From Thermodesulfobacteriota bacterium (GTDB lineage Bacteria > Desulfobacterota > Syntrophorhabdia > Syntrophorhabdales > JANXAF01): DNA of 64,000 nt. Made by a program: the position numbers and the translations under genes. The stretch spans positions 62,001 to 126,000 of the forward strand of contig JANXAF010000005.1 in NCBI GenBank assembly GCA_025062045.1, in the 5' to 3' direction. Under the pieces are notes generated by a model that worked only from the letters and a program-made list of their open reading frames with translations, made no database searches and was not told the origin of the DNA. The number at the start of each line of letters is the position of its first letter. Position 1 is the stretch's first letter. Positions 1 to 64,000 of this stretch are shown piece by piece.

Positions 1-842
1 GGAGGGGGCATGAATTTGATTATAAAGTCAAGAAGGTGCACGATACCGATATTTTTTAATCCAGACCCACAAAGGACGGGGATTATCCTCGTTTCCCAAA
101 TTCCCTTCCTTAAGCACTCTTCAATCTTTGATGGTTCTATCTCCTCACCGTTTAGGTATTTCTCCATCGTTGCGTCATCGATTTCTACAATCGCTTCCAT
201 AAGCTTTTCCTTAAAATCCTCGTAAGTTCCTCTCAATTCTTCCGGTATCTCTTTTTCTTCAAAGTTTCCCTGGAAGTCATTGGAGTAGATATACGCTTTG
301 GCATCGAGAAGGCTTACTATCCCCTTAAAGCTTTCCTCTCTCCCTATGGGAATCTGAACTGCTAAAAAATTAGCGTCTTCAAAACTGGCCTTTAGATTCT
401 CTAAAGTTCTATAAAAATCTGCCCTCTCTCTATCTAGTTTGTTGACGAAGACACATACCGGGTTTGAGTTTTCTCGAGCAAAGTTCCAGACCTTTTCTGT
501 CTGAACCTTAACCCCATCGATTCCACTGACAACTATTACAGCGGAGTCAACAACTCTCATACACAGTTTGGCGTCCCAGATAAAGTTATCGTCTCCGGGC
601 GTATCGATCAAATTCACTTTATGTTTCTTCCAGTCAAAGAATGCCAAAGAGGAAGAGATGGTAATCTTCCTTGTAATTTCCTCCGGTTCATAATCCATTA
701 TTGACGTTCCTTCATCCACACTGCCTAGTCTCGTGTTTTCACCGGCCAAAAAGAGCATTGCCTCGGCTATGGATGTCTTTCCGTCTCCACCATGGGCAAA
801 AAGTCCCACATTCCTTATCAGCTCAGGTTCATACCTTTTCAT
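1..842 (-). CDS. EF-G-like translational GTPase, N-terminal part (runs off window)
   Basis: The reading frame opens with ATG at 842, preceded by AAAGGAGT, and stays open to base 1, so about 280 N-terminal residues are visible. The P-loop reads AHGGDGKTS where EF-G has AHIDAGKTT. The G3 motif is DTPGDDNF instead of DTPGHVDF, and the G4 motif is NKLD. The last residues (GSGLKNIG...LLDFI) match the end of the G domain. These deviations point to the EF-G-like (FusA2/EF-G II) subfamily rather than the housekeeping translocase; in that family the role in ribosome translocation or recycling is less settled. It lies downstream of the epimerase on the same strand, with a 68-base gap. The C-terminal domains are outside the window. 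Confidence 0.85.
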   Translation of the reverse strand, partial: MKRYEPELIRNVGLFAHGGDGKTSIAEAMLFLAGENTRLGSVDEGTSIMDYEPEEITRKITISSSLAFFDWKKHKVNLIDTPGDDNFIWDAKLCMRVVDSAVIVVSGIDGVKVQTEKVWNFARENSNPVCVFVNKLDRERADFYRTLENLKASFEDANFLAVQIPIGREESFKGIVSLLDAKAYIYSNDFQGNFEEKEIPEELRGTYEDFKEKLMEAIVEIDDATMEKYLNGEEIEPSKIEECLRKGIWETRIIPVLCGSGLKNIGIVHLLDFIIKFMPP

Positions 843-910
843 GCCGACTCCTTTCAAAAACTAAGATGGAAGAAAATTACGGTGAATTTTACCTGTGGTT
901 TCCGCAAAAA

Positions 911-1963
911 TCAAGAGCCGGAATAGACATAGAAAGGTCCAGAACTCGAAAGAAGGGGTGGGAACTTCTTCCATTTTAAAAAATGTACTGCATCTAGGTC
1001 GATGTAATCTAACTCTCCCTTTCCCATAGCAAAGAAAATCCCCGCTTTAAGACCGATTATGCTCTCCATCATGCACCCGATCATGAGTTTTAAATTTTGA
1101 GCTTTTGCAAGGTCATAAATCTTTTTCGACTCTGAAATTCCACTTTTTGGAATCTTTATGTTGATACCACCTTTGAATCCAATAAGCCCGATCCTATCTA
1201 AATCCTCCACTGACAACACAGATTCATCTAGGATGATTTCGAAATCTGACCTCTTTATAAGCTCTTTCAAACCGCGATAATCTTCTTTTGGTAAAGGCTG
1301 TTCTATGAACTCAATCGAAATTTCAAGTTTTTTTAGGCTCTCTGAAAAACTGTAAAAATTTTTAAGACTGTAACTTCCATTCATGTCCAGCCTTATTGAG
1401 TGCTTGTCTTTTAAAATCCTCTTTAGAGTTTTCGATATCCCTTCCAAAAAACGGAGATCCTCTGTAGGATCACCTTTTAGCTTTATCTTAAAAGAGCGAA
1501 ACCCTTTTTTTGCGAAAAATGAAGCCCAGTTTTTCGAAAGGTTGATCTCAATATTGGGAATAGTAATATCTGTCTCGAGTACCCTTCGCTTACCTCCCCA
1601 GTAGGAAAATTCGGAAACACCTATTAAGGCGAGGTATGCCCGAAAAAGAGCAACTTCTAGACCTGAAAGTGCAAATATACTCTTATCCTTCCTTTTTTTG
1701 AGCTCCTCAATTAGAACCGGGTAATCTTCGATCTCATTGCCCACTAAATTGGGAATTACGGTTTTTATAAAGCCTTCTATTCTTTCTATAGATTCTGACT
1801 TATAGACAATCGATGTCGGTGACTCCCCTACCCCTTCATGTCCGTCTTCAAGGATGACTCTCACAATGAGACTTTCTGCGGCTCGAGATGCACCAGATGC
1901 GGTCTTAAATGTGAGTTTAAGAGGTATCTTCTGTCTTTTTGTCTCGATCGCCTTTATTCTCAT
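911..1963 (-). CDS. Dipeptide epimerase (L-Ala-D/L-Glu epimerase type), enolase superfamily
   Basis: The 350-residue protein has the muconate-lactonizing subgroup layout: a capping domain (about 1-125) and a (beta/alpha) barrel. Visible catalytic residues are the KxK pair K159/K161, metal ligands D193 (LDMNG), E221 (EQP) and D246 (DES), and the opposite-face lysine K270 (NIKIPKSG). A C-terminal DLD motif (IDLDAVHFL) resembles Ala-Glu epimerases. The family epimerises L-Ala-D-Glu from murein so that it can be degraded. The start overlaps the upstream NlpC/P60 gene by 47 bases, which suggests translational coupling. The pairing copies Bacillus ykfB-ykfC. The exact dipeptide specificity cannot be read from sequence. 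Confidence 0.88.
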   Translation of the reverse strand: MRIKAIETKRQKIPLKLTFKTASGASRAAESLIVRVILEDGHEGVGESPTSIVYKSESIERIEGFIKTVIPNLVGNEIEDYPVLIEELKKRKDKSIFALSGLEVALFRAYLALIGVSEFSYWGGKRRVLETDITIPNIEINLSKNWASFFAKKGFRSFKIKLKGDPTEDLRFLEGISKTLKRILKDKHSIRLDMNGSYSLKNFYSFSESLKKLEISIEFIEQPLPKEDYRGLKELIKRSDFEIILDESVLSVEDLDRIGLIGFKGGINIKIPKSGISESKKIYDLAKAQNLKLMIGCMMESIIGLKAGIFFAMGKGELDYIDLDAVHFLKWKKFPPLLSSSGPFYVYSGS

Positions 1964-2903
1964 TTTCTTTCACGAATCGTCCAAAATAAAAAGTCGTGTC
2001 CTTGAAGTGAAAAAGTTTATTATCCACTTTTTTTGGATCGACAGGTAATCCGTCTTTTACAGATAAATACCGAACTTTTCCTTCTTTGCCTGATGCCTCA
2101 ACGATGAAACCATCCCCGCAGTAGATCATTACGTGATCGATTTTACCTCTTTCCTTCGATGAAACGAATATGAGATCCCCCTTTTCCAGTTCCGATCCCT
2201 TTATCTTTTTTGCTTTCATAAACTGCTCATGGGCATCTCTGGGGATGTCAATTCCAACTCCCCTAAATACGAGATTCACAAGTCCAGAACAGTCGACTCC
2301 GGTAAGGCCTATACTCTTCTCAGTCGGTAAAAAAGAAGGGCTTCTCCCTCCCCAGAGATATTTGCATCCCACAAACGTAAGAGCCAAAGTTACAGGGTCT
2401 TTAGCTTTCCGTTCATTTCGTATTTCGCAATTTAGCAGACTGATTTTACTTGGTTCCAGATATCCTTCACCTTCTTCCTCCAAAAAAAACAAGCTACCAT
2501 CGGTCATATATCTCACAAAAATGCGACTTCCAAAGGGGATGTAGAAGGGTCCTGTCTTTCCCTTCACAGAAGTAAAACTCGATATCACTACGGCGTTTAC
2601 ACGATTCACCCCACAAGTTTTCCTCAAAGCGTTCATCTTTACCCAGCCCCTATACGGAGCCCATCTCCTTCTTTGACGGAACGATAGCTGTTCCGGCGCC
2701 TCAACGAAACACCATTCTCCTTCATTTCGGATTATGCGAACTTCTTCATTGTAAAGGAGCTGTGTTAACCTTTTTCTGTCAAAGTAATTCTGGATTTTTG
2801 GCTCGGAGGGTCTTCGTAAAAGGTCAGTAAAGGGAACACATACGTAATATCTAGGTTCCACGTTCAAATTATAGCACACTATTTTTGCAGATCCCTCATC
2901 CAA
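1917..2903 (-). CDS. NlpC/P60 cysteine peptidase with SH3-like N-terminus (YkfC-like)
   Basis: The 328-residue protein carries bacterial SH3-like segments (about 20-165) and a C-terminal NlpC/P60 domain. The catalytic cysteine is C205 in GVDCSGL and the histidine is H257 in IDHVMIYCG. The third catalytic position, usually His, appears to be E269 (FIVEASG); this needs an alignment. YkfC-type enzymes cleave gamma-D-Glu-diaminopimelate bonds to release L-Ala-D-Glu, which the overlapping epimerase gene would process next. No signal peptide is visible, consistent with cytoplasmic peptide recycling. The start is uncertain: no clear ribosome site precedes 2903, and a start a few codons downstream is possible. 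Confidence 0.83.
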   Translation of the reverse strand: MDEGSAKIVCYNLNVEPRYYVCVPFTDLLRRPSEPKIQNYFDRKRLTQLLYNEEVRIIRNEGEWCFVEAPEQLSFRQRRRWAPYRGWVKMNALRKTCGVNRVNAVVISSFTSVKGKTGPFYIPFGSRIFVRYMTDGSLFFLEEEGEGYLEPSKISLLNCEIRNERKAKDPVTLALTFVGCKYLWGGRSPSFLPTEKSIGLTGVDCSGLVNLVFRGVGIDIPRDAHEQFMKAKKIKGSELEKGDLIFVSSKERGKIDHVMIYCGDGFIVEASGKEGKVRYLSVKDGLPVDPKKVDNKLFHFKDTTFYFGRFVKENENKGDRDKKTEDTS

Positions 2904-2922
2904 CCTAATTTTTTCTTGAATT

Positions 2923-2942
2923 ATTTACAAAATGGTGTAAAT
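2923..2942. promoter_or_regulatory. Operator-like inverted repeat between divergent genes
   Basis: ATTTAC and GTAAAT form perfect 6-base arms separated by 8 bases. They sit between the divergent NlpC/P60 gene (start 2903) and the radical SAM gene (start 3017). The spacing fits a dimeric repressor site, but no regulator is encoded next to it and chance is not excluded in this AT-rich gap. Confidence 0.3.
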
Positions 2943-3016
2943 AGTTAATTACGAGAGGTTGGTACTGAGAAGTTTAGGACTTAGTTTTTTGCGCATCTAA
3001 AAAAGGAGGTGGGGGG

Positions 3017-4402
3017 ATGGATGTCATAAGAGAGCTTGAAGATTTTGCAACGAAAAAGATAGCTTCAACAATAGTCGACCTACTCGGTACCATTTCCGAT
3101 GAAAATTTCATACGTCTTACCTACCTAGCTGAGAAATTAACTAACGATAAGGAGATACTTGCGGGCATTAGAGGAATAAGGCACTACTTGCAAAACCCTG
3201 ACCATGCTGCAAGAAAGCTCTTTAGAAGAGTCTTCGACTATCTGCCGGAGAGAAATAGAAGGATAATTTTCGAAACTCTCTTCCTTAGGGCATGGTTTTT
3301 GGGAAACAAGAAGAGAACCCAGTTTCAAAAGGAGTACGGCTACAGACCTCCCTTTGTAATGATCCTTTCCCCCACCCTCAATTGCAACCTAAGATGTAAG
3401 GGATGCTATACATTGGGCTACGGAACAAAGCCGGAACTTTCATACGAAGTTGTAAGTAGAGTTTTAAAGGAATGCGAAGAACTGGCTATTCATTTCATAA
3501 CCATCCTTGGAGGAGAACCTCTCACATATCCACACCTTTTGCGAATGATAGAAGAACATCCCACAATCTTTTTCCAGGTTTATACAAACGGAACACTCAT
3601 GACCAGAGAGATAGCCAAGCGATTTGCCGAGCTGGGTAATGTGATGGTGGTAATAAGCATTGAAGGTTACGAGGAAGAGACGGACAGATGGAGGGGAAAA
3701 GGTGTATTTAAAAAGATTATGTCCGCTTTCGAATATCTTAGGGAAGCGAGGGTCCTTATTGGGTCATCCGCTACGGTTACAAGTCAGAATGCAGAAGTCG
3801 TGGCTTCAGAAGAATTTGTGGATTTCATGATAGAGTGCGGTTCTTTCCTTCAGAACTACTTTTTGTACGTCCCCGTAAATGGGAGGGCAGACTTTTCCTT
3901 AATGGTTACGCCAGAGCAGAGGAATCTCTTAAGGAAAAATGTAGCTTATTTCAGGCATACTAAGCCCATGTTCTTTTTGGATTTTTGGAATGATGGTCCC
4001 CATGTAGAAGGATGTATCGCAGGAGGTAGACGTTACTTCCACGTGAACGCAAAAGGAGATGTGGAACCGTGTGTTTATACACATATCGCATACGACAACA
4101 TAATGAATACAACTCTTAAAAAGGCCCTAAACAGTCCCTTGTTCCAAGCAATAAGGAAGAGGCAGCCCCACTGTTCTAACCATCTGAGACCATGCATGAT
4201 CATAGACAACCCGAAAATCATGAGGGAAATAATAGAGGAGGTCAAACCTTACTTTACCCACCCCGGCGCAGAGGAGATTTATACCGTAAAAAGCAAGGAG
4301 ATGGATGAGTACGCCGAAGCCTATAGAGTATTTGCAGACAAAATATGGGAAGAGGAGTACCTGAAAAAGCAGGCAAGCTGCGCAAATGTCGGAGGGGGCT
4401 AA
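3017..4402 (+). CDS. Radical SAM protein with SPASM-like C-terminal cysteines
   Basis: The start is supported by AAAGGAGGTGGGGGG directly upstream of ATG. The 461-residue protein has the radical SAM cluster CxxxCxxC at C123, C127 and C130, followed by GGEP (about 165) and a helical N-terminal extension of about 110 residues. Further cysteines at C333, C352, C386 and C393 resemble an auxiliary Fe-S binding (SPASM/twitch) region. Such proteins often modify peptides or act in cofactor synthesis, but no precursor peptide or maturation partner is visible next to it and the substrate is unknown. It stands alone, between a divergent peptidase gene and a convergent methyltransferase gene. Confidence 0.85.
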   Translation: MDVIRELEDFATKKIASTIVDLLGTISDENFIRLTYLAEKLTNDKEILAGIRGIRHYLQNPDHAARKLFRRVFDYLPERNRRIIFETLFLRAWFLGNKKRTQFQKEYGYRPPFVMILSPTLNCNLRCKGCYTLGYGTKPELSYEVVSRVLKECEELAIHFITILGGEPLTYPHLLRMIEEHPTIFFQVYTNGTLMTREIAKRFAELGNVMVVISIEGYEEETDRWRGKGVFKKIMSAFEYLREARVLIGSSATVTSQNAEVVASEEFVDFMIECGSFLQNYFLYVPVNGRADFSLMVTPEQRNLLRKNVAYFRHTKPMFFLDFWNDGPHVEGCIAGGRRYFHVNAKGDVEPCVYTHIAYDNIMNTTLKKALNSPLFQAIRKRQPHCSNHLRPCMIIDNPKIMREIIEEVKPYFTHPGAEEIYTVKSKEMDEYAEAYRVFADKIWEEEYLKKQASCANVGGG

Positions 4403-4406
4403 ATTT

Positions 4407-5114
4407 TTACCTTTTCTTGGCTTTTCCTGCCATCGGAACAAATACCACTTGCTGAAGCTCTCTAACTCTCAAACCTTTCTTTTCTTTTATGACAAGAGTC
4501 AGGTTCTGGTAAAAAACTGTACTTCCCAACGGAATGATCAATCTTCCCCCTTCCTTTAGCTGGGAGAGTAAGGGTGGGGGTATGTGGTTGGCAGATGCGG
4601 TAATCATTATTGCGTCAAAAGGAGCATATTCGGGCCAGCCAAAATAGCCATCTCCATGTTTAACAAAAACATTTTTATAACCCAGACTTTTCAATCTTTC
4701 TTTTGCGGTCTCGCAAAGCCTCTTTCGGATCTCGATCGTGTAAACCTCCTTGACTATCTCGGCTAGAATTGCAGCCTGGTAGCCTGATCCGGTTCCAATC
4801 TCCAAAACTTTTTCATCTCCTTTAAGTTCTAAAGCTTCCGTCATAAGGGCCACAACGTACGGTTGGGATATTGTCTGGCCTTCCCCAATCGGCAATGGGT
4901 GATCTCCGTACGCTTTATCAACGTATTTATTTTCAACGAAGAGATGCCTTTTGACTTTAAGCATCGCATTTATTACTTTTTCGTCCTTTATCCCCCTTGC
5001 CTTTATCTGCTTTTCAACCATCTCTATCCTTTTTCTTTCGAATATGTCATGGTCTGCCTTTGGAAAGGACTCGTTCGGAATAATTATGAAGATAGCGAAG
5101 ATTAAAAGGATCAT
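4407..5114 (-). CDS. pcm: Protein-L-isoaspartate O-methyltransferase with hydrophobic N-terminus
   Basis: The SAM-dependent methyltransferase repairs isoaspartyl residues in damaged proteins. Residues 35-110 match the Pcm core: RHLFV, the GEGQTISQP segment, and the SAM-binding motif [16 protein letters not shown]. The 235-residue length is normal apart from an N-terminal hydrophobic stretch of about 13 residues ([11 protein letters not shown]) that looks like a signal or anchor sequence. This would place the enzyme at or beyond the inner membrane, unlike cytosolic E. coli Pcm. The gene is convergent with the radical SAM gene, with only 4 bases between the stops. Confidence 0.9.
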
Positions 5115-5150
5115 AGTTCAAATTTAGCACAAAATCGTTGCATAATCGAG

Positions 5151-5182
5151 GAAGTTCCATTCCGAAGTCAAAAAGGAACTTC
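5151..5182. repeat. Perfect 8-bp inverted repeat in the pcm/tRNA-His gap
   Basis: GAAGTTCC at 5151-5158 pairs with GGAACTTC at 5175-5182 across a 16-base loop. Neither side is followed by a T-run, so it is a poor intrinsic terminator. It could be an operator for the minus-strand pcm gene or an RNA hairpin in the tRNA leader. The rest of 5115-5249 shows no ORF with a ribosome site. Confidence 0.3.
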
Positions 5183-5249
5183 ACGTTGAAACTTTTACTT
5201 TCAGTCTGTTTGACTCCACTTGATGAGGTGTGTTACATAAGAGGGCAAC

Positions 5250-5324
5250 GGTGGGTGTAGCTCAATTGGATAGAGCATCAGGCTGTGGCCCTGAGGGCTG
5301 GGGGTTCGAAGCCCCTCACCCACC
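5250..5324 (+). tRNA. tRNA-His (anticodon GTG)
   Basis: The 7-bp acceptor stem GTGGGTG/CACCCAC is complete, with the T-arm GGGGG-TTCGAAG-CCCCT, a GCTC/GAGC D-stem, and the anticodon loop CTGTGGC inside TCAGG/CCTGA. The base at 5250 is G and the discriminator at 5324 is C, giving the G-1:C73 pair diagnostic of tRNA-His. The 3' CCA is not encoded (CCT follows). Confidence 0.96.
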
Positions 5325-5425
5325 CTGAACCTTCGAGATCTCTTTTAAATCGCGCAAATATCGAAGATTTTTAGCCTTGTGCAGCTAAAGTCAGCTTTCG
5401 ACATAAGTTAATACTTTTCCTTGCC

Positions 5426-5454
5426 TTGACAAGAGAGGGCAAAAGTTGTATGGA
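5426..5454 (+). promoter_or_regulatory. Sigma-70-type promoter for dacF/M48 operon
   Basis: TTGACA (5426-5431) and TATGGA (5449-5454) are separated by 17 bases. The predicted transcription start falls at about 5461, essentially on the start codon of the D,D-carboxypeptidase gene, so the mRNA may be leaderless or nearly so. Confidence 0.5.
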
Positions 5455-5461
5455 TTGATTG

Positions 5462-6382
5462 GTGAAATCGGTTCTTGTCCGTTTCTTTTTTACTTTTTTT
5501 TTCGTTTCCTCTTCCTCTTTTGGACATTACGACTTCATTACTGCCCAAGCCTACCTTCTAGTTGAAAAAGACTCATTAGAGATAATAGACGGCAAAAACT
5601 TTGATAAAGAGTTTCCGCCCGCGAGTACAACGAAAGTGGTCACATCGATTGTTGCTTTAGAAAGGCTGTCTCCCAACGAGTGGATTGTGGCTCCAAAAGA
5701 GGTTCTATCCATACCCCCTTCAAAGATGGGGTTAAAACCTAAAAAGAAATACAGAGCTATAGACCTTATAAAAGGCATGCTCGTAAAATCAGCAAACGAT
5801 GCAGCCTACGCCATCGCTTGCCACGTGTCAAAAACTGAAGAAAGGTTTACCGAAATTATGAATGCTACGGCGCGAAGACTCGGTGCATTAAAGACCAATT
5901 TCAAAAACGCATCAGGCCTCTACGACCCGGAACAGTACACAACGTGCCGCGATCTTGTCCTTATATTCAGATATGCCTTGGATTTGGAACCTTTCAGAAG
6001 GATCGTTTCGGCCAAATTTTTCGATTTTCAGGATGGTCGGAATCTCGTAAGATTCCAAAACCGTAACCGCTTCCTTTTCTGCTTCGAGCCCGCCATAGGG
6101 GGGAAAACCGGCTACACGAAGGCCTCAAGGCACAGTTACGTAGGAGCATTTGAAAAGGATGGAAAGATCTACATTCTCTCCATTCTTGCAAGTGAGGATC
6201 TTTGGGGTGATGCAACATTAATTCTTTCAAATCTTTACGATTCTGTTCCAGGAAAGGAAGAGATTGAAAAGGCGAAGGCAAAAGACGTAGTTCTCGCATC
6301 CTATAAGCCGAAGAAACATTCTGCGATGAAGGATCGTATAAAGCTCAAATCTGCAAAGCCCAAAAGGAAGCAAAGGAAATGA
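5462..6382 (+). CDS. D-alanyl-D-alanine carboxypeptidase (PBP5/DacF family, S11)
   Basis: This penicillin-binding serine peptidase trims the terminal D-Ala from periplasmic peptidoglycan stems. All three active-site motifs are present: SxxK at S56-K59 (ASTTK), SxN at S111-N113 and KTG at 216-218, numbered from a TTG at 5459; GTG at 5462 is the more likely start. An N-terminal signal peptide is obvious (phenylalanine-rich, residues 5-22). At about 306 residues it lacks the usual PBP5 C-terminal beta domain and amphipathic anchor, ending instead in a lysine-rich tail. It overlaps the downstream M48 gene by ATGA. No good ribosome site is seen, consistent with the promoter sitting almost on the start codon. 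Confidence 0.9.
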   Translation: MKSVLVRFFFTFFFVSSSSFGHYDFITAQAYLLVEKDSLEIIDGKNFDKEFPPASTTKVVTSIVALERLSPNEWIVAPKEVLSIPPSKMGLKPKKKYRAIDLIKGMLVKSANDAAYAIACHVSKTEERFTEIMNATARRLGALKTNFKNASGLYDPEQYTTCRDLVLIFRYALDLEPFRRIVSAKFFDFQDGRNLVRFQNRNRFLFCFEPAIGGKTGYTKASRHSYVGAFEKDGKIYILSILASEDLWGDATLILSNLYDSVPGKEEIEKAKAKDVVLASYKPKKHSAMKDRIKLKSAKPKRKQRK

Positions 6383-7707
6383 AGTTTTTAGTTTGCATTT
6401 TTTTTACCTTTGTATCTTTGTTTCTTTTTATATCCCAAAAGGTCTATCCTTTGACTTTGGAAGAAGAGAAAAAATACGGCAGAGAACTCCATAGAGAAAT
6501 CTTAAAGAGCGTAAAAATAAATTCTGATTTCTTTGTAGCTTTCTACGTAGAAGAACTTAAACGGAAATTGGAAGAGGTGGCAGATCCTCCTCTCCCTGTC
6601 AAATTAACAGTGATAGAGTCGAGAAGCGTTGAGGCATTCGCTACAATCGGCGGGTATCTGTACATAACAACTGGCCTTTTGGAATTCTGCGAGACGGAGG
6701 AAGAACTTGCCGGTGTTTTAGCACACGAACTCGCCCATATCCAGAGAAGACATATTGCAAAAAGGTTTGAAAAGGAAAAATACATAAATATAGGCAGACT
6801 GGCTACAGTCCTTTTGGCCTTACTCGTTGGTGAGCCAAAGACCAAAGAGGCGATCATAGCATCTGGAATGGGAACTTTGCAGTCAGTATCACTTATGTAC
6901 TCTAGGGAAGATGAATTAGAGGCAGATTTTGTTGCGGCCACAATACTTGAAAAGGCAGGTTTTGGGTGTTTAGGGATTGTGGAATTCTTAAAAAGACTTC
7001 GCCTTAAAGGTAAGGATCCTGGACTTCCCCAATACCTTCTTACCCACCCCCACCATGAAGAGAGAATGTCAAAACTAGAGCCTTTCTGTAGAAGAGATGA
7101 GAAAAGGGAGAGAAAGGATGATCTTTTCAAATTTATATCCGTAAGAACGAAAATTTTAAATTATCCCTCAAAGACTGAGCTTTTAGCTCATTACCTGCGA
7201 AAGTACCAGGAGAATGGAAGTGACGTGCTAGCCGCTTACGGTGCCTCTCTGATTAAGAGCATTTTGGGAAAGAGAGAGGACGCTTTAAAGATAATTGAGT
7301 CTATCAACTCCCGTTTTAAAAAGATTTTTCTAGGAGAAATCCTCTTGCGGATTCGAAATTACGAAGAAGCTGCTCAAGTCCTAAAAGGCGAAGAGTCACC
7401 TTACGGAAAATACCTTCTTGCTCGTGCTATAGAGGAGTCCGGAAAGTTAAAAGAGGCAAATAGGCTTTACAGTGAGCTACTTTTTTTTGCTGATTCATTT
7501 CCCGAAATTTATTTTAGACTCGGTATGAACTATGGAAGATCTGGAAACGAGGCAAAAGGTTTCGAATATCTCGGAAGATACTACCTAGGGATTGGAAGGG
7601 AAGATGAAGCAAAAACTTACCTAAAAAAGGCAATTTCTAAGTACGGTGTGAACTCCTCGGAGGCGCAGGAGTTGCTAAGCCTCCTCAGTGGTTTAAGCAA
7701 AAGGTAG
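6379..7707 (+). CDS. Periplasmic M48 zinc metalloprotease with TPR-like C-terminus (BepA-like)
   Basis: The 442-residue protein begins with a signal peptide (1-24), followed by an M48 peptidase domain with HELAH (H116, E117, H120) and the downstream ligand motif EDELEAD (E179). The C-terminal half (about 260-440) consists of helix pairs with TPR character (YLLARAIEESGKLKEANRLY, YFRLGMNYGRSGNEAKGF). BepA-type proteins act in outer-membrane protein quality control, supporting a Gram-negative envelope. Translation is probably coupled to the carboxypeptidase through the 4-base ATGA overlap. The 3' end overlaps the convergent GT9 gene by 23 bases. Confidence 0.87.
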   Translation: MKFLVCIFFTFVSLFLFISQKVYPLTLEEEKKYGRELHREILKSVKINSDFFVAFYVEELKRKLEEVADPPLPVKLTVIESRSVEAFATIGGYLYITTGLLEFCETEEELAGVLAHELAHIQRRHIAKRFEKEKYINIGRLATVLLALLVGEPKTKEAIIASGMGTLQSVSLMYSREDELEADFVAATILEKAGFGCLGIVEFLKRLRLKGKDPGLPQYLLTHPHHEERMSKLEPFCRRDEKRERKDDLFKFISVRTKILNYPSKTELLAHYLRKYQENGSDVLAAYGASLIKSILGKREDALKIIESINSRFKKIFLGEILLRIRNYEEAAQVLKGEESPYGKYLLARAIEESGKLKEANRLYSELLFFADSFPEIYFRLGMNYGRSGNEAKGFEYLGRYYLGIGREDEAKTYLKKAISKYGVNSSEAQELLSLLSGLSKR

Positions 7708-8515
7708 AGATTACATCTAAGATCGCTTTTTCTAGCATTTCAGAAGACAATCTTTCTGCTTTTAGGCTAAAGCTTATGTTTTTTCCCCTTGGATGCCATA
7801 TGTCGGGGTCGGAAGCTGAAAAGATCGTAAAAGTAGCAAGTCCGCACACACCAGCAAGATGAGCAATTCCCGAATCATTGGAGACAAAGACCCCACCGTT
7901 TGACTCGAAGAATTTTTTTAATTCCTGAAGGTCCTCTATGTAGAGCGCATCCGGATCATCTGTTTTAGCCTCAATCTGTCCAAGCCTTATCGTTTTAACC
8001 CCTTTTTCTTTGAGTTTCTTTTCGAGCTCTAAGAAATTCTCGATTTTCCAACTTTTCTTCTCGGACCATCTTTCCGGATAGAGAATCACCAGTGGCTTTA
8101 CATTTGGTTCGATCTTTTTCTTTTTTGCTCTAAGTCCGTAAGTTTCGATCTGTCTTAACTGATATTCCTCAACATGGATCTTTTCTCGTTGAGGATACAT
8201 ATCCACAAAGATCAGCGGATCCTTAGAATAACGCTCCCATTTTTCTCTTAGCCTGCCTTCTCTGTCTTTACCGATAAAGACTATTCGTTTCCACGCAAGG
8301 TCTCTTTCTTCTTGGGAAAAAAGGAAAAGCCACCTTAGCGACTCAATGTTTTCTACCCGCACAAAGTATTGGGAAAAAAGGGAAAGATATCTTTTAACAC
8401 CCAAGGCCACTAGCTTATTTTGAAACTCCAGACTCAAGGACAAAAAGAGCGATTCAGAAAGACAGACATCACCGAGACCTCCCAAGTGGATCAAAAGAAC
8501 TTCATCAAATTCCAT
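7685..8515 (-). CDS. Glycosyltransferase family 9 (ADP-heptose:LPS heptosyltransferase-like)
   Basis: The 276-residue protein shows the GT9 (GT-B) pattern. It has an N-terminal LLIHLGGLGDVCLSESL resembling the acceptor-site loop, and the C-terminal nucleotide-sugar segment VFVSNDSGIAHLAGVCGLATFTIFSA..DIWHPRG. In the family this region binds ADP-heptose for LPS inner-core assembly. It is shorter than typical WaaF/WaaC (about 340), so the donor and acceptor are uncertain. It is transcribed alone, divergent from the phosphoesterase gene. Confidence 0.8.
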   Translation of the reverse strand: MEFDEVLLIHLGGLGDVCLSESLFLSLSLEFQNKLVALGVKRYLSLFSQYFVRVENIESLRWLFLFSQEERDLAWKRIVFIGKDREGRLREKWERYSKDPLIFVDMYPQREKIHVEEYQLRQIETYGLRAKKKKIEPNVKPLVILYPERWSEKKSWKIENFLELEKKLKEKGVKTIRLGQIEAKTDDPDALYIEDLQELKKFFESNGGVFVSNDSGIAHLAGVCGLATFTIFSASDPDIWHPRGKNISFSLKAERLSSEMLEKAILDVISTFCLNH

Positions 8516-8591
8516 ATGATTTTGAGAGATAGTTTACCGAAAAATCGATCAGTTGCAAAATTCTCGCCCATAGCTTCCAAATGATGTTGGG

Positions 8592-8620
8592 TTGACAGAA
8601 AGGCCACTTCTAAGTAAAGT
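8592..8620 (+). promoter_or_regulatory. Sigma-70-type promoter, possibly leaderless, for phosphoesterase-GH57 pair
   Basis: TTGACA (8592-8597), a 17-base spacer and TAAAGT (8615-8620) place the transcription start at about 8627, which is the A of the ATG. No Shine-Dalgarno sequence precedes this ATG, in keeping with a leaderless message. Confidence 0.5.
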
Positions 8621-8626
8621 TAAGCT

Positions 8627-9115
8627 ATGGTTTTAATTGGAGTGATCTCTGATACCCATCTTAGGTACCCTACTGATGAATTCAAAAGCTTTATTGAAAG
8701 AACTTTTGGCCAGATGGACATGATCTTACACGCAGGCGATATGACTTCGATAGAAGTGTACGAGTTTCTGAAAATATACAACCTCAAAGCCGTGAGAGGA
8801 AACATGGACGACTTCCAATTGCGCTCCCTCCTTCCAGATAAACTCTCATTCGAAATTGAGGGTTTAAAGTTCGGACTCATACATGGACAAGGTGCACCTT
8901 TCGGAATTGAACATGTTGTCTTGAAAGAGTTCGATAATGTCGATGTGATAGTCTTCGGGCATTCCCATGTCCCAAAAGTTTCAAAAATAGGAGAAGTTCA
9001 CCTTTTCAACCCAGGATCCTTCAAAAAACCTTATAGCCCACCTCCAACGGTAGGCATCTTAAGAGTGGAAGGAAAAAAAATAGAGTTTGATCACATTCCA
9101 GTGACCGGACTTTAA
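8627..9115 (+). CDS. YfcE/MJ0936-family metallophosphoesterase
   Basis: The 162-residue calcineurin-like phosphoesterase has the ordered metal-binding motifs GVISDTHLR, HAGDM, VRGNMD, LIHGQ and FGHSHVPK, then FNPGSFKKP. Family members hydrolyse phosphodiesters in vitro with Mn or Ni; the physiological substrate is mostly unknown. The length is full for the family. Its stop codon (TAA, 9113-9115) is immediately followed by the ATG of the GH57 gene, so the two are co-transcribed, although a functional link is not obvious. Confidence 0.9.
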   Translation: MVLIGVISDTHLRYPTDEFKSFIERTFGQMDMILHAGDMTSIEVYEFLKIYNLKAVRGNMDDFQLRSLLPDKLSFEIEGLKFGLIHGQGAPFGIEHVVLKEFDNVDVIVFGHSHVPKVSKIGEVHLFNPGSFKKPYSPPPTVGILRVEGKKIEFDHIPVTGL

Positions 9116-11254
9116 ATGGAACCTCTCTACGTTCTCTTTCTCTGGCACATGCATCAGCCATTCTACAAAAATCTTCGCACCAACCAGTATTTATTACCGT
9201 GGGTCCTCCTCCACGGAACAAAGGATTACCTGGATATGCTTCTTATAGCCCAACCCTTTGACACTATTAGGCAAAACTTCAACCTTGTTCCCTCGCTTAT
9301 CGTTCAAATTATGGATTATGCAAATGGCACGGCCGAGGACATCCACTTCTCCCTTTTTAAAAAACCGGCGGCTGCCTTAAGATTGGAAGAAAAAGTTTTC
9401 ATTCTCAAGAACTTCTTTAACTCCAATTGGGATAACATGATTAGACCATTTAGCCGTTATTTCGAACTTTTAAAAAAGAGAGGATTCTATTACCGGGAAG
9501 GTGACCTTTTTCGGATCGCAGAAGGATTTACAGAAGAAGAGCTCAGAGACTTACAGGTCCTTTTTTTCCTTTCCTGGATAGACCCGTACTTCTTTGAGGA
9601 GAACGGAAACCTAAGGTACTTAAAGGCCAAGGGTAAATTCTTCTCCGAAGAAGATAAAACCATAATTGAGGAAGCTCAAAAAGAAATAATAAAAAGGATA
9701 CTTCCCACATACAAAAGATTAAACGATGATGGAAAGATAGAGCTTACAACTAGTCCCTTCTACCATCCAATAATTCCACTTCTGATAGATACGTCCATAG
9801 CGAAAGATTCGTCTCCGGACATTTCTTTCCCAAAAAAGGGTTTCTCTCACAGAGAAGATGCGAAAGCCCAAATTGTCAAAGCAAAAGAGCTTTTTTTTGA
9901 AGTCTTCGGATTTTATCCAAGGGGTATGTGGCCTCCCGAAGGTTCGGTAAGTTACGATGCCTGTCTTTTATACAGTGAGGAGGGTATAGAGTGGCTAGCA
10001 ACAGATGAAGGTATCCTATTTAAGACTTTACGTATGGATTTAACTAGAAGCGCTTTAGGAAAAGAAGTCTATTCCGATCTTCTTTACAGGCCGTATCTTT
10101 TCGAAAGTGAGGAGAAACGCTTAATCCTCCTTTTTAGAGACAAGGTTCTTTCAGATCTCATATCCTTTCATTACGCTAAGCTCGATCCAAAAGAGGCCGT
10201 ATCCGATTTCTTAAGAAGACTGAGAAAAATAAGAGACTGTGTGGAAGGTAAAGTCAGAAACCCGTGCGTTCTTATCGCTATGGATGGAGAGAACGCATGG
10301 GAGTTTTACAAGAACGACGGAAGGGATTTCCTAATGTTTCTTTACGAAGCAATTTCAAAAGAAAAATATCTAGTCTCAAGCACCGTATCCTCATACCTCG
10401 ACAATTTTTCAGACTATGAGACCTTAAACAACATATATCCTGGATCATGGATTGATAGCAACTTTAAGATCTGGATTGGCCACCCGGAGGACAATCTGGC
10501 CTGGGAACTGCTCTCTAAAACCAGAGATTTTCTAGAATCTCAAGACAGAGAAAGGCGAAATACTTTGGCCTGGGAATCGATGTACATTTCTCAGGGGAGC
10601 GACTGGAATTGGTGGTTTGGCGATGAACACTCCTCGGAGAATGATGAGGTATTCGATTTCCTATTTAGGGAGAATCTTTCCAACGTGTACAGATTTTTGG
10701 GTGTCGAGCCCCCCAATGAGCTCAGTATCCCGATAATCACCGAAGAAAGAGAAATAAGGCCTAAATACGAACCGACAGCTTTTATCTATCCAAAAATAGA
10801 CGGTCAGGTTACCAACTATTTTGAATGGCTCGGATCGGGATACTTCGAGTCTTGGGCGAAGGGGGTTGCCATGCATGAGCCATCCCATTTGATGAGAAAG
10901 CTTTATTTTGGTTTCAATGATAAATCGTTCTTTATCAGGGTAGATGTGGATAGAAAGTTTCTTCAGGAAGAAAGCGATATGGTGTTTGAAGTCTCCCTTA
11001 TCGGAAAGGAGACTATTACGATTTTATATCACACCCAAGAGGAAAGAATCGAAGCCCCTTTCCCTGCAAAAGCTGCTTTTAGTGATTGTCTTGAAGTCGA
11101 GATTCCAAAAGAGGCATTGGGAAGTGTGGATCGCGTACTTTTTTGGTGTACGTTGAAGTTGAAAAATCTAACCTGTGACAGGATCCCGAAGAAGGGGTAT
11201 ATCCGGGCAAGAGTACCTGACGAAAAATTTGAGGCTGAAATGTGGTATGTCTGA
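9116..11254 (+). CDS. Glycoside hydrolase family 57 (alpha-amylase/glucanotransferase type)
   Basis: The 712-residue protein has the GH57 conserved regions. These are HMHQPFY at the N-terminus, HPIIPLL (about 217), GMWPPEG with the candidate nucleophile E275, and the acid/base region MDGENAWEFY with D390. A C-terminal beta-rich domain (about 560-712) follows. GH57 enzymes act on alpha-glucans such as glycogen or maltodextrin, and some are branching enzymes. No signal peptide is seen, so an intracellular glycogen-type polymer is the likely substrate. The ATG directly abuts the upstream stop. The exact activity (amylase, transferase, branching) cannot be assigned. Confidence 0.87.
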   Translation: MEPLYVLFLWHMHQPFYKNLRTNQYLLPWVLLHGTKDYLDMLLIAQPFDTIRQNFNLVPSLIVQIMDYANGTAEDIHFSLFKKPAAALRLEEKVFILKNFFNSNWDNMIRPFSRYFELLKKRGFYYREGDLFRIAEGFTEEELRDLQVLFFLSWIDPYFFEENGNLRYLKAKGKFFSEEDKTIIEEAQKEIIKRILPTYKRLNDDGKIELTTSPFYHPIIPLLIDTSIAKDSSPDISFPKKGFSHREDAKAQIVKAKELFFEVFGFYPRGMWPPEGSVSYDACLLYSEEGIEWLATDEGILFKTLRMDLTRSALGKEVYSDLLYRPYLFESEEKRLILLFRDKVLSDLISFHYAKLDPKEAVSDFLRRLRKIRDCVEGKVRNPCVLIAMDGENAWEFYKNDGRDFLMFLYEAISKEKYLVSSTVSSYLDNFSDYETLNNIYPGSWIDSNFKIWIGHPEDNLAWELLSKTRDFLESQDRERRNTLAWESMYISQGSDWNWWFGDEHSSENDEVFDFLFRENLSNVYRFLGVEPPNELSIPIITEEREIRPKYEPTAFIYPKIDGQVTNYFEWLGSGYFESWAKGVAMHEPSHLMRKLYFGFNDKSFFIRVDVDRKFLQEESDMVFEVSLIGKETITILYHTQEERIEAPFPAKAAFSDCLEVEIPKEALGSVDRVLFWCTLKLKNLTCDRIPKKGYIRARVPDEKFEAEMWYV

Positions 11255-11261
11255 AAGTTTC

Positions 11262-11888
11262 TCATTTCTTTAGCAGAGCTATCATTTTTTCTATTTTTTT
11301 CTTTAAGACCTTCTCTGCAATCTCCGGGAGCTTTTTTTCGACGTAAGTTTCGATGTGGTTTTTTACGAGAGGTTCAAGTTTTGCCAAAAGCCTGCTTTTT
11401 GCCTCATTCACTGTCTCGTAAACTACCATTTCTAAATCTTTTTTCAAGTCTAAAAGCTCTTTTTCCAGTTCCTCCTTTTCAAATTCCCGAAACACTTCCT
11501 CGGTCTTTGCCCTTCTCTTCTCCCTCAAAAGTTCGGATTCTTCTACGCCTCGCAAAAGGAGGTCGATGACGTAAAGATAATTTATCGGTTTTTCAATAAT
11601 CCCATCTATTCCCTCCTCTTTCAGGTCCAAGTCTTCTGACTCTTCCTTTAACACGTAAAAACTTCCTTTTATCCCTTTTTCTTTAAGGTTCTTTAATAAA
11701 TCCTTTCCCCTCATATCAGGAAGGTTCAGGTTCACAATAAATACGGATGGTCTTTCTTTGAACGCGAGCTCCATGCCTTCTTTTCCTGTTTTTGCATAGA
11801 GTATGTCGTACTCCTCTCTAGGAAGGATAAGTCTGAAAGACTCTTTCAAAGTCTCATCTTTGTCCACGAGAAGTAGTCTTTTCATCAA
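11262..11888 (-). CDS. Degenerate receiver-domain protein with long coiled-coil tail
   Basis: Residues 1-115 fold like a response-regulator receiver: acidic pair D9/D11, beta-strand pattern and the conserved K in IIEKPIN. The phosphoacceptor position is asparagine (N53 in FIVNLNLPDM), and the usual Thr/Ser of the fourth strand appears to be Lys (VLKEE). This suggests a phosphorylation-independent pseudo-receiver. Residues 120-208 are strongly charged and heptad-like, consistent with a coiled coil, with no DNA-binding or output enzyme domain. It lies 2 bases downstream of the ExeA-like ATPase gene, so the two probably form a functional pair. The role is unknown. Confidence 0.75.
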   Translation of the reverse strand: MMKRLLLVDKDETLKESFRLILPREEYDILYAKTGKEGMELAFKERPSVFIVNLNLPDMRGKDLLKNLKEKGIKGSFYVLKEESEDLDLKEEGIDGIIEKPINYLYVIDLLLRGVEESELLREKRRAKTEEVFREFEKEELEKELLDLKKDLEMVVYETVNEAKSRLLAKLEPLVKNHIETYVEKKLPEIAEKVLKKKIEKMIALLKK

Positions 11889-11890
11889 GT

Positions 11891-12838
11891 CTACCTCCCA
11901 AAAAGATTGAAGAAGCCAGAAATCAAGAGTCGGAGGAAAGATTCTTCTCCAAAAATCAAAACCAAAAAAAGAAAACTGTAAAGGATAACAAAAAACAACA
12001 CCCGCAGAGTCTTTAGTGTACCTTTTGAATCGGTTCTTCCACTTTCAAGTGCAAGATTTGCTATCTTTTCGTCGATAATTTCGGATCTCCGGTATTTAGC
12101 AAGACAATACGCCTCACTCAGAGTCTTATTGAACTTGTAAAGATTTCCTTTCGATTCAGAAAAGATCATCTCCAAAGCTTTTTCTTTTATAGTCAAGGTA
12201 AGAGAAAGAGCCATATTTAGCCTGTGATTTATGTAGAATTTTGCCTCAGAATAGAGCATAGGGCGCATAAAGTGTATGACGCTTATCCTTTTTACTATTT
12301 CCGCCATACCTTTCTTTTTGAGTCTTTCTAGAAGAAGCCAATTTCCCGCAAGAATAATGTGAAAAAGTCTATAAGGACCAAACTCGAGCCCGGAAAGACA
12401 AAGGAGGAATTTAAGAGTTTCCTTACTTAGAAAATGGGCGTCGTCTACTATCAAGACGAGCTCTTTACTGATCTTTAAACTGATCGATACAATATCCGCC
12501 AAAACCTCTTTAAAATCCATTCGAGTTGAAGTGACTGGCCTATTTATGAATCTTTCAAATATCTCATTGACCAGTTCTTTTTTCTCTTTGTGTTTTCCGT
12601 CAAGAAAAATCGGGAGATATTTATCTGCTACCCGATCCGCGAACTTTTTCAAAACTGTGGTCTTTCCTGCTCCATCTTCTCCTATAAGGAGGGCAATCCC
12701 CTCTCTCAGGTTCAGAAAGAAGAAGAGGTGCTCTAAAGCCTCTTTGGAAAATCCCGTTTCGTAAAATATATCTTCTTCAGTCTCACAAAAGAACGGGTTT
12801 CTTATTGGACCAAACGCGACTCTAGTGTGAAAATCCAC
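11891..12838 (-). CDS. ExeA/GspA-like AAA ATPase with C-terminal membrane segment
   Basis: The 315-residue protein starts with the ExeA signature region (FGPIRNPFFCE...YETGFSKEALEHLFFFL). Walker A is GEDGAGKTT (about 54-62) and Walker B is LVLIVDDAH. A hydrophobic segment near the C-terminus (about 280-312) would anchor it in the inner membrane with the ATPase in the cytoplasm. ExeA proteins help place type II secretion or pilus secretins through the cell wall, but this protein lacks the periplasmic peptidoglycan-binding domain and no secretion genes are adjacent. It is co-transcribed with the pseudo-receiver gene. Confidence 0.8.
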   Translation of the reverse strand: MDFHTRVAFGPIRNPFFCETEEDIFYETGFSKEALEHLFFFLNLREGIALLIGEDGAGKTTVLKKFADRVADKYLPIFLDGKHKEKKELVNEIFERFINRPVTSTRMDFKEVLADIVSISLKISKELVLIVDDAHFLSKETLKFLLCLSGLEFGPYRLFHIILAGNWLLLERLKKKGMAEIVKRISVIHFMRPMLYSEAKFYINHRLNMALSLTLTIKEKALEMIFSESKGNLYKFNKTLSEAYCLAKYRRSEIIDEKIANLALESGRTDSKGTLKTLRVLFFVILYSFLFLVLIFGEESFLRLLISGFFNLFGR

Positions 12839-12882
12839 TCAATAACATTACTTCAGCCCTACGTCACTTTTCAACGAATTGT

Positions 12883-12911
12883 TTGAATCTTCCCATTTTT
12901 CCAGATAAAAT
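12883..12911 (+). promoter_or_regulatory. Sigma-70-type promoter, possibly leaderless, for GT2 gene
   Basis: TTGAAT (12883-12888), a 17-base spacer and TAAAAT (12906-12911) predict initiation at about 12917-12918, on the ATG of the GT2 gene. No ribosome-binding site is visible. Confidence 0.5.
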
Positions 12912-12916
12912 TAAGA

Positions 12917-13609
12917 ATGCTCCTTTCTGTGATAATCCCTGTGTACAACGAGGCAAAAACAATTATTGAGATCGTAAAAAAGGTCCATGGGTCTCCCTAT
13001 GAAAAAGAGATAATAGTAGTAGATGACGGATCCACTGACGGTACAAAAGAGATACTTGAAAATAGTTTGGAACTCAAAAAGATCCCCAACATCAAGATCA
13101 TTTTTCACAAAAAAAACATGGGAAAAGGGGCTGCCATAAGATCAGGTCTAGAAGTGGCGACCGGTGAAATAATCCTCATTCAGGATGCAGATTTTGAGTA
13201 TGACCCAATTGAGTACCCGAACCTTCTTTCTCCTATTCTGGAAGGAAAGGCCGACGTTGTTTATGGATCGAGATTTCTCGGTGGCCCCCACAGGGTTTTG
13301 TATTTCTGGCACTACGTGGGGAATAAACTTATTACCCTTTTATCGAATATGTTTACTGATCTTAACCTTACGGACATGGAAACAGGATTCAAGGTCTTTC
13401 GGCGAGAGATTATAAAGGACATAAACATCGAATCTAACGACTTCTGTTTTGAGCCCGAAATAACAGCAAAGGTGGCAAAGAAAAGATGTAGGATATATGA
13501 GGTGCCCATATCCTATTACGGTAGGACTTACGAAGAAGGTAAAAAGATCACTTGGATTGACGGAATAAAAGCCATATTTGCCATACTTAAGTACAACCTT
13601 TTTAGGTAG
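12917..13609 (+). CDS. Family 2 glycosyltransferase (polyprenyl-phosphate mannosyl/glucosyltransferase-like)
   Basis: The 230-residue GT-A enzyme has SVIIPVYNEAKTI, VDDGSTDGT, the DxD-like QDADFEYD and GSRFLGG. This is the pattern of dolichol-phosphate mannosyltransferase-like enzymes, which transfer a sugar from a nucleotide donor to a polyprenyl phosphate at the inner membrane. No C-terminal membrane domain is present, so it is a soluble or peripheral DPM1-like form. The 3' end overlaps the convergent flippase-like gene by 8 bases. The sugar is not predictable. Confidence 0.87.
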   Translation: MLLSVIIPVYNEAKTIIEIVKKVHGSPYEKEIIVVDDGSTDGTKEILENSLELKKIPNIKIIFHKKNMGKGAAIRSGLEVATGEIILIQDADFEYDPIEYPNLLSPILEGKADVVYGSRFLGGPHRVLYFWHYVGNKLITLLSNMFTDLNLTDMETGFKVFRREIIKDINIESNDFCFEPEITAKVAKKRCRIYEVPISYYGRTYEEGKKITWIDGIKAIFAILKYNLFR

Positions 13610-14609
13610 CCTTATCATCTTTCAACGAATAGAGTTCCTTAAATCCTAGGTGTTCTGATACAAAAAATATGGCCCCAAGGAAGGTGTAAGGGAAATACCA
13701 TGTGGCATGATAGATGATAGACACTGAAAATCCTTCGTGTTTTGGTACGTCAAAAATTGAAAGAAGGTAAACAAGGAGAAACTGATATAACCCCACGTAC
13801 CCAGGTGAAGAGGGAAGGGTTATTCCTATGTTTAAAAAGGCGCAGACAAAGGGTACGTAGAATGGATTTATGGAGATCCCAAAAGATTTGATTACCATAT
13901 AAAGGCTAAAGCTCATACAAAGCCACTGAAAAAAGGAAATGAATGATATGTAAGCGAGTGAAACTGGAGAGTTTATTCTTCTTACGTTTTTGTGGATCTC
14001 TCTAATTCTGCTTACAATCTTTCCTGAGCACTTCTTACCCTTTTTCGTGATTTTTTCGATTATGTAAGAAAAGACCGTATCCTTACCTGCAGAGATGAGG
14101 ATTATGACACCCAAAACCATAAATCCAACAAAACCCACAAGCAACTTTGAAATCCAAAGGGGAAGACCGGTTCTAGGAAAAAAAACGAATACCAAAAGTA
14201 AAAGCCCTACAAGGTCGAAAAACCTGTCAATGATAACCGTGGAAAAGGAATAAGAAAAGGGTATGGCCCTCTTTTTTGCGAGGACATACGCTCTTACTAT
14301 CTCTCCGATCCTTGCAGGAAGAACGTTGTTTATAAAGAGTCCTATAATAAGTGAAACAAAGGTCTCTTTCACAGAAACACCATACCCTACTATCTTTGAC
14401 CATTTGGCTGCGCTGAGAAAAGAGGCAATTAAGACAAAAAAAACGGGAATAAAAAGCATTTTTATATCTAGTCTCCGTAAGGTCTCGAGAACTAGTTCTG
14501 GCTTTACACCACGAATTGCTAGATAAAGGAGTGCTAAACTCAGCCCTATACCTGATATCTTTATCCACTTTTCCTTTTGAATCTTCACCTCTGGCGCTAA
14601 GTATAACAC
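13602..14609 (-). CDS. Multi-pass membrane protein of the UPF0104/lysylphosphatidylglycerol-synthase TM (flippase-like) family
   Basis: The 335-residue protein has about eight hydrophobic helices, with the family motifs NNVLPARIGEIVRAYVL and IDRFFDLVGLLLLVF and the later PGYVGLYQFLLV. This matches the flippase-like transmembrane domain seen in MprF and in stand-alone homologues near glycosyltransferases. The neighbouring GT2 gene, convergent and overlapping by 8 bases, supports a role in lipid-linked sugar metabolism, but transport has not been shown for most members. Confidence 0.8.
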   Translation of the reverse strand: MLYLAPEVKIQKEKWIKISGIGLSLALLYLAIRGVKPELVLETLRRLDIKMLFIPVFFVLIASFLSAAKWSKIVGYGVSVKETFVSLIIGLFINNVLPARIGEIVRAYVLAKKRAIPFSYSFSTVIIDRFFDLVGLLLLVFVFFPRTGLPLWISKLLVGFVGFMVLGVIILISAGKDTVFSYIIEKITKKGKKCSGKIVSRIREIHKNVRRINSPVSLAYISFISFFQWLCMSFSLYMVIKSFGISINPFYVPFVCAFLNIGITLPSSPGYVGLYQFLLVYLLSIFDVPKHEGFSVSIIYHATWYFPYTFLGAIFFVSEHLGFKELYSLKDDKAT

Positions 14610-14626
14610 ATGTTCTTAGGTTTTGC

Positions 14627-14654
14627 TTGACAAGTCTGCCTTTAATGTTATCTT
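14627..14654 (+). promoter_or_regulatory. Sigma-70-type promoter for fabH
   Basis: TTGACA (14627-14632), a 16-base spacer and TATCTT (14649-14654) lead to a short leader with GGAG before the ATG at 14678. Confidence 0.45.
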
Positions 14655-14677
14655 AAATTAACGCCTGGAGCTGTGCA

Positions 14678-15664
14678 ATGAAGAAGATATCGATTGTCGG
14701 AACGGGTTCTTACGTACCTGAAAAGATTCTTTCCAACCACGATTTGGAGAAAATTCTCGACACAACCGATGAGTGGATCTACACCCGAACCGGAATCAAA
14801 GAAAGGAGGATAGCCGAAAGTAATGTAGCAACTTCCGACCTGTGCAAAATTGCATGCGAAAGGGCAATGGAGATGGCAAAAATCAAACCTGATGATGTAG
14901 ATCTAATCATTCTTGCAACTATTACTCCTGATACCCACTGCCCCGCTGGAGCGAATTGGCTTGAGGCTAAGCTCAGGTGCAAAAATGCAGTATCTTTCGA
15001 CATTACGGCCGCATGTAGCGGGTTCATCTTTGCCCTCCATGTGGCTGTAAACCTCATAAGAGCAGGGACAAATAAAACAGCTCTCGTCGTCGCCGGAGAG
15101 ATAATGAGCAGGGTTGTGAACTGGAACGAGAGGGAGAGTTGTATCCTCTGGGGGGACGGTGCTGGTGCGGCTGTTGTGACGGAGTCCGAAGAAGGAGCTG
15201 AGATTTTATCTACCCATATCCATACGGACGGAGAAAACGGAGATACTCTCCTTATGCCTGGAGGTGGCTCAAAAACCACTCCAATAAGCCACGAAAGCGT
15301 AGATAAAGGTCTCCATTACCTCAAGATGATAGAGGCAAACAAATCGTTTAGAGTCGCTGTTAACAGGTTCGCTGAAGCCTGTGAGGAGGCTGTGAGGGCC
15401 AATAACGTGAGATTGGAGGATATTTCCCTCATAATACCCCATCAAGCAAATCTAAGAATAATCCAGGGAATGGCTAAAAAACTCAATTTTCCCATGGAGA
15501 AGGTCTATGTGACGATCGAAAAATACGGCAACATATCATCGGCAACAGTTCCTATTGCCCTCGACGAAGCGGTCCGTGACGGAACGATAAAAAAAGGAGA
15601 TTTGGTCCTTCTTACCGCCTTCGGTGGCGGACTTACGTGGGGAAGCTCGTTGATAAGATGGTAA
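14678..15664 (+). CDS. fabH: 3-oxoacyl-[ACP] synthase III
   Basis: The 328-residue enzyme starts fatty-acid synthesis by condensing acetyl-CoA (or branched acyl-CoA) with malonyl-ACP. The Cys-His-Asn triad is intact: C113 in ITAACSG, H255 in PHQANLRI and N285 in YGNISSATVP. The N-terminal RTGIKERR motif and C-terminal GGGLTWGS are also canonical. It stands alone behind its own promoter, between the flippase-like gene and tRNA-Ser. Primer specificity is not readable. Confidence 0.96.
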   Translation: MKKISIVGTGSYVPEKILSNHDLEKILDTTDEWIYTRTGIKERRIAESNVATSDLCKIACERAMEMAKIKPDDVDLIILATITPDTHCPAGANWLEAKLRCKNAVSFDITAACSGFIFALHVAVNLIRAGTNKTALVVAGEIMSRVVNWNERESCILWGDGAGAAVVTESEEGAEILSTHIHTDGENGDTLLMPGGGSKTTPISHESVDKGLHYLKMIEANKSFRVAVNRFAEACEEAVRANNVRLEDISLIIPHQANLRIIQGMAKKLNFPMEKVYVTIEKYGNISSATVPIALDEAVRDGTIKKGDLVLLTAFGGGLTWGSSLIRW

Positions 15665-15686
15665 ATTGTGGTTATAATTGAAAAAA

Positions 15687-15774
15687 GGAGGGGTGGCTGA
15701 GTGGTCGAAAGCGGCGGTCTTGAAAACCGTTAGGCGCATTGGGCGCCTCGTGGGTTCGAATCCTACCCCCTCCG
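15687..15774 (+). tRNA. tRNA-Ser (anticodon TGA)
   Basis: The acceptor stem GGAGGGG/CCCCTCC, anticodon loop CTTGAAA with anticodon TGA, long variable arm (AGGCGC-attg-GGCGCCT) and T-arm GTGGG-TTCGAAT-CCTAC define a class II serine tRNA. The discriminator base is G; CCA is not encoded. The 60 bases after it show no clear terminator. Confidence 0.96.
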
Positions 15775-15834
15775 ATTTGACACCTCAAACATCTCCAACC
15801 CTTAGAAAAATTGAACAATCTACAAGTTTTTCAG

Positions 15835-16575
15835 CTAGATGTTAAATCCTGTAAGTCTTATGAAGTTTCCGGAAAGGATAAGTGACTTTTCTCTGTGGGA
15901 CAAAGGAAGACTCAGCACTTTATCAAGCTCTGTCTCCATCCGTCCAAAGGGGACGTCGGAGGCAAAGAGTATCCTTTCCGGCCCAACTGTATCACAGAAT
16001 TTAAGAATGGTTTCCCTTGGTGCAAGCGAGGTATCAAAGTAGACGTTCTCCTTGTCTTTAAAAGCACGTAAAAAATCTATTGGATTTCCACCGAGCATGC
16101 CAAGATGGGGTATTATTATTTTGAGATTCTCTGCCATCTCAACGAAGATCTCAGTGAATTTTAACTCTTCCTCGAAAAGGATAGGTTTACCTTTCTCCTC
16201 CAATTTTTTTATGAGTTTTGGGAGACTTTTCTCTTTTAGTACCGAGTAGTTAGATGCCATGTCTTGTTTACCCCGCATCCAGTGCCATTTTCCACCGTAA
16301 TAACCCGAGGGGATTGGATCAAAATCCTCCCTGTCGAAGTCTTCCCTTATATAGTGATACGGAATGAAGGATTTTATCTTCTCTGCCTCAATGAGGATCT
16401 GGCGATTGATCTCGTCTGAGGCAATGGCAGTTGATGGGAATGGGATTATCACTACGTAATCTATCCCACATTTTGCCATCTGGGATAAGAGATCGGACTC
16501 GCTCACCTCTATTCCTAAGGTGAGTGAGGGTCCGAAATGAGAATGGCTGTCGATTATTAGGCCTTCTTCCATCAA
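15835..16575 (-). CDS. Amidohydrolase-2 family metal-dependent hydrolase
   Basis: The 246-residue TIM-barrel protein begins with DSHSHFG (metal-binding HxH) and contains IIPHLG and a late ILFASDVPFG (active-site Asp). This is the amidohydrolase-2 pattern shared by decarboxylases and lactonases. The start overlaps the pyrC stop by 4 bases (ATGA), so it is the last gene of the pyr operon. A pyrimidine-related substrate is possible but unproven; it lacks the dihydroorotase HCHLREPG motif. Confidence 0.8.
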   Translation of the reverse strand: MMEEGLIIDSHSHFGPSLTLGIEVSESDLLSQMAKCGIDYVVIIPFPSTAIASDEINRQILIEAEKIKSFIPYHYIREDFDREDFDPIPSGYYGGKWHWMRGKQDMASNYSVLKEKSLPKLIKKLEEKGKPILFEEELKFTEIFVEMAENLKIIIPHLGMLGGNPIDFLRAFKDKENVYFDTSLAPRETILKFCDTVGPERILFASDVPFGRMETELDKVLSLPLSHREKSLILSGNFIRLTGFNI

Positions 16576-17873
16576 TCCTCTTCTACTTCAAAATCTGGAT
16601 CTTTATAGACTATTCTTCCTCCAACCATCGTTAGAAGATTCTTCCCCTTAAGCCTCATTCCGTGGAAAGGCGTGTTTTTCCCTTTGGATGCAAACTCTTC
16701 TTTATTGACGATCCACTCCAGATATGGGTCAAAAACGATGACGTCAGCAATCTTTCCTTCCCCAAGAGTTCCGTAGGGAACATTTATGAGCCTTGCTGGA
16801 TTTACCGTCATCTTTTTTATTATTTCTTTAAGGTCCAACACACCTTCGTGAAAAAGTGAAAGGGAAACGGCAAAGGCGGTCTCCAGACCAGAGATCCCCG
16901 AAGAAGCAAGAGCAAATTCGACCTCCTTTGATCCAGTTTCGTGGGGTGCATGGTCAGTGGATATAATATCTATCACGCCCTCTTTAAGAGCCTCTTTTAT
17001 GGATTCCACATCTTTTTTAGACCTAAGCGGTGGGTTAACCTTGTAATTCGCGTCAAATGTCAAGATCGATTCGTCCGTTAGGGTGAAGTAATGTGGACAC
17101 GTATCGCATGTTAGTTTGTCAAACTTTTTTTTCTCCTCCCTTATTACGTTTATGCTTCCTTCAGTAGAGACGTGGGTTATATGAATACGGGAGTTCACAT
17201 ACCCCGCTATTTTTATGTCCCTTATGACCATCAACTCTTCTGCTATAGGTGGGGAAGCTTCAAGTCCAGTAAGAAGGGAAAAATAACCTTCGTTCACGCA
17301 TCCAGTGGAAAGGTCAGGATCTTCACAATGGGAAAGAAGGGGAATTGAAAATATTTTTATGTACTCGAGTGCCCTTCGTAGGACAGCTGAATTCCTAATG
17401 GGATATCCATCATCGGAGACGGCTACTATTCCTGCTTTGACCATCTCTCCTATTTCCGACAATTCCTCACCTTTTAGCCCCTTCGTTACCGCCCCGCATG
17501 GAAATACCCTCGCGTACCCTTCCTCCTTCGCTTTTCTTATTATGTACTCTGTGACACTTTTATTGTCGTTTACTGGATCAGTGTTGGCCATCGAGACTAA
17601 GGATGTGAAACCACCTTTTACCGCGGCTAAAGTACCAGTTTTTATCGTCTCCTTGTACTCGTATCCAGGCTCCCTCAAATGGCAGTGAATGTCTATTAGG
17701 CCCGGACAGACAACCAGCCCTTTGGCGTTTACAATTACGGTCTTATCCTCTGGCTTTACATCTATCTTTTTTCCAATCTTCGATATCTTTCCTTCTTCTA
17801 TCAGGACATCCCTTTCGGCGTCGAAATCTGTTTCAGGATCTATTACCCTTCCGCCTTTTATCAAAATCCTCAC
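16572..17873 (-). CDS. pyrC: Dihydroorotase
   Basis: The 433-residue class I dihydroorotase closes carbamoyl-aspartate to dihydroorotate in pyrimidine synthesis. Visible motifs are the metal site [16 protein letters not shown] and the catalytic region STDHAPHE. The length matches the long PyrC/PyrX group. It lies between pyrB (4-base overlap) and the amidohydrolase gene (4-base overlap). An active-site STDHAPH and intact HxH argue for a catalytic enzyme, not the inactive PyrC' partner of aspartate transcarbamoylase. Confidence 0.95.
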
Positions 17874-18793
17874 TGTTCCCTTCCTAAAAGCAAATAAAGG
17901 ATTGCCATTCTTACAGCTACTCCATTTTCCACCTGATCTAGAATTACAGAGTAAGGACCGTCCGCCACATCATCCATAATCTCAACTCCCCTATTCATCG
18001 GCCCGGGATGCATTATAATCACGTCTTTTTTGGCGAGATGCAAGTGTTCAGATCGGAGGCCATAAAGGGAAGAATACTCTCTCACAGAAGGTATAAAGGA
18101 TATACCTCCCCTTTCCTTTTGGATTCTCAGCATCATAATTACGTCTGTATCTTTTATCGCTTCTTCGATCCTAAATTCTACTTTCACCCCAAGTTGGTCA
18201 AGGCATGGAGGGATAAGACTCGGTGGTCCGCAGCATACAACTTCGTTGCCAAATTTCTTAAGACAATAGATGTTCGATCTAGCAACTCTACTGTGAGCTA
18301 TATCTCCGATTATTGCTACTTTAAGATTTTCTACCCTCCCTTTTTTCTCCCTTATGGTATAAAGATCGAGGAGGGCCTGTGTTGGGTGCTCATGAGCACC
18401 GTCTCCTGCATTGACAACGGAGGACTTTAGAATTCTAGAAAGGATATGAGGAGCCCCTGCCATGCTATGTCTTATGATGATCACATCGGGTTGCATAGAC
18501 TGAAGGTTTAAAACGGTATCTTTTAGTGTTTCACCTTTTACCACACTGCTTGTCGTTGAAGAGATGTTTATAGTGTCGGCGCTCAGTCTTTTGGCTGCTA
18601 TTTCAAAGGATGTTCTCGTGCGGGTGCTCGGTTCAAAAAAAAGCGTAATAACGGTCTTACCCCTCAAAGTAGGAACCTTCTTTATGTCCCTCTTTGAGAC
18701 CTCTTTGAAGGATTCAGCGGTATCGAGTATGAAAAGAATCTCCTCCTTTGAAAGATCCCTAATACCCAGTAGATCTTTCCTTTTCCATTCCAT
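17870..18793 (-). CDS. pyrB: Aspartate carbamoyltransferase catalytic subunit
   Basis: The 307-residue enzyme joins carbamoyl phosphate and aspartate. The carbamoyl-phosphate motif [13 protein letters not shown], the catalytic loop with [10 protein letters not shown], and [12 protein letters not shown] are present. No regulatory subunit gene (pyrI) is adjacent. The start follows pyrR after 5 bases and the stop overlaps pyrC, so translation of the operon is likely coupled. Confidence 0.96.
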
Positions 18794-18798
18794 ATCGT

Positions 18799-19332
18799 TT
18801 ACTCGGTCTTTGTCACAATTACCTCATCAGCGCCGTCCACTTCTTTTAACCTCACCAACACCTCTTCACCTGGGGACACTCTGTAGTGGATCCCAGTATA
18901 GTCAGGATGAATGGGAAGTTCCCGTTCATTTCTATCGACGATTACCGCAAGCTGGATCTTTTTTGGTCTCCCGATATCCATTATCGCATCTATTGCGGCT
19001 CTAATCGTCCTTCCTGTGTGGATCACATCGTCAACTAGTACAACGACCATGTTATTAACATCAAATGATATCTCCGTTTTTCTCACCCTCGGAGACTTAA
19101 GCTTAAATATATCGTCCCTGTACATAGTTATATCGAGTATCCCCATTGGAACTTCAACACTCTCAATTGACTTTATCCCTTCCCTTATTCTAGATGCCAG
19201 ATAGACCCCTCTTGTCCTTATACCTATGAGGCTCAGATTCTGACATCCGTGATTTTTTTCGACAATTTCGTAGCAGATCCTGTTTATAACCCTTTCTAAA
19301 GCCTTTTTTCCAAGTATGAGGACTTTCTCCAT
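18799..19332 (-). CDS. pyrR: Bifunctional pyrimidine regulator/uracil phosphoribosyltransferase PyrR
   Basis: The 177-residue protein has the PRPP-binding motif [17 protein letters not shown] and the family start ([22 protein letters not shown]). In Firmicutes PyrR binds an RNA loop in the pyr leader. Here it heads pyrR-pyrB-pyrC-amidohydrolase, but the gap to the candidate promoter is only a few bases and the inter-gene gaps are 5 bases or less. There is therefore no room for a classical attenuator. It may act only as an enzyme or on distant mRNAs. Confidence 0.94.
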
Positions 19333-19343
19333 AGAACCTGCTA

Positions 19344-19373
19344 AGTATATAGGGTTTGAATGAAAAAAATCAA
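19344..19373 (-). promoter_or_regulatory. Sigma-70-type promoter for pyr operon with very short leader
   Basis: On the minus strand TTGATT (19373-19368), an 18-base spacer and TATACT (19349-19344) place the start at about 19337, only about 5 bases before the pyrR ATG. AGCAGG sits in the same interval. Confidence 0.4.
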
Positions 19374-19440
19374 TCGATATTTCTTTTGGGTAAAATTTAC
19401 AATTCTTGAGCTTTTAACGCCATTAAATCAAAACTCCAGA

Positions 19441-19968
19441 TTATCCTCCGTTCCTCATGGATCTTTCTTTCAAAAGAAGGAATGATCCCGGATCCTTTAG
19501 ATACTCCAAAGCGTCAAATATCCTCAAATAGTGACCCCTTTCTTCGTAGGAGAGCGTCAAAAAGAACCTTTTTAGCTTTGGGTCGGTTTCGAAAGCCTTT
19601 GCTAGTTTCTCATAATGCTCTATCGATTTCTCCTCAATGCCCATGGCCATGGAAGTGGCACTTATTTCGTCTTCCAAGACTTTTACATCTTTTATTACTG
19701 CCTCATCAAAGATACTTCCAAAAACTGGAGGCCTGTTTTGGGTGTTAACTATCCAATCTTCGAGTTTTCCTTCGTTTTTTATCTTTTCGTAAACCTTTTT
19801 TACAGTTTTTATGTGATTTTCCTCCTCCAATGCCAACTCTTTGAACATTTCTTTTAACCAATTACCACGGACGTTCTTAGAAAACTCCAAATAAAACTCT
19901 TTCCCTTCCTCCTCCATTCTTATCGCCTCTCCTAAGGCTTCTTCTAAAGAATAGTCCTTTGTTTCCAT
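19441..19968 (-). CDS. Ferritin-like di-iron protein (rubrerythrin-like, no rubredoxin domain)
   Basis: The 175-residue four-helix protein has the paired di-iron motifs EEEGKEFY (about 16-23), EEENHIKTV, EEKSIEHYEKLA and YEERGHYLRIF, matching the E...ExxH pattern of rubrerythrins. It lacks the C-terminal CxxC rubredoxin domain, so it would depend on a separate electron donor. Such proteins reduce peroxide in anaerobes or act in iron metabolism. It stands alone; the gap on its 3' side (19333-19440) shows no gene. Confidence 0.85.
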   Translation of the reverse strand: METKDYSLEEALGEAIRMEEEGKEFYLEFSKNVRGNWLKEMFKELALEEENHIKTVKKVYEKIKNEGKLEDWIVNTQNRPPVFGSIFDEAVIKDVKVLEDEISATSMAMGIEEKSIEHYEKLAKAFETDPKLKRFFLTLSYEERGHYLRIFDALEYLKDPGSFLLLKERSMRNGG

Positions 19969-20079
19969 GTTGCGCCCCCTTGTTCATAACTACTAGCTCT
20001 AATTATAGAAGGCCAGATTAGCAAACTCAAGCTTAAATCTTTTTAAAATCCGAAGACACATTTATTGCCCATGGAACTA

Positions 20080-20109
20080 TTTACACGGAGCACGTATAAT
20101 TGCTATGAT
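20080..20109 (+). promoter_or_regulatory. Promoter region for ruvCAB
   Basis: TTTACA (20080-20085) and TATGAT (20104-20109) with an 18-base spacer would start transcription at about 20117, at the ruvC ATG. A perfect TATAAT at 20095-20100 is a second -10 choice. No ribosome site precedes ruvC. Confidence 0.4.
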
Positions 20110-20117
20110 TTTTTGAA

Positions 20118-20630
20118 ATGAAAATACTCGGTGTCGATCCTGGGTTAAGAGCTACCGGGTACGGTGCAATAAAAGTTGAAAATGGAATCATTCGCTTAAT
20201 GGAGAGTGGATACATAAAAACCACACCAAACTTAAAAAGACCGGAAAGACTCTTTAAACTTTACTCAGAGTTCAGTAATGTTTTAAACAGAACCCTTCCA
20301 GATTTCGTAATCATAGAGCATGTGTTTTCCCTTGTGCGATATCCGAAGGCGGGCATAACACTAGGCCAGGTCTTGGGAATTCTCTACCTTACTATATGTG
20401 AAAGAAGGATCCGGTATCTTGACCTAACCCCGAAGGAGATAAAGAACGCTATAACTGGATACGGCGATGCGAAAAAGGACCAGATAAAGAGGGCAGTTTT
20501 GGCTATCCTTGGCTTGGACCAGCTCAATTCCTTTCATGCCTCTGATGCTCTGGCTGCGGCTGTGGCCGGGTTTTTTAGGATCACCAGAGGATTGAAAGGT
20601 GATAAGGTATCTCTCCGGTCAGCTTATTAG
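20118..20630 (+). CDS. ruvC: Holliday junction endonuclease RuvC
   Basis: The 170-residue nuclease resolves Holliday junctions with RuvAB. The catalytic residues are D7 (GVDPG), E67 (IIEHVFS), H140 and D143 (SFHASDALAAA). The third ligand is His where E. coli has Asp138; Thermus RuvC also has His here, so activity is expected. It begins the ruvC-ruvA-ruvB operon and overlaps ruvA by 32 bases. Confidence 0.96.
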   Translation: MKILGVDPGLRATGYGAIKVENGIIRLMESGYIKTTPNLKRPERLFKLYSEFSNVLNRTLPDFVIIEHVFSLVRYPKAGITLGQVLGILYLTICERRIRYLDLTPKEIKNAITGYGDAKKDQIKRAVLAILGLDQLNSFHASDALAAAVAGFFRITRGLKGDKVSLRSAY

Positions 20631-21234
20631 TTTAGATGACGATCGGGCAACGGTCCTTGTTGGAGGTATTGGGTACGAGATCCTTTTGCCTTTTTACGTA
20701 ATGCAGGAGATTAAGGGATCTGTAAGAATAGGAGAGAACATATCCTTATTCATCTCTTACAACCAGAGCCAAAGGAATCCAAAACCGGTTCTTGTCGGGT
20801 TTACAAGAGAGTTGGATAGAGAGTTTTTCGAACTGTTCATTTCCGTGGAAGATATGGGTCCCCTTGCAGCTGTGAAAGCCCTCGTTTTACCTATAGGCCA
20901 GATAGCGAAATATATAGAAGACAGGAACGTAAAAGCCCTTACTTCCCTTAGAGGTGTAGGCGAAAGAAGGGCAGAAAAGATAGTCGCTACACTTAAGGGA
21001 AAAGTGGCAAAGTACGCTTTGAGTTCTGATGTAAAGCTTCCTCACTACTTTCCCGAAGATTTCAAAAAACCGGTTGAAAACGTCCTTACAAACCAGCTTG
21101 GCTACACAGTGAAGGAAGCCAGAAGAATGATTGAAGAGGCTTTGAAAAGGAATCCTTCCGTTTCCAGTTCGGAGGAACTCTTCGAGGAAATATACAGGGT
21201 AAAAAAGAATGGGCGACGGAAACAGAACTCTTGA
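20599..21234 (+). CDS. ruvA: Holliday junction DNA helicase subunit RuvA
   Basis: The 211-residue protein begins at GTG within the end of ruvC and has the family N-terminus ([20 protein letters not shown]). Next come the OB domain, the tandem helix-hairpin-helix region ([21 protein letters not shown]) and a C-terminal RuvB-binding domain (about 160-211). It recognises the four-way junction and loads RuvB. The 32-base overlap with ruvC and 26-base overlap with ruvB indicate coupled translation. Confidence 0.94.
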
Positions 21235-22222
21235 GCTTTTAACGCGTCAAAAAGACGACGAACAGTCCCTTTCCTTAAGACCCCGATTTCTCAGAGAGTA
21301 CGTAGGCCAGGAGAAGATCGTTGAAACACTAAAGATAGCAATTGAAGCAGCCCTCTTAAGAAATGAACCTTTGGAACATATTCTCCTCAATGGGCCACCA
21401 GGTCTTGGAAAGACAACACTTGCCCATATTATCTCGAACGAGATGGGTGCACGGCTTGTCACATCTTCTGGACCAGCCTTGGAAAAGGGTGGAGACTTGA
21501 TGGGTATCCTTACGAACCTAGAAAGAGGGGACATACTTTTTATAGACGAGATACACAGGATACCAAAAAGCGTAGAAGAATTTCTGTATCCCGCCATGGA
21601 AGATTTTGCTGTGGATTTCGTATTTGACAGAGGTATACACGCTAGAACTCATAGATTCAGGCTTGAACGGTTCACCTTGATCGGAGCAACAACAAGAGCT
21701 GGTCTACTTTCCGCACCTTTAAGGGAAAGATTTGGAATCATAAGAGATCTCGATTTCTATAGAGAGGAGGATCTTGTAAAAATAATCAGGAGATCCGCAT
21801 CGATACTGAACATTCCTATAGATGAAGATGCAGCTTATGAGACTGCAAAAAGGGCGAGAGGTACTCCGAGAGTAGCGAATAGACTTCTAAGAAGGATCAG
21901 GGATTACGCTCAGGTAAGGGCAAAAGGTAGAATAACAAGGTCTGTTGTGGTAGACGCATTAGAGCTCGAAGGTATAGACTCGGAAGGATTAAGTGATTTG
22001 GACAGAAAACTCTTAACCACTCTCATCGTAAATTACAAAGGTGGTCCTTGTGGAATAGAAGCCCTTTCTTCGACCCTTCTTATCGAACCGGACGTTCTTG
22101 TGGAAGTTGTAGAACCGTACTTACTCAAGTCGGGTTTCATTATCCGGACCCCCCAGGGAAGAAAGGCAACTGAAAAAGCATACAATCATCTTGGGATTCC
22201 GAAAACCGGTCCTTTACTCTAG
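21209..22222 (+). CDS. ruvB: Holliday junction branch-migration ATPase RuvB
   Basis: The 337-residue AAA+ motor has the N-terminal [15 protein letters not shown], Walker [10 protein letters not shown], Walker [10 protein letters not shown], sensor segment [18 protein letters not shown] and the C-terminal winged helix ([13 protein letters not shown]...[16 protein letters not shown]). The length is standard. The last 9 bases overlap the convergent S1-domain gene. Confidence 0.97.
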
Positions 22223-23656
22223 TTTATCCCTTATGAGATCCCCAAGTCTTAAGAAACCCTGATTCATTTTCTCCATTCTCTCTTTGTACTCCAAGTAAGC
22301 CTCCTTTTCTTCGAAGTCCTTAACTTTCTTTTCGCTAAGGACAAGCCTTTCTTTCTCCACATTTATAACGGCAGCTCTCATTTTCGTCCCTGGAAGATAA
22401 TGTTTTGATTTAGCTTTTTCTCCCTTTAAACTCAATTCACCTTCCGGAACGTATCCGAGTATCCCTTCTTCCGTCTCCACAAGAAGCCCTCTTTGCAGGG
22501 CTTTAACTACCTGACACTCTATAATCCGACCGACATGAGGATAGGCTATCTCTTCTTCCTCTTCCACTGCAAGGAATATTCTCCTCTTAGCCCGATCCAC
22601 ATCGAGTATTCGCACCTTAAGTATCTGGCCTTCTTTGAAAAACTCCTTCGGATCCTTTATCCTTCTTTTTTTGCTCAGCTTCGAAAGAGGTGCAAAACCA
22701 AAAATTTCTCGATCGAGCCTAACTAGTATTCCATTCTCCTCTACCTTTGCCACAGTTCCAGAAACTAGATCTCCGATTCCGTATTTTTCCTGAAATTCTA
22801 CGAATGGATCAGGAATGAGTTCCTTTATGCTCAAAATTATCTTTTCACTTTCCCAGTCGACTTCTTTTACGGCGACCTCTAGCACTTCGCCATTTGAGAA
22901 CAACTCATGCAAGTTTTTTACGTTGCTCCAGCTTATCTCGCTTTTCGGGATGAATCCATCTAACCCCCCAATATCCACAACCAAACCGTTTTCTTTTATA
23001 CTCTTAACTTTTCCTTTCACACGTGAATTCTCTTTTAACACATCTTTGAGCTCTTCCTTTAATTTCTCCCTCTTTTCTCTTAGAAGCTCTTTTCTCGAAA
23101 GGACAACGTTTATCCCGTCCTCTTCTAAGGAGAGGACTTTAAATTCAAGGACTCTCCCTATAAAATCCTCGAAATTTTCATCCTTTTCTCCCATCTGAGA
23201 GTGAGGACAGAAACACTTCACAGTTCCCACGTGTACCTCGAATCCACCTTTCATCTTCCCAAATACTTTACCCTCCACCTTGGTATTTGTTTCGTAAGCT
23301 TTTTTAATCCTCTGCAAGTCTATGGTTGAAACACCCTCCCGTAGGATCGTAAAGAGCTTAAAACCTGAAACCTGACCAGCGTAGTATGCTTCTAGTGTCT
23401 CATCTTCCCTTACAGAGACTTCTCCATTTTCGTTCAAAAATTCCTCTATTTTTATGAGACCCTCCTTTTTATCACCGTAATCAACGTAAACGAATTCCTT
23501 CGTCCTACCTGTAACCCTTACAGTGTACTTTTCTCCAATTTCCAGTCGAACCTTTGAGACACTTTCCACCATCTGTCTTATTTCATCCATTTCCAACCCC
23601 TCGTACGGACTTTTAAATCGCGCATAATTATCCATCAGATCCGGTTTTTCGGTCAA
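22214..23656 (-). CDS. S1-domain RNA-binding protein (ribosomal protein S1-like)
   Basis: The 480-residue protein contains about five S1/OB repeats, at roughly 40-105, 115-185, 205-280, 290-365 and 375-440. The typical strand motifs are [20 protein letters not shown] and [13 protein letters not shown]. The third and fourth repeats are closest to S1 consensus; the first and last are divergent. It probably binds mRNA and helps translation initiation, or acts as an S1 paralogue. It is monocistronic and divergent from the HAD gene. Confidence 0.83.
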
Positions 23657-23702
23657 CGGTGTTGAATCTGGCCTAATCTTATGTTAAACGAAAGGGACCC
23701 AA

Positions 23703-24353
23703 ATGGTCGCAGAAATCTCTCTTCAATGTGTCATCTATGACTGTGATGGGGTCATGTTCGATTCACTGGAGGCGAATAGAAGGCTCTACAACCACATTGC
23801 AAAATCTTTAGGAAGGGAAGAACTCTCCGATTACGAGCTTCAGTACTGCCATACTCACACTGTTCAGGAGTCTTTAAAATTTTTATTTAGAGACCAGCCA
23901 CAGGAGTATGAAAAGGCTTATCATTTTTTGAAAAACAACGTAAACCTTAGCGATTTCGTTACCTACCTCAGGATGGAACCTAATTTATTGGAGACCCTTT
24001 CGATCTTAAAGAGGAAGTGCGTAAAGACAGCCGTATGCACGAATAGAACAACAACGATGAAGCATATAATGGACAGGTACGACCTTTGGCCCTATTTCGA
24101 TATTGTAGTGACAGCACTCGATGTGAAAAATCCGAAACCTAATCCGGAATCTGTAATGAAAATACTCGCCGAACTAAAAGTCGAAAAAGAAAAGACCGTG
24201 TTTGTAGGCGACTCCGAAATAGACAGGATGACGGCTTATGAGTCCGGTGTGCGATTCATCTCCTACAAAAACCCAAATCTGGCTGCGGATGCCGTAATAG
24301 AGGACCATCTCGATCTCATACTTCTCTTCTTTCCAAATGAAAGTCTTCGATAG
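23703..24353 (+). CDS. HAD-superfamily phosphatase (phosphoglycolate phosphatase-like)
   Basis: The 216-residue protein has HAD motif I YDCDGVMFDS, motif II VCTNRTT, motif III K at NPKPNP, and motif IV FVGDSEIDR. The helical cap lies at about 20-95, as in Gph/PGP-type enzymes that hydrolyse small phosphate esters. AAAGGGACCC precedes the ATG. The 3' end overlaps the convergent pssA by 38 bases. The substrate is not determinable. Confidence 0.85.
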   Translation: MVAEISLQCVIYDCDGVMFDSLEANRRLYNHIAKSLGREELSDYELQYCHTHTVQESLKFLFRDQPQEYEKAYHFLKNNVNLSDFVTYLRMEPNLLETLSILKRKCVKTAVCTNRTTTMKHIMDRYDLWPYFDIVVTALDVKNPKPNPESVMKILAELKVEKEKTVFVGDSEIDRMTAYESGVRFISYKNPNLAADAVIEDHLDLILLFFPNESLR

Positions 24354-25062
24354 TCTTTCTCTTCGACTGAAGGATCGCACTTAATGGACCCGAGATCACA
24401 TAGGCAGAAGAGATGAGAAAAATTGTCACTTTCGGCTCCATGAAGATGACAACCAGTGCGAGGATCGCTCCTATTCCGGTCCTGAAAGGTTTTGCCCTCA
24501 CAAAATCAAAATCCTTGAATCCGTAATATCTAATGTTGCTGACCATGAGAAAAGCGAGCAGATACAAAAGTAAAGGGATGAAGACCGAATCGCACTCTCT
24601 TCCATACCCTAAATAACTGCAGAAAAGCACAGTAGACGCAATCATAGATGCGGAGGCAGGAATTGGAAGACCAAGAAAATGCTTCTTTTGTACAGTTTCC
24701 ACCTGGATATTGAACCTTGCAAGCCTTAGAGCGCCACAGGCCACATAAAGAAAGCCAGCGAGCCATCCAAATCTCCCATAGGCAGAAAGTGCCCAAAGAT
24801 AAGCCAGTATCGCCGGAGCCACCCCAAATGAGACGAGATCCGCAAGCGAATCGTATTCGACTCCAAACCTGGTCGTCGTGTTTGTTATTCTGGCCACCCG
24901 ACCATCAAGAATGTCGAAAACGCATGCAATGAAAATGGCAGAGCTTGAGTGCACAAAGTTTCTTTCCAAAGCTTCAGCGATAGCCCAGAATCCAGAAAAA
25001 AGACTAAGCGAGGTAAATATATTAGGAAGCAGGTAGATCCTCCTTACTTTTTTCTTCCCCAT
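24316..25062 (-). CDS. pssA: CDP-diacylglycerol-serine O-phosphatidyltransferase
   Basis: The 248-residue membrane enzyme makes phosphatidylserine. The CDP-alcohol phosphotransferase motif is complete: DGRVAR followed by FGxExDSLADLVSFGVAPA, matching D-G-x2-A-R-x8-G-x3-D-x3-D. Several transmembrane helices follow. The ATG at 25062 is chosen because AAGGAGGGG lies just before it; a TTG 18 bases upstream would bury that site inside the gene. It overlaps psd by 41 bases. Confidence 0.92.
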   Translation of the reverse strand: MGKKKVRRIYLLPNIFTSLSLFSGFWAIAEALERNFVHSSSAIFIACVFDILDGRVARITNTTTRFGVEYDSLADLVSFGVAPAILAYLWALSAYGRFGWLAGFLYVACGALRLARFNIQVETVQKKHFLGLPIPASASMIASTVLFCSYLGYGRECDSVFIPLLLYLLAFLMVSNIRYYGFKDFDFVRAKPFRTGIGAILALVVIFMEPKVTIFLISSAYVISGPLSAILQSKRKTIEDFHLERREV

Positions 25063-25699
25063 AACCCCTCCTTTTCGCAATAACGGTAATGCCTGCTTTG
25101 ACTTTCTGGCCTTCTAAAACAGTTATCTCATATTTTGCCGGAAGACAAACGTCAACCCTTGACCCGAAAGCAATCATACCTATTCTATCTCCCCTTTTGA
25201 CCTTTTCCCCTTCTTTGACGTACGAGAAGATCCTTCTAGCCAAAAATCCTGCAATCTGAATCAAAAGAACTACTTCCCCGTGAGTTTCCAACACGATGTA
25301 ATTTCTCTCATTTTTAGTTTCGATATCCTTTTTGAAAGCGCAAAAGTGCTTGCCAGGCTCATATCTTACGCTTTTTACTAATCCATCGCAGGGTGACCTG
25401 TTTACATGCACATCAAAGGGCGACATAAAGATTGAAATACAATTGTGCCTTTTTATTCCAAATTCTTCGTAATCGATATGTCTGATCCACATAACTTTGC
25501 CATCTGCTGGAGAAAGGATGTAAGAACTATCGACATTGGCAACTCTCTCAGGATCTCTGAAGAAATAGAGGATGAAGATGGCGAAGGCAACCGAGATAAT
25601 CGAGAGAGATTTTAAGTTTAAAACGAAAGAGAGAAAAAAAATGGCAAGCGAGATAAAAAGGACCCTTTTTGCTTCGCTTGCCACAGGGATCTTTTTCAA
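25022..25699 (-). CDS. psd: Phosphatidylserine decarboxylase (small, archaeal/type II-like form)
   Basis: The 225-residue pyruvoyl enzyme converts phosphatidylserine to phosphatidylethanolamine. Two N-terminal hydrophobic segments anchor it. The self-cleavage site is GSRVD ([13 protein letters not shown]) near the C-terminus, and the family segment SPADGKV and [11 protein letters not shown] are clear. Together with pssA it forms the complete PS-to-PE route. Its start overlaps the ilvC stop by 4 bases, so phospholipid and branched-chain amino acid genes share a transcript. Confidence 0.93.
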
Positions 25700-26694
25700 T
25701 CTTTTCTCCCTATCCAGCTCATCATCGATCTTAGCCTTTTTCCCACCTCTTCTAGAGGGTGCTCGCTCTCTTTCTTTTTCAAAGCGTTATAGACCGGTCT
25801 TCCGCACATGTTTTCAAGGATCCACTCCCTGGCAAACTCCCCAGTTTGGATCTCTTTGAGTATCTTTTTCATCTCTTCCCTACTTTTCTCATTTATTATC
25901 CTTTTACCCCTCGTCATGTCTCCATATTCGGCTGTGTCGCTTATGGAGTACCTCATGAACGATATGCCACCCTCGTATATCAGGTCGACTATTAACTTCA
26001 ATTCATGTAAGCATTCGAAATAGGCTATCTCTGGCTGGTATCCAGCTTCCACAAGTGTCTCGAATCCAGCCTTTATAAGTTCACTTACGCCCCCGCAAAG
26101 AACTGCCTGTTCCCCAAAAAGGTCAGTTTCGGTCTCCTCGGCAAAGGTCGTCTCGATGACCCCTGCTCTTGTGGCTCCTATCCCTTTTGCGTATGCCAAA
26201 GCCTTAGCCAATGCCTTTTTCGAGTAATCCTGATAAACAGCAACGAGGGAAGGAACCCCAGCACCCCGCAGGTACTCCCTGCGGACTAGGTGTCCGGGTC
26301 CTTTCGGAGCCACCATTATCACGTCCACATAAGGTGGAGGGGTTATTTGACCGTAATGGATGTTAAAACCGTGGGAAAAGACCAAAGTTTTTCCTTCCTT
26401 TAAGCTCTCTTCAATCTCCTCCTTGTAAAGTTTGGCCTGAACATTGTCCTGTGCGAGGATTTGGATTATGTCGGCCATGGCGGAGGCCTCTTTTGCACTT
26501 AGCGGTTTGAAGCCATGTTCGATGGCAAGATCGTAATTCTTTGTCCCTTTAAGCTCGGCCACAATAACATTGAGTCCGCTGTCTCTTAGGTTCTGAGCCT
26601 GTGCATGGCCCTGGCTCCCATAACCTATTATGGCTATGACAGAATCTTTAATAACTGAAAGATCGGCATCACCATCGTAATAGATTCTAGCCAT
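25696..26694 (-). CDS. ilvC: Ketol-acid reductoisomerase (class I)
   Basis: The 332-residue enzyme performs the isomerisation and reduction in valine, leucine and isoleucine synthesis. The Rossmann motif is [12 protein letters not shown], with the knotted C-terminal domain carrying the metal ligands ([10 protein letters not shown] and [10 protein letters not shown]-type segment). The cofactor loop after beta2 reads [11 protein letters not shown] where NADPH enzymes have V-G-L-x-P-G-S-x-S. An acidic residue replaces Leu and Asn replaces a phosphate-binding Ser, which hints at NADH use. It overlaps ilvH by 8 bases. Confidence 0.96.
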
Positions 26695-27205
26695 GATCCT
26701 CTCCTTTCTTTTCTTTTATCTTCATCGCCTTGTCACCCCTTGGGATGGCTATGGGACCCGTTCTTACAAGTTCCTTTATCCCGAAGGGCTTAATGAGGTT
26801 CAAAAAAGCTTTTATCTTTTCCTCGTCTCCTGTGATCATTACTGTGTAAGTTTTCGGAGAAACATCAACTATACTTCCTCTAAATATCTCCGTAAGTCTA
26901 AGTATCTCTTCCCTCTTTTCGTTCTCCGCTGCGACTTTCACAAGTATCATCTCTCTTGAAACATAGTCGATATCCTTAAAATCGACAACCTTTATGACAT
27001 TTATGAGTTTGTTAAGCTGCTTTAGGATCTGTTCCAGAATGAACTCGTTTCCCGTTGTGACGATAGTCATTATGGAAAGAGTGGGATCTAAAGTTTCGGC
27101 CACACAGAGGCTCTCTATGTTAAAACCCCTTGCACTGAAAAGGCCGGCAACCCTTGCAAGCACTCCAAATTCGTTTTCCACAAGGACCGAGATTATGTGT
27201 CTCAA
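26687..27205 (-). CDS. ilvH: Acetolactate synthase regulatory subunit
   Basis: The 172-residue protein has the N-terminal ACT domain ([29 protein letters not shown], given here only as the family segment at residues 4-32) and the C-terminal ALS domain. It binds valine for feedback control and stimulates IlvB. It lies 9 bases after ilvB. Confidence 0.95.
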
Positions 27206-27214
27206 TTTAACCTC

Positions 27215-28909
27215 CTAAACCAGTAACATATCCTTTAACGCAGCACCTGCCGGTACCATAGGGTAGACGCATTCTTCTGGATTTATGTGGACATCCACAA
27301 ACGTAGTTTTGCCATTCGAGAAAGCCTCCCTGAGACATTCTTCAACCTCTTCCTCTTTTGTGATTCTCATACCCTCGGCGCCGTAGGCTTGTGCGAGTTT
27401 TACAAAATCTGGCGAGTAAATCTTCGACCAAGTGTATCTTTTCTGGTAAAAGAGCTGCTGCCACTGTCTAACCATTCCTAGGTATCCGTTGTTGAGAATT
27501 ATGACTTTGACGGGCAAATTATACTGGATTGCAGTGGCAAGTTCTTGGATATTCATCTGAATGCTCCCATCCCCAGCGATGTCTATCACAAGTTTGTCCG
27601 GAAAAGCCACCTGAGCCCCAATACTTGCAGGAAACCCATATCCCATGGTCCCAAGACCACCGGATGTGAGTATGGTTCTCGGTTTTATGAACTTGTAAAA
27701 CTGGGCAGTCCACATCTGGTTCTGTCCAACCTCTGTTGCCACTATTGCATCGCCTTTTGTGATCTCGTATACCTTCTCTATCACAAACTGCGGTTTAAGT
27801 GTGCCATCCCTCACGTAGGTTAAGGGATACTCCTTCTTCCAGTTCTCTATCTGTTCATGCCAGGCACCTATGCTTTTGTGGAACTCAGCAAATTCGCCTT
27901 TTTCCTCCTCGTATATTTCTATCATTTTCCTTAGAGCTATCTTTGAGTCTCCGACGATTGGGATATCCACTTTTATGTTTTTGCTTATAGATGTTGGGTC
28001 TATATCGATGTGGATAATTTTGGCCTTTGGCGCGAATTCATCTATCTTTCCAGTTGCCCTATCGTCGAATCTAGCACCGATCGCTATTATGACGTCGGAT
28101 TCCGTTATTGCCATGTTTGCGGCATACGTTCCGTGCATACCGAGCATTCCTAGAAATAGGGGATGGGTACCGGGAAATCCGCCAAGCCCCATAAGCGTAC
28201 TCGTTACAGGAATCGAAAGCATCTCAGCAAATTTTACAAGTTCAGCCGAGGCACTCGATGAGATGATACCGCCGCCAGTGTAAAGGATCGGCCTTTTCGA
28301 CTGGGCAATTAGTCTCAGGGCCCGTTTTAGCTGTCCCAAGTGGGGATTATAGTTGGGCTGGTAGCCTCTTATGAAGACCTTTTCAGGTATTTTTGCATCT
28401 GTGAGCGCGCTCGTTACATCTTTTGGTATATCAACCAAGACGGGGCCTGGTCTTCCAGTCCTTGCGATGTGGAATGCCTCCTTCATTATTCTAGGAAGAT
28501 CCTTTACATCCTTTACCAGGTAGTTGTGCTTGGTGCAGGGTCTCGTTATTCCAACTATATCTGCTTCTTGGAAAGCGTCGTTCCCAATAAGGCTCGTATT
28601 CACCTGACAGGAAAATACGATAACGGGGATCGAATCCATATAAGCCGTCGCCAAACCGGTCACCGTGTTTGTTGCACCGGGACCCGAGGTTACGAGACAG
28701 ACCCCCACCTTTCCAGTTGCCCTTGCGTAACCGTCCGCCGCATGAACAGCACCCTGTTCGTGTCTTACAACTATCTGTTTTATTTCTGGACAGTCCGCCA
28801 AGCGATCGGTAATGTTAAGGGTTGCTCCACCTGGATAGCAGAAGATCGTGTCGACCCCTTCGGATTTTAAGACATCAACAAAGATCTGTGCTCCAGTTCT
28901 TTTAAGCAT
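27215..28909 (-). CDS. ilvB: Acetolactate synthase catalytic subunit
   Basis: The 564-residue thiamine-diphosphate enzyme makes acetolactate or acetohydroxybutyrate. Motifs seen are CYPGGATLN, the TPP-activating Glu in [15 protein letters not shown], and the ThDP/Mg motif GDGSIQMN...NN. The ATG at 28909 is preferred because the family begins right there ([13 protein letters not shown]) and GGGAGG lies upstream. A longer frame reaching 28993 would run through the promoter. It is the first gene of ilvB-ilvH-ilvC-psd-pssA. Confidence 0.95.
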
Positions 28910-28964
28910 ACGCTTTTTGGTGTCCTCCCAGTATGTCGTTTGGATGGAACATGCTAAAAACATT

Positions 28965-28994
28965 ATCCTATTAGATATATCGACAAATGTCAAA
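28965..28994 (-). promoter_or_regulatory. Sigma-70-type promoter for ilvBHC-psd-pssA
   Basis: On the minus strand TTGACA (28994-28989), an 18-base spacer and TAGGAT (28970-28965) lie 56 bases or more before the ilvB ATG. The short leader has no obvious leader peptide or terminator hairpin. Confidence 0.45.
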
Positions 28995-29129
28995 TCACTT
29001 CCTTATTGCCAAAGATCGACCATATTTTGTAAAAACTGGCTTCGTTGAGTTTTTAACCCTTATATGATAATATTCGGCCGAACTTTGCTTCTTCTTCGCT
29101 TTGAAATTTTGTTAACTACGGGGGCGAAA

Positions 29130-29873
29130 ATGGCGAAAAAGAATTTGATTTTTCTCACTACCTTACTTTTGTTTTCCTTCTTTATTTCCTCATTTGCTCA
29201 AACAAAAAAGGAAAAAGATGTCATTAGAACTGCTAGGGGTGACCTAACGATACACTTTATAGGTCACGGAAGCCTCATGATGGAGTGGCAAAACAAAGTG
29301 ATCCACATCGATCCTTACGGAAAAATGGCAGATTATTCAAAGCTTCCAAAGGCTGACCTAATACTCATCACCCATCATCACCCCGACCACTTTGACCCAG
29401 ACGCAATTGCAAAAATAAAGAAAAATGACACAGTTATAGTCTACACAAAAAAATGTGAAGAGAGGCTAAAAGGCGGAATCGTGATCGCAAATGGCGAAAG
29501 AAAGACTGTCCTCGGAATCCCTATCCAGGCGGTTCCGGCTTACAACTTAGTGCACAAAAGGGAAACAGGTGTACCTTTTCATCCAAAAGGCGAAGGGAAT
29601 GGCTATGTCTTGACTTTCGAAGATGTACGGATCTACGTTGCTGGTGATACTGAGAATATCCCTGAAATGAAGGATTTGAAGGGAATAGACATAGCTTTTT
29701 TGCCCATGAACCTGCCATACACTATGACCCCAGAGATGGTAAAAGACGCAGCCTTAATGATAAGACCGAAGGTCTTATATCCTTACCACTTTGGCGAGAC
29801 GGACCCTACTCGAATAGTTGAGCTTTTAAAGGATCATCCTGAGATCGAAGTGCGGATAAGGGATATGAGGTAA
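29130..29873 (+). CDS. Exported metallo-beta-lactamase-fold hydrolase (UlaG-like)
   Basis: The 247-residue protein begins with a clear signal peptide (MAKKNLIFLTTLLLFSFF..SFAQ), so the ATG at 29130, preceded by GGGGGC, is preferred over 29064. The metal-binding motif THHHPDHFD and later YVAGDTENIPE and PYHFGETD match the beta-lactamase-2 (UlaG-like) group. The substrate is unknown. It lies 9 bases before the UbiD gene and may be co-transcribed with it. Confidence 0.82.
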   Translation: MAKKNLIFLTTLLLFSFFISSFAQTKKEKDVIRTARGDLTIHFIGHGSLMMEWQNKVIHIDPYGKMADYSKLPKADLILITHHHPDHFDPDAIAKIKKNDTVIVYTKKCEERLKGGIVIANGERKTVLGIPIQAVPAYNLVHKRETGVPFHPKGEGNGYVLTFEDVRIYVAGDTENIPEMKDLKGIDIAFLPMNLPYTMTPEMVKDAALMIRPKVLYPYHFGETDPTRIVELLKDHPEIEVRIRDMR

Positions 29874-29882
29874 AGAGCTCCC

Positions 29883-31343
29883 ATGAAGGACCTTCGAGAA
29901 TTTTTGGATCTTTTAGAGAGCAAGGGTGAGCTGAAAAGAGTACGGGTTTCTGTCTCAAAAGATCTGGAGATAACCGAAATCACAAACAGGGCTTGCAAAT
30001 CCGATCCACAGTTTAACAAAGCACTTCTTTTTGAAAACGTCGAAGGCTATAAAATTCCCATTTTGACGAATCTTTTCGGTTCGGAAAGAAGAATGGCCTT
30101 ATGCTTTGGCCTTAATAGTCTTTCAGAGCTTTCAGAGAAGGTGAAAGATCTTCTCAATTTCGATCTCAAAGGATCTGTCTTTGACCTACTCAATACTGGG
30201 TATGAGTTTTTCAAAAGAATAAAGGAAGCCACATCTTTGAAGACCGTTAATAATGCACCTTGCCAGGAGGTCCTATTTGTCGAAGATGAAGTCGATCTTA
30301 GGATTCTTCCCATTCCTAAGTTTTGGCCCCAAGATGGCGGTCCGTATCTTACTCTTCCACAACTTATAACCCATAACCCTTTGACAAAAAAAAGGAACGT
30401 GGGGATGTACCGTCTCCAGCTGATTGATGAAAAAAGGCTCCTTGTCCACTGGCAAACTCACAAAAATGGCAGAGAACACGAAGATATAGCACGTAGTCTC
30501 GGCATTCGTAAGATCCCGTGTGCTGTCGCTTTAGGTGGCGATCCCCTGTGTATTTGGGTGGCAGTGCTTCCCCTTCCCATAGATTTAGATGAGTACATGC
30601 TCGTTTCATTCTGGAGGAGAGAAGCTGTAAGATTAGTAAAGTGTAAAACTCAGCCAATTTACGTTCCGGCCTTCTCTGAGATCGTAATTGAAGGTTATGT
30701 GGATATAGAGGATAGAAGGATGGAAGGGCCCTTCGGCGATCACACTGGTTATTATACGCCTCAGGCGCCGTATCCTGTTTTGAATGTGACCGCCATTACT
30801 ATGAGGAAAAACCCAATATTACCTGCTACAGTTACAGGGATCCCCCCGATGGAGGACTACTGGATGGGGAAAGCCGTAGAGAGGTTCTTCTTACCCTTCC
30901 TTAAGCTCCTCATCCCAGAAATAAACGATATAAACATGCCATCTTTTGGCGTTTTTCACAACCTTCTTCTTGTCTCAATAAAAAAGAGGTATCCGGGGCA
31001 GGCAAAAAAGGTCATTTCTGCTCTTTGGGGTTTGGGCATGCTTGCCCTTACAAAAGCCATTGTAGTCTTGGACGAGGATGTGGACCTAAAAAATATGGAT
31101 GAGGTTTTTTGGCACATCTTCGGATCCGTTGACTGGATAAGGGACGTAATCTTAATGGAGGGACCTATCGACGAGCTGGATCACGCATCATCGAAAGCCT
31201 TATACGGTGGTAAAATAGGCATTGATGCAACAAGAAAGTTTAAAGAAGAAGGATACACCAGGACTTGGCCAGAGATTGTGCGGATGGATCCTGAAATCGT
31301 AAAAAGGGTGGATGAGAAATGGAAGGCCATAACCTCGCTTTAA
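29883..31343 (+). CDS. UbiD-family prenylated-FMN decarboxylase (MqnL-like candidate)
   Basis: The 486-residue protein is full-length UbiD: KDLREFLDLLESKGELKRV at the N-terminus, GGDPLCIWVAVLPLP, the metal/prFMN region EGPFGDHTGYYT and the C-terminal DPEI segment. The family decarboxylates aromatic or alpha,beta-unsaturated acids using prenylated FMN made by UbiX, which is not in this window. Its 25-base overlap with the UbiA gene matches the decarboxylase/prenyltransferase pair of menaquinone or ubiquinone synthesis. In an anaerobe the futalosine route is most likely. Confidence 0.88.
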   Translation: MKDLREFLDLLESKGELKRVRVSVSKDLEITEITNRACKSDPQFNKALLFENVEGYKIPILTNLFGSERRMALCFGLNSLSELSEKVKDLLNFDLKGSVFDLLNTGYEFFKRIKEATSLKTVNNAPCQEVLFVEDEVDLRILPIPKFWPQDGGPYLTLPQLITHNPLTKKRNVGMYRLQLIDEKRLLVHWQTHKNGREHEDIARSLGIRKIPCAVALGGDPLCIWVAVLPLPIDLDEYMLVSFWRREAVRLVKCKTQPIYVPAFSEIVIEGYVDIEDRRMEGPFGDHTGYYTPQAPYPVLNVTAITMRKNPILPATVTGIPPMEDYWMGKAVERFFLPFLKLLIPEINDINMPSFGVFHNLLLVSIKKRYPGQAKKVISALWGLGMLALTKAIVVLDEDVDLKNMDEVFWHIFGSVDWIRDVILMEGPIDELDHASSKALYGGKIGIDATRKFKEEGYTRTWPEIVRMDPEIVKRVDEKWKAITSL

Positions 31344-32212
31344 GAAAGACGTTTTCGTCTCTTCTTAATTTTTTGGAGATGATAAAGTTTGAACATACGA
31401 TCTTTGCCCTTCCTTTTGCCTACATCGGCATGGTTATGGCAGAGGGCGGCTTTCCGGAGATAAAGAAATTCTTGCTAATTACCCTTGCCTTTTTGGCCGC
31501 AAGAACCTATGCCATGACCCTAAACAGGATAGTTGATCTCCCCTATGATACAGAAAATCCGAGAACAAGAAAAAGACCACTCGTTACAGGTAAGGTAACA
31601 AAGAAGACCGCCTATTTTGCCCTCTTTTTTTCGCTTGCTCTTCTTTTTGGTGCGGCTTACGGGCTCGGTACTTTCGTCCTTAAACTTTTACCCTTCGCTC
31701 TTTTTTTTCTAACTTTTTACCATTTCACAAAGAGATTTACCTACCTTTCCCACTTCATTTTGGGATTCACAGATGGTCTTGCTCCGCTGGGTGCGTGGAT
31801 AGCAATCCGTAATTCAGCTTTTTCAAGTTCGGATCTTCCCGGCTGGTTACTTCTATTTATCGTCACATTCTGGATCGCCGGGTTCGATATAATATACCAG
31901 TGTCAGGATGTAGAGTATGACAGGAAAGCGAATCTTCATTCTATTCCCGCAAGATTCGGCCTAAAGACTGCGCTGTCTCTGGCAAGAATCTGTCATGCCA
32001 CAATGTTTTTGGGGCTTTTAGTTCTTTTGAAATTTTTAGATTTCTGGCTACCCTACGTCATCTCCCTGGCAATAACTCTTTTTCTTTTGATTAAGGAGCA
32101 TATGATAATCTCCCCTTATAATCTTACACGCTTAAACGAGGCCTTTTTCAATATTAATGGCTACATAAGCATCATTATCTTTAGTGGGCTTACGATTTCC
32201 ATCCTATTGTAG
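31319..32212 (+). CDS. UbiA-family polyprenyltransferase (MqnP-like candidate)
   Basis: The 297-residue membrane protein has about eight helices. The first prenyl-PP motif is NRIVDLPYDTENPRTRKRP and the second is DVEYDRKANLHSIPARFG. The start KFEHTIFALPFAY is typical of 4-hydroxybenzoate/MqnP-type enzymes, which attach the isoprenoid tail to the aromatic head group. It overlaps the UbiD gene and is 9 bases before the ABC importer genes. Confidence 0.88.
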   Translation: MEGHNLALRKTFSSLLNFLEMIKFEHTIFALPFAYIGMVMAEGGFPEIKKFLLITLAFLAARTYAMTLNRIVDLPYDTENPRTRKRPLVTGKVTKKTAYFALFFSLALLFGAAYGLGTFVLKLLPFALFFLTFYHFTKRFTYLSHFILGFTDGLAPLGAWIAIRNSAFSSSDLPGWLLLFIVTFWIAGFDIIYQCQDVEYDRKANLHSIPARFGLKTALSLARICHATMFLGLLVLLKFLDFWLPYVISLAITLFLLIKEHMIISPYNLTRLNEAFFNINGYISIIIFSGLTISILL

Positions 32213-32221
32213 GAGGCAAAA

Positions 32222-33166
32222 ATGGGAAAAAAACTTCTGTGCGCGATGATTTTCATTCTTTTGCCTTTAGTTTTAGGCCACACAAAAGAGGCCCAGTTTA
32301 AGTTAACAGTTGGTGTTCTTCCGATTCTCGATGTTCTTCCAATCTACGTGGCAGAAGAAAAGGGATACTTTAACGCTTCAAATCTCGACGTCGAAATCAT
32401 TCCCTGCGCATCTGCAGCAGAGAGGGACCAGTTGGTCGCTGCAGGAAGCTTGGATGTAATCATAAATGACCTTGTCTCCCTTGCCCTTTTCAATAAAGAA
32501 AGGGTTAGCGTCATTGGGGTAAGGTACGCCATGGTCCCTAAAGAAAAGTTCTTCCAGTTCGCTATTGTCTCATCCAAGTCTTCCAATATCACTTCTGCGA
32601 GCGATCTTAAAGGTGTTCCTATTGGGATTTCTCAGGCAACGATCGTCCATTATTTGACAGAAAGGTTGCTTTTAAAAGAAGGTTTCAAATACGAAGAGAT
32701 AAAAACGGTCCCAATTCCTAGAATCCCTGACAGGCTTGCTGCCTTAACACGTGGAGAATTAAAAGCGGCCTGTCTACCAGAACCATTTGCTACCCTTGCA
32801 ATGTCTATGGGTGCCCGTTTAATCCTGGACGATAGAAGAATCCCGACATTAAGCGGTAGTTTATATTCCGTAAGTAAGAGGCTTCTAGAAAAAAACCCAA
32901 AATCCGTGAAAGTATTTTTGTCCTGCATCGACAGAGCCATAACCGACATAAACGCCGATAAAGAGAGATCCGCAAAACTTCTTATCGAAAAAAAACTTAT
33001 TCCTTCGCCGCTTTTTGGATCTTACCCAGTTCCTGAATTTCCAAAACCAAAAGTTCCTGAAGAATCGGCTTGGAATGACGTTATCCAGTGGCTTAGTGAA
33101 AAAAACTTAATCGGAAGATTCATTCCTTATTCTGAATCGATAAGCACTCAGTTTTTGAAAAGATGA
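32222..33166 (+). CDS. ABC importer substrate-binding protein (SsuA/TauA/ThiY-like)
   Basis: The 314-residue protein has a signal peptide (1-18) and the NMT1/OpuAC-like fold: LTVGVLPILDVLPIYVAEEKGYF, then ASDLKGVPIGIS and PEPFATLA. The family binds nitrate, sulfonates, thiamine precursors or other small anions or aromatics in the periplasm. AGGAGG precedes the ATG. It is followed by an overlapping ATPase and permease, so the importer is complete. Its position behind UbiD-UbiA could point to an aromatic or quinone-precursor ligand, but this is only context. Confidence 0.83.
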   Translation: MGKKLLCAMIFILLPLVLGHTKEAQFKLTVGVLPILDVLPIYVAEEKGYFNASNLDVEIIPCASAAERDQLVAAGSLDVIINDLVSLALFNKERVSVIGVRYAMVPKEKFFQFAIVSSKSSNITSASDLKGVPIGISQATIVHYLTERLLLKEGFKYEEIKTVPIPRIPDRLAALTRGELKAACLPEPFATLAMSMGARLILDDRRIPTLSGSLYSVSKRLLEKNPKSVKVFLSCIDRAITDINADKERSAKLLIEKKLIPSPLFGSYPVPEFPKPKVPEESAWNDVIQWLSEKNLIGRFIPYSESISTQFLKR

Positions 33167-33897
33167 TAGAGTTTAGGAACGTGACCTTTTACTATGAGCG
33201 TCAAAAGATTCTTTTTAAAAATTTCTCACTTTTTGTTGAAAGGGGTGAGTCCCTTGCTGTTCTTGGTCCTTCTGGATGTGGAAAGACTACTTTCTTGTAT
33301 TTGGTTGCGGGGCTCCTTGAACCCAAAGAGGGTGAAATAATAATCGGAAACCAAAGACTAAAAGGTCCAAGAGAAAAGACGGCTCTTATTCTTCAGGACT
33401 ACGGACTACTTCCCTGGAAGACGATCAAAGAGAACGTAGAGCTCGGTCTCAAATTTAGAAAACCCTCATCTGACAATCTATCCGATTACTGGATCCGAAG
33501 ACTGAACCTTTCGGATGTAAAAGATAAGTACCCGCACCAAGTTTCAGGAGGCCAAAAACAGAGGGCAGCAATTGCAAGGTCTTTGGTCCTAAAGCCCGAT
33601 CTGATTCTTATGGACGAACCCTTCTCCTCCCTTGACGCACCAACTAGGGAAAGCCTTCAGGATCTCATCCTCGACCTTAAGCGTGATGAGAACTTGACTA
33701 TTATCCTTGTGACCCACACCATCGAGGAGGCAGTCTACGTTGGAAGAAAGATTCTCATCCTTTTAGACCCACCCCACACGAATCCTCCGATAATAGTAAA
33801 CGAGGAAAAAACGATCCGAAGAAATGACGAAACTTTCACGTCCCTTTGTCTTAAACTCCGTGACCATATTGGAAAACTATGGAATCGAAGGGATTGA
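33163..33897 (+). CDS. ABC importer ATP-binding protein (TauB/SsuB-like)
   Basis: The 244-residue ATPase has Walker A GPSGCGKTT, a Q-loop (LQDYGLLPW), the signature VSGGQKQR, Walker B LILMDEPF and the H-loop VTHT. The start overlaps the binding-protein stop by 4 bases (ATGA) and the end overlaps the permease gene by 19 bases. It energises import of the unknown substrate. Confidence 0.93.
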   Translation: MIEFRNVTFYYERQKILFKNFSLFVERGESLAVLGPSGCGKTTFLYLVAGLLEPKEGEIIIGNQRLKGPREKTALILQDYGLLPWKTIKENVELGLKFRKPSSDNLSDYWIRRLNLSDVKDKYPHQVSGGQKQRAAIARSLVLKPDLILMDEPFSSLDAPTRESLQDLILDLKRDENLTIILVTHTIEEAVYVGRKILILLDPPHTNPPIIVNEEKTIRRNDETFTSLCLKLRDHIGKLWNRRD

Positions 33898-34619
33898 GCC
33901 TTCTTTTGGCTTTTTGCATAATCTTGGGTGTTTGGCAGATCGGGGCTACTATTCTCCAAATGGATATCTTTCCCACTCCTTATAAAGTTTTCATGGCATT
34001 TTTTGAAAATCTCTCAAAGGATTTAGGCAAACACTTTCTAGCAAGCCTAAAACGGGTCGTCATAAGCATCTTTTTTGCCATAGCCATTGCCTCTCCTCTT
34101 GGGCTTATCATAGGACAGCTGGATTCGTTAAACAGGCTCTTTTCCCCTTTCATTTATCTTATGTACCCCGTCCCAAAGGTTGTTTTTGTGCCAGTCATCA
34201 TTCTCTTTTTCGGAATGGGAGATTTCGCAAAGATACTCATGATATTTATCATTCTCTTCTTTCAGATTTTGGTTCTCACAAGGGACAGTGCCACGAATTT
34301 AAGACCCGAGATCATCATCTCTATAAAAAGTCTTGGTGCCAAAAGAAGGCATCTATTTTTGCACGTCTATCTTCCTTTTTGCCTTCCCGCAGTCTTTACC
34401 GGTATTAGGCAATCTATCGGAACGGCTATTGCCGTACTCTACGTGGCTGAGCTTTTCGCGACGAAATACGGTCTCGGATACTACATTTACCTTACAGGAA
34501 GCACTCTCTTTGATTACCCTTCCATGTATGCCGGTATTTTTGCGATGGGGATTTTGGGATTCGGTTTATATTTTGTAACTGATCTTTTAGAGCGTATTTT
34601 CTGTCCCTGGAAATTTTAA
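33879..34619 (+). CDS. ABC importer permease (TauC/SsuC-like)
   Basis: The 246-residue protein has about six transmembrane helices and the BPD-transport cytoplasmic loop (SIKSLGAKRRHLFLHVYLPFCLPAVFTGI, at residues about 148-176). The early segment PTPYKVFMAFFENL is typical of nitrate/sulfonate/taurine permeases. It is the last gene of the plus-strand block and converges with the Hdr operon, with 4 bases between stops and no clear terminator. Confidence 0.92.
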   Translation: MESKGLSLLLAFCIILGVWQIGATILQMDIFPTPYKVFMAFFENLSKDLGKHFLASLKRVVISIFFAIAIASPLGLIIGQLDSLNRLFSPFIYLMYPVPKVVFVPVIILFFGMGDFAKILMIFIILFFQILVLTRDSATNLRPEIIISIKSLGAKRRHLFLHVYLPFCLPAVFTGIRQSIGTAIAVLYVAELFATKYGLGYYIYLTGSTLFDYPSMYAGIFAMGILGFGLYFVTDLLERIFCPWKF

Positions 34620-34623
34620 CGGT

Positions 34624-36336
34624 TTAAAGTTCTATTGCGTGGGAAGGACAGGTTGCGACACAGGAGCCACATCCTACACAGAGATCTTCGCTCACATGGG
34701 CCACGGGTTTAGAGAATTTAAGGTAGGGACCGAAAAGCGTAACTTTTGTCTCCCTTCTTAGAATCTCTATCGCCCCCGATAGGCACGACTTCTCACAAGA
34801 GGCACATCCACTACATCTCTCTTCTTGAACTTTGGCCACCTGTTTTTTTTCCGGTTCCAAAAACATCTCCGCCAAAGCCGCATAGTACTCCCTCATCTCC
34901 CATCTTTTTTCGCGTGGGTATCTCGCTAAACCCACATGGTATCTATCATTTGCCCACTTCGTCGGTGACCATCTAAGCTGAGGTTCTGATCTTGTAAATC
35001 CAAGTATCTCGCAATCTTTCAGGTCCTTTACAAGGTCCTCCATAAGAATGAGTCTATCAGCCTCTATTTTTATGGATCTTTGCCCTTTTATATGGACAGT
35101 ATTTCCTTCGAAGACCACTTCATCAGATTCTTCAAGGTGTATGAAGATTACCCCTTTTTTTCTTGTCTCTTGGTAGAGGAGCTCTCCGTAGGAGGGAGCT
35201 ACGACGTTCCTTGTGAGCACGTAAATTTCTTTGCCCTCTTCTTTGAGTCTATATGCCAGCTCCAAAAATCTGTGGGAAAAGAACTCATAAAACATTGCTG
35301 TATAAGGATCACTGGCCCCCAGATAGAGTACAAATCTACTCCCGCCATCCGAAAAATGATCCGGTCTAGGATCATCGAGCCGAAAAATCTTTTTCCTTTC
35401 TCTCTCCCGTTCCTTACCACCGGATGCGAGATATCCCGCCGCGTATCCTGTTATGATTGAGTCCTTTATATTCATAGGTTCTAGACAACCGCCACAGGCA
35501 AAAATATTTTCTGCGTCAGTTCTCAAAGGTGAGGGCTCTGAAACGAATCCGTACTGATTGAGAGAAAAGCCGAAAATCTCCGCAAGCCGGATGAGTTCTG
35601 AGTTAGGCCTCAACGAACTCGTAAGAACAACGTAGTTGAAATCTTCGTTTACGACTTTCCCGTTAAGATAGTACCTTAACCTTACAAAATCTTCAGTCTC
35701 TTCTATGTTCTGAGTATTTGTCCTCAGAAACCTAACATTGGCCTCTCTGAACAACCTTTCTAAAAAGTACTCCTGTCCGAAGAATCTGAGATCATTGTAA
35801 AAAACGGTAATTTCTGGCATCGATCTCATAAATGTCCATTTTATTTGCCTAAGGGTATAGGAACAGCAGACCGCGGAGCACAAAGGATATTCCTTCCTTC
35901 TTGAGCCCGCACAAAGGACAAATGCGATCCTTCTAAAATCTTCAGGAAGGGTTTCATTTCTTTGATCGATTATGGAATCGAAATCGAAGCTAGAAAGAAC
36001 CCTTTTTTTTCTGAATTCCGGTTCGTAGACAGAAAGTCCTACGGCGATTATGATCCTATCTGCCTCTATTGTCTCGTAACCGTTTAGGGTAAGAAAAAAT
36101 CGTCCGTTTTTCTTCTCCAGTCCCGAAACGACCTTTTTTGTCATGACTTTAAGGTTTGGCTCATCTTTTATTTCGTCAAAGAAAGTCTTAAACCCAACCC
36201 GACAGTTGGCTATTTTTGCCATAAGGCCGCCAAGAGATTCTTCTTTCTCTATGATCACGACCTCGTGGCCGAATCTTAAAGCTACTTTTGCCGCAGAGAT
36301 CCCGCTTATCCCCCCACCTATCACCGCTATCTTCAT
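34624..36336 (-). CDS. HdrA-like FAD oxidoreductase with two C-terminal [4Fe-4S] clusters
   Basis: The 570-residue flavoprotein starts with the dinucleotide motif IGGGISGISAAKVAL and ends with two ferredoxin clusters, CSGCASCEKSCLSGAI and CVGCGSCVATCPSHAI. The segment AFVLCAGSRRKEYPLCSAVCCSYTLRQ resembles the HdrA C-G-S-R...C-S-x-x-C-C motif. It is the third HdrA-type protein of the operon and the last gene. The HdrA family holds the flavin where electrons are split or merged. It overlaps hdrB by 4 bases. Confidence 0.85.
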   Translation of the reverse strand: MKIAVIGGGISGISAAKVALRFGHEVVIIEKEESLGGLMAKIANCRVGFKTFFDEIKDEPNLKVMTKKVVSGLEKKNGRFFLTLNGYETIEADRIIIAVGLSVYEPEFRKKRVLSSFDFDSIIDQRNETLPEDFRRIAFVLCAGSRRKEYPLCSAVCCSYTLRQIKWTFMRSMPEITVFYNDLRFFGQEYFLERLFREANVRFLRTNTQNIEETEDFVRLRYYLNGKVVNEDFNYVVLTSSLRPNSELIRLAEIFGFSLNQYGFVSEPSPLRTDAENIFACGGCLEPMNIKDSIITGYAAGYLASGGKERERERKKIFRLDDPRPDHFSDGGSRFVLYLGASDPYTAMFYEFFSHRFLELAYRLKEEGKEIYVLTRNVVAPSYGELLYQETRKKGVIFIHLEESDEVVFEGNTVHIKGQRSIKIEADRLILMEDLVKDLKDCEILGFTRSEPQLRWSPTKWANDRYHVGLARYPREKRWEMREYYAALAEMFLEPEKKQVAKVQEERCSGCASCEKSCLSGAIEILRRETKVTLFGPYLKFSKPVAHVSEDLCVGCGSCVATCPSHAIEL

Positions 36337-37013
36337 AGCTTTTTTATATCCCCCAATACGTAGAGTAAAAGCTCCGTAAAATAGATTACTTTTCTATCAC
36401 CCGAAAACGTTTTGAGTATTAAGTGACAAAAAGGACAGAAGACAACAAAAGTTCCTTTCGATCTTTCAAGGATTATTTTCGAAAGATTGAAGGCCAGATC
36501 TTTGTCTATGAAGAATCTGTTTCCGCCGCAGCACTTATCCTTTATTTCCGTTCCACACACTTCTCCTCCGAGGGCTTTTATTATCTTTTCCATCACCTCC
36601 TTGTCCTTTAGCGCCGTCTCTTTCGGTCTCATAAGGAGGCACCCATAATAGGGTGTAAATATGTGATTCGTTAAGTCGTTTTTTATTTCCGCCGATAGGA
36701 TAAGTTTTACGTTGAGTAGGTCCAGTGGGTGGAAAATCGAGAACTCTCCGTCTTTTTCACTCTCTTTCAAGTTTTTCACACACAAAGGACATGCCGCAAT
36801 AACCATTCGGGATATAAAAGACGCTTTATTTAAGTTTTTTTTAGAGTTAAGTATTATTTGCTTTCTATCCCCGTACTCCAGTGCCCCACAACAAGTCCAA
36901 TCCGGTATTTCTTTCATCGTCAAGCCGAGCCTACTAAAAAGCTTCCTTAATGTGAGATCGAGCCTTTTTGCCGAACCTTTAAGGGCACAGCCAGGATAGT
37001 AAGCGTATGTCAT
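36333..37013 (-). CDS. HdrB-like protein with two CCG domains
   Basis: The 226-residue protein has two cysteine-rich CCG modules: YPGCALKG/DWTCCGALEYG/ACPLC and YYGCLLMRP/KCCGGNRFF/FCPFC. In HdrB these hold the noncubane [4Fe-4S] clusters that reduce disulfides. The ATG at 37013 is chosen because it forms an ATGA overlap with the hdrC stop and the family motif MTYAYYPGCALKG starts there. In non-methanogens the acceptor disulfide is unknown; DsrC-like or other thiols have been proposed. Confidence 0.88.
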   Translation of the reverse strand: MTYAYYPGCALKGSAKRLDLTLRKLFSRLGLTMKEIPDWTCCGALEYGDRKQIILNSKKNLNKASFISRMVIAACPLCVKNLKESEKDGEFSIFHPLDLLNVKLILSAEIKNDLTNHIFTPYYGCLLMRPKETALKDKEVMEKIIKALGGEVCGTEIKDKCCGGNRFFIDKDLAFNLSKIILERSKGTFVVFCPFCHLILKTFSGDRKVIYFTELLLYVLGDIKKL

Positions 37014-37483
37014 CCTTTTTTTCCCGCAAAAGTTGGTAGGTGAAAGTTTATGTAATCTTTCCACCTCTTGAGGTACTTTACATATCCCTTGAGGATGATA
37101 GTCGGAAGGACCCTCAATATGACGTAGGGTTCATAAACCCTTCCGAAGATTCTTATAGATTCCTTCATGGCTTTGGTGAAGCTTTCTTCTTTATCTGTAA
37201 TCTCCTTTATTGCCCGGACAAGCTCGGGAATCCTTATCTCCCACGGACACGACTCCGTGCATCTATAGCAACTCGTGCACAAATTTATAAGCACGTGGTT
37301 TTTGATCTTTAATCCCATAAAAAGGGAAAGGAGTAATTCTTGAGGGTTTACTTTAAAACCAACGTCATTTAAGGTGCAAACGGAAGCACAGATCTTACAT
37401 CCCAAGCAGACGGAAAAGTCTTCCTGTTTGTATCCTGTGTATTCGAATATTCTTTCCTCAATCTTCTGCATAGGGAAGTTCAT
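37010..37483 (-). CDS. HdrC-like ferredoxin subunit
   Basis: The protein of about 157 residues has two [4Fe-4S] motifs, CLGCKICASVCTLND and CTSCYRCTESCPWEI, as in HdrC, which conducts electrons from HdrA to HdrB. Three starts are possible: TTG 37519, ATG 37483 and ATG 37471. The middle ATG gives a 26-base overlap with the preceding gene and is used here. It ends in the ATGA overlap with hdrB. Confidence 0.86.
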   Translation of the reverse strand: MNFPMQKIEERIFEYTGYKQEDFSVCLGCKICASVCTLNDVGFKVNPQELLLSLFMGLKIKNHVLINLCTSCYRCTESCPWEIRIPELVRAIKEITDKEESFTKAMKESIRIFGRVYEPYVILRVLPTIILKGYVKYLKRWKDYINFHLPTFAGKKG

Positions 37484-38468
37484 CTTCTTTGAAAGTTGTG
37501 TAAGGGATCTTTTCGTCAAAGTTCTTGCCCGGCAAGTAGTCGAATATACCTTGTAGGCGCCCGGAGATTCCTTTGAAATACTTAGTTAAGGGTATGCTCT
37601 GAGGACAGGCCTCTTCGCAACTTCCGCATCCGACACATGTTTGGGAGACGTGGTACATCCTTATGAAGTGGTAGATCTCCACATTTTTTGGTAGCTCCGT
37701 ATTCCCACATCTTAAAATCGTATTTATGAGTTCATCGCCTTTTGGGAGGTATTCTAAAGTATTGAAGAGACAATCAACACAGAAGCACACAGGGCACATA
37801 TTTTTGCAATTCAAGCACATGATGCATCTTTCAAAATCTTTTCTAAATTCGGAAAGGCTCGTTTTAAATGTTGTCTCATCTTTTTTTTCCTTCACCTCCA
37901 ACTCAAACGGTATCTCCGTTTCTTCTGAGGGGATAAGATCGAATAGGACCCTTCCCCTCTCAGTGTATGGGATGAACCACAGATTCCATTCTTTGTCGTA
38001 CCTTAATCCAAAGTCACCGAAGATACCTTCTTTATGGCCGCACACTTGGCATGCGTATCTTACAAGACCAGAGCTTTCTAAAAAGACTTTTAATTCCCTG
38101 GGGTCGTAAGGAAATGAAAAATCCTCTTTTTTCGAGGAGACAGTTCCGAAACAGTCAAAAGAGCCACAAATCACCGATCTACTTTCAATTTGCGAAAGTT
38201 TCGTCAGTTCCACGTAAGCTCTCGTCTCACAGGGTCTGAGAATCGCAACTATCTTAATACTTTCAGAGAAGACGCGCCTAAGGTATATGGAGGAGTTGAC
38301 ATAAAAGATAGGATTCAAAAAGCGTATATCTTTGGGCAGCTCTTTAAACATCTTCGTTTTATAATTCTTATTCTCCACGTCAAAGGCAAAGAGGATGCCC
38401 CTTGTCTCTTTTAGGTATACATCCAGTGTCTTTATGAGGTCACCGTTTTCTATTCTTTTACCCTTCAT
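37458..38468 (-). CDS. FdhB/FrhB-like iron-sulfur flavoprotein subunit
   Basis: The 336-residue protein contains AILRPCETRAYVEL, characteristic of FdhB/FrhB-type F420- or NAD(P)H-linked subunits. Two ferredoxin regions follow: CIMCLNCKNMCPVCFC and CVGCGSCEEACPQSIPL. Within Hdr complexes such subunits pass electrons between an external donor and MvhD/HdrA. AAGGAAAAAG precedes the ATG at 38468, which overlaps mvhD by 11 bases. Whether it uses NADH, F420 or another carrier is not visible. Confidence 0.78.
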   Translation of the reverse strand: MKGKRIENGDLIKTLDVYLKETRGILFAFDVENKNYKTKMFKELPKDIRFLNPIFYVNSSIYLRRVFSESIKIVAILRPCETRAYVELTKLSQIESRSVICGSFDCFGTVSSKKEDFSFPYDPRELKVFLESSGLVRYACQVCGHKEGIFGDFGLRYDKEWNLWFIPYTERGRVLFDLIPSEETEIPFELEVKEKKDETTFKTSLSEFRKDFERCIMCLNCKNMCPVCFCVDCLFNTLEYLPKGDELINTILRCGNTELPKNVEIYHFIRMYHVSQTCVGCGSCEEACPQSIPLTKYFKGISGRLQGIFDYLPGKNFDEKIPYTTFKEDELPYAED

Positions 38469-38853
38469 CTTTTTCCTTTTTGATTTGGCTATACATTTCC
38501 TGGACTTTTTCCACGAACCTCCTAGCCTCGGATGCACTTATCCAGAAAAGTTTTAACCTACCTTTCATCGAAAACGCATCCAACATCTCCTTTAAAGCAT
38601 AGATTCTTCTTCTCGTGTAATAGTTACCTTTTATGAAATGGCAGTCACCGGGATGGCATCCCGCAACAAAAACAGCATCAGCTCCTTCAAAGAGGGTTTT
38701 TATTATTAGGGCGGGATCCACCCTGCTCGAACACGGAACCTGTACGATCACCACTCCTTCAGGATATTTAAGCCTAAGACTACCGGCCATCTCTGATGCC
38801 TTATATGCGCAGTAAGAACAGGCAAATCCTACTATATTTATGCCACTTTCCAT
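38458..38853 (-). CDS. MvhD/FlpD-type [2Fe-2S] electron-transfer subunit
   Basis: The 131-residue protein has the complete MvhD cysteine pattern: GFACSYCAYKASEMAG, VPCSSRVDP and GADAVFVAGCHPGDCH. MvhD links hydrogenase, formate dehydrogenase or other input modules to HdrA. The ATG at 38853 has GGGAGG directly upstream, so a start four codons earlier is unlikely. It overlaps the upstream hdrA-like gene by 16 bases. Confidence 0.92.
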   Translation of the reverse strand: MESGINIVGFACSYCAYKASEMAGSLRLKYPEGVVIVQVPCSSRVDPALIIKTLFEGADAVFVAGCHPGDCHFIKGNYYTRRRIYALKEMLDAFSMKGRLKLFWISASEARRFVEKVQEMYSQIKKEKDEG

Positions 38854-40529
38854 AATTCCTCCCATCCCTTTTCGACTAATCCACTTATCTCGTCAGCTAA
38901 CTCACGGTCGCTATAACCTTCAAGGGTGATTGCGGATGAGGGGCACTGAGAAGCGCAAAGTCCGCATCCCATGCACTGGGCTTCTTCCACTCTAACTCGC
39001 TTAGTACTTTCATAGACTATGGCTTTTGCAACACATACCTCTTCGCACATGCGGCAGCCGCTGCACCTTTTTTCGTTTACTTTCGCGATGTAAGGCTCAA
39101 TAGATACAAAACCTTGATTTATAAGAGAAAAAACTTTAAGTGCCGCTGCCCTTCCGTGGTTTATTGACTCTTCTACGTCTTTTGGTCCGGAAGAACATCC
39201 GGAAATATATATTCCCTTAAGCGGCGTCTCAAACGGTCTAAGCTTTGCATGGGCTTCTAAGAAAAAACCGTCCTTATCTAGGGGGATCTTCAAAAGCTGT
39301 GAGATCCTTTTTGCATCTTCTCGGGGCCCAATTCCAACTGAAAGGATGACTAAATCGAATAGCCTTTCGAAAATTTCTCCAGAAAGGGTATCCTCACCCC
39401 TTATAAGAACCCCACTTTTCGTGGAGATTATCTCTGACACGTTTGAGCGCGTAAAAATAACACCCTTTCTTTGTACCTCTTCGTAAAATTCCTCTCCACC
39501 TTTTGGATGAGCTCTTACGTCCATATAGAAGCATTCTATTCTAGCATCTGGGTATTTCTCTTTGAGTTCATAAGCCGCCTTCAATGCGTTCATACAGCAT
39601 ATCCTAGAACAGTAAACCCTTCCAACTCTCTCATCCCTTGAACCGACACAGTGTAGAATCGCAATTTTTAGACTGCCATCTGCCTCGATTTTTCCTTCCT
39701 CCTTTTCAAGATCTACTGTTGTAAGAATCCTTTCATCATGCCCGTAGGGAATTCCGAGCTTATCTTTGGGATCGAATGGAACGAAACCGCATGCGACTAT
39801 AATTCCACCTACGCTTACGCTCCTTTTTTGACCGTGCTTTATGAGAGTCACCGTATAATTCCCAAGATATCCTTCGATTCCTTCAATCTCTGTTTCAGTG
39901 AAAATCTCAAAGTTATCCTTCTCAATCTCAAGCAAAATCTCTCCGATTATTTCTTTTCCGCTTTTTTTCGTTGGCCAAACCTGCCTTATGATTTTTAAGT
40001 TTCCGCCGAGTTCCTTTTCCTTTTCCACAAGGTAGACCTTGATTCCCATCTTTGTGAGAAAAGAGGCGGCACTTAGACCGGAAACTCCACCTCCTATGAT
40101 AAGGCACGATTTTAGCGTCTCCGATCTCATCTCCTCCCTAGGAACGCTGTGCCAGACCGAGTAAAGACCGGCAATAATCAATCTCTTTGCTTTATCTGTG
40201 TTGCCTTTTATGTCTTCGCCAACCCAAGAGCAGTGTTCTCTGATACTTATCCTTTTTAACATATATGGGTTAAGTCCAGAGCTTCTAAGCACATCCTTAA
40301 ATAGTTCCGAGTGGAAAGAGGGTGCACATGCTGCAACAATTACGCGGTCGATACCATTTTTCAGAATGGCCTCTTTCATCAAATCTTGACCCACTTCCGA
40401 GCAGAGGAAGGTGTAATCGATGGAGACTCCTACGTGTGGCAAACTTTTAAAGTAATCCCTTAGCTTTTCCACATCCACACTTCCTTTTATGTTGTGACCG
40501 CAGTGACAGATGAAGATACCTACTTTCAC
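38838..40529 (-). CDS. HdrA-like FAD oxidoreductase (full length, with ferredoxin tail)
   Basis: The 563-residue protein has the HdrA N-terminal domain (VGIFICHCGHNIKGSVD...FLCSEVGQDLM), the FAD motif IIGGGVSGLSAASFL, the CVGSRDERVGRVYCSRICC region and two C-terminal [4Fe-4S] motifs (CSGCRMCEEVC, CMGCGLCASQC). It starts at GTG 40529, in a GTGA overlap with the upstream gene and behind AAGGGGAAAAG. HdrA is the bifurcation or confurcation flavoprotein; together with the shorter HdrA before it and the third at the operon end it gives an unusual triple set. Confidence 0.9.
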   Translation of the reverse strand: MKVGIFICHCGHNIKGSVDVEKLRDYFKSLPHVGVSIDYTFLCSEVGQDLMKEAILKNGIDRVIVAACAPSFHSELFKDVLRSSGLNPYMLKRISIREHCSWVGEDIKGNTDKAKRLIIAGLYSVWHSVPREEMRSETLKSCLIIGGGVSGLSAASFLTKMGIKVYLVEKEKELGGNLKIIRQVWPTKKSGKEIIGEILLEIEKDNFEIFTETEIEGIEGYLGNYTVTLIKHGQKRSVSVGGIIVACGFVPFDPKDKLGIPYGHDERILTTVDLEKEEGKIEADGSLKIAILHCVGSRDERVGRVYCSRICCMNALKAAYELKEKYPDARIECFYMDVRAHPKGGEEFYEEVQRKGVIFTRSNVSEIISTKSGVLIRGEDTLSGEIFERLFDLVILSVGIGPREDAKRISQLLKIPLDKDGFFLEAHAKLRPFETPLKGIYISGCSSGPKDVEESINHGRAAALKVFSLINQGFVSIEPYIAKVNEKRCSGCRMCEEVCVAKAIVYESTKRVRVEEAQCMGCGLCASQCPSSAITLEGYSDRELADEISGLVEKGWEELWKVA

Positions 40530-41818
40530 CTTTTCCCCTTTATATACTCTATGACCGATGCCGATGCTTCCGTTGCGTGGGCAACCACATCTGGTATGTC
40601 TTTTGGCCCACTCGCAAATCCACACACAAATACACCGCTAATATTCGTCTTACTCGATCTTTGAGGATCGACTTTTACGAACCCATACTCATCGAGCTGG
40701 ACGCCGATCATCCTTTTCAGGTCAAAAATACCCTCCTTTGGCTTAACTCCTAAAGCAAGCACAGCGACATCCACTTCTATCTCGCTTACTTGTCCGCTTA
40801 ACATATCCTCAACCTTCACTAAAAGGGTCTCTCCCTTATTCACAATCTCCCCAGGAATACCCTTTATGTACAAGACCCCTGCTTCCTGAACAGTTTTGAA
40901 AAACTCCTCGTAACCTTTGCCGTACGCTCTCACATCGATGTAAGAGATCCATATTTTGGCATCCTTTATCCTCTCTTTAACAATGAAGGCATGTTTTGCC
41001 GTGTACATGCAACAGACGCGCGAACAGTATCTTACACCCCTTTGAGAATCTCTCGAGCCCACACATTGTACAAAGTAGAATCTTTTTGGCACTTTACCGC
41101 CAATTACAATCTCTCCATTCGTTGGACCCGTTGCGGAAAGTATCCTTTCGAATTCGAGGGATGTCAAAACGGAAGGTATTCTTCCGTAGCCAAACTCTTT
41201 TATCTGTGAAGCGTCTATGAGGTCAAAACCAGTAGCTATAACGATTGCCCGGCATCGAATTTCAGTTATTCTTTTCAATTCTGTGAAATCTATAGCCTTC
41301 CTTTGACATACTTCTTCGCATCTTCTTTTGCACTTACCTTTGGTGAGGTAAAGACAAGAACTACTATCAATTAGGTATTTCTGGGGAACAGCCTGCGGAA
41401 AAGGTAAGTATATCGCTCCTCTCTTACTCATGAAAAGGTTGAATTCGTCAGGAACCCTTCCTTTCATCGCACAGACATCAGCACAGGCTCCACAGGCTGT
41501 ACATTTTCTTTCATCGACATACCGAGGTAAAGAGAGAACCTTTACTAGAAAGTCAGAATCTCTGTCCCTTTGTACTTCGACAAGTTTCGATAGGGTAAGA
41601 AGAGAGATCCTTGAATTAGAAGATACCTCTGCCATCTTTGGCGTTAGTATGCACGAGGAACAGTCAAGAGTTGGAAATGTTTTATCGAGCATAATCATCT
41701 TGCCGCCTATGGAAGGACCCTCTTCGACGATAGTCACGGTAATTCCCAGAGATGCTATCTCGAGTGCGCAACTGATTCCGGCTATTCCTCCACCGACTAT
41801 GACGACATCACTGTCCAA
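40526..41818 (-). CDS. HdrA-like flavoprotein without C-terminal ferredoxins
   Basis: The 430-residue protein has the FAD motif VGGGIAGISCALEIA, the LDCSSCILTPKMAEV cysteine segment typical of HdrA, one inserted ferredoxin-like motif (CTACGACADVCAMKG) and CVGSRDSQRGVRYCSRVCC. It ends after the FAD domain without a ferredoxin tail. The arrangement resembles HdrA split over, or duplicated in, neighbouring genes. It starts 2 bases after etfA and overlaps the next hdrA by 4 bases. Confidence 0.87.
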   Translation of the reverse strand: MDSDVVIVGGGIAGISCALEIASLGITVTIVEEGPSIGGKMIMLDKTFPTLDCSSCILTPKMAEVSSNSRISLLTLSKLVEVQRDRDSDFLVKVLSLPRYVDERKCTACGACADVCAMKGRVPDEFNLFMSKRGAIYLPFPQAVPQKYLIDSSSCLYLTKGKCKRRCEEVCQRKAIDFTELKRITEIRCRAIVIATGFDLIDASQIKEFGYGRIPSVLTSLEFERILSATGPTNGEIVIGGKVPKRFYFVQCVGSRDSQRGVRYCSRVCCMYTAKHAFIVKERIKDAKIWISYIDVRAYGKGYEEFFKTVQEAGVLYIKGIPGEIVNKGETLLVKVEDMLSGQVSEIEVDVAVLALGVKPKEGIFDLKRMIGVQLDEYGFVKVDPQRSSKTNISGVFVCGFASGPKDIPDVVAHATEASASVIEYIKGKR

Positions 41819-41820
41819 GT

Positions 41821-42762
41821 TTACGACCCTTTTAGAATTTCAAGTAAACGGTCCCTTATTCTGTGCATGTCCCCAACTATTGCGTAGTGGGCATATTGAA
41901 ATATGGGGGCATCCGGATCCTTGTTCACCGCGATTATACATTCCGAATCCTTCATACCCTGTATGTGCTGGAAAGCACCAGAGATCCCCATGGCCAAATA
42001 GACTTTGGGCTTCACTGTCTTTCCAGATGTCCCGACCTGTCTTTCCTTTGGAAGCCAAAGCTTATCTATGACGGGTCTTGATGCGGAAAGGGTGGCTCGA
42101 AGACGTAAAGCCAGTTCTTCATATAGAGGAATCTCTTCCTTTTTACCCACTCCCCGTCCAATAGATATCAAAAAATCAGCTTTCGTAATATCCACTTCCT
42201 CTTTTTCTTCTTCCAGGTAGCCCAAAAATATCCTTTTGTCGGTATCGGCAAAACCATCTATTATCTCTTGGGAAGTCTCTTCGTATCTACTCTTTATATG
42301 GTCTTTGAAACTCCCACTTCTTAGAGTCAGAACGTAAAACTTCTCCTCTTTTAATTTTACGTGGGCGAATACTTTGTCTGAATAGTAACTTTTGAAGAAC
42401 ACTTTTGAGTCTTTGTCGTAGTCTGCCACATCTGTGACAATAGGGACCTTAAAGTAGCCTGCCACATAAGGGGCTATCTCCATACCAGAAGCCGATGCGG
42501 AAAGTACAATGGCAAAAGGTTCTTTGAATCTCTCTATAACCTTTTCCAATATGTGGACCATGATTAATGGGTTGAGAAACCGATCCTCATCCACATCTGC
42601 AATTAAGACTTTTTTGAAAAGGGAAGATTCGATCTCATATTCACCTTTTGGTAAAAGAAGGTAAGGATCTATTCCGGCCAGATTACAAAAACCGACTAAA
42701 TCTAAGTTCCTCTCCTGAAACACGTTTCTTCTTACATCGGCGATTAAAAGACCGTAACTCAT
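41821..42762 (-). CDS. etfA: Electron-transfer flavoprotein alpha subunit
   Basis: The 313-residue protein has the C-terminal FAD domain hallmark, with GTSGKTVKPKVYLAMGISG, IIAVNKDPDAPIF and the closing segment GDMHRI. EtfAB accepts electrons from acyl-CoA dehydrogenases. No N-terminal ferredoxin extension is present. It overlaps etfB by 4 bases and leads straight into hdrA, which suggests that the electron acceptor is the soluble Hdr assembly rather than a membrane ETF:quinone oxidoreductase. Confidence 0.94.
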   Translation of the reverse strand: MSYGLLIADVRRNVFQERNLDLVGFCNLAGIDPYLLLPKGEYEIESSLFKKVLIADVDEDRFLNPLIMVHILEKVIERFKEPFAIVLSASASGMEIAPYVAGYFKVPIVTDVADYDKDSKVFFKSYYSDKVFAHVKLKEEKFYVLTLRSGSFKDHIKSRYEETSQEIIDGFADTDKRIFLGYLEEEKEEVDITKADFLISIGRGVGKKEEIPLYEELALRLRATLSASRPVIDKLWLPKERQVGTSGKTVKPKVYLAMGISGAFQHIQGMKDSECIIAVNKDPDAPIFQYAHYAIVGDMHRIRDRLLEILKGS

Positions 42763-43538
42763 TGGTATACCCCCTTTTCGCGAAGAATGTTCAATATTTC
42801 ACGACAGGCAGTATCTATGTCGGATGACAAAAGGGTTGCTCCTTCTTTCCTCGGTGGGTAGCTCCATTTTATAACCTCAATAGTCGCGGAAAGCCCATCC
42901 ATGTACTGGTGTGCATCGTAAACCTTCCTCTGTATCTGGGATGCCTTCCTGATACCCATTATGGAAACGTAACGTGGTTCATTTATACCCGTTTGAATCG
43001 AAAGGACACAAGGAACATCCACTTTTACCCTCTCCATTAAGCCGCCTTCCAGCTCTCTCCTTACAACTGCGTAACTTCCGCTCCACTCTTCGATTCCACA
43101 GACTAGTGAAACGTAGGGGAGACTGAGTAGCGCTGCCAGATATCCACCGAAAACACCGTATTGATCGTCTTCGGCCTGAACTCCTGTGAGTATTACGTCG
43201 AATTTTATCTTTTCTTTTGTGAGAAAGTTGTAAGCCAAAGATGCTCTAATCACCGGATCCAAAAGAGTCTCAGGTTTTTCAAGAAGTAATCCATCTTTGG
43301 CCCCCATTGCCAAAGACCTTCTTAGTACTTCATCAGCCTCTTTGTCTCCTATAGTTATGGCTGTTACCTGGCCTCCCAGTTTTTCAACTGTTCTACACGC
43401 TTCTTCCAACGCGTAATTATCCCAGTCATTGATCTTGTACGGCAGTTTGGAAAGGTCTACCCGCTCCCCGTCTCCAACTATTCTTAGTTCCTCTTCTTGG
43501 GCTGCCTGGACCCTCTTTACGAAAACTAAGATGTTCAT
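42759..43538 (-). CDS. etfB: Electron-transfer flavoprotein beta subunit
   Basis: The 259-residue protein has the EtfB features MNILVFVKRV, the NDWDNYALEEA segment, TAITIGDKEADEVLRRSLAMGA and the nucleotide-binding TGVQAEDDQYGVFGG. It pairs with EtfA. Whether this ETF bifurcates cannot be told by eye; the loop differs from the usual GKQAIDGD motif. It overlaps both neighbours by 4 bases. Confidence 0.94.
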   Translation of the reverse strand: MNILVFVKRVQAAQEEELRIVGDGERVDLSKLPYKINDWDNYALEEACRTVEKLGGQVTAITIGDKEADEVLRRSLAMGAKDGLLLEKPETLLDPVIRASLAYNFLTKEKIKFDVILTGVQAEDDQYGVFGGYLAALLSLPYVSLVCGIEEWSGSYAVVRRELEGGLMERVKVDVPCVLSIQTGINEPRYVSIMGIRKASQIQRKVYDAHQYMDGLSATIEVIKWSYPPRKEGATLLSSDIDTACREILNILREKGVYQ

Positions 43539-44632
43539 TCCAAAACCTCCATTATGATCTCTGATATTTCCTTTACTTCTATGCCTTGTTCCACTGCCTC
43601 TTCCTCAAGAGTCATAAGGCAGAAAGGACAGGCAACCGCTATGATTTGAGCTCCCAGTTCCTTTGCTTCGGCAACTCTTATCTTTGCATTCCTTACGTAT
43701 GTGATATCGACTTCGTAGAACATCCTTCCTCCTCCTCCCTCACAGCAGAGGGAATTTTCCCTAGATCTTGTAAATTCCAAAAGTTCGAGACCATCAATCG
43801 ATCTCAAAATGTTTCGTGGTTCTTCAAAAATTCCATTCTGTTTACCTAGAAAACACGGATCGTGGTAAATAACTCTTTTTCTGTAGCTTCCTTTAAGCGT
43901 AAGAAGCCCTTGGACTATGGCAGACCACAATAGTTCGCTATAGTGGAATACCCTAAAACCTCTCCCATTGTACTCGTTCTTTATGGTGTTCATGCAATGG
44001 GGGGAAACTGCTATAACTTCCTTTATTCCGTACTTTTCGAAGTTAGAAACGTTTTCATCCCTTAGCTCTTCAAAGAGGCCCATCTCTCCTAGTCTTTTTA
44101 TCTCATTTCCACAGCACGCCTCTTCTTCTTTGAGCACTCCGAATTTTATGCCGCAGGAATTTAGAAGCTTAGCAACATTTGTAGGAATCACCATACATCT
44201 TGGATCGTAGGCATTAACGCAACAAGAAAAGAGGATTCTCGAATCCGGGATCTTGTGCCCGTGACTTATCTCAAGGCCAGATTTTTCAACCCATTCACCC
44301 CTTTTTGAGCGAGCCCGTCCGAAGGGATTCTTCTGTAAAAAAGTATTTTCAAGGGCCCTTTGAATGGAAGGAGATACTTCGCCAGACTCTACGAGTATGC
44401 TTCTAAGATGGAGCACTACTTCTTGTGGCTTCACATCCCTCGGACACCTGATGGTACATGAGCCACACGTCGTACAATACCACAGATCCGAGCCTGTGGA
44501 GGCTATTCCAAACTGATTTTTTCTCACAATCATTCTGACATTAAGGGGGGTCCTTCCCGATTCTGGACACCCTCCTGTGCATTTCCCACACTGGATACAA
44601 GCGTATATCCTTTGGTTCTCTAAAGCATCCAT
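43535..44632 (-). CDS. HdrD-like soluble iron-sulfur protein (two ferredoxin and two CCG modules)
   Basis: The 365-residue protein joins two [4Fe-4S] motifs (CIQCGKCTGGCPESGR, CTTCGSCTIRCPRDV) to two CCG modules (CCVNAYD/ACCGNE/SPHC and HDPCFLG/LCCEGGGG/ACPFC), the HdrC-HdrB fusion pattern of HdrD. It has no transmembrane helices, unlike the membrane ETF:menaquinone oxidoreductases that share CCG modules. As first gene before etfB it could be the direct partner of ETF. A sigma-54 promoter lies just upstream. Confidence 0.88.
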   Translation of the reverse strand: MDALENQRIYACIQCGKCTGGCPESGRTPLNVRMIVRKNQFGIASTGSDLWYCTTCGSCTIRCPRDVKPQEVVLHLRSILVESGEVSPSIQRALENTFLQKNPFGRARSKRGEWVEKSGLEISHGHKIPDSRILFSCCVNAYDPRCMVIPTNVAKLLNSCGIKFGVLKEEEACCGNEIKRLGEMGLFEELRDENVSNFEKYGIKEVIAVSPHCMNTIKNEYNGRGFRVFHYSELLWSAIVQGLLTLKGSYRKRVIYHDPCFLGKQNGIFEEPRNILRSIDGLELLEFTRSRENSLCCEGGGGRMFYEVDITYVRNAKIRVAEAKELGAQIIAVACPFCLMTLEEEAVEQGIEVKEISEIIMEVLE

Positions 44633-44670
44633 AGCGCGAAAAAGAAAGTTAAAATTTTCACATAATTTTT

Positions 44671-44686
44671 AGCATATTCCGTGCCA
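44671..44686 (-). promoter_or_regulatory. Sigma-54 (-24/-12) promoter of the hdrD-etfBA-hdr operon
   Basis: Read on the minus strand the site is TGGCACGGAATATGCT, with GG and GC separated by exactly 10 bases and a perfect TGGCACG -24 half. It lies about 40 bases before the hdrD-like ATG (44632). Confidence 0.75.
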
Positions 44687-44735
44687 TAATTGACACAAGA
44701 AAAAAGGCCCTTTATTCACCATCCATCTCTTTGAC

Positions 44736-44752
44736 TGTTTCCTTTGGAGACA
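44736..44752. promoter_or_regulatory. Putative enhancer-binding site (UAS) upstream of the Hdr operon
   Basis: TGTTTCCTTTGGAGACA is a near-palindrome of the form TGTTTC-N5-GAGACA, 50 bases upstream of the sigma-54 site. It matches 12 of 17 bases with the palindrome upstream of the TRAP operon (57811-57827). A weaker second copy about 20 bases further upstream is possible. Confidence 0.6.
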
Positions 44753-44780
44753 AAAGCGACCAAAGTGAGCAAGAGTTGGC

Positions 44781-46124
44781 CTATGAAGGTTTGAGAAGGT
44801 TATAAAGTTTTTTTCGACTTATACCAAGGATCTTCGATGCTCTACTTTTGTTACCCTTTGTCAGTTCAAGAACCCTTTGGATATGCATTTTTTCTATCTC
44901 TTTTAGGTTCAGCTTATTATTATTTCCAAGCTCCGGGACGAAGATTTTCGATTGTCTAGAACTTAAAAGATTTATTGGCAGATCCTTTAGATCGATTTCT
45001 TCCCTCTCTCCCGCTACTAAAACGGCCCTCTCTAGTACGTTGAAGAGTTCCCTTACGTTGCCAGGCCAGTCGTAATTTATTAGGGCTTTTAGAGCATCAT
45101 TGGAGATTGACTTCACCTCACTTTTTTTTACGCGGAATTTCAAGAAGTAGTCAACGAGTAAAGGGATATCCTCTTTCCTTTGCCTAAGTGGCGGGATTTC
45201 AATAACAAAGGTACTTAGTCTAAAAAAAAGATCTTGTCTAAATCTGCCAGCTTCAATTTCTCTTTCTATGTTCTTATTCGTAGCAGATATAAAGCGGACA
45301 TCCACTGTTATCTCCCTTAAGTCTCCGAGTCTTCTGAAACTGCCTGTCTCTAAAACCCTAAGAAGTTTTGCCTGGATGGCATGGCTCATATCGGCTATCT
45401 CGTCTACGAAGAAAGTTCCAGAATCAGCTATCTGGATGAGCCCAAGCTTGTCTGAATTAGCTCCTGTAAATGCCCCTTTTTTGTACCCGAAAAGCTCACT
45501 TTCTAAGATGTTCTCCTGGAGACAACTCGCATTTACGACAACGAACGGATTTTCCGCCCGACGGGATTTCTCATGTATGGCTCTTGCCACAAGCTCCTTT
45601 CCGGTTCCGGTCTCTCCAAGTATTAAGACTGGTGCATCAGATTTAGAAACAAGCGAAATTGTCTCCTTAATCCTTTTCATCCCCTCGCTTTCCCCAACGA
45701 GGGTATCGCGAAATTTGAGTCTTGAGAGATGTTCTTCCAAAATCAAATTCTTTTCTGTCAATCTCTTCTTTTCATGGGCCTTTATTATGACATTTAGAAG
45801 TTCTGAGAGTTTGCATGGCTTTGTAAGATAATCGTATGCTCCAAGTTTCATGGATTTTACCGCCGTTTCAACCGATCCAAATCCAGTAAGGATTATGGCC
45901 TCCGATGTGGGCTGCAGAGATTTAAAGGTTTTTAAAAGTTCAATTCCGTCGATATCTGGCAACTTTATATCCAAAAGGGCAACATCCAGGCTCTCATTCT
46001 TCATGATGGATATGGCATCTTTTCCAGTCGTCGCGGTAAAGACCTGCATCCCTTCTTTTGATAACTTTTTTTTGTAAACGTCAACCAAAGACTTTTCGTC
46101 GTCAGCTATAAGAACCTTTATCAT
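44781..46124 (-). CDS. Sigma-54-dependent response regulator (NtrC family)
   Basis: The 447-residue protein has an N-terminal receiver with phosphoacceptor D52 (LLDIKLPDIDG), an AAA+ domain with GETGTGKELVARAIH, the sigma-54 contact loop GAFTGA, and a C-terminal Fis-type helix-turn-helix (KGNKSRASKILGISRKKLYNLL). It lies 4 bases after the histidine kinase gene, and its stop is next to the enhancer and sigma-54 promoter of the Hdr operon. It is the obvious candidate activator of both sigma-54 promoters in this region. Confidence 0.95.
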   Translation of the reverse strand: MIKVLIADDEKSLVDVYKKKLSKEGMQVFTATTGKDAISIMKNESLDVALLDIKLPDIDGIELLKTFKSLQPTSEAIILTGFGSVETAVKSMKLGAYDYLTKPCKLSELLNVIIKAHEKKRLTEKNLILEEHLSRLKFRDTLVGESEGMKRIKETISLVSKSDAPVLILGETGTGKELVARAIHEKSRRAENPFVVVNASCLQENILESELFGYKKGAFTGANSDKLGLIQIADSGTFFVDEIADMSHAIQAKLLRVLETGSFRRLGDLREITVDVRFISATNKNIEREIEAGRFRQDLFFRLSTFVIEIPPLRQRKEDIPLLVDYFLKFRVKKSEVKSISNDALKALINYDWPGNVRELFNVLERAVLVAGEREEIDLKDLPINLLSSRQSKIFVPELGNNNKLNLKEIEKMHIQRVLELTKGNKSRASKILGISRKKLYNLLKPS

Positions 46125-46128
46125 TTAT

Positions 46129-47592
46129 TTAGTCCTTTTTGGCAGCCGGAAAGATAACCTTGAAGCAGCTTCCCTTTCCAAGGGTGCTTCTTACCTCAAC
46201 CCGACCGCCCATCCGCTTTACGAATTCGTGGCAAAGAGTAAGCCCAAGCCCTATCCCCCGGCCATCATTCTTCGTGGAGAAAAAAGGCTCAAAAATTCTG
46301 TCTAACAGAGCCTCGTGAATTCCGACTCCGTTGTCCTCTATTTCTACTACTACGTGTCCGTCGTCACGATGGGCCTGAATCTTTATTATTCCTTTCTCTT
46401 TTGTCTCTACTGCGTCAAAGGCATTCTGGATAAGGTTCGAGAGGCACTGTTTTAAAGCGTTAAAATCCCCAAGGATTGGTGGCAGCTTTCTTTCCAATCG
46501 TACTCGTATCTCTACATTTGGCTGTTTTTGGCGGTAATCGGCCAGTACTTCCTTAATACATATGCCAACATCTATTTCCTTAAACTCAAAACTCTCTTTT
46601 TTTGTCAAATTAAGCATGTCCCTTATGATTCTTTTGCATCTGAAGGCTTCCTTCTGGATAACCTCCAGGCACTCGTAGATCTCGTCCATCTCTTTGTTCC
46701 TTCTCTTTTTCATTTCTTCGAAGAGTTCGCAGGCAAGTTCGGAGTTGGCACAGATTGTCGCAAGCGGATTATTGAGTTCGTGGGCAACTGCTGTCATAAG
46801 TCTTCCTATAACCGACATTTTTGCGTCTTGGATCGATTGTAACTTTGCCATAACTTTTTCAGTAGTCTCTTCTATGATACAGAGGAGACACTCCACGTTC
46901 CCATCTTTGTCCCTTATGGGAACGCCTCTAAAATGTAAAAACTGTCCCCTTGTCCCCTTGTAATTCGTAAACGGAAAGTCGTGAAGTTCAAAAGGCTCGC
47001 CTTCTAAACCCCTCTTTATGTAATCTGCAAGTCCGCACTCTATCGTATACTTGTTTTGAAGCCAGTTGAATTTTAACAATTTCTTTTCGGCTTCATCCCC
47101 GAGCCCCGATATGGCCGCAAGAGCTGGATTAACACTCATGAACTTTCCTGTCTTATCAATTGTAAAAATTGCAACAGGGGCGTTTTTTATAATAGCCGCA
47201 TTAAAATCACTGAGCTTTTTTAGTTCCTCTTCCGCTTTTTTCTGTTCCGTTACGTCCTGGATCATCTCTACATAGAGAAGACCATTCTTATCTCCTTCAT
47301 AATCTAACGGGAAAACGGAGATCTTCAAATATTTGCCAGAAGCGCGATCTTCAACTACGGACGTACGCACACTCCCTAAATCTTCAGACTCGCAAAGAGG
47401 ACAGAAATCGCACTTAAGATCTCTTCGGAATAGAACTTCGAAGCATTTTTTCTCTTTCCAATTTTTCCAATCTGACACACGTAAACTTTCCATAGTCTTA
47501 CTGTTCATCCAAATTAGCTCGTAATTACGATTAAAAACCAGGATCTCCATCGGTAAAGAGTTGACCAATTTCTCGAGGAAGGCAGCTAACAT
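46129..47592 (-). CDS. Soluble PAS-domain sensor histidine kinase
   Basis: The 487-residue kinase has two PAS domains (about 10-120 and 130-265), the phosphoacceptor H-box VAHELNNPLATI, an N-box (NLIQNAFDAV), a G1 box (DNGVGI) and a G2 box (GRGIGLGLTL). No transmembrane helix is seen, so it senses a cytoplasmic signal. The first PAS has a cysteine cluster, C50, C61, C64 and C67, that could bind metal or respond to redox. It is 12 bases after the acyl-CoA ligase gene and is co-transcribed with its regulator. Confidence 0.93.
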   Translation of the reverse strand: MLAAFLEKLVNSLPMEILVFNRNYELIWMNSKTMESLRVSDWKNWKEKKCFEVLFRRDLKCDFCPLCESEDLGSVRTSVVEDRASGKYLKISVFPLDYEGDKNGLLYVEMIQDVTEQKKAEEELKKLSDFNAAIIKNAPVAIFTIDKTGKFMSVNPALAAISGLGDEAEKKLLKFNWLQNKYTIECGLADYIKRGLEGEPFELHDFPFTNYKGTRGQFLHFRGVPIRDKDGNVECLLCIIEETTEKVMAKLQSIQDAKMSVIGRLMTAVAHELNNPLATICANSELACELFEEMKKRRNKEMDEIYECLEVIQKEAFRCKRIIRDMLNLTKKESFEFKEIDVGICIKEVLADYRQKQPNVEIRVRLERKLPPILGDFNALKQCLSNLIQNAFDAVETKEKGIIKIQAHRDDGHVVVEIEDNGVGIHEALLDRIFEPFFSTKNDGRGIGLGLTLCHEFVKRMGGRVEVRSTLGKGSCFKVIFPAAKKD

Positions 47593-47604
47593 AGCTAAGG
47601 CAAT

Positions 47605-49182
47605 CTATTTATAAGACTGCGGATCACAAGTGTCAACAGTTCTGCGCTTAATTATCTCCTTGATCTCCCTCCTTAGAATTTTTCCTTGAGGACTCTTTGG
47701 AAGTTCTTTCCAAAATTCAACTGATTTCGGTTTTTTGTAGCTTGCAAGATGCCTTCCACAAAACTCGATTATCTCTTCCTCTTTAGCCTCCATTCCTTCC
47801 TTTAGGACTACAATCGCTTTGACAATCTCGCCCCAGTGTTCGTCCGGCACGCCTACGACGGAAACTTCCGAGACTTTCGGGTGCATGTAGATCACTTCCT
47901 CCACTTCCCTCGGATAAATATTCACCCCACCTGATATGATCATGTCGTCTTTCCTTTCAATTATGTAGACGTAACCGTCCTCGTCAAACCTACCAAGATC
48001 ACCTGTGTACAACCAACCGTTCCTTAGTTTCTTTTTTGTTTCCTCCTCAAGTTTCCAGTAGCCTTTCATCACCGATTCGCTTTTAAGAATTATCTCGCCC
48101 ACTTCTCCGCAAGGCACATCTTTTCCTTCTTCGTCGACAATCCTTAGCTCGAAGTTGATTACCGGTTTCCCTGATGAGGCAAGCCTCTTTTGAGCCTTTT
48201 CGTCATCAAGTACATGGTCCTCTGGTTTAAGTACCGTTGTCAGGGGACCCGACTCTGTCTGACCGTAAAGCTGGGCAAACCCACATTTGAAAACTTTGAG
48301 TGCCCGACGGATGAGTTCAACTGGCATTGGAGCACCAGCGTAAAGGATCATCTTAAGACTGCTTAAGTCATATTTTTCAATTTCGGGTTCCTTAAGCAAC
48401 GTGTGTATCATAGTTGGGACGAACTGACACCTTGTGATCCTTTCCTGCTCTATGTAACTTAGTATCTCTTTCGCGTTGAACTTTCCCTCCCTTCGGATAT
48501 GCAAGGCGTTGGGCATGAATGTGTGCCGCACTATGTTGTCCTCGCCTGCCACGTGATATAGGGGAAATGTGATATAGACTCTCTCGTCATAGTCGACCTT
48601 AAGCTCTATCACTCCCGTTATGGCATTCATTATTATGTGCCTGTGAGTTCTTAGTGCTCCCTTCGGTCTGCCCGTTGTGCCAGCTGTGAAAATCATACTG
48701 CAGACATCGTCATCTTGGACAAGACGAGACGGTTCTTCGGTTTTCCCCTGGGACAGAATATCATCATATTTTATGGCGTAATCCGGGTGGGGACTGCCTA
48801 ACGAGATGTAATGTTCGACTACCTTTATCTCTTGCCTTATGTTATCGACGATCGGCCACATATCAGGATGAACAAAAAGAACCTTTGGTTCAGAATAATT
48901 GATGATGTAAGAGAGTTCCTTCTCTCTGAAGTGACTATTATATGGACAGAATATCGAACCGATTTTAGCAGAAGCAAAATAGATTTCCAAAAACTCTCCC
49001 GAGTTGTGTAAAAACAATCCTAACCTGTCTCCTTTTTTAACACCTATCTCCATCAAAGCCCACGCAAGACGGTTAACCCTTTCGTTATACTCCCTGTAGT
49101 TAAGCCTTTTACCCTCAAACACATAAGCAATTTTATCTGGAAACTTTCTCGCATTCCTTGCCAAAATTTCGCCAACAACCAT
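47605..49182 (-). CDS. AMP-forming acyl-CoA synthetase/ligase
   Basis: The 525-residue adenylating enzyme has the P-loop FTAGTTGRPKGALRTH, the motifs YGQTESGPLTT and YTGDLGRFDEDGYVYIIERKDD, and the C-terminal catalytic lysine region PKSPQGKILRREI. It activates a carboxylic acid to its CoA thioester, probably the acid brought in by the adjacent TRAP system. Chain length or ring type cannot be predicted. It lies 15 bases after the acyl-CoA dehydrogenase gene. Confidence 0.92.
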   Translation of the reverse strand: MVVGEILARNARKFPDKIAYVFEGKRLNYREYNERVNRLAWALMEIGVKKGDRLGLFLHNSGEFLEIYFASAKIGSIFCPYNSHFREKELSYIINYSEPKVLFVHPDMWPIVDNIRQEIKVVEHYISLGSPHPDYAIKYDDILSQGKTEEPSRLVQDDDVCSMIFTAGTTGRPKGALRTHRHIIMNAITGVIELKVDYDERVYITFPLYHVAGEDNIVRHTFMPNALHIRREGKFNAKEILSYIEQERITRCQFVPTMIHTLLKEPEIEKYDLSSLKMILYAGAPMPVELIRRALKVFKCGFAQLYGQTESGPLTTVLKPEDHVLDDEKAQKRLASSGKPVINFELRIVDEEGKDVPCGEVGEIILKSESVMKGYWKLEEETKKKLRNGWLYTGDLGRFDEDGYVYIIERKDDMIISGGVNIYPREVEEVIYMHPKVSEVSVVGVPDEHWGEIVKAIVVLKEGMEAKEEEIIEFCGRHLASYKKPKSVEFWKELPKSPQGKILRREIKEIIKRRTVDTCDPQSYK

Positions 49183-49197
49183 CTTTCCCTCCAGGTA

Positions 49198-50718
49198 TTA
49201 AAAAATGTTCTTCTTTTCGACCCAGAAAGGAAACCATCTGTAGTATTCAAAGTCGAAAGCTTCGTTCAATCCCTCGTACGTTGCCTTTGCCATCATTATC
49301 TGGTTTTTCTGTCTAAAAAGGGAAACAAGGCCTTTTCTCTCCAAGCTTTCGAGAACCGGAACGATCTTTTCTTTTTCGCATCCAAAATACTCGCATATAT
49401 CTTCCACCTTCATGTAGAGCCCAGGATTCACCCTGTAATCCTCAGCAAGCACCCTAAGAACATTAGACTCGTCTGGTTCTTCATCAGTAGATGTAAAGCC
49501 GACAACCGGCACCGGAACCCCTAAATCTTTATCTATCGCCCTCTTTTGGGGCTTGATATGCTCTTTAAGTTTCCTCATTGCAGATCTTAAGATAACAAGC
49601 CGACAGGCTTCCATAGTTCCACCAGCTATGTTCTCTACCTTGGAAACGTTCATTATGGAAAGAAGGGGATAAAATGGGGTAAGCCCATCCCCTCCCATAA
49701 CCTGAATACCATCAAGTGCTGAAGAAAGTACACTCTCACAGTTGTAAACTTTGGCCACGTTCGACTCGATCGTTATATCCCAACCAATATCCCAGAGATA
49801 GGCGGTGTAGTAAGTGAGTAACCTCGCTGTGTAGTATCTTATAAAGAGATCTGCGAGTTTGAGCTGATTATTAGTAAAATCTATAGTTGGTCTTCCGAAT
49901 TGAACTCTTCTTTCGGCATAGGGTATTACGTACCTAATAATCTCCCACATCCATCCCAAAACTTGGGCAGAAATCAGAGTCCTTTCAAAGTTGAGACCGT
50001 TTGTCATGACCTTCCATCCTTCCCCTTCCTCCCCTATCCTATTCTCTACCGGACAAGGTGTGTTATTGAAATTCAGAACGCCGTTCTGGATATTTTCGAA
50101 TCCCGCAATCTCGTTTATCTTTTCGACGTTGAAGCCAGCCATGCCCTTCTCCACGATAAATCCCGTAAGGTGGCGATAATTTGCGATATCTTGAGGATCA
50201 TCGCTTGTGCGTGCGTAAACCATATATCTCGTTGCCACACCCGCAGAGACTATGAACCTTTTCTTTCCATTTAAGATGTAAACATCTCCCACCTTTTTAG
50301 CCCTCACATGCTGGGCGGCCGCATCCGTTCCGGCGAAAGGTTCTGTAATTACTATGGCCCCTATTTCGCCCTTTGCTATCCTTGGAAGAAAACGCTTTTT
50401 TTGTTCCTCCGTTCCGAATTCGATTATCTGTCTTAACCCCCCAAGCATGTTGCCAACAAAGACTCTACCGGGTCCGGGCATAATATTTAAGGCCTCCGCC
50501 GCAATACAGGCACCGGTCGCTCCTAGCCCCATCCCTCCGTACTCTTTTGGTATTCCCGCTCCGGTATATCCCCTTTCACTTATTTTCTCGAATATTTCCC
50601 ACGGAAACTGCCTCTTCCACCTGCTTTTCACATCAATGGGTATAAGCTCACGAACAAAGGTCTGTACTTCTTCTGCGAATCTTTTTTGCTCATCAGTCCA
50701 CCAGGGATACGGAAACAT
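49198..50718 (-). CDS. Acyl-CoA dehydrogenase with C-terminal winged-helix-like extension
   Basis: Residues 1-390 form an acyl-CoA dehydrogenase: ITEPFAGTDAAA, FIVSAGVATRYMVYA, the RVQFGRPTID segment and GGDG. The usual C-terminal catalytic Glu (YEGT) is Gly here (G366 in IAGGT). E245 in GLNFERTLIS matches the isovaleryl-CoA dehydrogenase base, so an active IVD-type site is likely. Residues 418-485 add a winged-helix-like unit (YMKVEDICEYFGCEKEKIVP, LESLERKGLV), which is unusual for the family. It would feed electrons to EtfAB. It lies 15 bases after the molybdenum hydroxylase large-subunit gene. Confidence 0.9.
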   Translation of the reverse strand: MFPYPWWTDEQKRFAEEVQTFVRELIPIDVKSRWKRQFPWEIFEKISERGYTGAGIPKEYGGMGLGATGACIAAEALNIMPGPGRVFVGNMLGGLRQIIEFGTEEQKKRFLPRIAKGEIGAIVITEPFAGTDAAAQHVRAKKVGDVYILNGKKRFIVSAGVATRYMVYARTSDDPQDIANYRHLTGFIVEKGMAGFNVEKINEIAGFENIQNGVLNFNNTPCPVENRIGEEGEGWKVMTNGLNFERTLISAQVLGWMWEIIRYVIPYAERRVQFGRPTIDFTNNQLKLADLFIRYYTARLLTYYTAYLWDIGWDITIESNVAKVYNCESVLSSALDGIQVMGGDGLTPFYPLLSIMNVSKVENIAGGTMEACRLVILRSAMRKLKEHIKPQKRAIDKDLGVPVPVVGFTSTDEEPDESNVLRVLAEDYRVNPGLYMKVEDICEYFGCEKEKIVPVLESLERKGLVSLFRQKNQIMMAKATYEGLNEAFDFEYYRWFPFWVEKKNIF

Positions 50719-50733
50719 AAAAAAAACCTCCTC

Positions 50734-53028
50734 TCACTTTCTGTTTCTTAGTGCGAGAGCTATCTTTTCTGGTGTCACTGGCAATTCCGTAAACCATATT
50801 CCAGTTGCATCGTGGATGGCGCTTACAATTGAAGGAGGAGTACTCACTATTGCCCCTTCTGAAGCTTCTTTAGCTCCGTATGGTACGTTTGGGTCTTCTG
50901 TGAGTACGTGTATCACTTCGATCTTTGGCACATCTTTAATTCCAGGAATCTTGTAATCCGCAAAGTTTGGATTAAGTGTTCTCCCCTTATCCATCTTAAA
51001 CTCTTCGTATAGCGCCTGACCTAAGCCCTGAACTGCCGCACCCTGGTTTTGAGATTCTACGAGGGCCGGATTAAGAGGTTTTCCACAGTCGTGAGCAATT
51101 ATCATGTCGGTACACTTTACAAAGCCAGTCTCTGAGTCAACCTCAACCCTAGACAGCTGTGCAGTAAAACTGTACGCTGTGCCCGCATTTCCTATTCCCT
51201 TTTCGAAATCTAATGGTTCGATCCCATATTCGGAATACCCTTTTCCGATTAAAACCCTTCCAGAGCCTGAATAACAGGCTATCTGAGCCAATTTCCTAAA
51301 TGGCAGTGACTTCAGAGGCTGGTCCTTTACAGAAACCGTTCCATTCTTAAAGACGATCTCATCCGGAGTCACATTCCACTCTTTCGCCGCAATCTCTGCG
51401 AGCTGTCGCTTTAGATCTCTTGCCGCTTTCATGGCGGCTTCTCCTGCAAGGGCCGTAACTCTACTTCCGTACGTACCGGGATCTATGGGAGTATAAGCAG
51501 TATCTACCCGCTTTATATCTATATGTTCAATGGGAAGGCCTAGCTCCTCAGCAATGATTTGGACAAGAACGGTGTCGGAACCTTGACCTGCATCTGTTGC
51601 TCCTGTTAGGTACTCCACCGTCCCATCTTCGCAGAGCCTAAGAATCGCACCTGCCGATTGGTGGCCCCTTTGGCGTGCCCCTCCTAGGTAGGCTGTACCA
51701 GAAACTCCAACCCCGCACAGTATGTGATTTTTTCTCTTTTCCTTTTCTTTTTCCTTCCAGAGAGATGACTCCTTGAGTCTCATCAATCCCTCTTTTAGGC
51801 CGCAAGAATGAACGGTTATCTTATTTACCGTCTCATAAGGTGCCTCGATTGCATTTTTAAGCCTTACTTCTATAGGGTCTAGGCCTAATTCTTCTGCCAT
51901 CATCTCCATCTGTATCTCGGCCGCAAAGCGGGTGTGGGTTACTCCATGACCTCTCATGGCTGCCGAAACCGGGTTATTCGTAAATACTCTGTAAGCATCG
52001 TGTCTGAAATTGGGAAGCTTATATGGAAGCGTGCTCAGACATCCTGTAAGGTACATTGTGAGGGGGCCTATTGCGGTGTAGGCTCCTCCGTCAGCTATCA
52101 CTTTTGACTGCATGGCTACTATGGTTCCATCTTTTTTCATGCCCATCTTGTTGTATATGACGCAGTTGTGCCTTCTTCTCGAGGTTACCATAACTTCTTC
52201 CATGCTATATACGAATTTTACTGGCTTTCCGGTCATTTTCGAGAGCATCACCACGCAAAAGTCGCCGGCGACAGAGTCGTTTTTCGTTCCTCCAAATCCT
52301 CCTCCAACGAAGGGTTGTATGACCCGAACCTTACTGAGTGGCAGCTTGAAACACTGAGCTATATGCCTGTAAAGGAAATAAGGGCTCTGCTTTGCAGCAT
52401 AGATAGTCACCCCTCCACCTTCCCAGTATGCGACTGCCGACGGAGGTTCTAAAAACCCTTGAATCACCCTCGCTGTGACGAATCTATCCTCCCTCACAAG
52501 ATCAGCTTCTCTAAACGCCCGATCCACATCCCCAAAGTCCATGTGAAACTCCCAGCTTATATTGTTAGGCCTGTAATCGTGGATTACCGGGGCTCCCTCC
52601 TTTAAGGCCTCTTCTGCATCGAAGACAGCGGGAAGCTCCTCATAGTCAACTTTTATTTGTTCTAAAGCCTCTTCTGCTGTATCCTCATCGATCGCTGCTA
52701 CCGCCGCAACCCCCTCCCCGTAATATCTGACCTTGTCTTCTGCCAAAGGTGGCTCATCCCTTGTGGCGGGCATCCATCCCCATCTGAAACCGCCGAAATC
52801 TTTTGCCGTACAGATGGCCTTAACCCCTATCACCCTTTTTGCCTTGGAAACATCGATATTTAAGATCTTCGCATGGGGGAGAGGACTTCTCAAAATCTTA
52901 CACCAAAGCATACCAGCTAGCTCAATGTCGGCCGCGTATTTGGCAGCCCCTGTCACTTTTTCTCTTCCGTCGACTCTTGGAATACTCTTGCCCAAAAGAT
53001 CGTAATCTCCGATAATTATGGTCTCCAT
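50734..53028 (-). CDS. Xanthine-dehydrogenase-family molybdenum hydroxylase, large subunit
   Basis: The 764-residue subunit binds molybdopterin. Motifs are the N-terminal GKSIPRVDGREKVTGAAKYA, QPFVGGGFGGTKNDS, AAMRGHGVTHTRFA at the Mo site, and GAKEASEGA with the expected catalytic Glu. The AMRGHG loop is of xanthine dehydrogenase/hydroxylase type and lacks the AYRCSFR loop of aerobic CO dehydrogenase. Such enzymes hydroxylate or dehydroxylate aromatic or N-heterocyclic carbons. The substrate is unknown; the linked CoA ligase suggests an organic acid. It is followed after 15 bases by the dehydrogenase gene. Confidence 0.92.
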   Translation of the reverse strand: METIIIGDYDLLGKSIPRVDGREKVTGAAKYAADIELAGMLWCKILRSPLPHAKILNIDVSKAKRVIGVKAICTAKDFGGFRWGWMPATRDEPPLAEDKVRYYGEGVAAVAAIDEDTAEEALEQIKVDYEELPAVFDAEEALKEGAPVIHDYRPNNISWEFHMDFGDVDRAFREADLVREDRFVTARVIQGFLEPPSAVAYWEGGGVTIYAAKQSPYFLYRHIAQCFKLPLSKVRVIQPFVGGGFGGTKNDSVAGDFCVVMLSKMTGKPVKFVYSMEEVMVTSRRRHNCVIYNKMGMKKDGTIVAMQSKVIADGGAYTAIGPLTMYLTGCLSTLPYKLPNFRHDAYRVFTNNPVSAAMRGHGVTHTRFAAEIQMEMMAEELGLDPIEVRLKNAIEAPYETVNKITVHSCGLKEGLMRLKESSLWKEKEKEKRKNHILCGVGVSGTAYLGGARQRGHQSAGAILRLCEDGTVEYLTGATDAGQGSDTVLVQIIAEELGLPIEHIDIKRVDTAYTPIDPGTYGSRVTALAGEAAMKAARDLKRQLAEIAAKEWNVTPDEIVFKNGTVSVKDQPLKSLPFRKLAQIACYSGSGRVLIGKGYSEYGIEPLDFEKGIGNAGTAYSFTAQLSRVEVDSETGFVKCTDMIIAHDCGKPLNPALVESQNQGAAVQGLGQALYEEFKMDKGRTLNPNFADYKIPGIKDVPKIEVIHVLTEDPNVPYGAKEASEGAIVSTPPSIVSAIHDATGIWFTELPVTPEKIALALRNRK

Positions 53029-53031
53029 CTA

Positions 53032-53511
53032 TCATTTGCCTCCTTTAAGCCAAGATGATGCCTTTTTAACTGCCTCTATTATCTTTGTGTAGCCAGTGCA
53101 TCTACATAAGTTTCCGGAAAGGGCCTCCTTTATATCGTCCTCGCTGGGATTTTCATTCCTTTTTAGTAAAGCGTATGAAGAGATGACCATACCGGGAGTA
53201 CAGAAACCACATTGTAGAGCGTTTTCGTTAAGGAAGGCCTCTTGAATAGGGTGGAGCTTTCCATCTTGAGCAAGGCCTTCTATCGTCACTACTTCTTTTC
53301 CGTCTATCTCGGGCGCAAGAACGAGACAGCTATTTACAGGAACCCCATCCAGTAAGACCGTACATGCGCCACAGTCTCCTATACCACATCCCTCTTTTGT
53401 ACCCGAAAGTTTAAGATCTTCCCGGATCATCTCTAAAAGGGTCCTATTCGGGGCTACGTATAGAACCGTTTCTTCTCCGTTTATTTTGAAACTAACTTTT
53501 AGCTTTTCCAT
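53032..53511 (-). CDS. Molybdenum hydroxylase [2Fe-2S] subunit
   Basis: The 159-residue protein has both [2Fe-2S] motifs: plant-type GCGIGDCGACTVLLDG and the alpha-helical CGFCTPGM...GNLCRCTGY. It passes electrons from the Mo centre to the FAD subunit. It lies between the FAD subunit and Mo subunit genes, with 1-3 base gaps. Order and length are typical of the family. Confidence 0.95.
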   Translation of the reverse strand: MEKLKVSFKINGEETVLYVAPNRTLLEMIREDLKLSGTKEGCGIGDCGACTVLLDGVPVNSCLVLAPEIDGKEVVTIEGLAQDGKLHPIQEAFLNENALQCGFCTPGMVISSYALLKRNENPSEDDIKEALSGNLCRCTGYTKIIEAVKKASSWLKGGK

Positions 53512-53512
53512 T

Positions 53513-54385
53513 CTAGACCTCCAAAAGCTTCTTAAGTGACCTTTTAAGTAGCGTTTCCACCATGAGTCTTCTATATTCTTTTGACGCCCTGTGGTCGTCT
53601 ATCGGAGAAGCTTCCTCGGATGCCACTTTTGAAGCCTCATCTATGGAAGCTTCTGTTATTCTCCCATCCTTTAGTATAGCTTCTGCTTTCTTTGCCCGGA
53701 TTGGTGTCGGAGAGACAGCGCCGAGACCTATCCGTACATCGCAAATTTTGCCATTTTCTTTAAGAACGAGAGTCGCCACACCAACTATAGCAAGATCCAT
53801 CCTTTCCCTTACAGAAAGCTTTGTATAAAGACCGGAAGATTCTAAGGAAATCAAAGGAATTTCTATTTCCCTTAGTATCTCGTCCTCTTCAATGACAGTC
53901 TTATTCGGACCTACAAAAAACTCTTCTATCTTCACTTTTCTTTCGCCTTTTTTGCCTTTTAGCGTCAAACTCGCTTCAAGGACGAGTAAAGCCGGAGCTG
54001 TATCTGCCGATGGAACCGCGTTACATATGTTTCCCGCCAAAGTTGCTCTATTCTGGATCTGGAATGCTCCTACGCTTTTTGAAGCTTGTGCGAGGACGGG
54101 AAAGTGTTTAATTACATCTGGCGATGAGTATATGGATCTCATTGTACATGTGGGTCCTATTCGAAGAAAACCATCAGAGACCTCAACGTAGTTAAAGTAC
54201 GGAATACCCTTGAGATCTACAATTGCATCGGGAGAAGGTATCAACCTTCTTTTCAGTTTGGGAATGAGATCCGTTCCACCGGCAAAGACGTAAGTTTTTT
54301 TCTCGCTCGAGATCATATTGAAGAGTTCTTCTTCTGATCTCGGTTTTAGATACCTGAACTTGGGTAGTCTCCTATAGAATATCAC
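53513..54385 (-). CDS. Molybdenum hydroxylase FAD subunit
   Basis: The 290-residue protein has the FAD motifs FAGGTDLIPKLK and TLAGNICNAVPSADTAPALLVL and the C-terminal CO-dehydrogenase-type flavin domain. It lacks the extra cysteine loop that carries a [4Fe-4S] cluster in 4-hydroxybenzoyl-CoA reductase, which argues against that specific enzyme. It is 12 bases after the MoaD-like gene. Confidence 0.92.
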   Translation of the reverse strand: MIFYRRLPKFRYLKPRSEEELFNMISSEKKTYVFAGGTDLIPKLKRRLIPSPDAIVDLKGIPYFNYVEVSDGFLRIGPTCTMRSIYSSPDVIKHFPVLAQASKSVGAFQIQNRATLAGNICNAVPSADTAPALLVLEASLTLKGKKGERKVKIEEFFVGPNKTVIEEDEILREIEIPLISLESSGLYTKLSVRERMDLAIVGVATLVLKENGKICDVRIGLGAVSPTPIRAKKAEAILKDGRITEASIDEASKVASEEASPIDDHRASKEYRRLMVETLLKRSLKKLLEV

Positions 54386-54397
54386 CCCTACCTCCTT

Positions 54398-54658
54398 TTA
54401 TCCCCCTCCAAGTGGAGTGAGGTATATTTCGAGTATGTCTCCATCTTTTAGTTCTTCATCGAGCTTTTTAGAATAAAAATTTATGTCCCTCCCATTTAGG
54501 AGAATTTCTACTAAAGGATCGAGTTCCTCTGTGGGTACCTCAATATTCATGTCTTTCATCAAACTGACAAAGACCTCTCTTACTCGTAATGTCCCCTCCA
54601 CCTTTAGGTTTTCATTTGATTTCCCAAAGTTAGTCAAAAGCTTTATCGTTTTTTGCAA
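54398..54658 (-). CDS. MoaD/ThiS-type small ubiquitin-like sulfur carrier
   Basis: The 86-residue beta-grasp protein ends in GGG, the tail that is thiocarboxylated and donates sulfur in molybdopterin or tungstopterin synthesis. Its position as the first full-size gene before the molybdenum hydroxylase genes suggests that it makes cofactor for this enzyme. A ThiS role or another sulfur-transfer role cannot be excluded. Confidence 0.78.
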   Translation of the reverse strand: MQKTIKLLTNFGKSNENLKVEGTLRVREVFVSLMKDMNIEVPTEELDPLVEILLNGRDINFYSKKLDEELKDGDILEIYLTPLGGG

Positions 54659-54678
54659 ATCTACCTTCCTCGGTCTCT

Positions 54679-54807
54679 CTATATGGTTTTTGTGAGAAAG
54701 TCAAAAGGTTCGGCGAATTTTTCGGTTCCACTCGTCTTTTTTTCGTTACTATTGGCATCTTCAGTCTGGATCCGATACTTGTCTTTTTCTGTAGAGCCCT
54801 CCTCCAT
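54679..54807 (-). CDS. Small ORF, 42 residues, strongly charged
   Basis: ATG at 54807 is preceded by AAAGGGAGGG at good spacing and the frame stays open to TAG at 54679-54681. It lies 20 bases before the MoaD-like gene on the same strand. The peptide is rich in Glu, Lys, Thr and Ser with no cysteine and no membrane segment, and ends near FAEPFDFLTKTI. I do not recognise it. It could be a real small protein or a translated leader of the molybdenum hydroxylase operon. Confidence 0.5.
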   Translation of the reverse strand: MEEGSTEKDKYRIQTEDANSNEKKTSGTEKFAEPFDFLTKTI

Positions 54808-54850
54808 CAGCTGACCCTCCCTTTCCTACTTTTACGCTTTTGGAAGCCTA

Positions 54851-54856
54851 ATAATA
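54851..54856 (-). promoter_or_regulatory. Possible -10 element for the molybdenum hydroxylase operon
   Basis: TATTAT on the minus strand lies 44 bases before the small ORF. No convincing -35 is seen, and no GG-N10-GC sigma-54 signature occurs in 54659-54900, so this operon may instead be read through from dctPQM. Confidence 0.25.
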
Positions 54857-54900
54857 GAGCGCCCACAGATATGTGTCCCTTGAACTTGGGCATGACTAGT

Positions 54901-56214
54901 CTAGTATTTCATAAGGCCAGGCAAAAATAGCGCTATTTCCGGCAAGAGAAAAACTACAGTTATTCCGATAATATCACAGATAATGAGGAATATTGCACCC
55001 TTGTAAATGTCTTTAATGGTCGTACCTTTCGGAGCTACACCCTGCATCACAAATAGTGTTAGTCCAAAAGGAGGGCTCTTCATAGCGATGCCCATGTTAA
55101 GAAGGGTAACGAGACAGAACCAGAGGGTATTTATATCCATCATTTTGAGAATCGGCATGAAGATGGGTAGAGTGATCATTAAAATCGACACTTGTTCCAT
55201 AAAGCAGCCAAGTACAAGGTAGACAATCTGCATGATAATAACCGTCACAACTGGAGAGATCGCGTATTCCATCACAAACTGGCACAGTCCCTGAGATGCA
55301 CCCGTATACGCGAGAATCTGTCCGAATGCGATTGCGCCAGTAAGTATCATGAACATCATAACAGTTATCCGAATGGTCGCAATAAGGGAATCTTTTATGA
55401 TTTTAATGCTTAGTCTTCCGTACAAAGCAATGAGGACAACCGATCCGAATATTCCCAAAATGGCTGATTCGCTTGGTGTGCAGAGTCCAAAAAATATAAG
55501 CCAAGTGACAAGAAACATAATCCCGCCAAAGGGGAGGATGTATTTGACGACACTCGCGATCTTTTCCTTCCACGGATAAACCTGTTCAGAGTAATCAAGC
55601 GCACTTTCTGGATCTAGTCTTGTAACAAGCGTAACATACGCTATGTAACATCCGGAAAGAACAAGCCCGGGCAGTATTCCTGAGATGAGAAGCTTCCCTA
55701 TAGATACTTCAGCAAGGGCACCAAGTATTACAGCGAAGGCACTTGGCGGAATGATCATCGCAAGTGCCCCGGAAAAACAAGAACTTATGGCCAGGTACCT
55801 TTTGTATCCTCGCCTGTACATTTCAGGAAGTAGAATGCTTCCTATCATTGCGGTAGTTCCCTGAGCAGATCCGCTTAACGCAGCAAAGATCGTAGCAGAA
55901 CCTATAGCAAGGTAACAGAGCCTCCCTCTTACCCTTCCCACCCACTTGTCCAGTGTTTCAATGACATACTGAAACACGCCAGATCGGGCTATCAGCTCTC
56001 CCATAAGTATGAAGGCAGGAACAGGAATTAAAACGAAGTTGGCAACCGATGAAAACACGGTATTTGACAGCTCGATAAGTCCCTTTAATCCACCCCAGAG
56101 AAAATAGATCCCAACGATGTTTACTATGGTGAAGGCAAGAAAAACTGGGAAGCCAGCAATAAGTAGAAAAATCAGGCTTCCCAGTATCAAAAAGAGGCTT
56201 ACGTACCACTCCAT
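54901..56214 (-). CDS. dctM: TRAP transporter large membrane subunit (DctM)
   Basis: The 437-residue protein has about 12 hydrophobic segments and the DctM family features: PVFLAFTIVNIVGIYF, GSAQGTTAMIGSILLPEM, IPPSAFAVILGALAEVSIGK and the C-terminal MKSPPFGLTLFVMQGVAPKG. It forms the Na+-coupled channel of a TRAP importer for an organic acid. It starts 1 base after dctQ. Confidence 0.94.
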   Translation of the reverse strand: MEWYVSLFLILGSLIFLLIAGFPVFLAFTIVNIVGIYFLWGGLKGLIELSNTVFSSVANFVLIPVPAFILMGELIARSGVFQYVIETLDKWVGRVRGRLCYLAIGSATIFAALSGSAQGTTAMIGSILLPEMYRRGYKRYLAISSCFSGALAMIIPPSAFAVILGALAEVSIGKLLISGILPGLVLSGCYIAYVTLVTRLDPESALDYSEQVYPWKEKIASVVKYILPFGGIMFLVTWLIFFGLCTPSESAILGIFGSVVLIALYGRLSIKIIKDSLIATIRITVMMFMILTGAIAFGQILAYTGASQGLCQFVMEYAISPVVTVIIMQIVYLVLGCFMEQVSILMITLPIFMPILKMMDINTLWFCLVTLLNMGIAMKSPPFGLTLFVMQGVAPKGTTIKDIYKGAIFLIICDIIGITVVFLLPEIALFLPGLMKY

Positions 56215-56215
56215 C

Positions 56216-56713
56216 TTAAGCTCTTCCTTTCTGGCTCCAACTCTCCCTAAGCTGCCTCAAGAACTCGACTGCAAGGGTAAAAAATCCGTACGCCATAATG
56301 AGGAAGAAGTAGTGTTTCCCAATTGCATAGATCTTGACAACTTTAAGCCCATCCCTGTATGCATGTACCGCGGCAAGAAAACTCGTTAAAGCAAGGATCC
56401 CCATTGCCAAAAACCCAACTAAGCTGTGGATCGTTCTAACATATGGCAGTTTTTCTCTGGATAGCACGTAATCAAGCACATCCACCCTTATATGTCCACC
56501 CTCCCTGAGAAGCCATCCCGTACCGAAGAAAGTGACGGAAAATAGGATGTATTCGATAAATTCCACATCCCACGTCAGAGGCCTATCAAAAAAGTACCTA
56601 AGTATGATCTCACAAAATTTGGTAACAACACAGATCGCCATAAGAACACAGCAGAAAAATGCAGATGCCTCAATAACCAAATCAAAGAACGTTTTCTTTT
56701 TTAGTCCTGCCAT
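56216..56713 (-). CDS. dctQ: TRAP transporter small membrane subunit (DctQ)
   Basis: The 165-residue protein has four transmembrane segments with the DctQ pattern (EIILRYFFDRPLTWDVEFIEYIL, residues about 33-55, and GTGWLLREGGHIRVDVL). It pairs with DctM. Its start overlaps dctP by 13 bases. Confidence 0.9.
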   Translation of the reverse strand: MAGLKKKTFFDLVIEASAFFCCVLMAICVVTKFCEIILRYFFDRPLTWDVEFIEYILFSVTFFGTGWLLREGGHIRVDVLDYVLSREKLPYVRTIHSLVGFLAMGILALTSFLAAVHAYRDGLKVVKIYAIGKHYFFLIMAYGFFTLAVEFLRQLRESWSQKGRA

Positions 56714-57708
56714 GGAAAAGCACCCTTAGGAAGTGCCGCTTTTGAGGTGAGTTTCCTAAGTTTAGGACCGTAATCAGGAGCGCTCTTTAGGACCGCCTCC
56801 CAAGTTTTTTCATAGACTAAATTTACAAATTTTTCTGCTTCTGGCTTTGGCATCTCAACAAACTCCATACCTGCCCTAAGTCGCTGTTTATCCTCCTTCT
56901 CCATTATCATCATCTGGCGCATTGTCGCTATGTATTCCATATCTTTCATGGTTTCGGAAATTACTTTCTGTGCATCTGCTGGCAGTTTCTTCCAAACGTC
57001 GAGGTTTATCATGGTCGCCGGTTCCATTTGGAACACACCGGGTAATATCATGTATTTAGTAACTTCCTGCAGGCCCCAGCTTGTCATTCCCACCCGTGGC
57101 CACATAAAACCGTCAACTACTTTCCTTTCCATCGCAGTGTGGATCTCAGTAGGCGGTATCATAACCGGAGAAGCACCGAGGGCCTGGATAAAGGGTACGT
57201 AAAGAGGCATAACCCTTATCTTCATGCCTTTAAAGTCCTCAAGCTTTGTTATTTTTTTATTGGTGTACATCATAAAAGGAATGAGGCTATGAAACCTTCC
57301 AAGGTATTTAGCGTTAACCCGCTTTTCAAAGATCTCTTCCCAGAGTTTAAAAGCACCCGTTACCCTTTCTTCCCACTCCGCAAGCTCTGTGAGTCCTTTC
57401 GCCTCCGCTTCTGGCATAAGCGGCTTCATGTACCCGAAAGGATAGTAAAGGATCATGTCTATCGTTCCTTTCTTCAAAGCACTTATCTGATCAAACGCCG
57501 CTATTACTTCGGGTCCGCCAAGCCATTTTATTTCCACCTTCCCCTTCAGTCTCTCATTTACCTTGTCGATAAACATCTGGACACCGTCGTTATTCGCATG
57601 TGGCTTAGGAAAAGCGCTTACGGCTTTTATCGTTATCTGCTGCGCGTTCGAAGATAACGCAAAAAGTGTAAATCCGACTACCAATGCGAAAATCAAGAAC
57701 TTTTTCAT
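56701..57708 (-). CDS. dctP: TRAP transporter substrate-binding protein (DctP)
   Basis: The 335-residue periplasmic protein has a signal peptide (MKKFLIFALVVGFTLFALSS..AQQ). The ATG at 57708, preceded by GGGGGGTG, is therefore preferred over a frame reaching 57780. The fold features SALKKGTIDMILYYPFG, FKGMKIRVM (with the conserved Arg that binds carboxylate) and EVTKYMILPG are typical. It is the first gene of the operon and has a sigma-54 promoter and upstream enhancer. The ligand is an unknown carboxylate. Confidence 0.93.
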   Translation of the reverse strand: MKKFLIFALVVGFTLFALSSNAQQITIKAVSAFPKPHANNDGVQMFIDKVNERLKGKVEIKWLGGPEVIAAFDQISALKKGTIDMILYYPFGYMKPLMPEAEAKGLTELAEWEERVTGAFKLWEEIFEKRVNAKYLGRFHSLIPFMMYTNKKITKLEDFKGMKIRVMPLYVPFIQALGASPVMIPPTEIHTAMERKVVDGFMWPRVGMTSWGLQEVTKYMILPGVFQMEPATMINLDVWKKLPADAQKVISETMKDMEYIATMRQMMIMEKEDKQRLRAGMEFVEMPKPEAEKFVNLVYEKTWEAVLKSAPDYGPKLRKLTSKAALPKGAFPWQD

Positions 57709-57744
57709 TTGACACCCCCCAGAAGGATTTTTCTGAAGTTGAAA

Positions 57745-57760
57745 AGCAATTTTTATGCCT
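57745..57760 (-). promoter_or_regulatory. Sigma-54 (-24/-12) promoter of the dctPQM operon
   Basis: On the minus strand AGGCATAAAAATTGCT has GG and GC separated by 10 bases and a perfect TTGCT -12 half. The -24 half differs from TGGCAC at two positions. The dctP ATG is 37 bases downstream. Confidence 0.7.
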
Positions 57761-57810
57761 TTTATGCCGTTTTCATGCATCTCCTCCTACCAGTTGGAAA
57801 AAAAAAGACG

Positions 57811-57847
57811 TGTTTCCAAAAGAAACAATATATATCCAAAAGAAACG
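57811..57847. promoter_or_regulatory. Putative enhancer-binding sites (UAS) upstream of dctP
   Basis: TGTTTCCAAAAGAAACA (57811-57827) is a perfect palindrome with a 5-base centre. The half-site TCCAAAAGAAAC recurs at 57835-57846, exactly 20 bases (two helical turns) away. The site is 51 bases upstream of the sigma-54 promoter, matching the distance in front of the Hdr operon. Flanking AAAAGACG (57803-57810) and CGTCTTTT (57846-57853) extend the symmetry. Confidence 0.6.
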
Positions 57848-57888
57848 TCTTTTGTGAGCAAGGATATATGAAGGTTCATAGCCAGATG

Positions 57889-57897
57889 TGATATAAT
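57889..57897 (+). promoter_or_regulatory. Extended -10 promoter of the glycosyltransferase operon
   Basis: TGATATAAT (TG-N-TATAAT) gives a perfect extended -10. The ATG at 57896 lies inside this box, which supports the downstream ATG at 57932. Confidence 0.5.
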
Positions 57898-57931
57898 GAC
57901 GAAAACATTCATCTTGCTCGAGGTCGATCGC

Positions 57932-60268
57932 ATGGTTCAAGTGAGCTCTTACCATTTTGGTCCCAAAAAGATAGCCTTCATAGGGACATACGTACCACGT
58001 CAGTGTGGCATCGCAACCTTTACCAATGATCTTTTGACAGCCATAAGGATGGAGGACCCCCAAACCGAGTGTTGGGCAATTGCCTTGAACGACCTTGAAG
58101 GAGGATACCCATACCCCGAGGAGGTCCATTTCGAGATAAACCAGAATGTGCTTGCTGAATACAGGCTTGCCGCGGATTTTTTAAACGTGAACAGGGTTGA
58201 GCTCGTTCTTCTTCAACACGAATATGGAATATTCGGTGGTATAGACGGATCTTATATACTGGAGCTTTTAGGTCAGCTTAGAATGCCCATAGTAAGCACG
58301 CTCCATACCGTACTTATGAATCCCTCTCCCACCCAGTACTTCACTTTAAAGAGAATAGCTCAGTTGTCTGACAGAGTTGTGGTTATGAGTAACATCGCAG
58401 AGGATATACTTTGTAACATCTACGGGGTTTCGAGGGAAAAAATTATTGTGATTCCCCACGGTATACCGGATGTTCCCTTCGTTGATCCTAACTACTATAA
58501 GGATCAGTTCGGAGTCGAGGGAAAGAAGGTCATCCTCACATTCGGACTTCTCTCGCCAGGAAAAGGTATTGAAGTCATGATCGAAGCTCTGCCCATGATA
58601 GTCAAGGAGCATCCCGATGTGGTCTACATAATACTCGGAGCGACTCATCCCCACATAAAGAGGGAATTCGGTGAGTCATACAGGTTGAGTTTACAAAGGA
58701 GAGCAAGGGAACTCAGTGTCGACAATCACGTTATGTTTTACAACAGGTACGTAACCTTAACCGAACTTTGCGAGTTTCTTGGAGCAGCAGATATTTATGT
58801 AAGTCCTTACCTAAACCAAGAACAAGTAGTTTCGGGGACCCTCTCTTATGCGTTAGGAACCGGCAAAGCTGTGGTCTCAACCCCCTACTGGTATGCAAGG
58901 GAGGTCCTCCAAGATGGTCGGGGAAGGCTCGTACCCTTTAAAGACCCGGATGCTCTTGCAAGGGAAATAGTCTACCTGCTATCTAACGAAGTTGAAAGGC
59001 ACTCCATGAGAAAAAAAGCCTACACTTTCTCAAGGGAGATGGTGTGGAAGGAGGTAGCGAGAAAGTACCTACAGCTTTTCGCGGAAGTGAAAGCAGAAAG
59101 AGAAAGTAGACCGAAGACTATCTTTACTGCCAAGATGATGAGGGAAAAACCGGATGAGGTTCCGGTTCCCAAGCTTATCCACCTTATGCGGCTCACTGAT
59201 GATGTTGGCGTCATCCAGCACGCAAAATACATAGTTCCAGACAGATTTCATGGTTATTGCACTGACGACAATGCCAGGGCTTTACTTGCCGCGTTGCTCG
59301 CACTGGATATAGAGGTTAATGAAAGCAAAGAACTCCTCACTAACCTTGCTTGCACGTACATGAGCTTTCTTTATTATGCCTTCAATAAGGAGAATGGGAG
59401 GTTTAGGAACTTCATGGGTTACGATAGAAAATGGCTGGAAGAGATAGGTTCTGAGGATAGTCACGGAAGAGCACTTTGGAGTCTAGGAGAAGCGATTTAT
59501 CTCTCAAAGAATTTTGAGCTAAGAGAGGTGATTATAGAGCTTTTCAGACTCGCAATTAATCCTGTTTCGGAGTTCACATCTCCCCGTGCCTGGGCGTACG
59601 CTTTGGCAGGGATCCATTACTACCTTAATGTTTTCGAGGGTGACACAGAGGTCAAGAGAATAAGGGATTACCTCGCTCTTAAACTATTTGATCTTTATGA
59701 GCAGAATGCTACCCCTGATTGGCCTTGGATCGAAGAGGTCGTTACTTACGCAAACGGAAGAATTTCGCAGGCTTTGATATTTTCAGGTTACGACATGAAA
59801 AGGGACGATTTACTATCCGCAGGGATCGAGTCACTCGAGTGGCTCATAAGTATACAGATGGAAGAAAAGGGACATTTGGTTCCGATAGGAAGCAACGGAT
59901 GGTATGTGAAGGGTAAAGAAAGGGCAAGATTCGATCAGCAACCACTAGAGGCACATGAGTTAATAGAGGCTCTAAAAGCGGCTTATATGGTCACAGGACA
60001 CGAAAAATGGTTGAACCATGCGGAAAGGTGCCTAGAGTGGTTTTTGGGGAGAAACGATTTGAATACTCCACTTTACGACTACACAAGTGGCGGATGTTTT
60101 GATGGGCTACAGCCAACTGGAGTGAATAAAAACCAGGGTGCCGAAGCTACTCTCTCTTGGCTTCTTTCTCTCTTTAGAATATATGAGCTTAGGAAACTTC
60201 AGGTATCTGCGCTTCCTGGAGCAGGCAAAAGAGTTGGGTCTAAAGAGGGTGAGAAGTATGTCTCATAA
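57932..60268 (+). CDS. GT4 glycosyltransferase fused to alpha/alpha-barrel-like domain
   Basis: The 778-residue protein has an N-terminal GT-B family 4 transferase (about 1-390: FIGTYVPRQCGIATF, LTFGLLSPGKGIEVM, SPYLNQEQVVSGTLSYALGT). The C-terminal half (about 410-765) is helical, with TDDNARALLAALL, GSEDSHGRALWSLGEA, SPRAWAYALAGIHYY and DQQPLEAHE repeats resembling an (alpha/alpha)6 glycosidase or epimerase barrel. GAGG precedes the ATG at 57932. The fusion may couple transfer and processing of a mannose-type glycan; neither activity is proven. It overlaps the next transferase gene by 11 bases. Confidence 0.82.
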   Translation: MVQVSSYHFGPKKIAFIGTYVPRQCGIATFTNDLLTAIRMEDPQTECWAIALNDLEGGYPYPEEVHFEINQNVLAEYRLAADFLNVNRVELVLLQHEYGIFGGIDGSYILELLGQLRMPIVSTLHTVLMNPSPTQYFTLKRIAQLSDRVVVMSNIAEDILCNIYGVSREKIIVIPHGIPDVPFVDPNYYKDQFGVEGKKVILTFGLLSPGKGIEVMIEALPMIVKEHPDVVYIILGATHPHIKREFGESYRLSLQRRARELSVDNHVMFYNRYVTLTELCEFLGAADIYVSPYLNQEQVVSGTLSYALGTGKAVVSTPYWYAREVLQDGRGRLVPFKDPDALAREIVYLLSNEVERHSMRKKAYTFSREMVWKEVARKYLQLFAEVKAERESRPKTIFTAKMMREKPDEVPVPKLIHLMRLTDDVGVIQHAKYIVPDRFHGYCTDDNARALLAALLALDIEVNESKELLTNLACTYMSFLYYAFNKENGRFRNFMGYDRKWLEEIGSEDSHGRALWSLGEAIYLSKNFELREVIIELFRLAINPVSEFTSPRAWAYALAGIHYYLNVFEGDTEVKRIRDYLALKLFDLYEQNATPDWPWIEEVVTYANGRISQALIFSGYDMKRDDLLSAGIESLEWLISIQMEEKGHLVPIGSNGWYVKGKERARFDQQPLEAHELIEALKAAYMVTGHEKWLNHAERCLEWFLGRNDLNTPLYDYTSGGCFDGLQPTGVNKNQGAEATLSWLLSLFRIYELRKLQVSALPGAGKRVGSKEGEKYVS

Positions 60269-61484
60269 ACCAATTGTTATTGTAAGTTCGTATCCTCCAA
60301 GACTCTGCGGTATTGCGACGTTTGCCGAGGAGGCTAGGGAATTTATAAAAAAGGCTAATCCTGACAGGGAAGTAGTGGTCATAAGTCACACTGATGGTGA
60401 GGGAGAAGGTGTTTACCCGATAATAAGACTCGACCGGGCCGATTGGTGGAAACCAGTCGCCAAATTCATAGAAAATCTCGATCCATACGTGGTTCACATA
60501 CAGCACGAATACGGGCTATACGAGTACTATGACGAGCGAGGCATAGGGGACGGAAACGAGGGATTTTTAAATCTCCTTGAAGCGATAGGAGACTTTCCTA
60601 TTGTTGTCGAACCCCACACAGTCCATGGGAGACTTACAGATTTTGAAGCAGATTTCATTTACCGACTCTGTCAAAAAAGCCATGTTGTACTCTTCAAATG
60701 CCACTATCAGAAGTGGAGGCTCGACTGGACATTTAAAATTAGGAATTGGATAACCCCCAGAAACATAATGGTCGTTCCTCATGGAGCAAGACCAGACAGA
60801 AGGTGGGGGATACATGAGATACCGATGATAAGACGGGAACTTGGTCTTGATGAGGTTGGACTTTCGAACCATATAGTAGGAATGGTAGGGTGGATCCAGT
60901 CAAACAAGAGATGGGATATTCTCCTTTCCATGTGGGAGGAAATCCACGATGAAATAAAAAGAATAACTGGTGAAGAGTGGGATCTTTTGGCGGCCGGCAC
61001 CATAAGAGATCCTCACCATCGGAAAGACTATGAAAGCTGGAAATCTGAGCTGGAGATACTCGCAAACAAAGGTTTGGCCCATTTTTATGAGTTTATACCT
61101 AGAGGCGATCTGTACTATAAGGTCATGGCTGTCTGCGACTTCATCGTGATACCTACCATTGATGAGACACAATCCGGTACGCTTGCCCGCGTCATAGCCC
61201 TAAATAAGCCATACATCACCACCGCACCGATGGAGGGATTGACAGCCCAGACCCTAGAGAGCGAGGGTGGTCTCCTTTTCACCACAAAGGAGATGTTAAA
61301 AAAGAAAGTCATAAGATTGGCAACGGACGAGAATTTAAGGATCACTCTTGGAGAAAACCTTAAAAGATACCTAGAAAACGTTGTCTCCTGGGAAATTGTA
61401 GCAAGACAGTATAACGAGGCCTATCGTCTCGCAAGGAGATCATGTGAGACAAAAAGACCAGTGGTTTTGGATCCGGAGTTCTGA
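60258..61484 (+). CDS. GT4 family glycosyltransferase
   Basis: The 408-residue transferase starts SHKPIVIVSSYPPRLCGIATF, sharing the PR-x-CGIATF motif with the preceding protein. It contains HIQHEYGLYEYY, VPHGARPD and IPTIDETQSGTLARVIAL, typical of retaining GT-B enzymes. The ATG at 60258 lies within the end of the previous gene, preceded by GAGGGTGAGAAG. A longer frame reaching 60138 would give a 131-base overlap and is rejected. The donor sugar is unknown. Confidence 0.85.
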   Translation: MSHKPIVIVSSYPPRLCGIATFAEEAREFIKKANPDREVVVISHTDGEGEGVYPIIRLDRADWWKPVAKFIENLDPYVVHIQHEYGLYEYYDERGIGDGNEGFLNLLEAIGDFPIVVEPHTVHGRLTDFEADFIYRLCQKSHVVLFKCHYQKWRLDWTFKIRNWITPRNIMVVPHGARPDRRWGIHEIPMIRRELGLDEVGLSNHIVGMVGWIQSNKRWDILLSMWEEIHDEIKRITGEEWDLLAAGTIRDPHHRKDYESWKSELEILANKGLAHFYEFIPRGDLYYKVMAVCDFIVIPTIDETQSGTLARVIALNKPYITTAPMEGLTAQTLESEGGLLFTTKEMLKKKVIRLATDENLRITLGENLKRYLENVVSWEIVARQYNEAYRLARRSCETKRPVVLDPEF

Positions 61485-61486
61485 TC

Positions 61487-62845
61487 GTGCGGATAGCGAT
61501 GCTTTCACCCATCGCATGGAGGACACCACCTAGACATTACGGCCCGTGGGAATTCGTCGTCTCTAACCTTACAGAAGGATTGGTAAAGAGAGGTGTAGAT
61601 GTAACACTTTTTGCGACTGGCGATTCCGTAACTTCGGCCCGGCTTATAAGTGTGGTGAAAATGGGTTACGAAGAGGACAAATCGATAATCCCTAAGGTTT
61701 ACGAGTCTCTTCACGTATCTCAAGTCTTTGAACGGGCAAACGAATTCGATCTCATCCATAATCATTTCGATTATCTGCCCCTCACCTATTCAAAACTCAC
61801 AAAGACTCCAGTTCTTACGACAATCCATGGTTTTTCATCTCCTGGCATACTTCCTGTTTATAAAAAGTACAATGGCAGCGTCTACTACGTAGCCATAAGC
61901 GAAGCGGATAAAAACCCTGAACTAGATTACATCGCAACGATACATCACGGTATAGATGTTGAAAAATACACGTTCTACCCCGAGCACGGTAGTTACTTAC
62001 TTTTCTTCGGCAGAATCCATCATGAAAAAGGCACATATGAGGCGATCAAAATCGCAAAAAGAACAGGTTTCAAACTTCTAATAGCAGGGATAATCCAAGA
62101 TCAGAGATACTTTGAAACCTACTGCGCCCCATATATTGACGGAGAAGAGATAATATACATAGGAAGTGTGGGCCCTGAAAAAAAATCTGAGATACTCGGA
62201 GGAGCTTATGCCCTTTTGCATCCCATAAACTTCGATGAACCCTTCGGACTTTCCGTTGTCGAATCGATGGCCTGTGGTACACCCGTAATCGCCATAAAAA
62301 GGGGAAGTATGCCAGAACTCATAAAGGATGGAGAAACAGGCTTTCTCGTGCAGAACGAGGAGGAATTTATCGAAAGAATAAATGATGTGAAAAAGATCGA
62401 AAGATTGGCTTGTCGTAGATGGGTAGAAGAGAAGTTCACGGTTGAAAGGATGGTGGATGACTATATTGGGGTCTATAGGAGAATCCTAAAAGAGAGAGAA
62501 TTGGATCAAAGAAGGCCTTGGGGGTTTTACGAGATTTTGGCTGACACAGCTTATTATAAGGTTAAAAGGATCACGGTCTATCCAAATCATAGGTTAAGCT
62601 ACCAAAGGCACAGAAAGAGAAATGAACACTGGTTCATAGTTGAAGGCCTTGCCCGCGTAACAAAAGACGGAAAGGATTATATCCTTAGAGAGAATGACCA
62701 CATAGACATACCAAAAGGGAGCTGGCATCGAATAAAGAACGAGGGGGATAGAGATCTTGTCTTTATCGAGATCCAGACGGGCGAATACTTCGGCGAAGAC
62801 GACATAGAGAGGATTGAGGATGATTACGGACGTTTGGGCTTGTAA
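61487..62845 (+). CDS. GT4 glycosyltransferase fused to a ManC-type cupin
   Basis: The 452-residue protein starts at GTG 61487, 2 bases after the previous stop. The N-terminal part is GT4 (RHYGPWEFVVSNLTEGLVKRG, YLLFFGRIHHEKG, FDEPFGLSVVESMACGTPVIA). From about residue 340 it carries a cupin of the type II mannose-6-phosphate isomerase family (RPWGFYEIL, LSYQRHRKRNEHWFIVEG, DHIDIPKGSWHRIKN). The cupin keeps metal-binding histidines. Fusion of transferase and isomerase-type cupin is unusual and points to mannose metabolism. Confidence 0.85.
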   Translation: MRIAMLSPIAWRTPPRHYGPWEFVVSNLTEGLVKRGVDVTLFATGDSVTSARLISVVKMGYEEDKSIIPKVYESLHVSQVFERANEFDLIHNHFDYLPLTYSKLTKTPVLTTIHGFSSPGILPVYKKYNGSVYYVAISEADKNPELDYIATIHHGIDVEKYTFYPEHGSYLLFFGRIHHEKGTYEAIKIAKRTGFKLLIAGIIQDQRYFETYCAPYIDGEEIIYIGSVGPEKKSEILGGAYALLHPINFDEPFGLSVVESMACGTPVIAIKRGSMPELIKDGETGFLVQNEEEFIERINDVKKIERLACRRWVEEKFTVERMVDDYIGVYRRILKERELDQRRPWGFYEILADTAYYKVKRITVYPNHRLSYQRHRKRNEHWFIVEGLARVTKDGKDYILRENDHIDIPKGSWHRIKNEGDRDLVFIEIQTGEYFGEDDIERIEDDYGRLGL

Positions 62846-62863
62846 GAGCAAAGGAACCGAAGA

Positions 62864-63058
62864 CTAAGAGACCTCAAGCTTCGGAAACTCAATAACAATC
62901 GCTTTAGCCGGACAACTTGAAAAGCACATCCCGCACTCTTCGCAAAACTCCTCATCTATATTTGCCACACCTTCAAAAATAGAAATAGCTTCTACGGGAC
63001 ATACCGCAAGACAGCTTTCGCAGCCGGTACACAAGTCCTTAACGATCCTTGGAACCAT
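62864..63058 (-). CDS. 2[4Fe-4S] ferredoxin
   Basis: The 64-residue protein has two complete cluster motifs, CTGCESCLAVCPVEAI and CEECGMCFSSCPAKAI. The stop of the flavoenzyme gene upstream is directly followed by its ATG (63058), so the two are co-transcribed. It likely exchanges electrons with that flavoenzyme or another oxidoreductase. Confidence 0.92.
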   Translation of the reverse strand: MVPRIVKDLCTGCESCLAVCPVEAISIFEGVANIDEEFCEECGMCFSSCPAKAIVIEFPKLEVS

Positions 63059-64000
63059 CTAAATCCTCATCCCCAGTCGATAGCCGTCATGGATGGCGTT
63101 ATGTAGCCTCCTTGGCCTTTTTGCATCGCCTATAAGATAAAACTCAATTCCTTTAGCCTCAAAGTCCCTCTTTAGCTCTTCAAAAAGGCCAAGGGCTCCT
63201 TCTCTTACTGTGTTTATTACTGTTGCGCCCTCAACTTCTACTTCTTGCGCATTTTGCGCAACCAAAAGACCCCCTCTTTTGAAAGAATAGCTCTTTGCTC
63301 CAAGCAAAACCCTCACTTTTTTTTCTTTCAAAAATCTTACCATTTTCCAGAGATAAAAAGGGTTGACATCCCTTCCCAAACGGTCGTCGCTCTCTATGAT
63401 TGTTAAATCGTGCAAATTCTGCCTTAAAAGGTAGATTGCGAGGGCAAGTCCTAATCCTCTACCTCCGAGTATTATTACTTTTCCTTGAGGTTTTGCACCT
63501 TTTTCAAAGATATCTTCCGGTGTAAGGACTTCAATATCACGAGTCTCGAGCATTTTGAACCGAGCTCCGCCTGAATAAACGATAACATCGAAGTTATCTA
63601 CTTCAGTCTTTTTTGAAAACTCTTTTCCAGTTAGTATCTTGACACCCGATTTCACACACTGGCGGTGAAGATAATCGACAACCCTTAAAAGTTCCTCTTC
63701 ACCTTCTGCGACCTTCGCGGCAAAAAGAAGACTTCCCCCTACTTTTTCTCTTTTTTCAAAGATTGTGACATCATGCCCTCTTTTTGCGGCAACATCAGCA
63801 AACTGAAGACCGGATGGTCCTCCTCCTATTACAAGTACTCTCTTTTTCTTTTTCGTTCTTTCAAATCCGTAGTATCCCCATTCTGGTTCCCTCTCATGAC
63901 CCAAAGACGGTCTAACCGTACACATTATCGGCTCGTGATAGTAGAGTCTCACAAAACACAGATTACATGCTATGCACGGTATTATCTCATCTTCCCTTAA
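63059..64000 (-). CDS. Old Yellow/2,4-dienoyl-CoA reductase-type flavoenzyme, C-terminal part (runs off window)
   Basis: The frame is open to the window end (314 codons). Near the edge it has CIACNLC followed by a later cysteine before TVRP, the [4Fe-4S] site of the dienoyl-CoA reductase/trimethylamine dehydrogenase family. The FAD domain follows (VLVIGGGPSGLQFADVAAKRG) and then the NAD(P)H domain (VIILGGRGLGLALAIYLL). The FMN-binding TIM barrel would be encoded beyond base 64000. A GTG at 63952 could be mistaken for a start, but the Fe-S motif upstream shows that the gene continues. The likely role is reduction of an enoyl- or dienoyl-type substrate. Confidence 0.87.
   Translation of the reverse strand, partial: LREDEIIPCIACNLCFVRLYYHEPIMCTVRPSLGHEREPEWGYYGFERTKKKKRVLVIGGGPSGLQFADVAAKRGHDVTIFEKREKVGGSLLFAAKVAEGEEELLRVVDYLHRQCVKSGVKILTGKEFSKKTEVDNFDVIVYSGGARFKMLETRDIEVLTPEDIFEKGAKPQGKVIILGGRGLGLALAIYLLRQNLHDLTIIESDDRLGRDVNPFYLWKMVRFLKEKKVRVLLGAKSYSFKRGGLLVAQNAQEVEVEGATVINTVREGALGLFEELKRDFEAKGIEFYLIGDAKRPRRLHNAIHDGYRLGMRI

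Follow-up and report, generated by a model that had tools for sequence, protein, structure and literature searches.

Gene neighborhood of the dehydrogenase

The window, that is, the whole 64,000-nucleotide stretch of a contig from an anaerobic Thermodesulfobacteriota bacterium that was analyzed, carries on its minus strand a 506-amino-acid open reading frame for an acyl-CoA dehydrogenase, an enzyme of fat and acid oxidation, with a C-terminal tail (49198..50718). The gene lies in a compact minus-strand operon. Downstream of it, after a 15-bp gap, is a gene for an AMP-dependent acyl-CoA ligase (47605..49182), recognized by its Pfam AMP-binding domain and with homologues nearby in several relatives. 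The ligase gene is followed by those for a PAS histidine kinase and an NtrC-type sigma-54 response regulator (44781..47592), the operon's own regulators, which were assigned with Pfam and have homologues in four relatives. On the other side of the dehydrogenase is the molybdenum subunit of a xanthine-dehydrogenase-family enzyme (50734..53028), which stands beside the dehydrogenase in 10 loci, and then the 2Fe-2S subunit (53032-53511) and FAD subunit (53513-54385) of the same molybdoenzyme (together 53032..54385). The nearest NCBIfam model of the molybdenum subunit is the 4-hydroxybenzoyl-CoA reductase alpha subunit. Identification as this reductase was rejected, as the cut-offs are reached neither by the alpha subunit (740 bits, with 994 required) nor by the FAD subunit (138 bits, with 405 required), the latter missing by a wide margin, and the literature search found no paper on a 4-hydroxybenzoyl-CoA reductase/TRAP operon.

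Genes for the TRAP transporter components DctM, DctQ, and DctP (54901..57780, minus strand) lie further upstream and recur in relatives; DctM and DctP match their NCBIfam models, and DctQ is named by size, position, and conserved context only. Gaps of 1-15 bp separate the genes for the molybdoenzyme subunits, dehydrogenase, ligase, PAS kinase, and NtrC regulator, with the TRAP genes upstream and EtfBA/Hdr-like genes downstream. The molybdoenzyme and TRAP genes recur next to the dehydrogenase in bacterial relatives, and the operon of TRAP transporter, three-subunit molybdenum hydroxylase, dehydrogenase, and CoA ligase (44781-57780 in the window) recurs in the window's order. Its likely role is the uptake, activation, and oxidation of an organic acid. 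The genes for EtfB (42759-43538), EtfA (41821-42762), and an HdrD-like iron-sulfur/CCG protein (43535-44632), all on the minus strand (41821..44632) and identified with Pfam and NCBIfam, encode a candidate electron acceptor of the dehydrogenase. A large EtfBA/HdrA-like/CCG iron-sulfur cluster occupies positions 34624-44632 just downstream of the operon and is a candidate electron route. Elsewhere in the window (29883-32212), a gene for a UbiD-family decarboxylase overlaps one for a UbiA prenyltransferase.

A complete catalytic core

The catalytic core (residues 1-384; 49567..50718, minus strand) was delimited by Pfam, PDB alignments, a fold search, and clade-specific residues. The N-terminal, middle, and C-terminal acyl-CoA dehydrogenase domains of Pfam span residues 8-118, 121-219, and 232-380 (E = 4.5e-26, 1.1e-16, and 5.2e-28), which places the protein in this family with a core that is complete to about residue 384. 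Since the Pfam core ends at residue 380, about 120 residues are left over, bearing out the preliminary description, which had seen the protein extend past a complete dehydrogenase. Matches to the five other acyl-CoA dehydrogenases of the same genome end at query residues 384-391, without the tail, and the nearest PDB chains align to the core only.

The catalytic base is at one of the two known positions, that of isovaleryl-CoA dehydrogenase (IVD) and LCAD. It is Glu245, which does not vary among the 61 fused and 7 split relatives (see below) and whose counterpart in isovaleryl-CoA dehydrogenase 4o5m is the glutamate of GLDYER. The usual glutamate position is occupied by Gly366, and by Ala or Gly in most relatives. 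A base of the Glu245 type with replacement of the usual glutamate is the LCAD/IVD arrangement (PMC11153573). Trp6, Trp7, Arg154, His183, and Asn212 are further residues that mark the clade. No NCBIfam equivalog, such as acryloyl-CoA reductase or cyclohexanecarboxyl-CoA dehydrogenase, was reached, the best scores being 217-218 bits where 640 is required.

A winged helix in the C-terminal tail

The tail begins with a linker (residues 385-416; 49471..49566, minus strand), which is variable except for R393, L399, and P402 according to column entropies over 61 relatives. It continues with a winged-helix domain (residues 417-488; 49255..49470, minus strand) that contains the would-be recognition helix, helix 3 (residues 449-461, KEKIVPVLESLER; 49336..49374, minus strand), and ends in an aromatic C-terminal arm (residues 489-506, P.E.YYRWFP.W......F; 49201..49254, minus strand) that is conserved among the 61 sequences. 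The segment first singled out, 49198-49460, corresponds to roughly residues 420-506 plus the stop codon.

A helix-helix-helix-wing pattern had been proposed for this region, and structure prediction with a fold search confirmed it as a winged-helix fold. AlphaFold2 modeling of a 22-sequence tail alignment gave a mean pLDDT of 80.6, with block means of 84-96 for about residues 411-490, which is all of the modeled tail except its two ends. Helices and strands were predicted at H27-40, H48-55, H59-71, E75-80, E83-89, and H91-97 in tail numbering, or protein residues 417-430, 438-445, 449-461, 465-470, 473-479, and 481-487. The topology, H-E-H-H-E-E-H with high confidence, follows the H1-S1-H2-H3-S2-wing-S3 order of winged helices, and the AlphaFold2 model of the whole protein agrees with that of the tail alone. 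Foldseek matches of the tail in the PDB are overwhelmingly winged-helix regulators with MarR-type proteins first (ranks 1-9 at E<1e-3 and probability 1.00), and 2obp matches with a TM score of 0.80 by target length. At the sequence level, the tail alone has only sub-threshold Pfam matches, to TrmB (E=4e-4, 20.6 bits against 25.6) and HTH_27 (E=2e-3, 19.0 against 22.2). The best PDB sequence match of the tail profile is the winged helix of CdvB (2xvc), which is weak (E=1e-3).

Distribution of the fused form

A search of other genomes for the same fusion yielded 61 distinct full-length fused proteins of 505-582 amino acids from the window's phylum, Asgard archaea, Halobacteriota, and one Chloroflexota genome. 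One of these, from a Candidatus Helarchaeota MAG, is 44% identical to the window protein over residues 4-506. Because 61 distinct relatives end with the same tail, an origin of the tail by chance or as an open reading frame artefact is ruled out. When searched with the tail only, it is present in 14 of 46 genomes of the window's order, 10 of 395 of the window's phylum (one of them a weak non-dehydrogenase match), and 39 of 148 Asgard genomes (three with the stand-alone form only); strong matches were found in four of 197 Halobacteriota, and there was a single one in 201 Chloroflexota. Weak non-dehydrogenase tail matches in the window's phylum, Halobacteriota, and Chloroflexota (E 1e-3 to 1e-5) were taken as generic winged helices.

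To test the association of the tail with the enzyme without bias, we used a core-only profile as the query. The scores are separated by a sharp gap, with clade members at 502 bits or more and other dehydrogenases at 369 bits or less. Each of the 17 clade members in the window's order (580-636 bits) has a frame of at least 506 amino acids, and the 21 other dehydrogenases there (322 bits or less) have frames of 387-407 amino acids. In 99 Asgard genomes there are 47 matches above 500 bits, the next being 369. They comprise 42 fused proteins, 4 split pairs, and 1 protein truncated where its contig ends. The last of these (G459, contig 151) was rejected as a module-less clade member, since the contig ends inside the linker. 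The module, fused or adjacent, is therefore found in 46 of 46 testable Asgard clade members and in 17 of 17 of the window's order, and is obligate in every testable member of the clade. Three Asgard genomes (G459, G467, and G486) have 5-8 core-profile matches each and up to nine tail matches, with no single common operon.

The preliminary description would have been contradicted if the tail were a common feature of a known dehydrogenase subgroup. It is a fixed feature of a subgroup, but there is no sign that the subgroup is a known one. We found the fusion described neither in Pfam, NCBIfam, or PDB chains nor in the literature searched, which left most subscription journals outside its range.

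A split form in Asgard archaea

A homologue of the tail occurs as a stand-alone gene of about 100 amino acids in eight Asgard loci, seven of them intact and the eighth at a contig end. All seven intact genes are directly upstream of a tail-less dehydrogenase of 411-424 amino acids, at most 12 bp away or overlapping it. The pairs are located at L148:2096-3642, L149:1209-2767, L150:8975-10523, L151:4299-5831, L152:3780-5349 (minus strand), L154:8006-9565 (minus strand), and L155:9414-10961, and their neighbors encode enoyl-CoA hydratases, an SCP-2 protein, and CoA ligases. Alignment of the stand-alone and tail profiles gave an hhalign probability of 98.7 (E 2.7e-16). The stand-alone profile also matched DARPins; no stretch of these matches passes alone, and they were treated as chance.

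In a midpoint-rooted tree of 97 sampled cores (61 fused, 7 split, and 29 others), the fused proteins fall on one side of a branch (support 100/99) as sister to the split ones (100/100) and apart from the 29 others. This tree and the core-only searches rule out a recent one-off fusion. The window's bacterial fused group nests inside archaeal diversity, which suggests, within the limits of the midpoint root and the sampled rows, that the fused dehydrogenase was transferred from archaea to bacteria. The stand-alone gene is upstream of the dehydrogenase and the fused domain is C-terminal, so simple read-through of a stop codon does not explain the fusion. What is kept seems to be the pairing of module and dehydrogenase itself. 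The winged-helix module, fused or split, is a real working part, apparently undescribed, of the enzymes in one clade of a known family.

Protein docking or DNA binding

Conservation in the tail is uneven. Column entropies over the 61 sequences are lowest in the loop at residues 431-437 (0.76 bits, compared with 1.47 bits for the core), and few elements vary more than the N-terminal half of helix 3 (2.34 bits). P432, E460, P497, and W499 are invariant, and the arm residues Y493 and F506 are conserved in 97% and 82% of the sequences after weighting. The conserved surfaces are the helix-1 loop, the wing strand, and the C-terminal arm. The net charge of the exposed helix 3 positions averages -1.82 in the 61 tails versus +1.18 in 22 MarR proteins from genomes related to the window's (p=3e-7), and is lower still in the bacterial clade (-2.6). 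For the whole tail the mean is -2.3, against +6.4 in the MarR proteins. The wing is basic (mean +2.1), and individual archaeal recognition helices, for example SRSTIRKIIES, are neutral or basic, the acidic character being a statistical trend.

The acidic, variable helix 3, together with the CdvB match, favors docking or assembly. Of the functions offered in the preliminary description, protein docking fits best, and we think it somewhat more probable than not that the tail is a winged-helix accessory module of one clade that serves protein docking or assembly rather than DNA binding. The module would pack on the dehydrogenase core, its own or that of a neighboring subunit, or hold a partner protein, with contacts through the helix-1 end and N-P-G-L loop, the third strand, and the aromatic arm, and its recognition helix would not read DNA. 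The dehydrogenase itself most likely oxidizes the acyl-CoA made by the adjacent ligase, with Glu245 as the predicted base, and the acid substrate of the ligase would be imported by the TRAP transporter.

A more specific form of docking, in which the module binds the electron acceptor (ETF or an Hdr-type complex) and steers electrons to a dedicated partner, appears unlikely. It is consistent with the EtfBA and Hdr-like genes that lie 148 bp beyond the operon in the window's genome, with FAD/CCG redox genes behind the operon in two relatives, and with the clade-specific Trp6-Trp7 just before helix A, a stretch near the ETF docking region on MCAD. However, the neighborhoods of the dehydrogenase in the other bacterial loci examined, and in most archaeal loci, yielded no ETF-type genes, and ETF also serves dehydrogenases that have no tail of this kind. 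We attach a similarly low probability to a function within the enzyme, where the module would cap the CoA-binding face or replace oligomer contacts as in VLCAD/ACAD9, with no external partner. The position of the module after the last core helix, the strong conservation of the arm, and the fact that a separate subunit can substitute would agree with this, but the extension is a winged helix, unlike that of VLCAD, and among the best 50 PDB matches of the full model the alignments cover the core only (392 columns or fewer).

It is distinctly improbable that the tail is a DNA-binding domain that makes the enzyme a moonlighting regulator of its own operon through flavin redox state or acyl-CoA occupancy, for which PutA and BirA are models. 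The fold matches are DNA-binding MarR regulators, the wing is basic, and the tail matches, of which a single Asgard genome can have up to nine, differ in their recognition helices. Adaptation of the dehydrogenase fold to DNA binding has a precedent in AidB, whose positively charged C-terminal domain makes the contact (PMC3546729). The window-clade tail does not share that positive charge, and the TrmB and HTH_27 models score it below their gathering thresholds. Most of the operons already have an ordinary regulator, namely a TetR gene in six bacterial loci, the kinase/NtrC pair in others, and an ArsR-type gene upstream in opposite orientation in six split Asgard loci, and the archaeal fused genes have no one common operon. 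The transcriptional feedback by DNA binding suggested at the outset is accordingly disfavored on sequence grounds, and no more than disfavored, because of the basic wing and the neutral or basic archaeal helices. Paralogous regulators with different operators would likewise be expected to vary in helix 3. Slightly less probable still is a DNA-reading flavoenzyme throughout the clade, spread over archaea and bacteria and duplicated in Asgard archaea, that would sense acyl-CoA or redox state and control transcription itself; the split Asgard pair would then represent the ancestral couple of regulator and enzyme.

Comparison with known systems

Although few flavoenzymes are as well studied as the acyl-CoA dehydrogenases, a clade with an accessory winged-helix subunit, common to bacteria of the window's order, Asgard archaea, and Halobacteriota, seems to be undescribed. 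In anaerobic acid degradation, the module may turn out to provide electrons or substrates with a docking route of their own. Since it exists both fused and separate, its role is directly testable by co-expression and deletion.

With the IVD/LCAD-type dehydrogenases, of which human IVD is about 30% identical to the 506-amino-acid protein, the clade shares the three-domain core, the glutamate base on helix G (E245), and Gly or Ala at the usual glutamate position, whereas the winged-helix module and the clade-specific residues W6, W7, R154, H183, and N212 set it apart. VLCAD and ACAD9 likewise have an extra C-terminal domain after the core, but their chains match the window dehydrogenase over the core only, and their extension is helical and unrelated to the winged-helix tail. 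AidB of Escherichia coli, also related to the acyl-CoA dehydrogenases, has a C-terminal region with a function of its own; its DNA-binding domain there is positive, whereas the tail of the window clade is a winged helix that is net acidic on average. The winged helix of CdvB binds a CdvA peptide, which is a protein-docking use of the fold (PMC5840170). CdvB and the tail are both winged helices, but the match is weak, the protein context is different, and homology is not established. MarR regulators share the fold as well, and the tail differs from them in its acidic, variable recognition helix and in being always tied to a dehydrogenase, a caution that the fold alone is insufficient for calling winged-helix domains regulators.
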